Source of the DNA: Melastoma dodecandrum
Taxonomy: Eukaryota > Streptophyta > Magnoliopsida > Myrtales > Melastomataceae
Length of the DNA stretch: 64,000 bases
Assembly: GCA_029817715.1 (NCBI GenBank)
Contig: JARUPY010000290.1
Coordinates: forward strand, 1,426,001-1,490,000
Reading direction: 5' to 3'
The position numbers were made by a program, and so were the translations under genes. Position 1 is the stretch's first letter. Each line of letters opens with the position of its first letter. The notes below the pieces were generated by a model. It was given only the letters and a program-made list of their open reading frames with translations. It was not told the origin of the DNA and made no database searches. Below, piece after piece: positions 1 to 64,000 of the stretch.

Positions 1-176
1 CAAAACAGCATAACATGAAGTCATCGTCAGTAATTCCCCGACGGCGATACTGGCCGGAAGACCTCAGCCGCTGGCCTCCGTAGAACCGTATTCGGTACAA
101 ACAAACAGATCGGCGATCGGTCAGCCTCGCACCAATGGATGGCGTGCGTAGATGAAATTAACGCGTGACGTCGGAA

Positions 177-428
177 TCAATCGGAGTGAAACCCAGAGGA
201 GACGCGACCGGATCCATCGGAGGAGTCGTCTGAAGAAGAATCGACGGGAGGGAGGCAGAAGCAGGAGCGGATGATCCGGCCAAGGCGACGCAGGTTCTGG
301 AAGGGGAAGCAGAAGATGAGGTAGAGGACGCGGTCGCTGCTGAACCTTTCGGGATTGCAAGCTATGAACTGGCACAAGGTCGCCGACGCGTGCGCCACCC
401 GTTCCACCGTCGACGCGTTCATCACCAT
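177..428 (-). CDS. Small plant protein of unknown function (83 aa)
   Basis: This is an uninterrupted 83-codon ORF whose ATG sits in a favourable context (GGCCATGG). The product has an N-terminal segment that looks amphipathic, a central hydrophobic and cysteine-containing stretch (VLYLIFCFPFQNLRRLGRI, residues about 35-53), a short basic part, and a Ser/Asp/Gly-rich tail. There is no catalytic motif. A longer ORF in another frame on the same strand (121-537) is Arg/Pro/Leu-rich and looks like a shadow of this one. I do not recognise the family. The composition and start context suggest a real short gene or an exon, but chance cannot be excluded. Confidence 0.4.
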   Translation of the reverse strand: MVMNASTVERVAHASATLCQFIACNPERFSSDRVLYLIFCFPFQNLRRLGRIIRSCFCLPPVDSSSDDSSDGSGRVSSGFHSD

Positions 429-540
429 GGCCGCCGCCGTCCTTGCCGTCTATTCTTCTTGACCTCCGTTTTCCAATCAATCGGTTGCTTCCATGCGCTG
501 TAACTTCGATTATGGGGGGACGGTTTGGAGCTCCCAAGGT

Positions 541-1545
541 CGTTTGTTGGGGAGGACAAGTAAGCCCGAAACAGCAAGACCTTTTCCGCCCTTAATTAGG
601 TTAGAATCCCTCTGATTTAGTAGTTAATTGAGAAGAAGACCACTTTTTTCACATCCGTAAATTTCTCAGTTAGGAAGTTATCTCCTATTGATGGCGCGTA
701 GGTGTATACCCCCCCATCCCATCTGATCTTAACAGTAATTTTCACCTAAAATATTAATTTATACAAATCGCTTTACGTGAATGAAAAATTAATCCGAATG
801 GCCCGAAACTTCCGTCCACGCCCAATCCGACCGATAAAGCCAGACCACAAGCGCATCTCAATATACAAAACACGTGACCAGCAATCATAAGCAATTAGGC
901 CGTGAATCTTTACGTTCATTTCAACAAAACACAATTAACCGCGTCCACGGAAGTAGTCGAATGTATCGACAGAAGGGCGTAGATCCTGCGTAAGTGCGTC
1001 GACCGTGTCTATAAAAGTTAGTCTATTAAGGCTACAAGAACGGGTTGATCGGACAAAAATCAATCTCTGGAAAACAATATATCGACCCAAACGACGTGCA
1101 GCGATTTCCTTCTACGAAACGATGGTTCAAGTGAATAAGATGGTTGGAATCTAATTTCAATTCATGTTTAGCCTGTGGTTATGTTCTTTTCACGTATGTT
1201 TTTTAGTTATTGGGATTGATATAAATGACGTATAAATGCAAAAATCACTTTTGATACCTAAAGGGACTTTTAAGTTGTCTTATTCCTCTTATTCTTCAAC
1301 TACGGACAATCATTTTAACCCACAAAGGAGATTTTTTGGTTGTCAAACCTCACAACTTGTATTCAATTTTTAATAAAAATAAGTATTTATTTTGTTCCCG
1401 TTATTTAAATTCTTTACGATCATATTTCTTTCTTTTTGAAGCCTTTTTCTCATGTCGTAATGTATTATTGTATGGTCTATATTATACTTTTATTTTGATG
1501 GAGTTATGGTGGTGTGGATGTTTGGATGAAATGAGTTGGACAGGT
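541..1545. other. Intergenic, nothing recognised
   Basis: This is AT-rich sequence without a supported gene. Short ORFs here show no domain, and the only long overlap is the shadow of the pseudogene that follows. Confidence 0.5.
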
Positions 1546-2987
1546 TCAATGGCTGGTAGACTTGGTAAGGGACTTGAAAGTGACCGTAGACCCGAGCGCG
1601 AGCGTGCTGGACTCGACCGTGAAGGTGTCGTACCTCAGGAAGAACATCCACCACCATCACCCTGCATAGCAACATCACCATGTCCTTCCCCGGGCACTGC
1701 TTGCTCTCCACTGTCGGATTCTCTGTCTCCCTCCCGTTCGACCAGTACACGTACCTCAGCATCTTCTCCCCTTCAGGACCAACGAACCGGTCCCCAACGA
1801 ACTCCTCTGCCCTCTTGAACACCCTCAGGTCCCTTGTTGCGAACGGCTGGTACTCGAATATCATCTCCCCCTTCTTGATGATGTGGATGATGATGTCCTC
1901 CTTCGCCTTGCCATATTGGAACGGCACTGGAGGCTCCATCCTCAGGGCCTCGTAGACTACCGACTTGGTCAGCGGCATCTTCTCAATGCCGCCTAGGGTG
2001 ACCCCATCCTCTGACCTCACGACTGTCCTGATCTCCTCAGCCGGCTGGTGGTGGAGGCCTTCGCCAGCCATACCGATCCACATGATTAGCGCAGGGAAGG
2101 TGGTTTTCATCCCGCCGTACGCGCTGAACCCTGCCAGGAAGACCAGGTTGTTGCATGCGTCCGTCTTCCCGAGGCCGAGCTTCTCGGCCTCATCAAGAGC
2201 CTCCGTGTTAGATGCGTAGAACACCTCGTACATCTTCTTGTAATCCGACTTTACGAGGAAAGTCGGCAGGGGAAATGTGTGGAGGAGCAGGTCCTCCAGC
2301 GCATCCAAGATCTTCGGCGGCTTCGTCGTGATCATCGGGGAGAGCTGGAGGAAGAGCCACTTGTCGAAGGTCTTGTAGGATATCGACGTCTTGGAAGGAT
2401 CCTTCCGGCAGAACAGCCTCAGGATGAAGTCGTACGACATCTGGTCACTCAAGGAGTTGAAGTAGGCCTCCCCTTGGCAGAGAACGCGTCGTCCAGGCAT
2501 ACGAAGAAGTCCGACATTGAGTTCCGGAAGAGGGGGACGAGGGTGTCACGCTAGGAATGGAGAAGGTAGAAGATGAACCGCTTGTTAGCAGTGTGGCTCG
2601 GCTTTGACGGGTCGAGGAAAGCGCACACCCTGGTTCCGCCCATGTAGCCGGTCGACGGCATAAAGGTCCCGTCGAGGACGTTCCTCTTCTCGACCTTGGA
2701 CGTGTCGAGGAGCACGGGGAAGCTCGTGGCGTCAAGGAGGACGACGACCCTGGGTCAGGGGACACGAAGGGACCCGGGGGCATGTTAACCCTGAAGACGG
2801 TGGAACCATACTTGTTCATGCGGGAGCGGAAGAACTCCTCGGTGCCTTGGCGGGAGAAGTAGTCGAAGCGCATAGGGGCCATAGAAACGGTTGCCGTAGC
2901 TCCCGGGGATGGCCTTGAGAGGGGGCAGCTCGCAGGGTTGGGACATCGTCGGCTAATTTTACTTCCTAGGGAAAGGAAGGACACCAT
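1546..2987 (-). pseudogene. AOS: Allene oxide synthase (CYP74A) pseudogene, intronless
   Basis: The product would be a CYP74 cytochrome P450. The family converts 13-hydroperoxy fatty acids to allene oxides in plastids, the first committed step of jasmonate synthesis. Visible family blocks in order are EEFFRSRMNKYGSTVFRVN near the N terminus, NLVFLAGFSAYGGMKTTFPA, MPLTKSVVYEALRMEPPVP (ExxR helix region), the PFATRDLRVFKRAEEFVGDRF block, and the haem-Cys segment SKQCPGKDMV. Reading needs frame changes near 2876, 2755 and 1645. An in-frame TAG lies near 2552, and about seven codons are lost before IKKGEMIF. The stop of the restored frame is at 1546-1548. CYP74A genes are usually intronless, so lack of introns does not prove retroposition. 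AOS fits better than hydroperoxide lyase, from the C-terminal half. Confidence 0.85.
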
Positions 2988-4999
2988 GGCTGGAATGGAA
3001 TACTTAAAAAAAGCGGGAGAAGAAGGACAGGGGGATGAAATCACGGGGCCAAGTTGCCAATTTGGAAAAAAAGTAATTATATTATTATAAGCTGCTTTAT
3101 TATTATTATTATTATTAAGCACCTCAAAAAATTAAGGCGAGCACCGCGTGTTTTTTTTTATTTTTTTATTTTAATTTTCCTGTATCGAACTTAGGGCAGT
3201 TTATTAGACACGGGGGGGTCGCTTTAGTCCGACGCGGCGAAATAGTTAATAATCAATTTCAACATGAATTCACCTCCTCCTCCTCCTATTGTTTGTTGTT
3301 AAGACAGACAAACGACGAGTCTTCTATAAAAGTAAAGACCGGGCCGTATTTACTGTCATCGCATGAAATTTGCAGTAATGGTTGCCACGTGCCTACTTGG
3401 GTTGTTTAGCAAATCATCGACCTAGTAAGTTTTTGGAGTGAATGCTAGGCAAGTACGTGTCGACGACTCCTTGCTTGTCGGGTCAGCGACTGGTAATTCA
3501 TATATAGGTAAAGTCTTCTTTTATTCAAAATGTTGTTCGGACACATGTGAAACCATTTGTGTACTATAGCAACACACGTTCCATTCCTCTTAAAAAAACG
3601 ATGACGTAAGAAAGGGGAGAGATAGGGGGCAAAAATAATCCAAGGAGAAAGAAGAAGGCAAAGAAATATTACAATGTGGCGGCAAGGAACACCCGGATGG
3701 AAGAAGAAGAAGATCCTCAACCATTCATTATTTAATATAAATGCATTCATGTAAGGTGATTAATTATACCTTTTGGTATTAAAAGAATGTACTAATAAGG
3801 TGTTAAATTAGTGTTCTCAATTCGAAGGCATTATAGTCGATTTTTTTTTTTTGTGTATTGAGGAAATTTTTTTTAATAAAACAGAAGGCTTTATCTGTCC
3901 GAGAACTGAACATGGACATGTAGTACATAATCAAAGATTCAATATTACTTTTTGTATTTATATGCTCGATTTAAAGAAAAAGCAGAGATTCAGTATATTT
4001 TTAGTAATTCGGCAAATAATGTCTACGTTCACTCTTTTATTACTCCGCCCAAATAAGGATGTATTCACTAGCTAGTTATAAGATCAAGGGAGTACAATAA
4101 ATACAGATGCATGCTTCTTCTCGAAATGTGACAAACAAATCTACACTGATACATCGTGACTAACAACCCTGTAACCTCAATTGTGACTAACTCCGACACG
4201 ACTCCTCATTACATTCATGGCTTTCACTCCGACATCTATCACACTACCTGTACGAAGACTCCCTTCTATGTGACTTCCTTGCACGTTTCCTTACGTAGCT
4301 AACTTCGTGGCTTTCATTCTCGCGGTTACCACACCACATGCGTTGGATCTCCCCATCCAATGACTTCCCCTGCACACCTATCCATGTGTCTAACAACCCA
4401 TATCAGAACATATGACTGTATAACGAATTGTAGTAATAGAAGAACCCTCACTCAAAGATGTAATTGACTCGATGAAGAACAATGGAACCTTTAGACTGGA
4501 GAAGACTCATAAACTCTCTTGTAAGCTCTCAAAAAGTGGCCATCTTCATGTACGGTCTTCCATGGTTTTAAGCTTGGGTTTTCTAACCGAAGCTTTCCTA
4601 AATGAGTGCTTTCATCCTGTAAATAAGCTCCCAAAATGCTTCGGAAATAATCCTTGAGTGACCAGATATGTGTTAACCGAATTATGCTAAAAGGTCAAGA
4701 ATATGTTACTTCATACATGAGTTATATTCTTTCTACTCGGCAGACTCAACAATATCCATATATGGAATTGACTTTAGGGAAATATTCGTTTCCTTAATTT
4801 AGAACGTTACAATCTGTAATTTATTCTCACCACATTGCAACCCGATCGGAACAAATCAATTTCCATTATCAAAAGATCACTTACGTGAGTATATCTCATG
4901 ATCTCTTCCAAATAACTAAAGGGATGAACTTATACTTAGTTTATGAATTATTTAATAAGAATTAACACTGACTCGTTTTGAATAAAAATATACTTAACT
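2988..4999. other. Intergenic region with an (ATT)n run
   Basis: No gene is recognised. A short TTA/ATT trinucleotide run lies at about 3097-3117 and a CTC-rich run near 3272-3287. The ORFs here lack domains and are AT-rich. The left part of the decayed gypsy element ends somewhere near 4990, and no left LTR was found for it. Confidence 0.5.
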
Positions 5000-5581
5000 G
5001 AAGCACTATTTTGTAAGCGCGAGTTATTTATAGGCAACCGACCCCACTCTATCCAATATCTTATATGGACTATAATATAACGGAGATAATTTCTGGTTTT
5101 CCCTTTATTGACATGCGATTGACGTGCTGGTAATCTTAGGCCTATTTTTGACAATGCTTGTAAAGGACCATTGAGGCCTATAGCTAAGGTAAACATACCA
5201 AGCCTGCACCCGTAGTGTACATGGACTATGTAGCAAAAGAAGTCTACAGAGACGGGGTAATAACCTTGTAATCAAGGGAAATTTACAAGCCTGCGCCTCC
5301 AAGAGACACAAAGTCTACAGGCTTACGTCTGCAAAGGATACGAAGTCTACAGGCCTACGCCTGCAAAAGACACGTGTCAAAAGAAGACGGTTCCACAGTC
5401 CCGAGATAAATGGGACTTGTTACCCACGCTTACATCAACACACGTCTTAAAAGACAACCAATTAAACCCGAAGTCAGAAGAATTTACGACCCACAATCGA
5501 ACGAGTGGAAGTCAGTTAGCTCCGAGATTCTTGGGGAGAATCGAGTCCAGAAAATCTCGAGAAGGTCGTAACAAGACCGGG

Positions 5582-5589
5582 TATAAAAG
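5582..5589 (+). promoter_or_regulatory. LTR TATA box (TATAAAAG), left copy
   Basis: The motif GGGTATAAAAGG lies in the middle of the LTR and recurs at the matching place in the right LTR, as expected for the U3 promoter. Confidence 0.6.
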
Positions 5590-5714
5590 GAAGGAGATCT
5601 CTCTTAGAGAAAATCACGAACAAATCAGCCAACAAAAGCTTATCTTGCTCGTCACCCCTTAGTTGTTAGATTGTTAGGATTCCCCGACCTGAGAGAAACC
5701 CTTAAGGTTTCATT

Positions 5715-5905
5715 GGCCTTCACTTCCTCCGTCAGAGTGAGCAACCGTAGCTCGGGCAACAAATTCCCGCCTTCACTTCCACCGTCAGAGTGAGCAACCG
5801 TAGCTCGGGCAACAAATTCCCGCCTTTACTTCCACTACCAGAGTGAGCAACCGTAGCTCTGGTAATAGTCCCCCGCCTTCGACTCCAACGCCAGGACGAG
5901 CCACC
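5715..5905 (+). repeat. LTR minisatellite of about 53-bp units
   Basis: Three to four tandem units built around CCGTCAGAGTGAGCAACCGT each end in a GGCAACAAATTCCCGCC-like segment. The same array occurs in the right LTR (about 8935-9140), and a related one occurs in the LTRs of the element at 54246-57639. Confidence 0.8.
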
Positions 5906-6270
5906 GTAGTCTCGGCACCCCAAATCGGACACAGGGCCAATCGTTCCAACTGGATGGGGAGATAAGCTATCTGCCCAAGACATAGAGGAGGTTCTCCAGG
6001 AAGTCAACTCGGGGGAAAACCCTGCAGTGACTGGCAAGGCGAACGATGAAGGAGTAGAGAAAGATCAGCAAAATAGTGCCACGGAGTTGGAGCCCGATAG
6101 ACTCCTAAAGGAAGGGGTTTATGGACCAGAATGAAAAGGTAACCGAAGCAGTCGCCGATGTCCTTCAACGGCTTCAAGTCTACCAAGGAAATCGCTGCTG
6201 CAGATAACATGTCTCTTAGTTTTCAATAAATTCAGAAGCGCTTAGAGCGTTTAATGCTTGTAATAAGCCC

Positions 6271-7023
6271 GTGCCTATCGACTTAGGTGGTTCAGAGAAA
6301 CGTGAGTCTTTGATGACACCATGCGACCCATTGGTCAGCATTAACCTAGGAAGTGAGTCATCTTCTAGAGTTCTTTTCATTAGTTCTTCTTTAAATAAAG
6401 AACTTTTTGATGCGATTAGGGGAGTACTTGAGGAATTCAAAGACTGTTTCACCTGGGATTACACTAAGATGCCAGGGTTGGATCGTAGACTAGTAGAACA
6501 CACTCTTCCCATAAAAAAGGACTTTATACCAATGCAGGAAGCACCTAGGCGCATGACCGCTGAAGTTACACAGTTGGTCTTCGAAGAAGTCAAAAAACTT
6601 TTTCAAGCAGGTTATATTAGGACCACACGTTATACAGAATGGATCTCTAGTATCGTGCCCGTCCTTAAAAAGAATGGGAAGATCAGAGTCTGTATAGACT
6701 TTAGGGACCTCAATCGTGCCACCCCAAATGATGAATACCCTATGCCTATTGCAGACGATCTTGTAGACAAGACAGCAGGGCACCAGATTATGTCAATTAT
6801 GGATGCATTTTCTAGTTACAACCAAATTTTCATCGCATAAGAAGACATACACAAAACAACATTTAGATGTCCCTTAGGGATTTTTGAGTGGGTAGTAATG
6901 CCATTCGGTTTGAAGAATGCTGGCGCTACTTATCAGCGAGCAATGAACACTATATTTGATGCCTCTCTTAGCAAGACAGTAGAAGTCTACATTGATGATA
7001 TAGTAGTTAAGTCGACGACGGGA
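6271..7023 (+). pseudogene. Tat-like gypsy reverse transcriptase fragment
   Basis: The translation carries the start of a gypsy RT: GKIRVCIDFRDLNRATPNDEYP, then MDAFSSYNQIFIA, an in-frame TAA at 6838-6840, then IFEWVVMPFGLKNAGATYQR, and the catalytic box YIDDIVVKS near 6990-7015. Similarity stops right after the catalytic box. The upstream part resembles the inter-domain segment before RT (DCFTWDYTKMPGLDRRLVEH). The stop and the truncation make it non-functional. The same sequence type is found in the element at 25.3-35.3 kb, so the two are related. Confidence 0.9.
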
Positions 7024-7311
7024 AAACCTTAGTCTTAGTCTACGCTCTTAGTAATGCGTTCAAGTAAAAAAACAACAGAAATAAAACAGAGGAACATAAG
7101 AGAGAAAAAGATGAGGCTCTAAGTAAAGTCTACTTCTGCTGTTTCCGAACTTGGTTAGCCTCTCGATTATTCCTGTATCGTGGACTTAGCCGGTTCCACT
7201 TCTCCCTCCACTTCTTGTTTCCATCTGCCTGCTCGCGATGAGAGTCAGGCAGGAATAGGTCAGCCCAGGAATGCCTATGGTTTGGCATATTGGGCAAGCG
7301 CCTCTGCATTC

Positions 7312-8265
7312 CTAAGAAGCTGACAGAGGCAGGGCAATCGGTGAATACCTCCGGTCTGTCTTACTAAGCCTCCGCTCCCTCTTCCCTGGAGTCTTGCAGA
7401 GGCGAGTCAACTTGTGAATACCTACGGTCTGTCTCACTTGGCCAAGAGGAAACTCACAGGCCTGAACATAACCAACTCTCTGCCTGGCGAGGTCAGTGTG
7501 CTGTAATGTCCGATGATGGAGATGATAAGTCCCCGGGACCTTCATTTGCTCCAAAAAAAAGTCTGGGCCATCTGCAACAGTACTGAGCTGACCGAACAGT
7601 TTTCTGAGGTTGTCCAGTCTTTGGGTTGCGCATGGAGGCGACAACTCGTAGGAGGGTACACTGTGGTTGGACGATCCTTCTTCGCCAAGGAATGTGGCAA
7701 ACAGAGGGAAGAGGAAATCGGTTGTAGTGTACACCTCCAAGGAGTCTCTAATAGGACGGAGACACCTTAATACAGGGTCGTACGGTTGTTTGGCTTCAGA
7801 CAGCTGGAAGTCGTCACCCTCGCACCTCCAGAGTTTGTTCTGGGCTGGTCGCTTTCCAATGGAAAAGGGGTAACGTGAACCTCTTGTCTTTAAAAGACTC
7901 ATGAAGGTAGAAATGAATGAAGCTTTTATGGAGAAGAGTTTAAGGAGGCTTCGCCGAGAGGCAAGTTTTGAAGGAGAACCAGAGGCTAGGAAGTCTAAGA
8001 GAAGGAACACCATGGAAAAGAGAAGTGAAGAATCATCAGGACACTTGAGGGGAAATTTAAAGGACGGTCCGAAAGAGAAGGCGAGTCTGAAAGTCCCGAG
8101 GAAGGAAGGTGAAAGACTTTCCCCTCGGGAAGAGGAGGAAGACAAAAGGTCTGTCTGTAAAAAAAGGGGAAGGTGAAAAGTTTCCTCTGTAGAGCATATC
8201 TTTTCGCAGGAAGAATATCTTTTTGACAGAGAATCAAATATTTTTACTAAAGCGCGCAACGTCAA
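7312..8265 (-). other. Antisense ORF (317 aa) inside the Tat-like element, no known domain
   Basis: This 317-codon ORF runs against the element's sense strand, between the truncated RT and the 3' LTR. In Tat-lineage elements that is where antisense extra ORFs are known. The translation is rich in Ser, Leu, Phe and Arg with no motif I recognise. The sense strand here is purine-rich, which by itself favours long antisense ORFs, so it may be fortuitous. Confidence 0.3.
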
Positions 8266-8311
8266 GAGTGCTCAGGCGACGGTAGTCCCCTCAGCAAAAA
8301 AGGGGGGCTTA

Positions 8312-9711
8312 TGTTGACATACGATTGACGTGCTGGTAATCTTAGGCCAATCTTGGGCTTATTTTTGACAAAGCTTGTAAAGGACCATTGAGGCCTATAG
8401 CTAAGGTAAACATACCAAGCCTGCACCCGCAATCTACATGGACTATGTAGCAAAAGAAGTCTACAGAGACGGGGTAATAACCTTGTAATCAAGGGAAATT
8501 TACAAGCCTGCGCCTCCAAGAGACACAAAGTCTACAGGCTTGCGTCTGCAAAGGATAGGAAGTCTACAGGTCTGCGCCTGCAAAAGACACGTGTCAAAAG
8601 AAGACGGTTCCACAGTCCCGAGATAAATGGGACTTGTTACCCACGCTTACATCAACACACGTCTTAAAAGACAACCAATTAAACCCGAAGTCAGAAGAAT
8701 TTACGACCCACAATCGAACGAGTGGAAGTCAGTTAGCTCCGAGATTCTTGGAGAGAATCGAGTCCAGAAAGTCTCCAGAAGGTCGTAACAAGACCGGGTA
8801 TAAAAGGGAGGAGATCTCCCTTAGAGAAAATCACGAACAAATCAGCCAACAGAAGCTTATCTTGCTCGTTACCCCTTAGTTGTTAGTTTGTTAGGATTCC
8901 CCGACCTGAGAGAAACCCTTAAGGTTTCATTGGCCTTCACTTCCACCGTCAGAGTGACCAACCATAGCTAGGGCAACAAATCCCCGCCTTCACTTCCACC
9001 GTCAGAGTGAGCAACCGTAGCTCGGGCAACAAATTCCCGCCTTTACTTCCACCACCAGAGTGAGCAATCGTATCTCTGGTAACAGTCCCCCGCCTTCGAC
9101 TCCAACACCAGGACAAGCCACCGTAGTCCCGGCACATCCAGTAGGAGAGACGGACTAGACTAATCCCAATCACGCTCCAAATGCTTAAAATCAACTACCA
9201 GAGACATGGAAACCACGATGATCCAAGAAACCTATGCCCAACAGGGAAGTATGACGTAATCTTACCATGATAGCAAGTTCCAGTTATTTCCCCTACTTCC
9301 ACCACCAGCATCGCCACCGCCTCCGCCTCCAAACTTCCCATCGCCAGAGCCCACTTCGACGCCTCCGCCAGGGTCAACCACCGCAGCTTTGGTGTCCACG
9401 TCCGCCTCAGCACCCGACCACATCCAGTATATCAAATCCAGCAGCTAAGTCCTGCTGCCCGGGGGCACAAGTCTACAGCGCTCTGCCATCAAGTCTACGA
9501 CAACGTCCCAAGTTTACTGAGCACTGTAGCTAGTATACAATCTTACCACCGTCTTTATTTTTACTTTTATGGCTGTAAGATTTCTTTACTTCATGTAAAA
9601 ACTGTTTGCATTTAATCAATCTTTTCAGTTACTTATTGGCGACCACATCTACAAATCCATGTGAGTCTTATTGCCAAATATTTTCGGTGTGATCCGTTTC
9701 CTACGCGAACA
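8312..9711 (+). repeat. Right LTR of the Tat-like element, full length
   Basis: The LTR starts TGTTGACATACG after a polypurine tract and ends ACGCGAACA, followed by the CCCTT duplication. It includes TATAAAAG at 8799-8806 and the minisatellite at about 8935-9140. Confidence 0.87.
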
Positions 9712-9716
9712 CCCTT

Positions 9717-12137
9717 CCTTCAACAGAGACCTGTTTGTATGGGTGTAGCTTGACGTAAACCAAATCACCAATCTGGAATTCCCGCTCCGACCTTCTCCTA
9801 TTCGCCATATGAGTCATTCGATATTATGCCCGATGAAGGTGAAATCGCAGCAGCTTCACCATTTCTTTTCTATCCTGTAACTCTCTATCAACCTCTCTGT
9901 TAGTGGCTGTTCCCTCATACGAGGCTTCAAATGGAGTCATTTGTATCGAAGAGTGAAAGTTCGTGTTGTACCATGACCAATTTACCATTTTTCTTGAGAA
10001 GACCCTGTTTCATCTCAAACTTTGTAGGTCGACCATTAGCTATCTACAACATTATAGTGACCAGACAAGCGTCTTCTTGCCAGCTCCTCTTAATTTCGTC
10101 AAGGAGTGTTCCTTGCTGTAAATTGAGAATTACCGACATCATCTCAGGTCTCGTCACCCTTGACAAAGCATCAGCAACCACGTTATCCTTTCCCTTCTTG
10201 TAATGTATCTTATAATCATACTCGACAAGCTTCGACAACCATTTAAATTGAACCTCATTGTGCAACCGTTGTTCAAGGAGGTATTTCAAACTCTGATGGT
10301 TGGTTCTTATGACAAAGTGTCTTCCAATGAGATAATGACGCCATTTATCCACTGCGTGTACAATCAACAAAAGTTCCTTCTATATACTGATAAACCCCTG
10401 TGCTTCGGAGCTAACGCTTTACTACTGAATGCGATCGGGTGACCGCCCTGCATCAGTACGGCCCCAATTCCTATAGAACTAGCGTCTATCTCCAAAACGT
10501 AAGGCCAAAATCGGTGCATATACCATGGCTTCCTTAAGCTGCATAAACGCTTCTTGAGCTTGTGTTGACCACTTAAACGAATCCTTCCTAAGTAGCTGCG
10601 TGAGAGGCTTGCTGATAACCCCATAACCTTTTATAAATCGTCTATAATATGCCGTAAGACCGAGAAACCCTCTTAGTTGCTTCGTAGTGGTAGGGGTCGG
10701 CCATTGTTGGTTGCGTAGCTGTGATCCTTTCGGGATCTGTTGAGACACCTCTGCTGTCAATGAAATGTCCAAGGTATTCTATCCTCCTCTTGGCAAACGT
10801 ACACTTACTCCTCTTAGCAAACAGATTATTTCCCTACAGCACCCCCAATACCTTTGCTAAATGCTCCACATGATCTTGCACGTTCGAGCAGTAAACCAAC
10901 ATGTCATCGAAGAAAGCCAATACAAACCTCCTCAAGTTGGGCCGGAATAGATCATTCATAAGACTTTGGAAAGTGGATGGAGCATTGGTCAAACCAAATG
11001 GCATTACTAAGAATTCGTAATGGCCTTCTTGAGTCCGAAAGGCTGTTTAGGGATGTCTGTTGTCGTTACACGAATTTGGTGGTAATCCGATCTTAAATCT
11101 AATTTTGAGAACCAACACGCCCCATGCAACTCATCCAAAAGTTCGTCAATCACGGGTATACGAAACTTATCTTTGATCGTCTTCTTATTCAACTCTCTAT
11201 AATCCACACATAACCGCCCTGAAACATCCTTCTTCTTGACTAATCCCACGGGCGACGAGAATGGACTATGACTAGGCCGTATGATTCCCGACTTTAACAT
11301 TTCGCGGACAAATTGCTCAATGACATATTTATGGGAACTAGAATACCGGTAAGGACGCAAACTCAACCCGTGAATCCCTTCTTCTAACGGTATTGCGTGG
11401 TCATGGCTCCGGTGTGGTGGCAGCCCTGTTGGTTCGGCGAAAATTTTCGAATATTGAAGCAGCAATTGTTTTATCCCCTTTGGAATATTTAATTGCTCTT
11501 CCCCTATCAGTTGAGGTCTTTGAATGACCATTATTCCCATCTCCCTACAATTAGTTGAGAAAACACCTTCTGTTACATTAGCAAACTCCTCATCGTTTAC
11601 AGTTAAATGCACCGATCGCCCCTTCCATTCAAACTTCATAACCATCTTAGTGAAATCCCATGCAACCACACCCAATGAATTTAGCCACTCCATTTCCAAA
11701 ATGAGTTCACACCCCTTAATTGGCATTACTAAAACATCCGCCTTAAACCGATTACCTTGCATCTCCCATCGAAAATCTTCAACTCTCGCTGCACAATTAA
11801 TTTTTTCACCATTAGCCATTATCACCCTTTTACCAGACATAGGCTGAATTTTGCAACCAAACTGTTTGGCCACCGACCAATCCAGAAAGTTATGTGTACT
11901 GCCCGAGTCGATTAGTATAGTCAGCCTCCTCTTCTTGTATCGACCAGCAATCTTCATGGTTCTATTCTTGAATGACATCACCACTTCATGTAAAGCGTGT
12001 AAGGTTACTACCGGTGATTCCTCTTCCTTTTCTTCCATCAATTCACCAACTTCTTCCCCATCTTTATTTCCTTCAGCATCCGCCTCCATGTAACCTTTTA
12101 TTATTGCATGTGTGACCCCGTGTATATTTATCGTCAC
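9717..12137 (-). pseudogene. Gypsy pol remnant: protease, RT, RNase H, partial integrase
   Basis: From high to low coordinates: the retropepsin box LTILIDSGSTHNFLD, the pre-RT segment, VSGRLCVDYRELNKKT, KLDLRSDYHQIRV, then after a frame change a degenerate catalytic box (FFDDMLVY, about 10905-10935). Next come [20 protein letters not shown] and the RNase H segments [15 protein letters not shown] and HFVIRTNHQSLKYLLEQ. Most of the integrase is deleted. The next recognisable part is its C-terminal module (DRELQDRKEMVKLLRFHL, 9720-9900). At least three frameshifts separate the parts. Confidence 0.88.
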
Positions 12138-12375
12138 ACCAAAAACATAAACCCTTTGCTCTTTTCTCCTCTACCTTCACATTAGTCAATCTCTTACGTG
12201 GTGGACAGTAGGGGAGAGATCGTCCCCTTCTCACCCTTTTCCACCGCCATTCCCTACTCTCCCTGTGTTACCCTGCCCGTTGGGCACTCCTCTTCCAATT
12301 GGAACCATAAGTCTTCCTTTTTTTCCCTAACCAGACATCTGTTTTTCCTTTATTACCTTGTGCCTGAAATTTAGT

Positions 12376-13118
12376 TTAATCACCATAAGAATCCTCCTCT
12401 GATGACAACGTCTTCCCTATAGCAATGGCCTGTTGTAAAGTCTTAGGATTCAGCACAGTAACCAGTTTGCGATTCTCCTTCTTAAGGCCCCCAATAAACA
12501 GAGCAACTTGGTCTTCTTGACTTAGGCCCACCTTGGTGACCAAAGACACAAACTCGTCAATATATTCCGAGAAACTACTCCCTTCACGTAATTCTTTAAG
12601 CAAAGCAATCGGTAGAGACAGCTCATTCGGCCCGAACCTCACCAACATGGTGTTTGAATACTCCTCCCAACTCGCCAGTCCCATCATTCCGCGATCCTTG
12701 AAGAAGGCATGATGCCACTCAATCGCCAACCCAGTTAAATAAACCGACGCAACACTCACATTGAGCTCCGCAAATGTTTCATCCAACTCAAAATAATGCT
12801 CACTCTTGAAGACCCACTCATTAACCTTAGTTCCATAAAAAAACTGGAAAATCCAACCGCATGTGTCATGTCCCGCGCTCTACTGGCCAATGGTGGTACC
12901 CTTCACTTCTCGATTATGTACCTCCCTCTTTTTCAGAAAGCTCCCTTCCCTTATCCCATTTCTGCGCCTCCACCGCTCCCAATCTCTCGTTAAGTCCATC
13001 CATCTTCCTTAAGAGCTCCTGCAACATCTCCAACATAGCTTCCATCTCGACCAAATTACACCGTGCGCGCGTTCCGTCTGCAACAGGCATCACCAGCAGG
13101 GCAAAGACCGAGCTGTAG
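12376..13118 (-). pseudogene. Gypsy gag remnant
   Basis: The segments include a coiled-coil start (MEAMLEMLQELLRKMDGLNER) and the capsid-like part with YLTGLAIEWHHAFFKDRG, FSEYIDEFVSLVTKVGLSQ and VALFIGGLKKENRK. Frame breaks occur around 12790-12910. The zinc-knuckle region between here and the protease is not readable as one ORF. Confidence 0.75.
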
Positions 13119-13119
13119 C

Positions 13120-13131
13120 GCTCTGATACCA
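13120..13131 (-). other. Primer-binding site, tRNA-Met type
   Basis: The minus strand reads TGGTATCAGAGC, the complement of the 3' end of initiator tRNA-Met. It lies two bases inside the LTR end, as expected for minus-strand priming of the gypsy element. Confidence 0.85.
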
Positions 13132-13133
13132 AC

Positions 13134-13661
13134 TGATGCCGGAATTTCCAATTACAGATAGATCTCGCCTTGACTATAAAGGAAAATATAAGAAAAAACA
13201 CCACAGTTGATAGTCACAACCCTTTCCTCCTACGGAACCACTCCTCCTCCACCATAGACGTGGAACAAGGCTACTCCTCTCTCCCTCAACCTCCTCCTCT
13301 CTATTCTGTTGGATAATATTTTCTTACTGCACTAACCGACAGTATATAACGACCACGCTTCCTTCCTGTGTCAATCCGTTTCCCAGTGAGGGTTGTTTTC
13401 CCCATTCTGTTAGCCTTCCCCTTATTCTTCTTTTTGCCACACAGTTACGCTTCTTTTCCAATTTCGTCCCTTCCTTTAATTGCAGCCCCTTCTATCTTCG
13501 AGCTTGCTTCCACTGAGCCGATTGCGGCCCCTTCCACCTCTGGCCTTGCTAGTACCTTCATCTGATCCAGCGTCTGGTCCATTGACTCTGCTTGCTTCCC
13601 TTCTTGCGTGTCCCCTTCTCCGGACTCCCCTCCACCTGCAGAAGTGTTAATTCACGTAACA
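13134..13661 (-). repeat. 5' LTR of the minus-strand gypsy element
   Basis: On the minus strand this runs from TGTTACGTGAATTAAC to CCGGCATCA, right next to the primer site. Length is about 528 bp. The outer boundary is inferred from the TG...CA ends, because no second copy was found in the window. Confidence 0.55.
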
Positions 13662-14151
13662 GTTATCTGATTTTTGTTTTTCTGGGTGGGATGCGATTTG
13701 CCCAATCCATAGCTCTGAGAGTGCTTAGTTTTGCATCTAAGATTTTTGGGGGTTAAATTGCTCACCTTTTGTTCTGGGATTTCAAGAGGGAGATTCACAG
13801 CGTGTATCTTTTCAAGCCGACGTCTCTTGCCGGTGTCCTTTTATTCTTGTATTCAAATTGGATTTCTTTTTCATTTACTAACAAATGTGAATGTCAGTTG
13901 CTTATCCAAGGATTAAAATGAACTTGCTTTGTTCTGCTCTGTATGCGGCTACTTTCCTTATTCTCATGTGTCACGCCATCAAGTTCTAGGTGGTTGTTAT
14001 TTATAGAACTAACCAAAATATTAGGCTAATGGCATTTGGGTAGTTAAGATAGTTTGAGATCGACTAAGACCTGGATTATCATGTTACTATTTCAGAAAGC
14101 CAGGAAAGACCTGGATTATCATGTACACGATGAATTGTTCTGGCTATCACA
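13662..14151. other. Unassigned, with a short direct repeat
   Basis: Nothing coding is recognised. The string AGACCTGGATTATCATGT occurs twice within about 40 bp around 14067-14125. Confidence 0.4.
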
Positions 14152-14932
14152 GGCTCGCAAAGATGCCAATTAAATTGTCACAAATCTGCCAAGACAACCA
14201 GTGAATTCACGATTGATTGCTTCAGATTATCTGGAAGATAATTTGGATCTCTTGGATATATCGATAAACGGTTATCTTCTTTTCAGGTGCCTTGTGTTGT
14301 TTTGAAAATATGCTGCTATAGCACAAAGGTCATTCTGATAGTTGGCTTACTACTTATATATTCACTGTCTGTTTCTTTTCTTTTTTTTTTTTTCTAAAAG
14401 TTGTTTCTTCTAGTTATGAAGACACAGATTTGGCTTTCCATTACGGTGCAATGCATCGAGAATGCATTCATCATCAGAGTGTCGCAAGGTAAGCTAAATG
14501 AATTCCAGCGGAGACGTTTATGGATCAACTATTGTATCTCAATATCAGCGCTTCCATAAGTTTTTTTTCTTTCCCTTGAGTCAACAAGGGAACAACACAA
14601 GTCTTTAATGCTCTTTGTGCCTTTACCTTAGTCTAAATTGGTTCCATGCCTAGCCTCGTATTTCTCTAGAACTGCTTGTTATTTCCCCCATCAATGGCAA
14701 GACAAGTTCTTAACTAAATTATTTCTCTCTTGTGATGATATTGGGGTTTTATGCTGTTATCTTTGAATGCGGTTTTAAGATTCCACTGCTCATTATTGCA
14801 TTTTGGGTTTAGTCATTGCTATTGTCTGTTTCTTCCAGGTATATATTAGAGTCGCATAACATGAAGAAGTTTTTTTAGCACATAGAACTTCCAAATTTTG
14901 ACGTTGCAGCAGATGTGAGCGCAACTCTTAAG
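14152..14932 (+). pseudogene. MO25-like (calcium-binding protein 39) pseudogene fragment with introns
   Basis: MO25 proteins are armadillo-like scaffolds that activate STE20/LKB1-type kinases. Three exon-like blocks keep the family sequence. The first has ARKDAN, an in-frame TAA, then [20 protein letters not shown] (14152-~14270). The second is 14414-14488, YEDTDLAFHYGAMHRECIHH, with AG before it and GTAAGC after it. The third is 14839-14932, YILESHNMKKFF then a TAG at 14876-14878 where the family has Asp, then HIELPNFDVAADVSATLK. Intact splice signals show it came from genomic duplication rather than retroposition. The N terminus and the C-terminal half are not found nearby. Confidence 0.82.
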
Positions 14933-15682
14933 GTTATACACTCGTCTCTCTATAAACAAGATTTTTTTTATAACCGGGATTACATCCATAATCATAGGCA
15001 ATTTCAGTGTTCCTTTGATTGAAATTGTCGGAGAATCGTTTTGTCCAACTTCTAGCCTGTCCATGAATAAGATCTACATGAATCATTCTCCTCATTTCCA
15101 TGAATCCACTTTCAGTCGGACAGTGTGATTTCCCTGGACAAGATTTTGAATTTATTTGTTATTGGTATACGGCAGAAGTTCCGTGGCTTTCTTCATTCTC
15201 TTTTCCAGGCAGCAAATCTTGGCACAGAACTTAAACTCATGATAGCAGAGCTCTCGCCCTATGGTTGCATGATCCTCCATCCAACTTCATCATCTACACT
15301 TCTCTTTTGGGTGATTGCCACTTGATGCTTACATAAACCCGGTGTTCTCCAAGGATGCTGCTTAAGTTCTATAAGAAGTCCATATTCCGAATTAAGGGTC
15401 GGCCAGTTACCACTACAAAACACGGGCGATGTACTTGGCCTAACTTTTTAACCCTTCATTGTTTGGTCCATATTACCATGACCATACTAGAGTAGCAGAC
15501 TATTAAGTAAGAAGCTTGCCGTTGCTGTTAGGTGAATTAGACCATACACAGCAATCTCGATATCAAACTGAATCAAGAACGGATCCAACGACAATCCTTT
15601 ACAGCTTTATCAAACTCAGACTCTGACACCTACGTTACAACAGCAACAACGAGGTGACGCAAGCGAACATCAACAGATGCTG
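14933..15682. other. Intergenic, 3' side of ING2
   Basis: No gene is recognised. A short plus ORF at 15125-15325 has no domain. The part next to 15683 is probably the 3' UTR of ING2, which runs toward lower coordinates. Confidence 0.45.
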
Positions 15683-17942
15683 TTATTGGCCATGGGGCAG
15701 AAGCTTACATGTTGGGCAGTACCATTTTCCTTTGAATCGGGTCTCAGGGGTCAGCCCGACGCACGTGTAATGGAACCATTCACCACCTTGGCACTGTCAC
15801 ACAAACATCAGATATTTTCAACCCAGAAGTTCTTCAATGAAATGTTAGAATTAACAGGCATTTGCTAAGATATGCTTCTAATGCATGTGCATTAAAGGAC
15901 AGAATCGAGCTTTCTGAAAGTAATAATACATTCAGCTCTGTCACCATATAGCTCACCAAAGACAAAAACGCATAGAAAAGGTTTGTATGAAAAGGAGGAA
16001 CAAGAGAGGGGGAGAAAGACTAACGTTTTCGTTGTCACAGGCAATCATATCTCCAAATGAAACCTGAAATGATAATCATTGAGGACGAATATAAGATCAC
16101 TGGACATCTAAAAGTGAAATAAAAATGGTCGAATATTGATTTATGTAAAAGAAGAAAGAAAAAACCTGATGACAAACACAATACGTAGGTTCGTCTGGAT
16201 CAATGGGTTGATCAATATCAGCGGACGAGGGAAAGTCCTTCTTGTGACTCCCTGGAGGGGGCATGAGCTCAAAATCTCTGTCACGCTCCCGATCCCAATA
16301 GTCAGGCCTCTTCGACGATGTAGGTGTTCCAAAGGTGATCTTGCGTTTTTCACTCTTATGGATTAAAGGTAAGGACAGGAGGATGGCTGGTTCTTCCGGA
16401 GGAATCTTGCCTTCTGAATACATCAAAAGGAATCGCATGAGTCATTCCACATAAATGGGGGTTTAAAAGCTTGATCGGAAAATGGTCTGACTCAAGAGGA
16501 ATATAAATAGTCCATAAAATGATAAAAATATTTCACTTTCCAAATAGCACACTTCATTCTGCCTATTTGATACATCATATTGCATAAGACACTCCCAGTT
16601 TGATCATGCCTAGCTCAACTCTCTCTCCCATGTTGTACACTCAATTCTTCAAAGACACCACAAGTATGATCGACATTACATATAACCACACAATTCATTT
16701 TTGCCAGGGATAGGAAAGGGGTAGCAAAAACAACTAAATTAAAAAAAGTAAGACGCAGAGGATAATGCTAGAATCCCAACTAGTAAGTGCATAAATTACC
16801 ATGCTTTAGATCTTCAGCAAAGTTGTTAAGATCCTCATCAAGCCGTTTGATATGGCTGTCCACCTTAAGCAAGGCGGCAAACGTGATTGTGGAAAATGCA
16901 AAACAGAGTACTCGTTACTTAGCATTTATCATGGCATCTAAACCTAGAATTTCTACCCACAAGGCCACATCAAAACTCATGATGCTGTAGTTCTTTATGA
17001 TAGAAGTTGGTCTCTAGTTTTCCCCTAGAGACCAACTTCTACCGTAGTTTCTTCTACCTAGTCTGCAGAAGACATTTTTAAAAGCACTACAGCATCATGA
17101 GCAAAAGAAGATGAAAGCCACCCGGTGTCATACACACGATGAAATCAAGAGAAGGATGGGCGGAGAATGATATGTGGGCAAATCAGCTTCATCCACCACA
17201 GACATGCATAACAAGTGGTCCGAGACTATCACAAGTAACTGAACCGAAAAGGAAAAAATATGCACGTAATACAGGAGCACACCATCCGACCAAATAGCCC
17301 ATGCCCAAATCTACAAGAGTCTTTGATGCCACAAGCTTCTACCTTATACCAAAGAAACCCAACAAGCGAAAAACCTCAGAAAGATAAAGCATCATTACAG
17401 AACATGACCTCACCAGCTGATAAGCTTGTTGGGCAAGTAGAACCTTCTCAGTACACAGACTCAGGGCATTATCCTGATTAACCTCAATCTCCTTCAGCAG
17501 CTTCTCGGACGCAGATTCTTCCTCCTCGTTATCGTACTCGCGGCCATAATCAACGCCCTGAGCATGACCATTTGCCCGCTTCCTCGAGCCCCAGAACTTA
17601 GTCTGTTGCCCGGTCTCCTTAATCATGGCTAAAACCCAAGCAATAAATCCAGAAGAGAAAAAACTCACTCCCCTCAAACAATCTCTCGAGAACTCAAGAC
17701 TTCATCATAAAAAAGAGGCACCACCTTGGGAACGATCGTCGAGTTCCCTGATCGTGTTGAGCAGCCTCTGAAGTTCGGCAGGCAGTGTGCTTGCATCTTG
17801 CAGAAGCCAACAAGGGAGTCAAAACCTAAAGGTAGAAACTTTGAAGACAAGTTTGGAACTTAAGGTGATCCCAGAAGCAGCTTTCCGGTTTTTTACCCTC
17901 GAAGTAGTCGTCGATGTAGACTCCGGTCCTCGCGATTGCCAT
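15683..17942 (-). CDS. ING2: PHD finger protein ING2-like, seven exons, intact
   Basis: The gene encodes a plant ING protein, a reader of H3K4me3 in histone acetyltransferase complexes in the nucleus. Exons (descending): 17942-17897, 17796-17725, 17628-17414, 16863-16800, 16413-16166, 16063-16025, 15793-15683, all with GT-AG introns. They sum to 795 nt, or 264 aa, close to the usual length of about 260. The start is [15 protein letters not shown]. The ING N-terminal helical domain covers exons 2-4 ([50 protein letters not shown]). The linker has [15 protein letters not shown], and the PHD finger runs [21 protein letters not shown] / [19 protein letters not shown] / [10 protein letters not shown] with all eight zinc ligands. 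No frame breaks were found. Its 5' end faces the HNH gene 272 bp away. Confidence 0.95.
16976..17101. mobile_element. Foldback MITE-like element in ING2 intron 3
   Basis: A 126-bp palindromic unit begins CTCATGATGCTGTAG and ends with the exact reverse complement. It is flanked by CAAAA on both sides (16971-16975 and 17102-17106). Inside, a perfect 17-bp stem (17001-17017 with 17025-17041) closes a 7-nt loop. It lies in intron 3 of the ING2-like gene. The terminal repeats plus 5-bp duplication suggest a MITE, superfamily uncertain. A foldback RNA precursor is a less likely alternative. Confidence 0.6.
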
Positions 17943-18214
17943 TTGCCGCCTCCGCGATCGACTTCCAAATTTGGGAATGTAGGGTTTTTCTTAACTCCCG
18001 ATTTCTGCTCCACCTGCTTTTTTTAATCCAGTTCAAATTACTTTTTTTTTTTACATTTTCCCACGTCCACCCAGACTTCATTTTCAATTTTTTTTTAGAT
18101 ATTTCTGGATGGGACTAAAAGGAACGTGCAGAAAGCAGTTCTTGTGGATGACGCTTTCTTCCGTTAAAACAGTTGGTCCTCCTCCCCCGAGCACCTCCTG
18201 TATTCTCCTGATGT
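17943..18214. promoter_or_regulatory. Divergent (bidirectional) promoter between ING2 and HNH gene
   Basis: Only 272 bp separate the two start codons, and both 5' UTRs must fit inside. The side nearer the HNH gene is pyrimidine-rich (poly-T tracts around 18000-18060). No clear TATA box was seen, as is common for housekeeping bidirectional promoters. Confidence 0.55.
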
Positions 18215-19613
18215 ATGGCTCAGTTCCTGCCGAGAGGCGCCGTGAGGTTGCTCCTCGACCGCGAGGGACGAGGAGGATCGACGGACCGTTTCCTCCGTAA
18301 GCTCGGGTCGCCTTCCCTTGTCGAAAGGCGGAGGCTCGGTTCGTCTGGGAATTCCATCTCCTCTCGCTCCTGGAGTTATTCCTTGGACAATCTGAGGGCA
18401 TGCTCCCGGCAGAGAATGAATGAGGAGGCCTTGCTTGCAGCAGACGATGAGGATGACTACGGGGGCAGTGATGATGACGAGTTGTCCTGCTTCAGGGGCC
18501 TAGTGTTGGATCTTGCTTACAGGTTATGTTCTGCACTTTTAATGGTGGGGGTCACGGTAAGGACCGGGCTAAAGTTCTAGCAGCTTATTGATGTTGTCTT
18601 CTTTCTTGTTGTCATTCAGGCCAGTGAATGTTGTGTGCTGGAGGCGAGCCATCTGCTTGGAGTTCATGGAAAATGTTGCGCCTTATCTGGCTTAATCGTA
18701 ATCTCGCGGATAGAATCTTCTAGGTTAATTGATACCGTTTACAGGGTTCTTAGCGCTGGTGTTTACACTCTGTTCAGGCCGATATGCTGGAGTACTACGA
18801 TCAGACTGTCAATTCCCCATGCGTTTCTTTCTATATCCCTGCTGTCTCAAGGGTAGGCATAGTACGAGAAGCTCCATCAATGCATTGCCTCGATTTTCAT
18901 GTGTTTGGACATGTGCATGTGCCGATCCATATTTACTGCTGGGAGTACGATAGTTTCTCTCTTCTGTTGGCAGGTTCCACAGCTGCTTCAAGTTGTTAAG
19001 AGAAGGAGGGTCAAGAACAATCTTGGTCGAGGAAACGTTCTTTATCGGGACAACTATACTTGCCAGTGAGTAATCCTGGTCTCTTTCGGAAACATCATAT
19101 CCGTTAGTTACCAATCGCTTTGGGAAGTTTGTTTGCAATAGAAGCATGCCTGTTTTTCTTGTATGCGAACTCGATGATGTGCTCGATTGCTGTCAAGGGA
19201 TTGTGTCTTTGTCTGGTTTGTAGGTATTGTTCTTCATGTAGAACTTGACAATAGATCACATCTTGCCAATCTCATGGGGTGGAGAATGGACATGGGAGAA
19301 TCTGGTCACTGCCTGTTCGAGATGCAATTCGAGGAAAGGTCAGAAAACGGTCGAAGAAGCACGTATGAAGCTGCTCAAGGTTCCCAAGGTACAAACTATA
19401 GCTGAATCGTTCACCCTGCCTGCTCGTGTACTTTTGGATGAATAATGTCAACGAAATGGAAATGAAATGTTCATTCGAACACTGCAGGCTCCAAAAGACT
19501 ATGACATAGTCACGATTCCTCTAACAGGTGCAGCAGTCAGGTCCCTGCAAAGGAGGAAGGGAACCCCAGAGGAATGGCTCCAATACCTCAGCAGATCATC
19601 CTCGGAACCGTGA
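18215..19613 (+). pseudogene. HNH endonuclease family gene, six exons, one-base frameshift
   Basis: This is a plant HNH-nuclease-domain protein. Exons: 18215-18522, 18620-18674, 18778-18852, 18974-19065, 19224-19388, 19488-19613, all with GT-AG borders. The first exon has a low-complexity, perhaps transit-peptide-like, Arg/Ser-rich start and an acidic stretch (DDEDDYGGSDDDE). Later come VNVVCWRRAICLEFME, EYYDQTVNSPCVSFYIP, QLLQVVKRRRVKNNL and the HNH core: [27 protein letters not shown] and [12 protein letters not shown]. Exon lengths sum to 821, one short of a multiple of three. The missing base lies in exon 5 between CSSCR and LTIDH (about 19243-19246), between the first Cys pair and the catalytic His. 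Everything else is intact, so this is either a very recent pseudogene or a sequence error. Confidence 0.8.
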
Positions 19614-19736
19614 GGGCCCGTGAATCAACTCATTGACATTCCCAATCGATGCAAAGCCTCTGCTAATCATCAACGTGAATAGGAATCTTAATTTATGTAG
19701 GAGAAAAACCCCATAATCGGACCACCCAAGATTAAT

Positions 19737-20800
19737 TTATGTACAAAAAGCCAAAAGAATCACGACCGAGATGAAGTAAGCGACCAAAGATGGAAACGAT
19801 GAGGACGATGAAGCAATCTGGAAATTGCAGCTCAGGGGATTGTGGTTCTGAACCTGATAATACATGTGGAACCCATAAGACACATTGTCGCTCGTGCTGA
19901 GGCCATTGCATGAGGATCCGTAGCCAACTGCCGTGGTCTGACTGTGAGCACGTGTAGTCTTCTACACTGTCCCTGAGCTTGGTCAGGTCCATGGCATTCA
20001 GGTTGAAGACGCACCACTGATCAGGAAGATACTTCACATCCCCTGAGGAGCTTGTTCTGGTCCTTACCAGAGACATCCAATGGGAATTTTGGTTGGCCAT
20101 CGTAACGGAAGATCCCCCAGTACCGCTCGAAATTCCCAGGGTCAATACTCTTCACATCCTCGTCAATGAGGCTGAAGAGGTAGGCCTCAATGTTGCCAGG
20201 ACGGGGAGGAGTGCCCACATTCGCCGCAAGCTTTGGCAGGTCTCCGTTGTAGAACCTCTAGGCATTGCTGAGGTTTGCATACTTGTCCCATCAGTCTGCC
20301 ACCTGATCATTTCAACTATAACGGTTATGTCTACATGCCCAGCAGCCTTCAAGGCGGATACCGGGTGTTGAAATTGGCATCGAACACATTTGTATACTGA
20401 ATCCCATTGTCAATAACTAAGGTCGCCCGTCAAAGAACGAGCGTAGTCGAAGGGGAAATTGTCGTCACCATATATGCTAGAGAAAAAACTGAAATACGGT
20501 GTTGACAGCGAAAGGGAGAATTGTTCTGGGCGAGGAAATCAACAATCTGAGACATTATCCTACTGATGTCACTGCTTAACGTCCCAGCCACGGGGACGGG
20601 TTCGATACAGAGGAGTTATACATTTCAGCATCAAATGGGGTGGTGGCCTTGTCCTTATCCCCTAGTCCAGCCACGTTGAGCTCATTCTGAATGTTCCGGA
20701 GCACGGGGAGGGTGACGTCATTGAACAAGCCACTATAGGATGATAGGAAGGGCTCATTCCCGACGGCAACACACCTGCAGCCGACAGGGAGACGCACAGG
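19737..20800 (-). pseudogene. GH17 beta-1,3-glucanase with X8 domain, truncated and frameshifted
   Basis: The family hydrolyses callose in the cell wall. Blocks seen in order: [18 protein letters not shown] (the Asn-Glu catalytic acid region), [17 protein letters not shown], then after frame changes YTNVFDANFNT, a degraded segment where the nucleophile region should be, and TPPRPGNIEAYLFSLIDEDV followed by PGNFERYWGIFRYDGQPKF. The X8 (callose-binding) domain follows, starting DQWCVFNLNAMDLTKLRDSV. After another shift near 19945 a hydrophobic tail (SLVAYFISVVILLAFCT, stop 19737-19739) looks like a GPI-anchor signal. The N-terminal third with the signal peptide is missing, and at least three frameshifts or stops occur. 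Confidence 0.85.
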
Positions 20801-21266
20801 TCATCAGGACAGAGGAACTAGTAATAACTAGTTAACCAACTAAAATGCCGCCTAAAAATTGGAATTCACTAGATAATCACTAATTCACCCTCTTAGTGTA
20901 CCTTAACGATCCAACGGAAATAAAGTTTCCGTAACTATGGATTGGAATTTATGGCAGTTTTGTTTGTGCGCTAGAGTTCCATGACCCCAAACCCCTTACC
21001 ACATGAACCGAAGTTTGGCGTCTTTGCTCTTAATCACCACCTAACCCCGTCCGGGCTATGTACAAAACCACACTACTTTTCGATGCATCAGCTTATTCGG
21101 ACTTCACTTATCAGATTAGGAAATTCTCTTCCACGAAGAAATTTGTCTCCTGTCCCCCACACATTTGATCAATTTATTAGGAGGATTGACCTGCCTTTTG
21201 CTAGAAGATGTTACTTTTTTATCTTATGCTCTGGCAGTAAACACTATCAGCACTGGCAGAACTCGT
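20801..21266. other. Unassigned spacer
   Basis: There is no recognised gene. A 146-codon plus ORF (20981-21421) overlaps the following pseudogene and has no domain. Confidence 0.4.
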
Positions 21267-22660
21267 TCAGATCCAAATTTTGCCTTGGTGGACGATCTCC
21301 ACTGAATTGCCTAAGTTCAAGTCTGGTTTCTTGTAGGGAAGATGTGGCACCTGTGCTAGTGTTTGTTGCTCATCCTTCGCTTTGGTTGGATTCCCAGAAT
21401 TCCTCATTTTTGAAGTTGTAGATGGCCCCTGGAATCTTATCCCATCTGTTATCTTTCTGTCCATCCACCCAACATCGGAGAAGTTACCTCCTGCTCCGTG
21501 AAATATCATGTCCTTGCCTTTGAGTAAGTCTTGAGTGTTTCGTAACCTTTAGCATGTGAGCAGCCAGCTCTCCTTTGACTGGTATGCTTGAATTTCATCC
21601 ATCTCAGAGAAAACGGACCTCAGACACTGATCAGACATTTTTGTGATTAGTTCCGAAAGCTGAGACCTGGCTGCTTCGAGCCCAACCGTGTCCAAGTTGG
21701 GCCTTCCCAGTGTCTCCTGAACTTTCTCCAACACTGACTTTAGGTACCACCCTTGAGTATCGTCATGGAGTTGCAGGTGATGCGGTGCCTATTGTGTTGC
21801 GAGCCATCAACTTTTTAGTAATTTCAGCCATTGAGAGAATCTTAACTTTGGCAATCTTTTTGCATCATTTAGTTATGCAATGTTTATCAGCCGTGTAAAA
21901 CTAAAATCGAATGAGTTTTGGTATGACCTTAGCTGTTTGTGATCCTGTTTCTGCAGCTTGAATTGACTGCAATGCGCTTCATCAACATAAAACCTCCTGT
22001 ACTCAAAATATCAGGAACATGTATTCCCGGAAATTCTTATTCCTCTTCCCTTTTGTGTCCTTAGACGATCATTGCATATGGTTGGTGCTATTACCTGTTT
22101 TCATGAATTCCAATGTAAGGCCCCTTTACAGCCACAAATCTTTCTTTCCCAGCAGTGACTGCACCAATTCCGAGTATTAGAAAGTTCATCTCACTACAGG
22201 CACGATGAAAGGGCATGAAGATTTTCTTACTAGTCCTGTCTTGTCTGATGTAGGCTCTTCCATACATATTACGATTATGTCGATACTTCTGCTTACCAAA
22301 AGATGACAAAGTGTGAGTGCAAGAGTGGGAAAGTTAGTCGTGGAGCTTGTCAATCGTGAATTACCAGAAGATAACTTTTCAGGTGGAATAGAGTGAGCCC
22401 CGGGATGCTCATGGCTTTCAATACTGGCATCGGAGTTGCAACTGCAGATGAACATAGAAGAAGAAAGTCTGAAAACTTGAGTAAAATAATGTATCCCACT
22501 TAGAAATCCCACAGAAAATTCTATTTTGGGGACTCACTTGTGGGTCCACCAAGCTTGTTAACTGCTTCCACAAACCGGGTGAAGGTCGACTGTCCATTTC
22601 ATTCTTGGCTTAGTTTCGGTAGACAGGGAGAGCCTTGTACTTCCAGTGTTCTCAAAGAGG
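21267..22660 (-). pseudogene. MYB-CC (PHR1/PHL-type, GARP) transcription factor pseudogene
   Basis: MYB-CC factors bind DNA through a GARP domain and dimerise by a coiled coil. Several are regulators of the phosphate-starvation response. First exon (22660-~22550): KPRMKWTVDLH, then one extra C, then RFVEAVNKLGGPT before a GTGAGT donor. Second exon (~22440-22370): PVLKAMSIPGLTLFHLKSYL, the recognition helix. Third: QKYRHNRNMYGRAYIRQDR (~22300). The coiled-coil/LHEQLE region has a frameshift and a TAG (about 21795-21770), followed by YLKSVLEKVQETLGRPNL and VGLEAARSQLSELITKM (21734-21600). A C-terminal exon at 21509-21267 is plausible. At least two frame breaks make it a probable pseudogene. Confidence 0.8.
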
Positions 22661-24122
22661 AAGTGCCCATAAGTCATTCTGGAGGGGGGGATGGGAGTTC
22701 TATCTTCCAGATAAGCTGTTGGTGTGATCATCTTCGTGTAGTTTCTCTGCTGCTGTACCAGGTGTGCTTATCGCATGACTTTATAAAGGGGATGACTTGT
22801 TCATCGGCTTGGTTGGCAAGAGGAGCGGAATAATATTAAAGATGAAACCTAGAAAAAAAACTGGAGCAGTTATCTGTTATAGATAGCCATGGCAGGACAC
22901 CTCATATTGGTTGGTGAATCTTGATGGGGATCAGATCGTCTTGTCTTAATATTATCAATCACACTTTGCTGTGCTGAGATAATCACCCCATATTGGCAAA
23001 TCTAATCTGGGACAACCAGGATGTCACATCTAGGCTCATTGAGGGCTCCCCCTCATGGACTCGTGTCGTATTCTCTTGATCCACAAAGTCAGGGAACAGG
23101 ATACCTAGCAGCACTTAAAATGGAACCCTCCAGCTCTTTTCAGTTAAGCAAATCCACTAGAACATTTCGCATCTGAGACCTCGGAGCTTTATCTATGCAT
23201 CTGATCCGTATGTAACTACTTTTCAGACATTGAAGTGTTTCTGCAGCCCATTATGGTGTGCAGCTGCTCTAATGCAGGATCAAAGGACATGATTTGATTG
23301 AGACAAAAGCTGGAAACTGAACCTTCGACTTCACAGAAGCCGTAGGGCCAAATATTCTCGGGCCCTTATCCTCCACCTTTATATCTTCCCCCATCCCCTA
23401 CATTCAGAGCCTTGTTCATGCCATGTTTCACGAGCATTCGGCAAAGACGTTCCCATCCGGGGTGTCGGGAGTATGTCCAAGATATATTCCCCTCCTAGGA
23501 CCCGCAGGTTGGGTTTATGCCGTTGGAATAAAAAAGGAATGGTAATTTTATTTGGACCATGCCAAACATCCACATCAGTGACCAAACACTCGCAGGTATT
23601 CTCTTTTTATTCGGAAAAAATGAGATGGGAATGGAGGGAAAAGGTAAAGAACAGGCCAAGGGATGGTGAGTGTGAGGAAGTGTTTCTAATGTGTCTTTCT
23701 CCCTTTGTCTGAGGAGGTGTTGTTAGCGGATCCCGATTCAGGAGAGGGTGCCTACTTTTTACTCGGATACATTCAGTTCACGGAATCTCATCCGACCACG
23801 AGGAATGGCGAATGGTTAATCGTGGGTATTGATGTCTTCTGGTCGTTTGCTTTGAAGAACCTGATATCTTATCCACGCTTGGTTTCCGTCCAGATTTCGG
23901 TGCGAAAATGGCAAGCCACTAAATAAATAATTGTAAATACAAGCCTTTCTTAGTATTTCTTCTGTAGAATGAATTGTATACATGCCTTAAGGCTATAGTT
24001 GTTTCATGTCGTAGATCTTTTCTTGAGTTTACAGCACCGTGCCTGTATTCTGGTCTGAGTTGAAGTTACGAAAATTATTTAAGAAAACGCACCGGTCCGG
24101 ATGAATGGTGGTCATAATTACA
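22661..24122. other. Unassigned between MYB-CC pseudogene and RING gene
   Basis: No family is recognised. Small ORFs at 23379-23585 (minus) and 23705-23926 (plus) have protein-like composition but no motif. They could be exons of an unknown gene. Confidence 0.4.
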
Positions 24123-24779
24123 CTACATTGGCCACCTACGCATGAAGAAGTTCCTGAACCCCCGTATGCTCGACCGTGCCCTCCTTCCTAGTCCAAGGCT
24201 GCTTCGTCCTCTTCCGTTTGTGAATGCTAACCTTTTGGTCTCACTTTCTCTGGCATCTGAAATTGACGACCTGCACATTGGGCAGGTTCCACTACTCTTC
24301 TTCAGCCAGGAATTGATGCATAATCCATGGAACCGATGCTTGCACGGCGTCTCCTCTGCTTGCTCTCCTTGCTTGAAATCCTCTAAACATATACAGCACT
24401 GCGCACCGCTCTCACTGACCCTCGTTCTGTTCAGCTTCGGCCTCCTTGGTCGATCAGGTCTAACCCTTTTCTCTCCTTCCAGCAAGTAGTCAGCCAATGT
24501 AAGGGCAAAGTCCGTGGAATCACTCCTTGTGTCGCTTTCGGGCCCCCCTCTGAACGTAAAATGGACCAATCCCAACGGTATTCCATCGCCACGCCCTCCA
24601 ACCAAGCCTAGTAAACCTGTAGACCAAAAGGGGAGTCGATCCCCAGGGCTCGAGCTGCCGCTGCCCGTCTGTTCCAGGAAGCGGTCCTGACAGTTGGGGC
24701 ATGTGATTCCACCATCCGATTCCACAACTGGGGTGGCCATTTCAGAACACAAGTAACACCCACAAGAGTAATCATCCAT
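24123..24779 (-). CDS. RING-H2 E3 ubiquitin ligase, single exon, intact (218 aa)
   Basis: The product would transfer ubiquitin from an E2 to substrates. An N-terminal zinc-ribbon-like module has Cys pairs C8/C11 and C26/C29 (CYLC, CPNC), as in the RING1/CIP8/BCA2-type family. A variable Gly/Ser-rich middle follows. The RING-H2 finger (C128, C131, C146, H148, H151, C154, C166, C169) reads CCICLEDF ... PCKHRFHGLC ... CPMCR. The tail is basic and Arg-rich and ends in FRNFFMRRWPM. There is no signal peptide or membrane segment, so it is probably nuclear or cytosolic. The family is often intronless. The start is the first ATG of the ORF, 67 bp downstream of a TATA box. The substrate is unknown. 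Confidence 0.92.
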   Translation of the reverse strand: MDDYSCGCYLCSEMATPVVESDGGITCPNCQDRFLEQTGSGSSSPGDRLPFWSTGLLGLVGGRGDGIPLGLVHFTFRGGPESDTRSDSTDFALTLADYLLEGEKRVRPDRPRRPKLNRTRVSESGAQCCICLEDFKQGEQAEETPCKHRFHGLCINSWLKKSSGTCPMCRSSISDARESETKRLAFTNGRGRSSLGLGRRARSSIRGFRNFFMRRWPM

Positions 24780-24845
24780 TGTTTTTGCTGATTCAAGCTC
24801 TCTCTTTTAGCTTGTTGAATTAAAGATTATGACAGAATTGGGTTA

Positions 24846-24853
24846 TATTTATA
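24846..24853 (-). promoter_or_regulatory. TATA box of the RING-H2 gene
   Basis: The minus strand reads CTTTATAAATATAAC, 67-74 bp upstream of the ATG. That allows a 5' UTR of roughly 35-40 nt. Confidence 0.55.
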
Positions 24854-25349
24854 AAGAGATGAAGTGACAGGTAAGAGCCAGGGGGATGGTAAGATCAAAG
24901 CCCAAAACAAGAAGACAAACATGGGAATCGATTTGATTAAGGCTGTCTAAAGCTGGGGTGGTCAATGCATATCCTGATTAGGGACACAAAATGATTCCCA
25001 TCATTATGACTCCTCAGATATTTGATTACGGACTTCTGGTTTGAACTCTTAACTGTCCTCTTGATCCCTTGCTTTGTTTTTTATTGTCAACTATTTAGAC
25101 CACGGGAGGATCATCCTCCAAAGTGTATTCGAAACAGATTGGATAAACAACGGTGCGGATCGTATGAATGCACTTATGAAACTCGTCGTAGCCTATATCT
25201 CCCTACTAGTGTGTGCCGGGTTTTTGTCATTATGTAACCCGATTGTCAACTGCTTCTATTTCTCTAAAGTACCGATGTCGACATCTTGGAGGACGTTTGT
25301 TTCTTTGCTGGTTGCCATCTTTCTAGAGTCCCATTCAATTTGAACACGA

Positions 25350-27471
25350 GTGCTCCGCCGTGAAGTTTAATCCTTCAGAACGCATCAGCGTGGTGATCGA
25401 ACGACACTTTTCTATGTCCAATGCAGAGTGAGGACCCCAAGAGGAGTTCGAGTTCTACCTGGAGTGGTTGTCCATGTATATCTTCTAGAAAGAATCCCGG
25501 TCGCTTCATGGTTGGAGTGACCACCTGTCTTGTCGACGCTACCAATGCAGACAGGCTGGAGGCTGTGGCTTTCGCCCATTTTCTACTGAATTTGGTCTAC
25601 CGCGGGCTGTACCAGGCAACGACTAGTCCAGCCAGTTTCCCTGGATGCCCAGCAGATGGTCCTTTGTGGTTTGTCTATCTATGGATTATTCTGTATTTCT
25701 CGGGCTTCACCTGCTACCCTCATGCAATGCATGAACGGGGCGACGTGATCTCAGCAAGCTCGTCCAAGCATTGGTCTTCCTTCAACGTCACTGGCTGTAT
25801 CAAGGCCTTGATGGATGGGTATATAGATGATTGTCCGGGTGTGGTCTCTTCTTTGCATCCTTTCTCCTAGAGATGGGAAGAACCTCGCTTGGGGGATGTC
25901 GAATACCTCCATCCAGCGTTCCTCGTAAAGGACCTGGTGGGGGTGGACTCGGTTGGCCTGAAGGTGTACAATCTTTAACTCTGCGCTCGTCAGCTAAGCT
26001 TCAGTCAATACCTGGAGGTTCCATTCTTCATGTCTGAGAATCGGCCGCTTGACACGCGTGTGGTGTCTCCTGTGGAGCCTGGGTTGGTTGAACGTTCCCA
26101 ATTGCCCGACCTTCCCATGGTCTAGCTTGAAGCGAAGCTTTTTGGTGGTTGGTCCCCTTTCTTCCCCAGAGCCTGGTTTAGATTTGGGGAATGATGCAGA
26201 TCTCTTCTCATATGGAGAAGTTGATCCAGGAGGAAAGTTTAGCTCCTCCAAAGGCTCTTCCAAGTCTAGGTGAGAGATCCTCGAAGAAGTGGCCGTCGGG
26301 CGACGATTCGTCCTCTTCAAGTTTGTTGAACCAACTTGCTGGAGCTTAGCCTAGATTGCAGGTTGAGTATTTTATGTAGCATCAAGATAACGAAGGCGAA
26401 GTCCACCCATACTGGCTCATCCTCAAAAGGAGCTCGCCTGAAGCAGAGAGCATCTCATAGGCCTGTCCCTTCATCACTGTTGCGGGTTGCTGCTTAGCCT
26501 TCTGCTTCCGAGAAAGTATCCTCTAGGGATGTGTCAGGTATTAAGCTCTCCCACGCTTTGTTTCATGATGGAGAACTCAATCAAGTAACATCCATTCCTT
26601 TGATGAAGGTGTTGTCGGTGTCACTTCTGCTAGTAGTGAAGATGTTCCCTAGGGCATTCCTATTGCTTCTTGGTGGGGCAGCCATGGCCGCTTTGAGCAG
26701 GTAGCCAGGGTTGAAGGCATAAAGGAGCCCCCCAATGAGGTGGTACATGAAGTTCTGCGCCCACCTTCAAGGAATGAAGCCAATATTTCATTGGTTGATG
26801 ATGTTGCCCAGGCGAAGCGACGGAAGCTCCCCAAGGTCTACAAGTGCAGGCGACCCCGATAAGGAATCTTGAGCTTTGTTCATGACTCGTTCTCAAGTCA
26901 ATGTCTGACTTATGCGTACTCGTGGCAGTCCTTGCGTTCTCTACTCGTCTCCTTTATCGCCATTCTCGAGCGTGGAATTGATGTTGAGGATGACTTTAAC
27001 GCCCTAGCATCCGCGATGGAGGAGTTGAGACAAGAAGGTGCTGATTCACGCGAGCTGCATGTCATACTCTTGGCTTTTTGGAAATCCTTCTAGCGTTCAT
27101 GGGGTGAACGACAAGAGGTCTTCACGCTCAAGGCACGGTTGGAGGAAAAGGAGCTTGCATGGTCCCCGCCACTTTCATCTCGTGTAAAAGAGCTATCTCT
27201 TGAAGGGGATGGACTCCGCAGGAAGCGAGAGGAGCTCTCAGCCACCATTTGGCATCTCCAAGAAGAGTTGGATGCCACGGTCGCGCGCATCACTGGGGTT
27301 GATGCAGGCTTGTGTATTTCCCAGGCAGCCGAGCGCGCGACCGTTGATCATGAGCGAGAGATACTCGAGAGGGATTGGGACAGGGTCATAGAGATTGAGG
27401 TAAAGGAAGCTGTGCCGGCCGGAATGTTAGATCAGGTGAAGCTCCTGTTGTCTTCTTTACTTGTTGTATAA
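25350..27471 (+). pseudogene. Antisense extra ORF of the Tat-like element (plant-mobile-domain type)
   Basis: Opposite to the retrotransposon genes and downstream of integrase lies a decayed gene. Its first part (25421-25870) has AVAFAHFLLNLVYRGLYQAT, then GPLWFVYLWIILYFSGF, which resemble plant mobile domain proteins. The last part (27110-27471) is a strongly charged coiled coil (SRVKELSLEGDGLRRKREEL, LQEELDATVARITGVDAG). The middle changes frame many times. Extra antisense ORFs of this sort are known in Tat elements. Their role is not established, and this copy cannot be functional. Confidence 0.65.
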
Positions 27472-27641
27472 ATTGCTACGTTTGTAATTTTCCCCAGATG
27501 ATGGGGAAACGTTCCGAATTGATACTCTTGTGCATTTCCCACTTCGTTGGCCTATATCTTTTCAAATATTTGTCATTGATTTTGATATCGTGCACTGATC
27601 CATCGAGCCCCACTAAGCGATATGAATTCCCAAGGTGGGAT

Positions 27642-30600
27642 TCAATTACCTGAAAGGGGCCTTCCCATTTTAGTGTCTATTTCCCATGGAAGTAATTGAG
27701 AACACCCTCGGGTAATCTCAGCTTCCAGACTAGGTTTCTTTTGCTGAATGATCGGGGAACTACCTTTTTTGTTGTAGAAGCGGGCGATATTCTTTTTATG
27801 AGCATCTAGATGATTCAACACATTGACTCCGATGGTTTTCAAATCCTCTAACTCAATATGCATGTCCTCATCATATCTCTCGTATTCTCCAAGGTGCTTA
27901 AGAAGTCGCAACGATTGGTATCACACTTCTATTGGGAGCATCTCGTCATGGCCGTACACGAGATTGAACAGGGCGATGCCTATGCTTTCTCTCTTCGTAA
28001 CCCGGAGCGCTCGCAACGTTTCCTGAAGCATGGTATGCCATGGGCGTAGGTTGTTTCCGATCATTCTCTGTATAAACCGTTTTATAAGTTTGTTGGAAGC
28101 TTCCGCTTACCCATTTGACTAGGCGTAATACGGGGTTGAATTGAAAACCTTAAATCCAAAGTCTTCAACAAACTCATCCATAAGTTCGCCGTTAAACACA
28201 TTTGCATTGTCTACCACGACCCTTTGAGGAACCCCGTATTGGTAGATGATGGTGTTCTTGATGAATTCAATTACGTCATTCTAATTGATGGACTTGTAAG
28301 CCGTCGCCTATACCCATTCGGTAAAGTAACTGGTGGCGGTTAGTATATAGCGCCCATGTCCTGAAAGGCCATGGTTTTGCTATGACGTTCATGTTAGTAG
28401 CAGGGGTGCGTTTTACTGGTCCGCATTGCTGGCAACCCTGCCTGGTTCGAACAATTTCAATGCAATTCTTGACCATTGATGGCCAGTAGAATCCGTGTCG
28501 TTTGATTACCCAACGCATCTTCATGCCTGCTTGATGCGTTCCGCACAAACCCTCATGTGTTTCCATCAAGATTGATATGGCTTCGTCTAAGTCGACACAA
28601 CTTAACAGGACATCCTCATTGGTTTTTCGGTAGAGGACTCTGTCGAGGAGTACATAGTGTCCAGCGATCACCCAATTCTCCTTCCAATTTTCGCGTTAGT
28701 ACTCTCGAGGAACTATCTAATTGGCTCTCGCCAGTCCTAGTTCTGTTTGAATAAGTCGGCCGTGTTGACTTCTTTGTCCTTCGTTCCATTTTCGTTGCAG
28801 AATTGTGGATGCTTGCTTATGAACAAGATTGTACTATATTTGGGCGAACCGTCGTTACTTATCAATCTTGAGGCCAGTTGTGCCAGATGATTGACCTCTT
28901 GATTGTCTTCTTTTCTCACATGTATTATTTCGGCCGCACCAAACTTCGCGAAGAGTTCTTTCGCTTTGCGAAGATACTGGCCCAGGTGAGGCGCATGGCA
29001 CTCACTTTGGTCTAAAAGCTGCTGGATTATCAACTAAGAGTCGCCGCATATGTTTCAGTTTCTCAGTTTCCAGTCCAGGGCGAGTTGTAGGGCCAAAATT
29101 AAAGCCTCGTACTCTACTACATTGTTGGTTACCCTTCCGTCGAGGTGACAAGCCAACCTAGTCTCGACGTTCTAAGGCGTCTTAATGAAGACCCCTATAC
29201 CAGCTCGGAATCTGTTGGAAGACCCATCAAACCAAATGTACCAGTGCCCGCATGGGTTGTCCTCCTCGTCTGACGAGTCAATATTACCTTCACCATAGTG
29301 GGAGATGAACTCAGGCAATGCATGGCCTTTAACTAAAGCCTGTGGCTTGTGGTAGGAATTGTAGGCAGAGAGTCCTAAACTCTATTTGCCAATTATTCCC
29401 GTAAGTAGGGGATTGTCGAAAAATACCTTGGTCACAGGCGTCTTCGAAATGATATACACATCGTTAGGCCCGTTGTAATGACTGAGCTTAATCACTGAGT
29501 AATACACGGCACGGCATATTTTTTCAGTTGGGATATATCACCTGTTCTATCTCCGTGAGCAGTCGAGACAGGTGATAAACTGCCTCTTTCAATTCCATCT
29601 CGCTCTTGTGCCAACATGGACCCAATACTGGACTGTGATGCAGCCACGTAAAGGATGTATGGTGCCTTTGTATCTGGTGGCGCTAGCACATGAGGACCCA
29701 ATCTTGTGCGACGCCCAGGTTATCTACCCCTTCTCCTTCCCTTTCAAGATTGTTGAGAAGGCGTTGGTTTTAGATGCCATATTGCCTTTGACACGACATA
29801 TATAGTTGACCCTTCCGAGAAAGGCTTGAAGTTCCTTCTTGCTACGGGGCATAGAGAAATTCTGGATAGTGCGAGTTTTAAGAGGGTCAACCTCACTTCT
29901 TCGTTGGTGTACCAGGTATCCAAGAAATTGTTCCTTTTGGACTCTAAAAGTGCGCTTCAACGGGTTAAGTTTGAGGTTATGCGTTCGCATCTTTTGAAAT
30001 GCTTCGCCTAGATGAAGGTGATGGTCCTGTCTTCGCTTGGATTTTACCACCACATTATCGATGTATACCTCCACTGTCTTCCCCATCAAGGGGCCAAAGA
30101 TGAGATTCATCGCTCTTTAATGCGTGGCTCCGACGTTATTTAATCCAAAGGGCATTACGACCCATTCGAATATCCCGATAGGGCATCTGAATGCTGTTTT
30201 ATGCACGTCCCATTCGACGATGAAGATTTGATTGTATCCTGAGTATTCATCCATGAAGGACATTAACTCTTGCCCTACCGATTTGTCTATAAGATCATCA
30301 GCGATGGACATCGGGTATTCATCTTTAGGTGTTGTCTTGTTCAAGTCGCGAAAATCTATGCACACCCTGATCTTGCCGTTCTTTTTAACGACATGAACTA
30401 TGCTAGAGATCCGGCCCATGTGCTCTTTGAACAACTTCTTAATTTCATCGTAGACCAACTGGGCTACTTCCCGTGACATCCTCCTTGGAGTTTGTTTCAC
30501 AGGTTTAAAGTTGTTTTACGTTGGGAGTCGATGTTCGACTAAGTCTCGATCAAGACAAGGCATCTCTGTGTAATCCCAAGCGAAACAATCTTTGTAAGTG

Positions 30601-31684
30601 TGAAGAATTTTATTAATGTCGCCTGCTTCAGCTTTGCTTATCAGTGAGCTGAAATAGATGACACGTGGTAAATCGGCGGTCTCTAAGTTTATTTCACTTA
30701 ATGGATCACATGGAATGACATAAGTGTTGGGGACATCTTTATTAATTGAATAAGTTTGGCATGTCTCGGCAAGCCTAGGAAAACATATTACATCGTGTTT
30801 CATTTATTCTGGACACCCTCTAACTAGCTAGTATTTCTAGGACATCCGATATTGGGTCGAATATTTCACTCCCCATTAGACGAAGGCGGGTTGAGAAGTC
30901 TATCGGGCTCCAAGTCCATTCCGTCTCATGAGTGTCACCGTTGTACTGTATCCCAGCTTCGTGCATATCTTTCTACGGGCCCGTTCTTCGATGGCTTCGA
31001 GCTGTAACTCATCTGCCCATCCAGTTGGGACGATCAGGTGTTGAGGTGGTGCCAAAGGTGGTCCATCATACGAAACCAGGAACTTATTGCCTAATTCGCC
31101 TAAAGGGCCGACATTCGGGTCTCCCATAACATATCTTTGCTCTAGTGTCATGTCTTTGACTTGCTTTATTGCCCCTTTGCAAACATAAGGCATGTTAGCG
31201 TTCTTACTTGCTTCTCCCATGACAACTTTTAAGCCGTGTTTTCCCCACAGCAGAAGTTCTTGGTGAAGAGTGGAGGGTATGGCCCAGCCTTGTGTAGCCA
31301 ATCTCTCCCGAGCAGGGCACTAAAAGAGGGCTTTATTCGATGACAAAGAAATCCATCTTTTTTTTCGTATGTGCCTACTTGGAGTGTAGCGGATACCATG
31401 CCTAGACAAGAAGAAGTAATCTCGTTAAATATGCTAACCTTTATGTCAGTCTCTCCCAGCTCGACTAGGTCAAACCCCAAGCTTTTATATGCTTCAAGGG
31501 GAAGGACGTTAATGGTTGCTCCGTTATTAATAAAAACACGGCGCATCACCATGTTATTGATCGTCGCCTGAATGTGCAGTGGGAACATATGTTTTCGGAG
31601 TGGTGCAGGGCACTCTTTTAGCCATCCACTTGGGAAGCTCCGCGATATTTCAATGACATCATTGTAACTGAAAGGGAGCAGCAA
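27642..31684 (-). pseudogene. Tat-like pol: protease, RT, RNase H, integrase
   Basis: Descending: a retropepsin-like domain (31684-31229; RVFINNGATINVLP with Asn in place of the catalytic Asp, then FSALLGRDWLH). The pre-RT linker follows (30803-30516, DCFAWDYTEMPCLDRDLVEH). RT spans 30500-29724 (KIRVCIDFRDLNKTTPKDEYP, IFEWVVMPFGLNN, VYIDNVVVKS where the second Asp of the catalytic pair is Asn). RNase H spans 29701-28737 (YILYVAASQSSIGSMLAQ). The integrase zinc-binding part (28671-28276; RVLYRKTNEDVLLSCVD, THEGLCGTHQAGMKM) and its C-terminal part (27911-27642) follow. Several junctions are frame-shifted. Substitutions at protease and RT active sites add to the evidence of inactivity. Confidence 0.88.
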
Positions 31685-31795
31685 ACTACCTTTCGTATGG
31701 CTGTTTCATTTCCTGGAGAACTCAGTTGGTAGCATGAGGACATTGCAATCAGCTCCATTCGCCTCAGGTGGAGTCCTGGACTGAACTCAGTTTTT

Positions 31796-33930
31796 TTATT
31801 TCTTGAACGCGAGGTCACTTTCGCTCGACTCCTTTATCTTTCGGGTATCGGAGGTTGCCAGTTTGGTGCGTTTCTCCGCGGCACGTCGTGCTCTCCTTTC
31901 TCTCCGCCTTTTGGTTCTCTCAGTGGGTATATGGGGTTGTATTCTCATGCCCACCTTCTGCCATGTACCCGCAATAGGGACGACAGGGACGTGGATGCAA
32001 CGTGAGTTTTTGTGAGGTTGCAGGCTATTATCAACCGAAACAAATTCTCTCTTACGAGGTTCATAACCCTTTTTGAGGTTTCCCTCAAATGGAGATCCAA
32101 CGAGATAGGTGGACTTAGAGTCCGGTAAGTTACTTAATGGAGGGTCAACTGTCTCCACCTTGATCTTCCCTAAAGATGCCATGTCAGCCAATAGCAGGAA
32201 GTATTGGTTACAGCAGAGTTAGCACATCTAGGTGATGAGCATCTTGTGCGTTGCTATTGGTTTACACCTGTAGCAAAGCATGTCAGCTGTTTGAAATTGG
32301 GTTATCGAAGTTCTTTCCTTCATTGCATCCTTATCGCCTCGAGGGTGATCTTGTTGTGTGTTTTCCTTCGTTTGTTGAGGCCCAAGGCAGTTAACAGCGC
32401 GTCGCCTGGGGAGTTTTTTGGTGCGAGGCTCTTTTTTAGTCTCTTCACTCTCACCCATAATTCCCTGTTTTATGAGTTCTTCGGGGGTGTAGAGTCCCTT
32501 TGTTCCAATTGGTAGGGCACCTTTCCGCTCCTGATGTTTCTCCGTGCGTTGGTGCACCCTTGGACTATTATTGATCCCCATGTCCATCTCTTTGAGGTGG
32601 TTAAGGCCGTACCATTCTGCTTTCCTTTCACTTAGCAAGTACTTCCTAAAGGAATGACATAGATCAGTTGTATGCAAAGCATCCATATGCCAGCGACAGC
32701 GATCGTGCTGTATGCTATTGAGATTAGCAGGGCACTGAAGCGTTCCCTTGCTTACGAGTCGTTTGAACAACATATTGGCAATGATTGCCTCGCCAGTCTC
32801 GATAGACTGATCTCGGTCTCTCTTTATTGATAAAGGGGAGAGAGTTAGACAGTGGACATGCGTTTATGTCAACTAGGTTGCCAAAAGGATGTGACTCTGT
32901 TAACGTCTGGTCCCATAAGTCTAGGAATCGCAACTCCTTAGACTCTTTTAAGTCCTGCACGAAGTTTTTAAACGTGATACAGTCCCTAGTAGTATGTATA
33001 AATGACCCGTGTCATTTATATAAGTTTATAGACTTCTCTCTATCAGAGCGAGGAAGTCGACAGCCCGATTTCAATCGAATCCGTCCGTTTTGGAGCATAA
33101 ATTCAAAGATCTCGTCAGTCTTCGCCTCGTCATTTCCTTTCCTCCTGAGGTTTTGGAGAGGCTTTGACTCGGACGTTTTTCTTGGTCAACTCGTTGCAAG
33201 TCAGGGGTTGAACCTTCACATACTTTGCCACATCGACATCTACAACTGGTTCCACTTGGTAAGTCATCAAGGGCCCTGTAATCAGACTCCATTTTGCCCG
33301 CGTTTTCTCTTTGAGGAGATTTTCATATCAGATAGCCCTTCTAGCCAACTCATTCTAGTCCCTGAAGACTTCACCTTCTAAGTTCTTTCTAAGCCGAAGA
33401 AGGAGAGAATCCTAGGCGATGGCTATAAGCACAACTTTAGATGCAGATGTTTTGCATCTCAGCCTTGCCTTTCAGAGCCTATTGAGGCAGACTTCCACGT
33501 GTTCCCCAAGCTGCTGTTTCATGTGGGTGAGATCTTGCAGTGTCACTGCCGGGTCAGTCTGAGCGAACGCCAGAGTGAATTGCAGCTGTATATCCTCCTA
33601 ATTCCTTACCCAGTTTGGGGGAATATTCACATACCACGTAAAGGCTGCTCTTGGGATAGAGCTAGGAAAAAAATGAAGTTTCCAAAATCCAGTAGTGGCG
33701 GTTCTCCAGCCTGATGAGTGAAGCGGGCAATATGGTCCTTGGGCGAAATGCCTTCTTCGCCCGAAAAACGGGCAAACTCAGGCACATGATACATCCTAGG
33801 AAAAAAATAGTCCCGATCAATTTTATCAGGGTAAGGGGCTCGATAGAGTCTGCTTCATTCAAATCATTCGCCCCAGGGATCGCCGCTCGACTAGTCGAGC
33901 TATGTAGTCCCTTATTTCGGGCATAAGATC
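31796..33930 (-). pseudogene. Tat-like gag remnant
   Basis: Scattered across frames are capsid-like pieces: FSGEEGISPKDHIARFTHQA and LLDFGNFIFF near 33700-33800, then charged, Arg-rich, nucleocapsid-like ORFs at 32773-31796 (RRRERRARRAAEKRTK). None is long enough to be functional. Confidence 0.65.
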
Positions 33931-34552
33931 TGGTGGATCCATTGCCTCTTGCACTGCCATTCCTCTTCCGCATACGAAGCTGGGAAATGTATTCAGAGTA
34001 TCGATGATCTTCAATAGGACGAATGGATTCGTTTTCATTGGCCTATAAAGATCTTCTCTCTTATGAAACAGAGGTTGATATGTAGCCTGATGATCCTGCT
34101 ACACAGTTGTCAAACTCTCGTTTATCACAAGTGGTTGATTATTGTGCACAAAACTTTTGGGGCCCGTAGGGATAACAGAGATATCCTCCAGGTCGGCCTT
34201 TTTCTTCCCCTCGGCTATCGATGCCCTACGAGTGCCGTAATCAAGTTCGTGTTTAGTGGCCGATTCACCCTTCCCAACCAGGGCTGTTCATGGGCGCCCC
34301 TGATATGGTTTCCAAGTTCTGAAAGACGGAATCCATCTTGGAGTCAATTTTCTCCTTGAAGGCATCGTGCTCCTGATTGATAGCACTGACCCTCTCCATT
34401 TAGAGTTGGAGAGTACTCATGATGGCGGACAGCTCTCCAGCTATGACTGGGTCCGAGTTGTTTCCACCGTTGCCATTTCCCCCATCGGAGTGATTGTCTC
34501 CGAGGTTGTCTGACTTAGCACCAAGTCTGGTTCTCGGCATGATTGGCTTAGA

Positions 34553-34570
34553 CTCCCACTGTAGTCGCCA
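34553..34570 (-). other. Primer-binding site of the Tat-like element
   Basis: The minus strand reads TGGCGACTACAGTGGGAG just inside the LTR end. The element at 54246-57639 has the closely related TGGCGACCACAGTGGGAG at the same place, so both use the same non-Met tRNA primer. Confidence 0.7.
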
Positions 34571-34576
34571 AATGCA

Positions 34577-35252
34577 TGTTCGCTCCGGAAGTGACAGCTG
34601 GAGAAGCTGAATCCAAACACGTCAGAAATATCTGGCACTACGAACAACTGGTACTCGGAGGTTTGTTGAATGGTCGCCGTATGTATAAAGAAAGAGAGAA
34701 AAAGGCAACGGACAAACACCCATAAGCGGATGCAGTTACGGATGCCATCGACGATGCCTTCGGAAGGAAGCAGGAAAGCAGGAGCAGAAGATGCTTGAAA
34801 GCTGAAATACTTGAAGATAATAAAGACAATATGTCCGTCTATAGAGAGGTGTGTGTATACAATGCGTACGAACGACTACTTATACTAAGCTAGACCTATA
34901 TATCTATGGAAATAAAATATTATACATATATTACGTGTCGTCGTTGCCAGCCTTCATGGAATATCTCATTTCCATTGGAGCAATTTTGGGAATAATTTCT
35001 TTCCAAGTCTTGAGACCATCCGGAATTTTCCCATAATAGCTATTGATCGATCGGATCGCCCATTAGCCTTCGCCGCAGAGTTTCCTTGTTCGTCCAGTTG
35101 ACTGTCGCTTGATCGTTTCGCTGACCCTATCGCCTGATAGTCCCATTGCTTGGTAACTGCTTCGCCCATAAACATTGATTTGGTGTGTTTCTACAGCTAC
35201 CTCCTTACTGGGCTTCTCGCATTTTGGACCTGTATTATGGACCGTTGATCTA
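34577..35252 (-). repeat. 5' LTR of the Tat-like element
   Basis: The inner end is exact: minus strand ...GGAGCGAACA, then the primer site. The outer end is placed at a TGTAGATCAACGG-type start near 35252 and is only approximate, because no second copy is available. Confidence 0.5.
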
Positions 35253-35907
35253 CAAATGACACCGAAACTTGTGACTCAGAATTTCTGTTTGCTATACAGT
35301 TTCTAACTGGCTGCGTTTATGAGAAGCCGACTTGTTGGCCAAGACAATCAAACTTACCGAGGACAAGGGTGATTCGGGGCATTTGCAAAATGTTGCGTGG
35401 TCCCGGGAAAGAGGAGGCTGCACCAGCTGGCAAATATATATATATATATTTACAATCATTACATTCTCCCCCGTTAAAAAAATGGAACTTTCCTTCTTTC
35501 CCATTTACGGTGATGCAGGTGGGACATTCATTCCTGTTAATGTGCGCGAGAGAATGAATTATTATTATTTTATTTTATTTGTTTACCCACGCGTGAGGGG
35601 TGTGATCAGGTGAAGGGAGCGTTCTCCCTCCCCTTTTGTTTTGTTTATTTTAGATGAAATGGCATATCACGAATTAGGTCCCTAGATTTTGCCATGCTTT
35701 TCAGTTTCATTTGGACTTAGATGAAATATTCAGAAATCATAGATTGGTCCGGAAATTGTAGGGCTTTCTTCGAATTTGTCTAAAAACAATAAAAGAACTT
35801 AAGAATTGTAATTTTGATCCTTACTTTCCAAAGTGGTTTTCGACTTCGTCTGAAACCAAGACAAAGCTAAAAATTTTAAATGTTTAAAGAAAATAATGAA
35901 ATTATTA
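35253..35907. other. Spacer left of the virus-bearing element
   Basis: A TA-dinucleotide run lies near 35432-35451. No gene is recognised. Confidence 0.4.
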
Positions 35908-35916
35908 AAAGAAAAA
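35908..35916. repeat. Target-site duplication, left copy (AAAGAAAAA)
   Basis: This is an identical nonamer to 44500-44508, directly abutting the left inverted repeat. Confidence 0.7.
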
Positions 35917-36135
35917 GGCTTAATTATCCAATATATTCTCAACTTTACTCCTTTTTTCCGATTTATCCTGGAGTTTAAACTGTATCTCCAGATAACCCGT
36001 ATTCTCGACTTGTTTCAAAATTATCCCTCTTTATCTGAGCTCCGGAGATTTCCTCAGACAATTAGGAAATTAATCCCTCTTAAGCGAGCTCTGATATCAA
36101 TTCTATAAAAAAAGACTGAACTTAAGAAGATTTTC
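35917..36135. repeat. Left terminal inverted repeat
   Basis: About 110 bp align to the right repeat with roughly two thirds identity by eye. The inner part contains an extra, internally duplicated segment (ATCCCTCTTTATCTGAGCTC and ATCCCTCTTAAGCGAGCTC). Similarity to the right arm resumes at AAGATTTTCT, just before the stop of the 96-aa ORF. Confidence 0.7.
36088..36099 (-). other. Candidate tRNA-Met primer site of the viral genome
   Basis: The minus strand reads TGATATCAGAGC, matching 11 of 12 bases of the caulimovirid initiator-tRNA site. In a circular viral genome it would fall between the 96-aa ORF and the polyprotein start. It also lies in a duplicated piece of the inverted repeat, so the match may be fortuitous. 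Confidence 0.35.
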
Positions 36136-36139
36136 TAAT

Positions 36140-36430
36140 TTATTTTTGTCGTCGACGTTCTGTCAACATCGAATATTCGTTTGAATATTTCGAACTTGCC
36201 GTAAACCGCAAATTAGATTTGCTTTCAAGGAAAAACTCCTCAAATTCACTCTGCAATAGAGTCAGTTCTTCTAATTTCTTAGAATAACTATCAACAAGTT
36301 CAGACAGCTGTTGGATTTGCGCTGAGATACTTGCCAGTCGATCTACTACCGTATTTAGAAGTCCAGTAGCAGAATCCTTGCCCACCCCGTGATCCAGATG
36401 TAGAAGTTCGGGATTTGGACAATCAGTCAT
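36140..36430 (-). CDS. Viral small ORF, coiled coil (96 aa), possible virion-associated protein
   Basis: The 96-residue product has a heptad-like middle (ASISAQIQQLSELVDSYSKK and following) and a basic end (LTERRRQK). Coiled coil plus basic tail is the general plan of caulimovirid virion-associated proteins, but no sequence motif proves it. It lies downstream of the viral TATA box and, on a circular genome, would precede the polyprotein. The frame is open throughout. Confidence 0.4.
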   Translation of the reverse strand: MTDCPNPELLHLDHGVGKDSATGLLNTVVDRLASISAQIQQLSELVDSYSKKLEELTLLQSEFEEFFLESKSNLRFTASSKYSNEYSMLTERRRQK

Positions 36431-36684
36431 AAGACTCGTGCTTTAGCAACTGTCGTGCCTTTGCACCAACCTTCAAGATCTTATTAGATCGCGAAGATTA
36501 TCATAAACTACACAGCGGAAAATTTATCATACCTTAATCCAGTGGGTTGCTCAGATGGTTCACCAAGCTTCCGCAGCAACAGAGATCCAAGAGTAACACA
36601 ATTCTCAAGCTAGAGAATTCAGCGAACTGATTCGCAAACCGGAGAGGCTCTTCTGTATCGTTCCAATGCCCTTACACTGAGGGT

Positions 36685-36692
36685 CTTATATA
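36685..36692 (-). promoter_or_regulatory. Viral promoter TATA box (TATATAAG)
   Basis: The minus strand reads GTCTATATAAGACC in the large intergenic region between the 117-aa ORF and the 96-aa ORF. Caulimovirid pregenomic promoters carry this kind of TATATAAG motif at this relative place. Transcription would begin near 36660 and leave a leader of a few hundred bases. Confidence 0.6.
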
Positions 36693-37031
36693 GACACTCC
36701 TCATCCAAGGTTTCAGCCCAAGGCTATACTCCCTACAAGGTTCATGATCTTTCGATCTGACCTTCCGTTAGTTTTAACCAATGTTGATTAATTCTAACCA
36801 CCTTACTCTTGGTTCCTTAAGGTATTCGGAGAGCGATTCCGAGATTTTCTTACTCAGAGTTTTTGAGAGAGAATTTCTCTATTTGATTCGCCCCCCCCCT
36901 TAATGAGGTAGAAGGCTTGTGAATATATACACAAAGGAGCTGGTGCCTATGCGCTGTTTGCCAGCTCAAAAATAAAAGGAATCTAAACTGTTGCAAAAGT
37001 TAGTGGGGTCCTAATGACCGACAAAAATGTC

Positions 37032-37385
37032 CTAGTCTAACTTTATACAGTCGTCTTCTCCCGTCTGCATTGGCGTGCTATCTTGGGAGACTCTTTTTTC
37101 TGAGAGTCCTGGTTGGTCTTGATCTGCTTCAAGAATCTGTCGTGATATTTGTTGGGCTCTCTCATCATGCTCGATTTGCTGATTCAAGGTTTTGTCGGTG
37201 AAATCAGCAATCTTGCTCCAAACCTCGAAGGTGTCGGTTCGGAGATGCAGCTCAGAGTTTTCTCGCCTCCAGAAGCTATCCAGAAGGTCGAGCATTCTCT
37301 GCCATCCTCGGTCTCCTGCTTGCTCATCTATAAAGCTCAAATTTGACCGAAGAATCGTGACGGTGATCATACCATCACAGAGCAC
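37032..37385 (-). CDS. Viral ORF3, unknown function (117 aa)
   Basis: This open frame starts 19 nt before the end of the 624-aa ORF, an overlap typical of compact pararetroviral genomes. The product is acidic with an amphipathic helical middle (GWQRMLDLLDSFWRRENSEL) and a polar tail. I recognise no domain. It precedes the large intergenic region with the viral promoter. Confidence 0.5.
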   Translation of the reverse strand: MLCDGMITVTILRSNLSFIDEQAGDRGWQRMLDLLDSFWRRENSELHLRTDTFEVWSKIADFTDKTLNQQIEHDERAQQISRQILEADQDQPGLSEKRVSQDSTPMQTGEDDCIKLD

Positions 37386-39241
37386 GTAGTATTCGTCCTT
37401 CTTTCTAACACATGCTCTAACACGTCCTTAAGGAACTCAACTTTTATGGCTTTTCGGACAGTCTTGTCCTTGTAGTATTTCCGCCATAAACCTCTCTGAT
37501 CGAGGTCCTGTTTATGAGGTTCCGTCATACGTCTACTCTCACATGGATGGATGTCCCATACTTGCAGATTTTGAAGTATCACCTTCCCATACTGCGGATG
37601 GTCTTCTTCCTCCATCATTGTGCTAGTAATCAACGCCGTGGCATACTTTGGTCCGTAGCCTAGGCATCCGAGTATATACCTTACCAACGTAGGCAGTGGT
37701 TCCATACATACTGGTTCTGATCTGTCGATCTCCAGTATGTCCACAAACCCAGCATACACATAAGGCGCTGCTACTCCCACCCTATCTGAGTGAATTCTCA
37801 GAGACGGCCACTTCCCCGATATCCAGTGTAGATACGGTTGAAGCACAGTGTTTTCCTCAAGCGAGGATTCACTCATATCTACTGTTACCCTTGGGACGTC
37901 ATATTCTCTAACTTCCCTCGGTATTATAGACATTGTTGTGGAGAATATCTGCTGCCTTTCCTTCTCAAATCGAGACAGCTCCTCCTCACCTGAAGTCATA
38001 ACCGATAGTTTAAACTCCAGATCTTTGATGTACTCAACGGTCTTTCTTGCGAAAAACTCAATCTGGCGCTTTTCATTATGCTTGATGCCAGCCATGAGTC
38101 CTCCACAGACCACTGCCGCATCCCAACTTAGGGATTCGTCCTCAAACGAGTCTTCATCAAAAAACCAGGACCCTTCTAGATCCTCTTGGGTTTTTCCAAC
38201 ATGGCCTTTGCCACCGTGATTCTTATCACCATGAGAACTCTCACCAGACTCCTTGACTGAGTCTTTTTCAGGAATTGTTTCCTCAAGGCTTTCTTTCTTC
38301 TCTAGATTGCCTTCCAATGCTGCGTAAGCACTTCCAAAGTCGAAGTACTGCTCACACTCCATTGCAGCCGCTTCCTCTGGTTCTCCCCTAGGTTCAGGGT
38401 CCACCACTTGAATTGGCTCGCCTATTATGGCCTTAAACTTAGCCTCTTCCTCAGCATACTGTGTTTCCATATTCTCTTTCTGTTCCTCCTTGCTTTGTAA
38501 TAAAGCCTTGTAGGATTTCACAGCTTGATTGATGGAAATTTTCTGCTCTTTGGCTAAGTGGTTTCGGCAGTAATTGAACTGCTCCATGGTCAACGGAGAC
38601 CACCAAGGTTCTTCAACCTTACCGTCCTTCTTAGGACCATTCTTTGCAGAATCATCCCCTGTTGGACCAGAAGAACCAAGCCTCTTGGCTTTCCTCTTCT
38701 TCCTGGCTTTCTCCTGCGACTCAGCTTTCGCCTTGTCTTTTAGGTCTGCCATCTTCGCATTTCCTCTGGAGATTTCCTCCTTTGGATCTGTCTTCCCTTC
38801 CTGGGAAGCTTTCGCTTTCCCCTTAGAATTAGCTCTTGCCTTTTCTTTAGGTTCAGCCATCTCCTTCTGGGATTCTTTCGCTTTTCCCTTAGATCTGGCC
38901 TTAACCTCCTTGGGATTAGCTATCTCCTCCTGGAGATCTGATTTCGCCTCACTCTTGGAGTCAGCTTTTGCTTTCTCCTTAAGTTCAGCCTTCCCCTTCT
39001 GGGAATTTGCAGTTTTCAGCTTCTTAGGACATTCGAATGATCGATGACCCTTTTGCTTACACTGCCAGCAGAGAATTTCTGCTTTCGTTCCAGAAACGGA
39101 ACCAGCATCACTATGCTCACTTTCTCCTTTGAGTTTAGGACATACCTTTCGGGAGTGTCCCTCCTTCTTGCATCCCCAGCATATCTTTCTCTTTGCAGCA
39201 GGATCCATCTGCAGAGTTTTTAGAAAGAGAGGTGTTTGCAA
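37367..39241 (-). CDS. Viral ORF2: double zinc-knuckle, Lys-rich protein (624 aa)
   Basis: This 624-codon open frame overlaps the end of the polyprotein by 107 nt in another frame (a second Met, at 39208, is also possible). Two CCHC knuckles stand near the N terminus: CWGCKKEGHSRKVC (C21, C24, H29, C34) and CWQCKQKGHRSFEC (C58, C61, H66, C71). Residues about 75-190 are imperfect Lys/Glu/Ala repeats around KGKAK and PKE. The rest is acidic, followed by about 200 ordered-looking residues (ISGKWPSLRIHSDRVGVAAP, YILGCLGYGPKYATALITS). Position after the polymerase corresponds to the transactivator/inclusion-body ORF of several genera, but no clear similarity to it is visible. Function unknown, perhaps nucleic-acid binding. 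Confidence 0.65.
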   Translation of the reverse strand: MQTPLFLKTLQMDPAAKRKICWGCKKEGHSRKVCPKLKGESEHSDAGSVSGTKAEILCWQCKQKGHRSFECPKKLKTANSQKGKAELKEKAKADSKSEAKSDLQEEIANPKEVKARSKGKAKESQKEMAEPKEKARANSKGKAKASQEGKTDPKEEISRGNAKMADLKDKAKAESQEKARKKRKAKRLGSSGPTGDDSAKNGPKKDGKVEEPWWSPLTMEQFNYCRNHLAKEQKISINQAVKSYKALLQSKEEQKENMETQYAEEEAKFKAIIGEPIQVVDPEPRGEPEEAAAMECEQYFDFGSAYAALEGNLEKKESLEETIPEKDSVKESGESSHGDKNHGGKGHVGKTQEDLEGSWFFDEDSFEDESLSWDAAVVCGGLMAGIKHNEKRQIEFFARKTVEYIKDLEFKLSVMTSGEEELSRFEKERQQIFSTTMSIIPREVREYDVPRVTVDMSESSLEENTVLQPYLHWISGKWPSLRIHSDRVGVAAPYVYAGFVDILEIDRSEPVCMEPLPTLVRYILGCLGYGPKYATALITSTMMEEEDHPQYGKVILQNLQVWDIHPCESRRMTEPHKQDLDQRGLWRKYYKDKTVRKAIKVEFLKDVLEHVLERRTNTTCSVMV

Positions 39242-42200
39242 GTTCTCTAGAGAGAGAGTCGGCTATTATGTTGTGGTCGGACTTAATGTATTCGACCTCG
39301 TATTTATAATAGCTCAACAGTTCCTGCAACCTCAAGAGTCTAGTTTGCCTAGCCTCCTTAAGGTTCAGACTCATAAACCTTTTTACATAGGTCGAGTCAG
39401 AGCGCACTAAAAATGCTTTCGGTGCCAAAAAGATGTAAAAAGCCTTTATTCCATTTTTTAAGGCTAATACTTCCTTTTCATGTATCGGGTATCGTAGTTC
39501 GTACCCCTTGAAGCTTCCCGACCAGTATTTACACACCGGTTCTGGTTTTCGTCCTCTAATTTTGAGAACTGCTCCCCAATGATTTTCAGAAGCATCAACT
39601 TCCAAGACTAGCTCATCACTATCAGATGGTAAAGCTAATTGTGGCAAATTTTTCACCTTAGCTTTTATCCTTCTGATGGACTGAGTGTCTTCATCTTCCC
39701 ACATCCAAGGATTAGTCGAAGAGGTTTTCTTCGAAATCCTACTCAGATCTCTGGAAAGATCTTTCACAAACTTTCTTGCATAGTTAGCGCATCCACAAAA
39801 TCTTTGGACTTGCTTTCTATCTTCAAGTCTGTCGGGAAAATTTATTATTTTCTCAGCAATATGATTTTGCAGTTTAATTTTTCCCTGCTCAATCTCCATG
39901 CCTAGAAAATTAACTGATTCCCTAAACCACTCTATCTTTTTCTCTGATAGAATCATGCCCTCTTGTCGAAAGACATCAGTCACCTTATCTAGGTGTCTCA
40001 TGTGTTCATCTTCAGTCTGACTGTAGATTAGCACATCGTCAATATAGACCGCACAAAATCTTCGGACCTGCTTGAAAGCATTATCCATTTTGCGTTGAAA
40101 TACGCCTGGAGCATTCTTCAGACCGAACGGCATAACTAACCATTCAAACATTCCTTGCGGAGCATTGAAGGCAGTTAGAGGAACCGACTCTTCTTCCATC
40201 TTGACTTGCCAGTATCCACTTTTCAAGTCAAATTTAGAAAAGTATTTTGGTTGACTCAAACTAATCCTATCAATAAGATCTCCCGCAGTTGGAATCTTAT
40301 AGCCATCGTCTTTTGTAGCTTTGTTAAGCTGACGATAATCTATAACCATTCGTGCTTTACCTCGCACCTGCTCGGCATGGTTTATAACCATAAAGGCCGG
40401 ACTAGAATGTGGACTATAACTGTCCCTAATCAAGCCTTTTCCCAGCAACTCAGGAATCTGTTTGTCAAACTCCTCAACCATTTCAGCCGTATACGTAATG
40501 TTTCTGGCTCGTATAATGGTTCCGGGATCTTTCAACTCTAATCTAGCCTTGAGGCCATTTCGAGTCCATAACTTTAATGGATCTTCACTAAAGTTATCGG
40601 CTAGTTTTACTAGGAACTTATCCCATTTTGTTCCTGTTAACTTAACAGCCATACACACTTCCTGTTTTGGATTTGTAAACAGGTCGTCATTCCTGCTACA
40701 ACTACTGGTATTCGTTGGAGAAAACAGGGTTTGTTCCCATGGTTCGTTCTCATCCAACCGTATATCACCACGTTGAGCTCGCACTCTGAAAGCTCTTTCA
40801 CATGGAGTCGTACCACAGTATTCTGTCCGTTTTACCGGATAAAAGCCAAATTTTAACCGAAGTCGAGGCTCTTGTAGAATACTTATTTTTACCCCACCTA
40901 TGGAAACATCATTTTCATTTTGCACAAAAGGAAGGTTTTCCTTCTGTCCCTTCAAAAAGGCGTTACCAATAATGATGTCGGCCTCTAGTAAAGGATGTGC
41001 AAGAATCTCTTTAATGATGAACTTTTGTCCACCAATAAAGACAGGCACGTTGTTTGCCTTGTGACCAACCATTGTGGCCATACCGTCGACGTTAACCATG
41101 TGGATGGGTTTCTGCAGTGGTTCCCACCACTCATCTGGTAGAGCATTGAGTCTAGCACAAGTTGTACTACACCCAGTGTCTATCAAGGTGTCTAGAGAAT
41201 ACTCATAGTATCCAGGAAATTTGAAAGTTAGAGCCACATATGTGCTCATGTCTTCTTTCCTAATACTAAACCCAATATTCTCAGGTACCTTCTGGGATGG
41301 TTCTATCATCCTCCAGATATCGTCTATTGGAATAGACCTTTGCTCGGCTATTTGTTCAATAACCTTACAAACTTCAGGAATCTTGGATAAAGAGTATTCC
41401 GTATTGGTTACCCTTAACATCCGTATAGACTCCTCTCTCGTCTGATCTACAGGGTCTTCATAGACTGGTAGTGATACCTGTCTATACCCTACGATTCTAC
41501 CCGTATGTTGAGACGGGGCTCGTGAATCAACAGATCTTCGAGACATCTCTTCTATTAGTGGAGGTGCGCTTGCAACCTCTGGTCGAGAGACTATTACCTC
41601 TTCTCCCACATCACTAGCTCTTGAAGAGACTTCAGAGGGCGCTCTATTAAGCGGCTCTCTCAGGATTGGCCTCCTCACAGGCAAATATCTGTCAGCTCTT
41701 TCGCTAAGCATAGGCAAATGCCTATCAGCTCTAAAACTGTCCCTAGACGGTTCTCCCAACATTAAAGTAATCTCGTTACCTCTTTGTCGGATATTGGCCG
41801 CACTAATCGGCCTAGAGCTACTACCGGGTTCAGTCATAACCCAGTTTCTCGGCCAGGTTAACTCTAATGGGTTTACCTCTTGCCTGTGAAACTGTTGGTA
41901 GTTATTATGACCTTCTTCGAACAACTCAGTAAGTCTTGAGATGTTCCTCACACCAGGACTAGTTGTATTTACCAGTCGGTAAATTACTCTAGTGTGATAC
42001 GCCAAAAACTTGGCCTGGGAATTCATCCTATCCATATTCATTGATTTGATCCTTAAGGTCAATGAATTTCCCAAACAGCGATCGTTCAGGGCCATCATGA
42101 AATTTGGGTGGACCTGGAACCATACAGGGCCATGTGCTAAGTTGGCCTGTATTCCTGATATCAGCTGATCTCTAAACTCTCGCCATCGTTTATCGATTAC

Positions 42201-44360
42201 TGCTGCTACCACAGGACTATCCGCAGGTAAATGAAATAATGGGATTAGTCCTACTTGGATCAACCCGATGTGTATATAATTATATACACCTCTCGCACGT
42301 TGCATGGTTTCTCTTATGCGTTGTACGTTGAGTAAGGGTATGTCCAACGTCTCGAGTTCAGTGCTCGTGACCTGTGCCGTTGCTTCTGTTTGTGAGATGT
42401 CAATTATCGACCGAAAACTGAATCTCGATACATTATAGACTTCCCTCACATTTACATTAGGCAACCTCCATTCCAGCACCGACTGGGATGGATCTTCGTA
42501 CTGGTGAGATTCCTCCAGTACCTGATTCGTTGTTTCCAAGGGAACCAACTCATCACCATCTCCTTCCCTTTCTGCTCGCATCATGAATAGATGTTCGGTC
42601 CAGAGATCAGAATCATCCTCTGAGTCTGTATCATAGTTTGACACAACCTCATAGATCGATTCTACTTCCGAGTCTAAGTCGGAAATCTCTTGCTCATCTA
42701 TTGGTTCATAAGCAAGGATTTCTTCCTCATGACTCCTGTCATCCAGGAAGACCATCCGGAGTCTTTCTCTCCTTTGGTTCTTCTTCGGACAACTATCCGC
42801 CTTGTGGTCTTTTGAACCACAAAACCAGCAGCAATTACAACTGCTCAAAGGTTTCCCTTTTGGACATTTAGGCTCTCTGCCATGCTTTCTCTTGAAAGCA
42901 TCGATCCTATCTTTATCCTTTAGGTTATCCCTTCTCCTTACAAACCTCTTTGGCTTGTAATCAGGACCTCCTTTCTGTTTTCTTTGGAGATCTCTCTTGG
43001 GCCAAACTTTCCTTTTATTGTACCCAACGAACTTCCTTGTTTTACGAGGAAAGTTCCTTCTCTTCAGAGAATCACCGGTCGTACTACGAGTATCGCATCC
43101 GTATCTTCCCGGCACATACTCTATTTGAGAACAACAGCTCTTATTCAGGTAAGGTAGCTTCTTAGCTGCCTCTTTTACCTGTAGCTCAGTACATGCTTTA
43201 CGCATTGCGTACTTCACCGCCTGAATTTTTCCTCCGAGTCCAGAAACAATCTTTTCCTCACTCAGAAGTAATTCATAGGCCTTCTGCGCAACTTCCGGCC
43301 AAGGTTCTGGAAGTTTTGCAAAAAAGGTTCCCAATATGAACTGTTGAGATACTACGTCCAGATTGTAGTAATACTTCTGGAATTCACACACGTAGCTATC
43401 AAACCAGCACATATCACAGATCTGTAGTTTAACCAGAGCGGTCAAAGACTGCTCTTTCTCCACGGTCTCAGTGGATAACGAGAAACCACAGAACTCTCGT
43501 TTCAGGGCATCAGCGATTATTGCTAATACTCCGTCAACCGTCAGTGCTTGATCTATCTTTTCCTTAATGTCTGTGTGCGCCACTAAGGTTTTCCAATATT
43601 TCTGCGCTGTACCCATGAGGGCTGCCACACATAATTCATAGACTGCTCCAGGAGGTACTCCTCCTGCAGACGCTGTCATCCGAATTAATGATAACCACTC
43701 ATCTATCTTTTCAGATACATGCTTTTCACAATCAATGTCCAGAAAAGCACCAGGGGTAATTATTGGCTTTAAAACATTATCCCTTGGGACAAACTCTTGT
43801 TTAGTCCGATGTGGATAATCAGGCCTATATATCTCCCTCTTCGCAGTTACCAGTTCATTGAACGTTCTGTTGTCTAAATGAACTGGGGTATCTTCTGCCA
43901 GGCCTAAGGCTTTCCTTAGGTCTTTTGCCAACTCCCCACTTTGGGAGTTCAAGTTTGCACTTCGCTTTTGCGAGTCTGAAATATAAGGAGCTACTGACTC
44001 CTTGTACATTTCATCCACACTTTTGCCTTGGTTTGGTCTGGAATTTCTCCCTCCCAAATTCAATCTTTCGACTGGTTTTCCTGTAGTACTTTCCAGTCCA
44101 GAGGTCGCCTCGGCTTCAGGTCCTTTTAAACCTCTTTCCTTTTCCAGAGCGTCTAGCATGTTATTAACATAAGCGCCTACTTCCTTTGCCATCTGGTTTC
44201 GGCTTTCTAGACCTTCTGTACTCCCTTGGATGGCTAGCTGAGTTAGAACATCGTTTATACTCTTGCTCATCCCAAAAGGAGACAGTCTGGATTCTGGAAC
44301 GAACTCCAGCCTTGATGGAGTCCCAGAAGGATTTCCCGAAGCTTTTCCTTCTCCAGCCAT
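39135..44360 (-). CDS. Endogenous caulimovirid polyprotein, uninterrupted (1741 aa)
   Basis: This is one open frame of 1741 codons. Domains in order: a capsid-like region (about 190-500) ending in a Lys/Arg-rich stretch and one CCHC knuckle, CWFCGSKDHKADSC (about 510-523). A 30K-type movement protein follows (about 620-860; YIHIGLIQVGLIPLF, NLAHGPVWFQVHPNFMMAL). Next are a retropepsin (LDTLIDTGCSTTC, about 1060), a reverse transcriptase (ARMVIDYRQLNKATKDDGYK about 1343; VYIDDVLIYS about 1440) and RNase H1 (LVLEVDASENHWGAVL about 1587; then DSTYVKRFM). There is no integrase. Movement protein plus RT without integrase identifies Caulimoviridae rather than an LTR element. The start lies directly inside the right inverted repeat. 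No internal stop is present, so the copy is young or under constraint. Confidence 0.93.
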   Translation of the reverse strand: MAGEGKASGNPSGTPSRLEFVPESRLSPFGMSKSINDVLTQLAIQGSTEGLESRNQMAKEVGAYVNNMLDALEKERGLKGPEAEATSGLESTTGKPVERLNLGGRNSRPNQGKSVDEMYKESVAPYISDSQKRSANLNSQSGELAKDLRKALGLAEDTPVHLDNRTFNELVTAKREIYRPDYPHRTKQEFVPRDNVLKPIITPGAFLDIDCEKHVSEKIDEWLSLIRMTASAGGVPPGAVYELCVAALMGTAQKYWKTLVAHTDIKEKIDQALTVDGVLAIIADALKREFCGFSLSTETVEKEQSLTALVKLQICDMCWFDSYVCEFQKYYYNLDVVSQQFILGTFFAKLPEPWPEVAQKAYELLLSEEKIVSGLGGKIQAVKYAMRKACTELQVKEAAKKLPYLNKSCCSQIEYVPGRYGCDTRSTTGDSLKRRNFPRKTRKFVGYNKRKVWPKRDLQRKQKGGPDYKPKRFVRRRDNLKDKDRIDAFKRKHGREPKCPKGKPLSSCNCCWFCGSKDHKADSCPKKNQRRERLRMVFLDDRSHEEEILAYEPIDEQEISDLDSEVESIYEVVSNYDTDSEDDSDLWTEHLFMMRAEREGDGDELVPLETTNQVLEESHQYEDPSQSVLEWRLPNVNVREVYNVSRFSFRSIIDISQTEATAQVTSTELETLDIPLLNVQRIRETMQRARGVYNYIHIGLIQVGLIPLFHLPADSPVVAAVIDKRWREFRDQLISGIQANLAHGPVWFQVHPNFMMALNDRCLGNSLTLRIKSMNMDRMNSQAKFLAYHTRVIYRLVNTTSPGVRNISRLTELFEEGHNNYQQFHRQEVNPLELTWPRNWVMTEPGSSSRPISAANIRQRGNEITLMLGEPSRDSFRADRHLPMLSERADRYLPVRRPILREPLNRAPSEVSSRASDVGEEVIVSRPEVASAPPLIEEMSRRSVDSRAPSQHTGRIVGYRQVSLPVYEDPVDQTREESIRMLRVTNTEYSLSKIPEVCKVIEQIAEQRSIPIDDIWRMIEPSQKVPENIGFSIRKEDMSTYVALTFKFPGYYEYSLDTLIDTGCSTTCARLNALPDEWWEPLQKPIHMVNVDGMATMVGHKANNVPVFIGGQKFIIKEILAHPLLEADIIIGNAFLKGQKENLPFVQNENDVSIGGVKISILQEPRLRLKFGFYPVKRTEYCGTTPCERAFRVRAQRGDIRLDENEPWEQTLFSPTNTSSCSRNDDLFTNPKQEVCMAVKLTGTKWDKFLVKLADNFSEDPLKLWTRNGLKARLELKDPGTIIRARNITYTAEMVEEFDKQIPELLGKGLIRDSYSPHSSPAFMVINHAEQVRGKARMVIDYRQLNKATKDDGYKIPTAGDLIDRISLSQPKYFSKFDLKSGYWQVKMEEESVPLTAFNAPQGMFEWLVMPFGLKNAPGVFQRKMDNAFKQVRRFCAVYIDDVLIYSQTEDEHMRHLDKVTDVFRQEGMILSEKKIEWFRESVNFLGMEIEQGKIKLQNHIAEKIINFPDRLEDRKQVQRFCGCANYARKFVKDLSRDLSRISKKTSSTNPWMWEDEDTQSIRRIKAKVKNLPQLALPSDSDELVLEVDASENHWGAVLKIRGRKPEPVCKYWSGSFKGYELRYPIHEKEVLALKNGIKAFYIFLAPKAFLVRSDSTYVKRFMSLNLKEARQTRLLRLQELLSYYKYEVEYIKSDHNIIADSLSRELANTSLSKNSADGSCCKEKDMLGMQEGGTLPKGMS

Positions 44361-44499
44361 TCAGAAAATCTTAATTTAGGAGCTTTGATGGATATTTTCG
44401 AAAATGGATCAAAGTTCAGGATATAGGGAGATATTATCTAAACCTTAGGATAAATTGGAAAAAATTTTGTAACTTTGGGATATATTTGATAAAGTGCCC
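44361..44499. repeat. Right terminal inverted repeat
   Basis: On the minus strand it starts GGGCACTTTATCAAATATATC and runs 139 bp to the polyprotein ATG. It aligns with 35917 onward, with a gap of about 85 bp relative to the left arm. Confidence 0.7.
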
Positions 44500-44508
44500 A
44501 AAGAAAAA
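44500..44508. repeat. Target-site duplication, right copy (AAAGAAAAA)
   Basis: This is identical to 35908-35916 and directly abuts the right inverted repeat. Confidence 0.7.
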
Positions 44509-45099
44509 TCATTACTTGTTTGAAGTAAGTTACCCGGTCATGTTAAGTAATTAACTTCGTGATTCAAAATTGATCACCTAATCATTTTTCATAGGAATTA
44601 ATTGAATATCACTAATAATGTCCAACGATTTTTTATGAAACAGTAAGCATGTTCTATGATCTTTAAAATTTAAAGAGCATCACCAGTTAAAGTTAACATT
44701 AGCCTAATCGCATGTGATCAAAACTTGATTAATGTTGAGTATGCTGGGTTAAGGCCAATTTGGGGGGATCTACATTGATTTCAACACGCCGCCTTAACAT
44801 CGAGTTACTCTTCTCATCATTCCAAGTTGTACATGAAATTCTTCGAGCTTACTTGAGCTAAATCCTTTGGTAAAGATGTCGGTCGATTGGTCTTTTGTAC
44901 CGATATGTTGTAACACGATCTCTTTTGCAGTACCCTTTCTCTCAAAAAATGATTGTGGACTTCTACATGCTTGGTTCTAGCATGAAACTCTCATTGTCAG
45001 CTAGCTGGATAGCTGAATGGTTGTCGCATGATAGAGGTATTGCATGGTTAGCTTACCGATGAAGGTCTCCCATTAGTTGTTCTAGCCACATAGCTTTTT

Positions 45100-48000
45100 G
45101 TGTTGCAATTACAGTAGCTCTATACTCCGCTTCTGTCGTTGACAGTGATACCGTTGGTTGACGCTTTCTACATCACGTTACTGCTCCTCCTGCTAGATTA
45201 AAGACATATCTCATAGTTGACCTTCGAGTATTGCGGTCTTCGACATAATCAACATCACAGTATCCTGTAATTTTGCAATATCTTTCTCTTTTATGGTATA
45301 TTCCATTGTCCAATGCACCTTTAACATACTTTAGTATCCGTCGAACTGCATCGAGGTAGAGCTTCTTTGGTGATTGCATAAATTTGCTTACTAAAACAAC
45401 TGCATAAGAGGTGTCTGGTCTTGTATGTGTCAGGTAGATCAGACTACCAACCAACTGTCGGTATATTGTCGGCTCTTCAAGATCTTTTCCTTCGTGTGTG
45501 CTTAACTTGATTTTGAACTCAATAGGTGTTGATATCGGCTTGCACTCTATCTTCCCATATTTCTTTAATAGCTCCCCTGCATATTTTTCTTGGCACAGAA
45601 ACAAGCCTTATGGAACTCGATTAACTTCTAGTCCCAAGAAGTGTTTTAGTTCTTCGTGCTCCTTCATATTGAATTGCACATAGAGATTCTCCTGGATTTG
45701 TTTGATCTCATTTTTTCATCTCTTATGATGATGAGATCATCCACATACACAAGCACACGATGATTTTCTCTCCTTGGACTTTGAGAAATAGGCTTGAGTC
45801 GGCTATGGCAAGTGTATATCCATTCTGGAGTAGGAACTCTGCAATTTTGTCATATCATGCGCTTGGTGCTTGTTTCAGGCCATATAAAGCTTTCTTTAAT
45901 TTACAGGCATAGTACGAATGATCTTTATCTGCAAAGCCTTGTGTTTGCTCAATATAGATTGTTCTATCTAACTCCCCATGTAGCAATGCATTCTTCACGT
46001 CCAACTGACAAAGTTTCCAAGACTTACTTGCAGCTAGTGCGAGCATAACACGAACAGTTGTAATCTTCGAACTGGACTAAAAGTCTCGTCATAATCCGCA
46101 CCATACAACTGAGAGAATTCTCGAGCTACGAGTTGAGTCTTGTACCTCTCCACTGTTCTATCTGGAAGAGTTTTCACCTTATACACCCATTTGTAAGATA
46201 TGGGTATAATAACATCACTTGGTTTGGCTACCAAATCCCAAGTCTGATTTTCTTCCAATGCTCAGATCTCTTCACTCATTGCATCTCGCCACACTTTGTG
46301 CTTTGTTGCTTCTTCAAAATCGGTGGCTCTTGTGGATCAATGTCTTCAACAAGAACTGTATCTACATATCGTGTTGGTGGTCTTTGTTGTGTTGCAGATC
46401 TTCTTAACAATGTTGTATTATCTCCATCTTCTTCTATCGTATCTTGAGAAGATCGCAAATAGACTCCTGTTTGCCGTGGTCGATTACCTTCTTCATCGTT
46501 ATTTCTCATAACAGGAATTTCTTCCGTTGACTCCCTCCCCTTGGTTTTTGTTCTTATCTTCTACTTCCTTCAAAGGCGACCACCATGAAGTTGCCTCATC
46601 AAAGACAACATTACGAGATACCGTACACTTGTTAGTTATAGGATCACAACACCTCCATCCCTTTCTTTCCATGTCATTTCCGATGATGATGCACAAATTC
46701 GCCTTCTTGTCAAACTTGCTTGACAGGTGGTTAAGAATGAATACATAGGAGACCACCTAAAGACGCGGAAGTGTCTTACTAATGGCTTCATTTTCCATAG
46801 TACCTCGAACAACGTCTTTAAATTTAGGTGAGCTTGAGGCAGCTTGTTTGTAACTTGTACACGCGTCTTCATGCACTCTGCCCAGTATCTTCCTGGGTCA
46901 TTCCTTGTATGAAGCATACTTCTGCAAGATGTCATTCTGTTGTAGTGTGTGGGGAAAGGTCATCTGTCGTCTCATTTTGTTCTCCTTCAAGTATTCTACA
47001 AACCCCCTAGAGGTATATTCTCCCTCGTTTTCAGTACGTAGACACTTCACTTTCTTTTGCAAGTCATTATTTGCCTTGTTCTTATACTCTTTGAACTTCT
47101 ATAGAGTCTCTGACTTTACTTTCATAAAATATTCCCAGACATACCTGGAGTAGTCATCGATGAATGTCGCCATATATTTGCGGCCACCTACTGATGGGTG
47201 TTTCGCTGGTTCAAACACATCAGAATGTATCAGTTGTAGTGGTTCTTTGACCCTATAATTGGATTCCTCGTATGACAACTGGTGTGCTTTTCCATATTCG
47301 CAGTTACTACAGACATTGTTGACATTCACCTCCAACTATGGAAGGCCCTTCAGCATCTCCTTTCTCAGCATATCCTTCAACTTGTGGTTGCCAACGTACC
47401 CAAGCCTCTCATGCCAGAGATCTGTTGTTTCATTCATCTTCATCTTTTCTATGTATGCTGATTATGCAGACATCACATAGATGGAGTTTACCTTCCGTCC
47501 TTCCATGAACGACGTCCCAAAAAACTTCAACTCTACATACACCTTTACATCTTCAGGTCTAAACACCACGAAGTTATCGGGGGCAGTCAATTGAGCTATT
47601 GACAAAAGATTATTCTTTATACCAGGGACATGGTACACTCCTTGCTACTGCACTTTGTTGGAACTATGATCAGCAATTATGACAATCTTCCCAACGTGGG
47701 TAATGGGCAATCTGGATTTATTGGTAGTAAAGACAACTCATTGGCTTTTATATTCTGATAGCTACTGCAACTTTTCCTCATCACTAGTCATATGGTTGGA
47801 ACATCCCGAGTCAAATACCAGTTCTCTGTATACTCCACTCTTTTATTGAGAACTACTGCAAGAGCCTGGTCTTCTGACGGTTGCTCTTCTTCTAGCACGA
47901 CGAGAGACGTTTTAAGGTTCCACTCCTCTTCAGATTTGTCTTCATTGTGATTGGATGACGTGGCAACATTTTCTTCCATGTTCTTTCTCTTGGACCAACA

Positions 48001-48780
48001 GTCTCTCGAATAATGCCCATTCTTTCCACAGTTGAAGTATTCTGCATTTTTTCGTAGAGTTGACTTTTCTTGTCTCTTCCTCTCTTGTGGTCGGACATTC
48101 TTCTATTGCTCATGTCGACCATTCCTTCCACCTCGCAGAAATTTCTCTCACCATCTTTGACAAACCTTTTATAGTTTCTTCTTATATTACTATATAAGGC
48201 CTTTTCTTCATTTTTCAAAGTTACTGCTACCCCTTGTTTTGCTAGCGTTCCTCATTACCTAGTAAACTTTCTAAATCTTTTAGGGACAGCGGCGTGGGCC
48301 ATCTTTGCACCACCGCAATAAATCCCCTATTTCTCTGGTCTTAGTCCATGAATAATTATTTTCCTCATCCTATCATAGCTAATCCTTGATCTTGGGTCTA
48401 ATTTTGAAATCGCCCGAAAGATAGGATTTACTTTTGTGAAGAACTGATTAATTTCTAGTTCCCCTTGTCTAACTGCCAACAAATCATTCTCTAGAAATTG
48501 TAACCTCATATCGTTTTTCTTCGAGAACCTAGTTGTTAGTATATTTCCAGACATCTTTTGGCTTTGTGGCGTACCTTATATGCTCAAGCATTTCCTCTTT
48601 TATGGTGGTCTTTATCGCGAACATGGCCCTTCTTGCTTTTATTCGCCCTTTTCATAATGCGACAGCATCCTCCTCCGGTGGGGCCGTCTCACTTCCGCCA
48701 ATAATCTTCCAGAGATCTTGGCTCCATGCACGTCTTTCACGTGCTATAATTCTGGTTGTTTAATTTTTTCAGCATGCCAA
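45100..48780 (-). pseudogene. Copia gag-pol remnant
   Basis: Gag pieces (48780-48300) include SQDLWKIIGGSE and FLENDLLAVRQGELEINQFF. The zinc knuckle near 48020 reads YFNCGKNGHYSRDCW, with Tyr in place of the first Cys. The integrase keeps [16 protein letters not shown] (about 47170) and RSMLHTRNDPGRYWAECMK. RT has KWVYKVKTLPDRTVERYK and YGADYDETFSPV. RNase H has GYCDVDYVEDRNTRRSTMRY. Many stops and shifts lie between. Confidence 0.87.
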
Positions 48781-48875
48781 CAGTGTTAAATTATGTCATA
48801 CCGAACTGGACTTATAGAAACGTAGCCTGGTCCCTGACCTACACCCAACACAATCCAGGATTGTAGCTTACTCGG

Positions 48876-49040
48876 CAGAACTTCGACAATACTTCGGCAG
48901 AACCTCCGCTGGACTTCGGCAGAAACTCCGCCGGACTTCTGTGGAATCTCTGCAGGAATTCTGTAGAATCTCCGCTAGACTTCGGCAGAAACTCCGGTGG
49001 ACCTCGGCAGAATCTCTGCTGGGCTTTGGCACCTTGACCA
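48876..49040 (-). repeat. 22-bp tandem repeats in the copia leader
   Basis: Six to seven imperfect 22-bp units of the form GGAGTTTCTGCCGAAGTCTAGC (minus strand) lie between the primer site and gag. The second copia element carries the same array at 53968-54112. Confidence 0.8.
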
Positions 49041-49064
49041 CGACCGCCTGGCTTGGATGCCAAA

Positions 49065-49443
49065 TGTTGAACCATGACCACCGAAGGTATGACTAATTTC
49101 AATCTATCAAAACTCGAAAGGAAATCTCTAGCCAACCACACTATGAATAACCAAAGAGAAGCTTTAGAATAGAAGAAACTTTTCATTCAGATTGTGTTCT
49201 TACAAATGAGGGATAATCGCTATTTATAAGAAAACGATGGCCCTGCATAAGATCTACAAACTACCACGTAATCATAACTATTACCACACAATCTATGTAA
49301 CATTAATCTACCACAAAAAATTAACCGACATATCAACTCTACCATGCGTTCCAATTGAAGACCATAAAATTTACTAAAAAATCAAGATACTAATTTTACC
49401 TTTTTGTAGAATTATCTAGAATGTAGGCGAAGGTATTTAAACA
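49065..49443 (-). repeat. 5' LTR of the decayed copia element
   Basis: The inner end is fixed by the primer site (minus strand ...GGTTCAACA then TTTGGCATCC). The outer TGTTTAAATACC start is inferred. A TATA-like CTTATAAATAGCG occurs near 49215-49228 on the minus strand. Confidence 0.55.
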
Positions 49444-51251
49444 TGCTTGCCATTGCCCCGACCTCCCGACCAAGTCCTTCAGATACGCAACCAAATAACC
49501 AACTACAGAAGGTTGCCCGTCCCAAACTGCTTATGCCTGCTACGGAGTCCTTCTCTCTGACCAACTCTGTACGCCGACTCGAAAACCAGCGATCCTTCTC
49601 CCTAAGCCCTCTTGCACACAGTGCAATGTTACGGACAGTGTTCCGGTCGAGTCCATCGGATTCGTAATCACGAGCATCTCCGGAGCGGCTTAACCAAATC
49701 TGAATCTGCTGTAGTCACCTCTTGCGAGATCGCTCACCTTTACAATCCGTCCTGCACACTCATGCACACGTTAAAACAACACAAAAACGCTGCTATAATG
49801 CCAAGACTTACCACACTTAACTTCATCAAATATTCAAATTATCTTTGTTTTTTCTTTTATAAAGTAGTTCCGACCTTCTGTTAATGAGGAAGTTTATTTT
49901 ACTAAATTTAAATTACGACCAGATGCATTCGCATAATGCATAAATCATTTGAGAACAATATCTGATTAATTTCGTATCAGTTAGATTCTTCAATCTCAAG
50001 ATATCGCATTATAGAAGGTTGGAGCCAGATTCGATCCACAACCTTCTATAGTTGGAAAGAAATAATATTTCATTCCCAACCTGAGAAATCTGATCATGTG
50101 CTAGTGCATATATCCGTTGGGGACAATCCAAAATTAATTTTTTTGTTAATTGGATATTTTCATCCCACGGTAAAGCAGAAGGTTCGGCCAGAATAGACAA
50201 GCAACCTTTCATACAGGGAAATACTCAATTATTTATTTCCAAATGAATTGATTCATTTCAAATAAGTTTATCATTGTATTTGGACGAAATTTATGTGAGT
50301 TGTATGGTTATTGAATATTTCTTATTAACGTAATCTCTTTATAGAAGGTTCATAGGAAAATTCGAATATAATTTCCACATAAGAAAAATATATTATTTTT
50401 TAGTTTTTATATTTGTCTTACGAGGCAAATAGTTTAATAGTAATTTAAATAATATTCCTAAGAATATTAATCTTTTGAATTAGTAAATTAATTAAAATAA
50501 TCAATAATTAATTGATTATTAAAATATTTAATTATATAAATATTTTCTAATCATCATTCGATCATCATTGGAATATTCTCCCTCTCATCGATAACTTTCA
50601 ACAATTTTTGGTCGATTCCGGCATTTGCATTTGCCTCCATCGTAATTATCTCGTTTTTCTTTAAAACCTCACCCCTCCCCCCCTCTCTCGACCAAACCCT
50701 GAGAAAGAGAGACGTGTGCAAAGAGAAGAGAATAAGGAGCAGCGGAGACAATAATATTTAGAGAAGAAAATCTGCAACAGGTAACGGATGGGCAAGTCGG
50801 TTTGTATAAGAGTCGCAGATAGAGGGCGCAATTGAGAGACGGCGAAACAGATGATAAAAGGCGCATTGATTTGTTGGAGTGGTCGAAAGGACTCCTCGAG
50901 CTTTTATGTGATCTGCGGATGGGGAAGAAACATCTCCGGGGAAGCAGCCGGCAACCGAATGAGTAGTGATAATGGAGAAAATAACAGTGAGCTACAAAGG
51001 AGTCACTAGATACTTTCAGATGAGATTACAAATGATACGCATAAGAAAAATCAGATTAATATTGAAGGACACCAAAGAGTTAACATACATGTGGAAAATT
51101 AAAACCTTACTAGAGTAACTTACTATTCATATACATATATGTAAGACACCATTTCTTACCGCAATATATGTTATTCTTACATGCATGTAACATAAATTTC
51201 ACATCTTAATTGTCCGTCATCCCCATCGCGAAACCCTTGTGATCACTAGTA
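49444..51251. other. AT-rich spacer with one hairpin
   Basis: No gene is recognised. A perfect 11-bp inverted repeat (TATAGAAGGTT at 50010-50020 and AACCTTCTATA at 50040-50050) encloses a 19-nt loop. Confidence 0.5.
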
Positions 51252-51779
51252 TTAGAGGAAATGATACATCTCATATCTGATGTAACAATCTTTGAGATGA
51301 ATTTGAGCTCCGCGACCATGTCTACTGCACACGTCAAAGAGTTGGGGCTTGGTGGATTGGAGGCAACCGGCACAGTCCTGATCCGAGAGTGATCTGCTAC
51401 AGTAACCCGAAGCATAAAAAGGATCATAATGATATCCGGCGGTGTCGCCGGTAAAGATTTTGTTGGCGAGGGGATACTGGGGATTTTTTGAAGCTGCTTC
51501 AATCTCCATGTCAACGACGGCTTCCGGAAGGTTGTATTCATTATCAAAGAAGGGAATGATATCTGCATTGCAGATTCTCGACACTAAAGTCCCATCGTAA
51601 GCCACTGTCGCATGGCTGGCAAATAACAAAACAATAAAGATTATGACAGCGTCGCGGCGCTCTACGGGCGGGGGCTTTCTCCTCGGCGGATCGAAAACCA
51701 TATCTATTCTCCCAGACCTCCCCAGCTCGTTGAGACACGGTAATTGATAGAACACCGTATTAATAGATGTAGTAGACAT
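51252..51779 (-). CDS. Ginkbilobin-2-like (Gnk2/DUF26) secreted protein 1, intact
   Basis: The product has one Gnk2-homologous domain, the fold of ginkbilobin-2 (antifungal, mannose-binding) and of cysteine-rich receptor kinases. Six Cys are present at 70, 127, 136, 139, 151 and 165, and C127-x8-C136-x2-C139 is the family signature (CSRSLSDQDCAGC). A hydrophobic segment (AVIIFIVLLFASHATVA, 44-60) before AYDGTLVSRIC is a signal peptide. The ORF starts at 51779, but Met27 (51701) is also possible and places the hydrophobic segment nearer the N terminus. There is no transmembrane or kinase part, so it should be apoplastic. Two paralogues lie at 62684-63082 and 63697-63972. Antifungal activity is inferred from the family only. 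Confidence 0.9.
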   Translation of the reverse strand: MSTTSINTVFYQLPCLNELGRSGRIDMVFDPPRRKPPPVERRDAVIIFIVLLFASHATVAYDGTLVSRICNADIIPFFDNEYNLPEAVVDMEIEAASKNPQYPLANKIFTGDTAGYHYDPFYASGYCSRSLSDQDCAGCLQSTKPQLFDVCSRHGRGAQIHLKDCYIRYEMYHFL

Positions 51780-53465
51780 GCTGGGGTCTTCGGATAATGA
51801 ACGTCACACATTTGCTCGGGCCGAAATTGGTGCTCGTTGTTTGTACTCGTATCCGCGGATTTAACGAAAAGCCAATGTATGCCATAGCTGGCAACTGACT
51901 TGCCCTTGTAAACTGAGATTAAATTTCAGCGCAATTATTTGTATTACTACGTTCATGGTGGAACTCATATCTCTATTGATTGCTCATGCAATTAGCCTGT
52001 GAAGATAGGGAAAATGAAAAACTCATCTCTTTAATATCCACAATTCATTTTTTTCATTTATTTTTCATATGACCCGAAATCAATATTCACGAATTTTATG
52101 TATAGGTTCGGCGTTAATCATTTGCCTCCAAGTAAAATGGCCCAAAAATCGAAGATGTCGTTTCTGCCTTGAGTTAATTGCAATTCATAAAGTATGCCTG
52201 GTCCTGCAAAATTTGTTGGTTAATGTTGGGACTTTGGGTAGGATTATAGTCTGTGTGCCGACCCTTATCGACTTTTAATTATATTTTTCGAAATGATTTT
52301 TTGCTATTGCAAACGGTGTTAAAAAGTATTTTAACAAAACCGAAAGGACAAGGAAAGAACGAAAAAAAAAGGTAGTGAGCTTATAGTGTGTCATGGCTCA
52401 TGGGTATGGCGTCACCGTAAGCGAGCGACTCTTGGTAACATTTCCTAGAATCTTGCCAAGGTCTTGCTTGGTCACAGTCGGAGACAACATGGAAAAGAAG
52501 AACAGTCTTGAAACACATTCGTTGATATGACTTATAAGTACTAATTATGTTGACTGAGTTCTATTCTAACGATTTATTTTCATCTCTTTATTTTCGTTTC
52601 GCAGTCCTCAACCGAATTTTTCTTCTTTTTCTTTTATCATCTTGTTCATGATAATTGTTGTTTGAAACTTAACCAAAAACCGGCCAATATAATTCGGTAA
52701 GATATAAATGATATGTACTAAATTTTGTTGGAATTATAATTAAATAAAGAATACATTCCAAATAATAATAAAAAAACCTTTGAGACTTAAATGGATGATT
52801 TCATTTTTTAGAATAATGATTTATCGAAACGAATTTATTTAAAAGATTTATCTATAAAATATGTTAATGAATATCAGAATATGTTAGTTGATTATAGAGA
52901 AACGAAAAAAACAGCCCATACGTGGATTTAATCTATCCCACCCTAATCTTACCCATCGAACATTCACTATACGAGCCACTCATTGTCGATTTGAATTTCA
53001 TAGAAACAATCAAGACGAAACTATGAGGACATGGGAAGTCTCATATAACTAGATTTCTCCATGTAATGACTGGAATGGGGCCTTGTGCCTATACCTCTTT
53101 CCTCGGGTGGTTTCAGTGGTTGCAAAAAGGAATGATAGAAGGTGGTGTTTTACCATTTAAGGACCGTATTAAACGTGTGCCCCAAAGTTTGGAAATTGGA
53201 TTTGAAGATTATTTTGATTCGCTCGTGAAATATAAGAAATGAGTAAGAAAATATCTTTTGAGGAGATACATTAATTGATATTACTAACATATTTATCGGT
53301 TGGTATAAAACATAATGTTAAATGGATTTCTTTGGAACTTTGCAACTATCTAATAAATATGTGCTGCCTTAAGTAGCGAATGACAAGAACAATAAGATGG
53401 CAAACCCTGAAGACATAAAGGAGGTGGTACGAGTACAATAACCGCGATGATAAAGAAATGTTGTG
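51780..53465. other. Spacer between the Gnk2 gene and the second copia element
   Basis: AT-rich. Short ORFs have no domain. Confidence 0.45.
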
Positions 53466-53939
53466 TGTTGGGAAATGATAAAGAACAACACCTACGCTTT
53501 TCATGCCTCTCGTTCTCCTTAGATTTTGGTGGTAATTTCTAGAAAACTTGAGGGGACTTCCAAAGATATTTTGATTAGGATGCCGGTAGATGTAATTAGT
53601 GGCGAAAAATATGAATACGTAGGCGGTAGGTAGAATTTTATGGCTAAAATAGAAGAAATGTCCGTATGTAGAACAAATGGTTTGTAATGATGCTAGGTGT
53701 TGCATTTGCAACCATATCCAAGATGAATGCATCAGCCTATAATAGGGCACCCGTCATTTGTAACAATCATCTCTTGTAGCAATAGATGTTTGGGGAAAAT
53801 TGATTGGCAGATAGTTGGCTCTTCACCTCTCCCCTCAAAATATTTCTATTGACAATTCCTCTTAAGTCGGGTGGCTCAAGCATTGGGAAATCGAGACGAC
53901 CATCTTAATTTATTAGCTATGGAGCCACGAGGTCTTACA
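53466..53939 (+). repeat. 5' LTR of the second copia element
   Basis: About 474 bp, ending CTTACA immediately before the primer site. It starts at TGTTGGGAAATGATAAAG, and the exact first base is uncertain by a few positions. Confidence 0.75.
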
Positions 53940-53967
53940 TTTGGCATCAAAGCCGGGTCATTCAGGG

Positions 53968-54112
53968 TCGAGTTGCCGAAGTCCAGCGGAGATTCTACCG
54001 ATGTTCAGCGGAGGTTCTACCGATTTCGAGCGGAGGTTCTGCCGAAGTCCTACGAAGCTTCTATAGAAGTACACTGGAGGTTCTGCCGAAATACTGCTGA
54101 GACTCTACCCAG
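53968..54112 (+). repeat. 22-bp tandem repeats in the copia leader
   Basis: Imperfect units such as CCGAAGTCCAGCGGAGATTCTA and GAGCGGAGGTTCTGCCGAAGTC (22 bp) repeat about six times between primer site and gag. The array is shared with the element at 44803-49443. Confidence 0.8.
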
Positions 54113-54245
54113 GAAGCTGCAATCTAGGATTGTGTCGTGCATAGGTTGGAAACCAGACCACGCTTCCAAAAGTCTAGTTTGGTATGGAGAAATTTAATAC
54201 TGTCTGCATGTTAAAGAAATTAAATCACCAAAATTATAGCACTTG

Positions 54246-55351
54246 TGTTGGCATGGCAAAAATCTCGGGCCTAATTATGATGAGCCCACAAATTCAAGCC
54301 ATTTTATGAGCAAAGTTAAGCTGATCTATATTAAGTCTACCAAGACTTTTGGGCCCATTTTACACGAAGCCCATAGGTCCATGGGTCATTAAGAGTATTT
54401 ATAAGCCCACCGTTATGTGAGCCAGCCAGAAAAGTACTAAGTCTATGAAGGATCGTCGAGGTCAGAGTCTATGAAGATCAGACCAAGATTTTCAGAAAAA
54501 AGATTATAGGGCCACGTTCCCATGATTTGAAACGATCTTCAGGTGGAGAAAATCTGGGGACACGTCTCCATTTATCTGATTTGATATAAGAAAGAGAAGC
54601 TGTTAAGTCTACGTGAGTCCAAACTGATAGACGATATGGATAAAAGCCATGTCTACCAGGATCAATTTGTCATCGAGATTTCTGTAAGTCAGTTAGGAGG
54701 ACCACGACCTGGGAAGATAATTTGAGAACGTGTCAAATATCCCAGGCATAATAAGATTTAGTATAAAAGGGAGAAGATCCTCCTCAGTCAGACACGACAA
54801 TCACACCAAGACATATTTTGCATTGATCGTCAACCCTTTAGTTTTAGTTAACAGGCGTCCAAACCCCGACCTGGGTGAACTCGCAAGGGTTCTTGGTCTT
54901 CACTTTCACCATCAGAGTGAGCAACCGTAGCTCTGATAGCCAAATCTCCGCCTTCACTCCATCGTCTTGGTGAGCAACCGTAGCCTTGACACCAAATCAC
55001 CGCCTTCATTTCATCGTCTTGGTGAGCAACCGTAGCCTCGACACCAAAGCTCCACCATCACTCCACTACCAGGCATCCAGATCCACCACTACCTTCGACC
55101 ACAATCTGCCCATCACCTCTCCAGAAGTCAGATTCCGCCATTCCAGTCTGCAAGTCTACGGTACCACCACCAACCGCTTCATCATCTTTATTGTTTTTCA
55201 TAGCTGTAAGTTTTTGATTCGTTTGTAAGACATTGTTTAAGCATCGTTGATTAATATATTTCATCTATTTTCATTTACTGGCGACCACATCCGAACCCCT
55301 GTGAGTGTTCGTGCCAAATATTTCCAACGTGATCCGTTTCCGACGCGAACA
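54246..55351 (+). repeat. Left LTR of the nested element
   Basis: It carries a TATA box (TATAAAAG, 54762-54769) and at about 54895-55060 a minisatellite related to that in the LTRs at 5106 and 8312. Confidence 0.9.
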
Positions 55352-55652
55352 TGTTTTTGGCGACCACAGTGGGAGTTGAAGAAATTGACCATTCAGAATA
55401 GCAAAGAATACCAGGAGTACAATTATTTGAGATCCCCCGCCCCCTCCATTAGATAGAGAAGATCAGAATGTGGTGGTAGTCTCAAAACTTCTGATCATTT
55501 GCATGTTACATGAGGAGAATATACGTCGTAATTCCGAGTTAATGGCTGCAATGCGAGAAATGATAAAAAACTTCTTTGATGACATGTATCTCTATAAAAG
55601 TCCATGCCTTGAATAGATAAACTGGGAATGGTCTCGTGATGAGTCTACGCGA

Positions 55653-55982
55653 ATGATCAGTTCGAATCAAGTCTACGAAGACGACGACGTAGATTGGGAC
55701 GAATGTCCATACTCAAATTATGCTTCCAGTCATTGGCGTAGAGAGAGCTTTTCCGTTGACGAGGCCCCAATTTTGAAGTACGTGCCCATAACAAAATTTT
55801 CTATTGAAGTAGATGTCCCTAGAGTAAAATCTCGTGTTGATGATTGTGCCCGTCAAGAAAAACCTCTTGTTAAGGGTGATGTTTTCAAAGCGGAACCTCT
55901 TGTACATGAATATGTTCTCGAAGTAAAACCTCTAATCGGGGAATATGTTCCCATAGCAAACCCATCGCCAAAGGTTGATTGA
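55653..55982 (+). other. Short acidic ORF in the non-autonomous element (109 aa)
   Basis: This is the only notable ORF in the interior. The product is acidic with a loose repeat around EYVPI/HEYVLEVKPL and no known domain. It may be a gag leftover or chance. Confidence 0.3.
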
Positions 55983-56540
55983 GTAAGGCAGTTTGGTCCG
56001 CTAACCCTCAAAGATGTTGGGATGCAAGTGGTAGAACAAATTATGCCAAATTTTGTGCCGTAATCGACGTAAAATCATTAAAGAGAGAAATTACAATTCA
56101 TATTTTTCATAGTTTCTAAACAGAGGTTAACATCATAGAGAATGATCTTGAACTTCCGGAGCATGAACCGTGGGCACCTGGAGAAACAATAGTGGCCAAC
56201 CCATTATTATGGTGCCACTTGCCCTTTGATCCGAGTGGTTTGCAACACGACATACGTTTAAATCGACAACGTCTCGCCCAACTTGACAAGTATTTTTAAT
56301 TCTCGCAAAACTGGCGAATACCAGGGGCTCACAGTCTTAACAAAATCGCGTACTTTGACATGGATTTCCAACCCGCACGAGGATATAGAATTTGGCACAT
56401 ACCAAGGGATCACGCCATTTGGGGTCTCGAATCTCCAATGTCTTCCATTCTTTTTAATTTTACTTGTCCATAATTCAAACCACTTCACAATGCTGGGTAA
56501 AACTCTCAGCTAAGATCGTCTCACCTAAGAGGGGGGCTTA

Positions 56541-57639
56541 TGTTGGCATGGCAAAAATCTCGGGCCTAATTATGATGAGCCCATAAATTCAGGCCATTTT
56601 ATTAACAAAGTTATGCCGACCCATATGAAGTATACCAAGACAATAACAAGATGTTTTGGGCCCATTTTACACGAAGCCCACAGGTCCAGGGGTCATTTAG
56701 AGTGTTTACAAGCCCACCGTTATGAGCCCGTCAAGGAAGTACTAAGTCTACGAAGGACCGTCGGGGTCAAGTCTACGAATATCATAACAGAACTTGACTC
56801 CGAGATTTTCGAAAAAAGATTACGGGGCCACGTTCCCATTATTTGAAACGATCTTCATGTGGAGAAAATCTGGGGAGACATCTTCATTTATCTGATTTGA
56901 TATAAGAAAGAGAAGTTGTGTTGTTAAGTCTAAGCGAGTCCAAACTGATAGACGATGTGGATAAAAGCCATGTCTACCAGGATCAATTTGTCACTGAGAT
57001 TTCTGGAAGTCAGTTAGGAGGACCACGACTTGGGAAGATACTTTGAGAACGTGCCAAACATCCCAGGCACACTAAGATTTAGTATAAAAGGGAGAAGATC
57101 CTCCTTAGTCAGACACGACAATCAAACCAAGACATATTTTACAATGATCGTCAACCTTTAGTTTTAGTTAACAGGCGTCCAGACCTTGACCTGGGTGAAC
57201 TCACAAGGGTTCTTGGTCTTCACTTCCATGATCAAAATTTGCAACCGTAGTTCTGATAGCCAAATCTCCGCCTTCACTCCATCGTCTTGGTGAGCAACCG
57301 TAGCCTCGACGCAAAAGCTCCGCCATCACTCCACCACCAGGCATCCAGATCCACCACTACCTTCGACCACAATCTGCCGATCACCTCTCCAGAAGTCAGA
57401 TTCCACCATTCCAGTCCGCAAGTCTACGGCGCCAACAGCAAATCTACGGCACCTCCACCAACCGATTCATCAACTTTATTGTTTTTCATGGCTGTAAGCT
57501 TTTGATTCGTTTGTAAGAAATTGTTTGAGCATCGTTGATTAACATATTTCATCTATTTTCATTTACTGGCGACCACATCCGAACCCCTATGAGTGTTCGT
57601 GCCAAATATTTCCAATGTGATATGTTTCCGACGCGAACA
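56541..57639 (+). repeat. Right LTR of the nested element
   Basis: It matches the left LTR closely, with small indels in the minisatellite. TATA is at 57083-57090. Confidence 0.9.
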
Positions 57640-57641
57640 AC

Positions 57642-60600
57642 GTGGAAGACGCATGGAGTCTTATCTCCAGGGCCAAGATATCTGGGAGATTATTGGAGGA
57701 AGTGAGAAGACCCCACCGAAGGAGGATGCTGTTGCAGAAATGGCAGATAAAAGCAGGGAAGGCCATGTTCGCCATAAAGACTATCAGAGAGAATGAAATG
57801 CTTGAGCATATAAGGTACGCCACTACGTCAAAAGATGCATGGGATATATTAGCAACTTCGTTCTCGAAGAAAAACGATACGAGGCTACAGTTCCTAGAGA
57901 ATGACTTGCTGGCAGTTAGACAAGGAGAATTAGGAATTAATCAGTTCTTCACAAAATTAAAATCTATTTGTCGGAAAATATCGGAGTTAGACCCATGTTC
58001 AAGGATTTGTGATGATAGGATGAAGAGGATAATTATCCATGGGTTAAGGCCAGAATACAGAGGATTTATTGCGGCTGTTGAAGGGTGGCCCACGCCGCCG
58101 TCGTTGGAAGATTTGGAAAATCTGCCAGCTAATCAGGAGACGCTAGCAAAACAAATGGCGGGCGTAACCTTAAAAAATGAAGAAGAAGCCTTATATAGTA
58201 GTAAGGGAAGAATCTCTGTTAAAAATAAGAGATCTGAGGAGAGAAAATTTCCATAAGGCGGTAGAGATGGTCGATGAGATTATCAGCCCAATCGACGACA
58301 ACAATAGAAGATACTAGATAAGCCAACCCAACGGAAGAATGAAGAATGTTTCAATTGTGGAAAGAAGGGGCATTACGCTCGAGACTGTTGGTCGAAGAAG
58401 ACGGACGTGGAAGGAAATGTTGTCACGTCAAGCTGCCAAGACGAGGATAAATTTGGAGAAGAGTGAAACCTTGAAGCATCCCTCACCGTGCTGGAAGAAG
58501 AGCAACCATTGGAAGACCAGGCTCTTGTAGTAGTTCTCAATAAAGCATTAGACTACATAAAGATTTGGATATTTGACTCAGGATGCTCTAATCATATGAT
58601 TGGTGGCCATGAGAAGCTGCAAGAATTGTCAGAATATAAGGGCTAACAAGCCGTCGTCGTCGCCAACAACTTTGGAATGCCTATTGCCTACGTCGGGAAG
58701 ACTATCATAATGGCCGATGACAGCTCAAATAAGGTGCAGCTATATGGAGTCTACCATGTCCCGGGAATAAAGAAAAATATCTTGTCAGTAGCCTAACCAA
58801 GAGTCCCAGGCAATTTCGTGGTGTTCAGGCCTGATGTCAAGGTTTACCATGAGCTAAAGTTTTCAGGGAAATCGTTCATGGAGGGGTGGAAGGTTAACTA
58901 TATCTATGTAATGTCTATAGAATCGGCATACATAGATAGAGTGAAGAAAAACGAGACGACGGGCCTATGGCATGAGAGGTTTCAGCACTTGGCTATCACA
59001 AGAAGATTATGATGAACAAAGAGATGCTGAAAGGCCTTCCACAATTGGAAGTGAATGTTGACAGCATCTGTGCAGGCTGTTAGTATGGTAAAGCACACTA
59101 GTTACCGTACGAAGAGTACAAGTATAGGGCGGACGAAGCACTATAGTTGATACACTCTGATGTATTTGGGCCAGTAAAGCGCCCATCTGTAAGCGGCAGC
59201 AGATACATGGTGACATTCATTGATGACTACTCCAGGTATGTCTGGGTAGACTTCATAAAAGAGAAGTCAGAGGTCTTGTAGAAATTCAAAGAGTTCAAGA
59301 TCAAGGCGGAGAACGATCTGCAAACAAAGGTGAGGTCTCTACGCATCGACAATGTGGGAGAATATGCCTCCAGGGAATTTACAGAATATCTCAAGGAGTG
59401 CAAGACTAGAAGACAGTTGACATGCCTCTACACGTCACAACAGAATGGTGTCGCAGAGAGAAAGAACATGTATCTTGTAGAAGTATGCAGAAGCATGTTG
59501 CACGCCACAAATGTCCCTGGAAGATACTGGGCAGAGTGCATAAAGGCTGCTACAGATGTTGCAAATAGGCTACCGCAATCTCGCCTCAACCTCAAAACAT
59601 CTTTTGAGCTACTATGGAAGATGAAGCCCATAGTGTGCCACTTCCAAGTCTTCGGGTGTGTTTACTATGTGTTCATCCCTAGCCACTGGCGAAGAAAATT
59701 TGAAAAAAAGGTGACAAAGTGCATCTTTGTCGGATATTACATGGAAAGAAAGGGATGGTGATGTTTTGATCTTATAACTAACAAGTGTACGGTATCGCGC
59801 AACGTGATATTTGATGAGGCAACTTTCTAGTAGCCGCTTTCAAAGGAAGTAGAAGATAAAGACAAGAACCAGAGGGAGGAAGTACTATTAAAGCCAGTCA
59901 TTGAGGATACAACAGAAGAAACTTCTTTTGTGAGAAATAACGATGAAGAAGAAGATCAACCATGACAAATAGGAGTCTATCAACTATCTTATCAAGATAC
60001 GACTGAAGAAGATAGAGATAATACGACACCGTAAAGGAGATCCATAAGATAACGAAGACCACTAACATGATATATAGATGCAGCTCTTGCCGAGGACATT
60101 GATCCACAGGAGCCATCAAGTTATGAAGAAGCGTCACAACATAAGCAATGATGAGATGCAATGCTAGAAGAGATCCGAGTGTTAAAAGAAAATCAAACTT
60201 GGGATTTGGTACCCAAACCTGGTGAAGTTAGACCGATATCCTGCAAATGGGTGTATAAGGTGAAGACTCGCTCAGATGATTCAGTAGAAATATATAAGGC
60301 TCGTCTCGTTGTTCGAGGATTTTCACAGCAGTATGGCTTGGACTACGACGAGACATTCAGTTCGGTTGTAAAGATAACAATGTTAGAGCACTACTCTCCC
60401 AAACAGTAAGTAAGCCTTGAAAGCTTTGACAAATTTACATAAAGAATGCATTCCTATATGGAGAGCTTGATCGAGCTATCTACATGGAGCAACCACAAGA
60501 ATTTGAAGACAAGAAACATCCCAAATACATTTTCAAGCTGAGGAAAGCATTGTATGGGCTAAAGCAGGCTCAGAAGCTTGGTATGGCAAGATTGCATAAT

Positions 60601-61370
60601 TTCTACTAGAGAGTGGATATACTCTTATCGTAGCTGACTCAAGCCTCTTCGTCAAAGTCCGAGGAGAGAAGATTGCAGTAGTTCTTGTGTATGTGGATGA
60701 CTTGATCATCGCCAGAGACCACTTCATTGAGATCAATCATATCAAAGAAAATCTTTTCGTACAGTTTCTCATGAAGGAGCTTGGAGAATTGAAGCATTTT
60801 CTTGGGCTAGAATTTTATCAAGTTCCAAAAGATATGTTCCTATGCCAATAGAAATACGCAAAGGAGCTGTTGAAGAAATATAGAATGCTCAAGTGCAAGC
60901 CAATATCAATACCCATCGAGTTCAATGCCAAACTCACGAATTAAGGCAAGAATCTTGAAGATCCAACGATCGTCAGTTGGTGGGGAATTTAATTTAAGTT
61001 ACACATACAAGACCAGACATATCATTCGCTGTTAGACTAGGAAGCATATTTATGCAATCTCCAAGGAAGCCTCACCTCGAAGCAGTTTGTCAGATATTGA
61101 GGTACATCAATGGTACGTTGAATTATGGAATATTCTATAGAAGAGATGGAGATTACAAACTCTCTGGGTACTGTGATGCAGACTACGTTGGAGACCGCGA
61201 TACTCGAAGATCAACTATAGGGTATGCTTCCAGTATTACAGAGGGAGCAGTCTCCTGTTGTAGTAAGCGACAACCAACAGTTTCACTTTCAACCACATAA
61301 GCAAAGCATAGAGTTGTCGCCACCGCAACACAGGAAGCTACATGGCTAATGCAACTCATGTAAGATCTTC
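57642..61370 (+). pseudogene. Copia gag-pol of the second element
   Basis: Gag: DAWDILATSFSKKNDTRLQF, ICDDRMKRIIIHGLRPEYRG. The zinc knuckle CFNCGKKGHYARDC is intact near 58350. Protease: WIFDSGCSNHMIGG near 58565. Integrase: [29 protein letters not shown] and [67 protein letters not shown] near 60690. RNase H: GYCDADYVGDRDTRRSTIGY near 61170. Better preserved than the other copia copy, but stops (for example near 58645 and 58796) and frameshifts remain. Confidence 0.9.
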
Positions 61371-61636
61371 ACCAATAAGCAAACTATGCAGTTTCTTTGT
61401 AATGCGACAACAAGTCATCAATCCAGTTAGCCGAAAACCCAATATTTCATGCAAGAACTAAGCACATGGAGATCCATTATCATTTCCAGCGAGAAAAAGT
61501 GTTACAAGAAGATATCACGTTACAATATATCAGCACAAGAGATCAATCGGGGGACATCTTCACTAAAAGACTTAATGCGAGCAAACTAGAAGAGTTTCGT
61601 TCGCAACTTGGCATGACAAGAAGATGGAGTCGGTGT

Positions 61637-62109
61637 TGTGGGGGAATGATAAAGAACAACACCTACCCACTTCATGCCCTCTCGTTCTCCTTATATTTTG
61701 GTGGTAATTTCTATAAAACTCAAGGGGGCTTCCAAAGATATTTTTATTATGATATCGATAGATGTAATTAGTGGTGAAAAATATGAATACGTAGGCGGTA
61801 GGTAGAATTTTGTGGCTAGAATAGAAGAAAAGTAAGTAGGTAGAACAAATGGTTTATAATAAAGCTAGGTGTTGCATTTGTAACCCTATCCAAGTTGAAG
61901 GCATCCGTCTATAAATAGGGCGCCCTTCATTTGTAACAATCATCTCTTGTAGCAATAGATGTTCGGGGAAATTATTAGGTAGATAGTTTGCTCTTCACCT
62001 CTCTCCTCCAAATATTTCTATCGACAATTCCTCTTAAGTCAGGTGGCTAAAGCATTGGGAAATCGAGACGACCATCTTAACTTATTAGCTAGGAAGCCAC
62101 GAGGTCCTA
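61637..62109 (+). repeat. 3' LTR of the second copia element
   Basis: It matches the 5' LTR along its length and ends near GAGGTCCTA. The start is preceded by a G-rich purine tract. Confidence 0.75.
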
Positions 62110-62683
62110 GAGGAAAACGAGGTTTATTTTTTTATTAGGAAAGCGGGATCTTATGCTCGGTTGGGTCAGTGTGATTAGAGATTGTCTCAGCATAAATTTA
62201 TACTCCATTGTTATAGTGAATCATCTTTTCCTCTCGTGTACGTAAGTCGATCTCATCGAGCCATGTAAATTTCACGTCTCTTTTTGCTTTTCATAAACAT
62301 TCGATTGTTGACCATAGTTGGTTCGGCACGCTCCCAAGATCTTAGTTGTGTAGAATTGATATCCATGAGTGTAGAATTTGAGACCGGAAAGTTAGATGTG
62401 AGCCTGAATTTTGACTCGTGGCAGATCAAGAAGAGCACGCTCCTAGTATAAAGAGGACTAAAGGATACAGTTTATCGTACAAGATCTGCAAATGCTTATG
62501 GATGTGATTTATGGACAATTTCGGCCTTGACAAGGTATCTTATGAGTAGTGATATTTCGAGGGCCAACAGGAATACTTTACATTAACATTGTCGTCGTCA
62601 TCATCATCACGACATCATTATTATTATCTCTGTTTCCTTCCATTCACATCACCGGCCTTAGAAGAGTTTTTCACGCAAGTAAA
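62110..62683. other. Spacer 3' of the second Gnk2 gene
   Basis: No ORF with a recognisable domain. It probably includes the 3' UTR of the gene at 62684-63082. Confidence 0.45.
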
Positions 62684-63082
62684 TCACCTCACATCACTTA
62701 TATGATATATTTCATAACGGATGTCGCAATCTGCAAGATGAACTTGAGCCCCTATGCCATGTGTACTACACCTTTGGAAGAGTGTAGTTCCGGCTGAGTC
62801 CAGGCAACTGAGACAATCATCATGCGAGAGAGATCTGCTGCAGTAATTCGCACCATATAGAAGCTTAAATTTTGTCGAGACGAGAATGCCGAGCAACTCG
62901 GGAGACGTTGCAGATAGGATGTTGACCATATCAACAGGCACGTCATGTCTACCATCAAATGGGGAAAATTTATTTTTGTTGCAGATTAGTGATAATAGAG
63001 TTGAATTATAAGCCGCCATCGCAGTACCTGCAAATAACGAAACGACCAAGATAATGAAACTCATATATTTCCCAACGATCAT
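62684..63082 (-). CDS. Ginkbilobin-2-like (Gnk2/DUF26) secreted protein 2, intact
   Basis: 132 aa. A signal peptide (MSFIILVVSLFAGTAMA) is followed by AYNSTLLSLIC and the single Gnk2 domain. Cys are at 34, 81, 90, 93, 105 and 119, with the signature CSRSLSHDDCLSC (C81-x8-C90-x2-C93). The end of the domain (IGAQVHLADCDIRYE) closely parallels the protein at 51252-51779 (GAQIHLKDCYIRYE). Secreted single-domain member, probably apoplastic. A TATA box (CTATAAATAG, minus strand, 63138-63145) stands 56-63 bp before the ATG. It is single-exon, like its paralogue. Confidence 0.92.
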   Translation of the reverse strand: MIVGKYMSFIILVVSLFAGTAMAAYNSTLLSLICNKNKFSPFDGRHDVPVDMVNILSATSPELLGILVSTKFKLLYGANYCSRSLSHDDCLSCLDSAGTTLFQRCSTHGIGAQVHLADCDIRYEIYHISDVR

Positions 63083-63137
63083 TTACATCTCCTCTATCTC
63101 CCTCGTGTGCGTCTGTGACTAGTAACTGATATAACAC

Positions 63138-63145
63138 TATTTATA
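63138..63145 (-). promoter_or_regulatory. TATA box of Gnk2-like gene 2
   Basis: The minus strand reads CTATAAATAG at a normal distance from the start codon. Confidence 0.55.
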
Positions 63146-63277
63146 GATGGGGGTAGGATAATGGCATTTTGTTCGGTCTGACCGAATTTGGGAGTAGGTT
63201 TTGTATTCAATCGGGCAGCTTTGTTGGCTGCCGACTAGAGCACTTCTTTCAAGGATTCGATGTTGATTACATCTAAG

Positions 63278-63324
63278 CCGAGGTCGAGGTCGAGGTCGAG
63301 GTCGAGGTCGAGTTCGAGGTCGAT
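63278..63324 (+). repeat. Hexanucleotide microsatellite (GAGGTC)n
   Basis: About seven units of CGAGGT with one variant (CGAGTT) near the end. Confidence 0.9.
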
Positions 63325-63696
63325 GAAACTAAGATGCAGTAGGGTGGGATCTCATCAAGAAGACTGGGGATATATTTCGATGACACAGTATTTACCTAAA
63401 GTGAAATTATGTTACACAGTATTTTTAATCGTAATAGACCCCCGTCATTTTTTTCTTCCTTCTTGTAACAAATTCTTATAACTTAATTTAGTTAAATAAA
63501 AATATAATTATTTTTCTTTGTCTTAAGAAAGTAATAATTAATTTAAATAGTTTGAATTCCAATTCCAATAAATGTGTTTATAGAATAACAAGTATAAGAA
63601 AATCACACTAAAATTATAAGAATTAAAAAAAAAAAGATCACACGAAACAATTTCGAAAGCATGACACATGATCGTAGAATATATCACATCATCGAA

Positions 63697-63972
63697 CTAA
63701 ACTGAAGTGCAATGACCAAACTTGTTTCCGTTGCAGGTAGTTGATACTACACTCGTATCGTAAGCCCTCACCACGTTACCTGCATATAAAAACACGACCC
63801 AGATCACGATGAGTATCTGCTGCTGGGCTGGTACAAACTTCCTCATTGAACAGACAATCGTTTCCATTTTCTTAGATTTCTCTGGTGCGAGTGAGACCGG
63901 CATTGATTCAACACAACTTATAGAGGACGACGTCTCGTAACCTACGTCCATGACATGCTTCCTTATGATCAT
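63697..63972 (-). pseudogene. Ginkbilobin-2-like paralogue 3, truncated
   Basis: After a polar N-terminal extension, Met36 (63867) begins a signal-peptide-like stretch (ILIVIWVVFLYAGNVVR). Then comes AYDTSVVSTTCNGNKFGHC, the first strand and first Cys of a Gnk2 domain. A stop follows at once, and no further domain sequence is visible downstream to about 63480. All five later Cys are missing, so it cannot fold as a Gnk2 protein. It lies 0.6 kb from its intact neighbour in the same orientation. Confidence 0.7.
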
Positions 63973-64000
63973 AATTGCTTACGTTCCCTTGGTCGAATCT

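What the first reader, a model, noticed from the sequence alone, without database searches (positions are those of the whole stretch)
35908..44508. A nearly complete pararetrovirus genome sits inside Mutator-like terminal inverted repeats with a perfect 9-bp duplication
Seen: AAAGAAAAA on both sides, imperfect inverted repeats beginning GG, and between them about 8.2 kb that is one caulimovirid genome equivalent with all ORFs open. The polyprotein ATG touches one repeat and the last small ORF ends at the other. Known: 9-bp duplications and long TIRs mark Mutator-like elements, and Pack-MULEs capture host sequence, but I know of no described case carrying an entire pararetrovirus. Inference: either the virus integrated into the centre of a small foldback MITE, or a MULE has mobilised a viral genome. 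The second would be a new route for endogenous virus spread.
Basis: partly seen in the sequence, partly recalled or inferred. Interest (0 to 1): 0.9.

Follow-up and report, generated by a model that had tools for sequence, protein, structure and literature searches.

The report
Plant virus with DNA-transposon ends
In a Melastoma-like plant genome, many copies of a reverse-transcribing virus sit between DNA-transposon ends, mostly with their own 9-base target duplications, which suggests that this virus enters chromosomes by borrowing a transposon's machinery.

Summary
The window element (35917-44499) is a caulimovirid-like genome between terminal inverted repeats (73 of 113 ungapped positions identical) next to a perfect 9-bp duplication. 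It belongs to a multicopy family: the 20 best other copies fetched all have the same two ends and the same TIR-virus junctions, and 17 of 20 have perfect 9-bp duplications, each different. A virus landing once in a MITE is excluded.

Passive Pack-MULE cargo does not fit either. Coat, movement and RT regions evolve at dN/dS 0.056-0.071, the tRNA primer site is complete in 20 of 20 other copies, segments are mosaic, and the right terminus is far more conserved than silent sites. Four RT-sampled copies (RT 94-95% identical) carry a second, different terminus; the three tested have inverted ends and perfect 9-bp duplications, exchanged between primer site and polyprotein ATG.

Best reading: a pararetrovirus whose circular genome carries joined MULE ends, replicating by reverse transcription and integrating through host MULE transposase. 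Circle and transposase source are inferred. The window copy is defective: ORF2 is split by a frameshift and the primer site has one mismatch.

The parts
35908..35916 (.). 9-bp target-site duplication, left
35917..36029 (+). left terminal inverted repeat (113 bp); multicopy, sharp outer edge
36030..36087 (+). left inner TIR-like stretch with a sub-repeat of the TIR (local score 28, shuffle maximum 26)
36088..36099 (-). initiator tRNA-Met primer-binding site; 11 of 12 here, 12 of 12 in 20 of 20 other copies
36140..36430 (-). small ORF, 96 aa; dN/dS 0.116 over the 86 codons compared
36685..36692 (-). TATA-like site of the presumed genome promoter, read by eye
   Evidence: sequence; inference
37032..37370 (-). 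ORF3; in 18 of 20 other copies the continuation of ORF2
37367..39208 (-). ORF2, 613 aa, zinc knuckle, function unknown; split from ORF3 by a frameshift in this copy
39135..44360 (-). ORF1 polyprotein, 1741 aa
43146..43460 (-). coat protein domain (PF22909)
41961..42365 (-). 30K movement protein domain (PF01107)
40902..41246 (-). aspartic protease domain (PF02160)
39891..40364 (-). reverse transcriptase domain (PF00078)
39306..39701 (-). RNase H domains (PF17919, PF17917)
44387..44499 (-). right terminal inverted repeat
44500..44508 (.). 9-bp target-site duplication, right

Best explanation
A caulimovirid lineage whose genome has acquired a pair of Mutator-like ends between the primer-binding site and the polyprotein start. 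Shown: TIRs and virus are one multicopy unit that inserts with a 9-bp duplication; its proteins, primer site and right terminus are under constraint; copies are mosaic; the TIR pair exists in two types on nearly the same virus. Inferred: the replicating form is a circle in which the two outer ends are joined, because only then does the promoter (left end, reading outward) reach the polyprotein (right end). A host MULE transposase acts on the joined ends to insert the circle as a linear copy and may excise it again. The inserted copy is thus split and silent for genome replication until excised.
For: Right end identical in position in 20 of 20 other copies; left junction aligned in the same 20. 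17 of 20 perfect 9-bp duplications, all different; 0 of 380 swapped pairs perfect. 36 of 39 right ends pair with a left end at 8.1-8.8 kb in the same orientation. RT without stop or frameshift in 16 of 20 copies. dN/dS: coat 0.056, movement 0.065, RT 0.071. Primer site complete in 20 of 20 with the adjacent 40-nt spacer at p 0.18; right outer 60 bp p 0.013 against 0.110 at RT third positions. Distances of four segments correlate only 0.17-0.56 over 190 pairs. Second terminus type in 4 RT-sampled copies; inverted ends and perfect 9-bp duplications in 3 of 3 tested. MULE transposase domains abundant in the genome (150 scored of 1241 candidates).
Against: No circle with joined ends has been seen; no reads were available. 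No autonomous MULE with these TIRs was found, and the searches score only the best 40 DNA candidates. The one non-viral element with related TIRs (L122) has no recognisable duplication. Three of 20 copies lack a perfect duplication, and several duplications are low-complexity A/T. Left-terminus constraint is inflated because copies were picked by the left arm. 14 of 39 RT-sampled hits were not resolved. Mosaicism could partly be gene conversion between chromosomal copies. ORF2 is of unknown function and could itself act in integration.
Confidence: 0.75

Rival explanations
1. Passive MULE cargo: a MULE captured one viral genome once, and transposase in trans spread it by DNA transposition; the viral genes do nothing.
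For: Fixed ends and 9-bp duplications; MULE transposases abundant; some copies have stops or frameshifts.
Against: dN/dS 0.056-0.071 at mean dS 0.15-0.29 in coat, movement and RT; primer site complete in 20 of 20; mosaic segments; two terminus types on RT 94-95% identical.
Confidence: 0.1
2. The virus encodes its own unrecognised integration enzyme (for instance in ORF2) that acts on these ends.
For: ORF2 has zinc knuckles and no assigned function; no autonomous MULE with the same TIR was found.
Against: 9-bp duplications and long GG- and GAG-starting TIRs are MULE-like (recalled); a non-viral element has a homologous TIR; exchange of TIR types would require one enzyme to accept two different ends.
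Confidence: 0.1
3. An exogenous virus integrated into the centre of one pre-existing MITE.
For: Joined arms can fold back (-30.6 against shuffle mean -15.2).
Against: Same junctions and different duplications at 20 other loci.
Confidence: 0.01
4. The inverted repeats are a viral leader hairpin (ribosome shunt) and copies entered by host break repair.
For: The repeats lie in what would be the leader of the circle; caulimovirid leaders fold (recalled).
Against: Fixed outer edges with 9-bp duplications; replacement by a different TIR pair, again with 9-bp duplications.
Confidence: 0.03

Closest known systems
Teratorn (piggyBac-herpesvirus fusion of medaka; PMC5601938, search listing with start of abstract seen)
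   Same: A whole viral genome fused with a DNA transposon.
   Different: Teratorn is a 180-kb herpesvirus-derived element of the piggyBac superfamily in fish. Here: an 8.6-kb reverse-transcribing plant virus, MULE-type ends, no recognised transposase gene, two terminus types.
Endogenous caulimovirids, Zendovirus/Vaccinivirus/badnavirus side of the family
   Same: Domain content, primer site, genome size; the RT falls in a supported set of 19 rows with Fragaria elements, Vaccinivirus, Dioscovirus and badnaviruses.
   Different: Integration of known endogenous copies is attributed to break repair or LTR retrotransposons (PMC10377300 section 3.1, read whole). Here: TIRs and 9-bp duplications.
Pack-MULEs
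   Same: Foreign sequence between MULE-like TIRs with 9-bp duplications.
   Different: The content is a whole replicon under purifying selection, not a gene fragment.
Mutator-like MITEs
   Same: TIR length, duplication length; a non-viral element with homologous TIR is in the genome (L122).
   Different: 8.6 kb with viral genes.
Banana streak virus / Ty3-Gypsy chimera (as described in passages of PMC10377300)
   Same: Proposed use of a mobile element for integrating a caulimovirid.
   Different: LTR retrotransposon there; DNA-transposon ends and a large family here.

Membership tests
Caulimoviridae | coat, 30K movement protein, aspartic protease, RT and RNase H | tested here: met
   Pfam hits over cut-off; RT separate from the two Ty3 rows of the tree
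Caulimoviridae | no integrase domain | tested here: met
   none found in the ORFs
Caulimoviridae | initiator tRNA-Met primer site | tested here: met
   12 of 12 in 20 of 20 other copies, 11 of 12 in the window
Caulimoviridae | circular encapsidated DNA genome of 7.1-9.8 kb | not testable with these tools
   unit length 8.6 kb fits; circles and particles not observed
Mutator-like elements | 9-bp (8-11, recalled) target-site duplication | tested here: met
   17 of 20 perfect, 2 with one and 1 with two mismatches; second type 3 of 3
Mutator-like elements | long TIRs | tested here: met
   73 of 113 ungapped, best of 6378 pairs
Mutator-like elements | MURA-type transposase in the element | tested here: not met
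   no such domain in the element's ORFs; domain abundant elsewhere in the genome. It could only be a non-autonomous MULE.
Pack-MULE | captured content without replication of its own | tested here: not met
   dN/dS 0.056-0.071, mosaicism
LTR retrotransposon | long terminal direct repeats | tested here: not met
   no long direct repeat at the ends in 35800-44620
MITE interrupted by a virus | unique virus-MITE junction | tested here: not met
   junctions shared with 20 other copies
Teratorn-like virus-transposon fusion | whole virus moves as a DNA transposon with its own transposase gene | tested here: inconclusive
   unit insertion met; no transposase gene recognised; movement itself not assayed

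The most novel reading that the evidence does not exclude
A reverse-transcribing plant virus with a transposon-type integrate-and-excise cycle: its circular genome carries joined MULE ends as an exchangeable cassette between primer site and polyprotein, host MULE transposase inserts it as a split, silent provirus with a 9-bp duplication, and can release it again as a complete circle.
Probability: 0.55. Interest if true: 0.97.

Novelty: categorically new. Interest (0 to 1): 0.94.

Why it matters
How pararetroviruses, which lack an integrase, enter plant chromosomes is called speculative in a 2023 review (PMC10377300 section 3.1), with break repair and LTR retrotransposons as the two main ideas. 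Here ends, duplications and selection pattern together point to a DNA transposase. That makes the question directly testable, adds a third route and links MULE activity to the spread of endogenous viruses. Two terminus types on nearly the same virus suggest a modular association and not a single accident.

Tried and rejected
Bacterial-type promoter scan: not informative. RNA folding of the leader: z -3.3 for the long and -1.3 for the short piece; not used. Direct or inverted microhomology between the two virus ends: within the null, dropped. IMG/VR scan with an RT piece: six stretches matched a pattern, none a relative. ORF2 structure from two sequences: mean pLDDT 37, discarded. ORF2 C-half dN/dS: first slice out of frame, second lost because every copy differs from the window by a frame-changing indel; no value is reported. 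A date from intact ORFs assumed all window ORFs intact and is withdrawn. An early reading, virus broken at its primer site inside a MITE, was dropped. P0123 against ORF2: 30 of 57 differences conservative, expected 0.357 without selection, p 0.007; superseded by the DNA comparisons. Four paper searches listed no report of a caulimovirid between MULE ends, going by titles and abstract starts; two more failed, so absence in print is weakly tested. Extrachromosomal circular Mu of maize is recalled and unchecked.
Full report
WHAT THE WINDOW HOLDS. The minus strand of 35917-44499 encodes a polyprotein with coat, movement, protease, RT and RNase H domains in that order, followed by ORF2 and ORF3. 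At the left end come a TATA-like site (read by eye), a 96-aa ORF and a tRNA-Met primer site with one mismatch. The element is bounded by inverted repeats (73 of 113 ungapped positions identical) and AAAGAAAAA on both sides; among all 6378 pairs of identical 9-mers 0.5-15 kb apart in the window it scores best, 73 against 47 for the next. No other copy of the arms lies in the window. A RING protein in the window is 98% identical to one of Melastoma candidum, so the host is Melastoma or close; M. candidum also has a protein 83% identical to part of ORF2. In an RT tree of 40 chosen rows the element forms a set with two unnamed relatives (100/99) inside a set of 19 rows that also holds Fragaria elements, Vaccinivirus, Dioscovirus and badnaviruses (99/96).

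IT IS A FAMILY WITH FIXED ENDS. The own-genome search (372.9 Mb, 607 contigs) with the left arm scored 40 of 274 candidates. In the 7 other loci returned, homology starts at the TIR (35914-35917 in six, 35907 in one) and runs through the TIR-virus junction to the end of the locus, 88.5-89.8% identical. I fetched the far side of the 20 best other copies (hits 2-21): 20 of 20 have the right arm, ending at 44499. 17 of 20 have a perfect 9-bp duplication, two have one mismatch and one has two; all differ, several are A/T-rich and one is all T. Of 380 swapped left/right pairs none is perfect and two have one mismatch. The right-arm search scored 40 of 241; of the 39 besides the window, 36 pair with a left end in the same orientation at 8134-8763 bp, two at about 24 kb, and one was unpaired in my lists (coordinates typed in). 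A 27-bp left-terminus pattern with up to 3 mismatches has 155 places, 0 for the reversed control. Of 20 further places with other termini, 19 match the virus in whole or part (one, L113, only at its first 0.8 kb) and one (L122) only in the TIR.

AN RT-BASED SAMPLE. To avoid choosing by the TIR I searched with 501 bp of RT: 40 scored of 518 candidates, best matches first. The 3-mismatch listing is complete only up to contig C272. On those contigs there are 19 hits besides the window (matched by eye). 12 have a listed terminus 3.5-3.6 kb away. The other 7 were fetched: two (L133, L135) have diverged termini of the same type, four (L129, L131, L132, L134) have a different terminus, and one (L130) is homologous to within 36 bp of the end, where the fetched piece stops. 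Of the 20 hits on later contigs, 6 have a listed terminus and 14 were not resolved.

A SECOND PAIR OF ENDS. The four odd copies share a left end beginning GAGCTTTGTACC with a sharp edge and unrelated flanks. Their homology to the window begins at 36056 (three) or 36078 (one), just beyond the primer site. In the three right ends fetched, homology to the window stops at 44361, one base before the polyprotein ATG. Each carries an inverted copy of the left end (scores 48, 58, 48; shuffle maxima 28, 32, 31) and a perfect 9-bp duplication: GTTCCCGAG, TACGACGAC, ATTTTGAAA. The RT of these copies is 94-95% identical to the window. So both ends differ together on nearly the same virus. In a linear copy an exchange of both ends needs two events; in a circle with joined ends it needs one. 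I read this as evidence for a circular replicating form (inference).

SELECTION AND RECOMBINATION. RT (401 codons): 16 of 20 copies without stop or frameshift; three have one stop, one (L063) frameshifts. Over 190 pairs (L063 left out) mean dN is 0.0152 and mean dS 0.2149, ratio 0.071. By the same method: coat 0.056, ORF1 N-terminus 0.064, movement 0.065, small ORF 0.116, ORF3 0.120 (7 other copies), ORF2 N half 0.211; copies with frame-changing indels were left out, stop codons skipped. Pairwise values are not independent. Distances of RT, movement, ORF1 N-terminus and ORF2 segments correlate only 0.17-0.56 over 190 pairs; one pair is identical in the movement region and 6.3% apart in RT, another 0.6% apart in RT and 8.2% in movement. 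The primer site is complete in 20 of 20 other copies while the adjacent 40-nt spacer differs at p 0.18. Right outer 60 bp p 0.013, right inner 59 bp 0.052, left outer 60 bp 0.020, RT third positions 0.110. Copies were chosen by the left end, so its conservation is not independent evidence.

MECHANISM. An inserted copy has its presumed promoter and its primer site at one end, reading outward, and the polyprotein at the other. Joining the ends would put promoter, primer site, TIR pair and polyprotein in order. No enzyme for integration is recognised in the ORFs. MULE transposase domains are abundant in the genome: 150 scored of 1241 candidates, the listed ones over the cut-off, many in open frames of about 700 codons. 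One non-viral element has a homologous TIR (64 and 66 of 113 ungapped against the two viral arms; null mean 30, maximum 49), but its far end and duplication were not found. Shown: unit insertion with 9-bp duplications, constraint on proteins, primer site and right terminus, mosaicism, two terminus types. Inferred: circle, host transposase, excision.

LITERATURE. PMC10377300 section 3.1 (read whole; other passages seen) gives break repair at palindromic (TA)n sites and LTR retrotransposons as the two main hypotheses and cites a suggestion of a hijacked transposon integrase. PMC13308828: abstract, outline and passages. PMC5766536, PMC11359110, PMC8256270, PMC5452135, PMC10741241: passages. PMC5601938 (Teratorn): search listing with start of abstract. 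PMC8256270 quotes a CaMV recombination rate of 4 x 10^-5 per site and cycle, in line with mosaicism under reverse transcription.

Noticed in passing
44796-48722 and 57672-61637: Two inverted copies, 73% identical over about 4 kb; copia-type gag and retroviral SH3 domains lie at the right copy.
   Followed up: no
5108-5918 and 8314-9135: Direct repeats about 0.8 kb long, 95% identical.
   Followed up: no
L109, L110, L112: Diverged viral copies with nearly identical left flanks and a rearranged interior (a stretch matching 43.1-43.8 kb in inverted order); L109 and L112 give identical matches, perhaps duplicated contigs.
   Followed up: no
38702-39004: Degenerate direct repeats inside ORF2, coding a lysine-rich segment.
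   Followed up: no
L122 (G000:C13:481988, minus): Non-viral element with a TIR homologous to the viral TIR and two inverted copies of it at 0.6-0.9 kb; far end and duplication unclear.
   Followed up: partly
13120-13131: Perfect tRNA-Met primer-site match on the minus strand outside the element, perhaps of an LTR retrotransposon.
   Followed up: no
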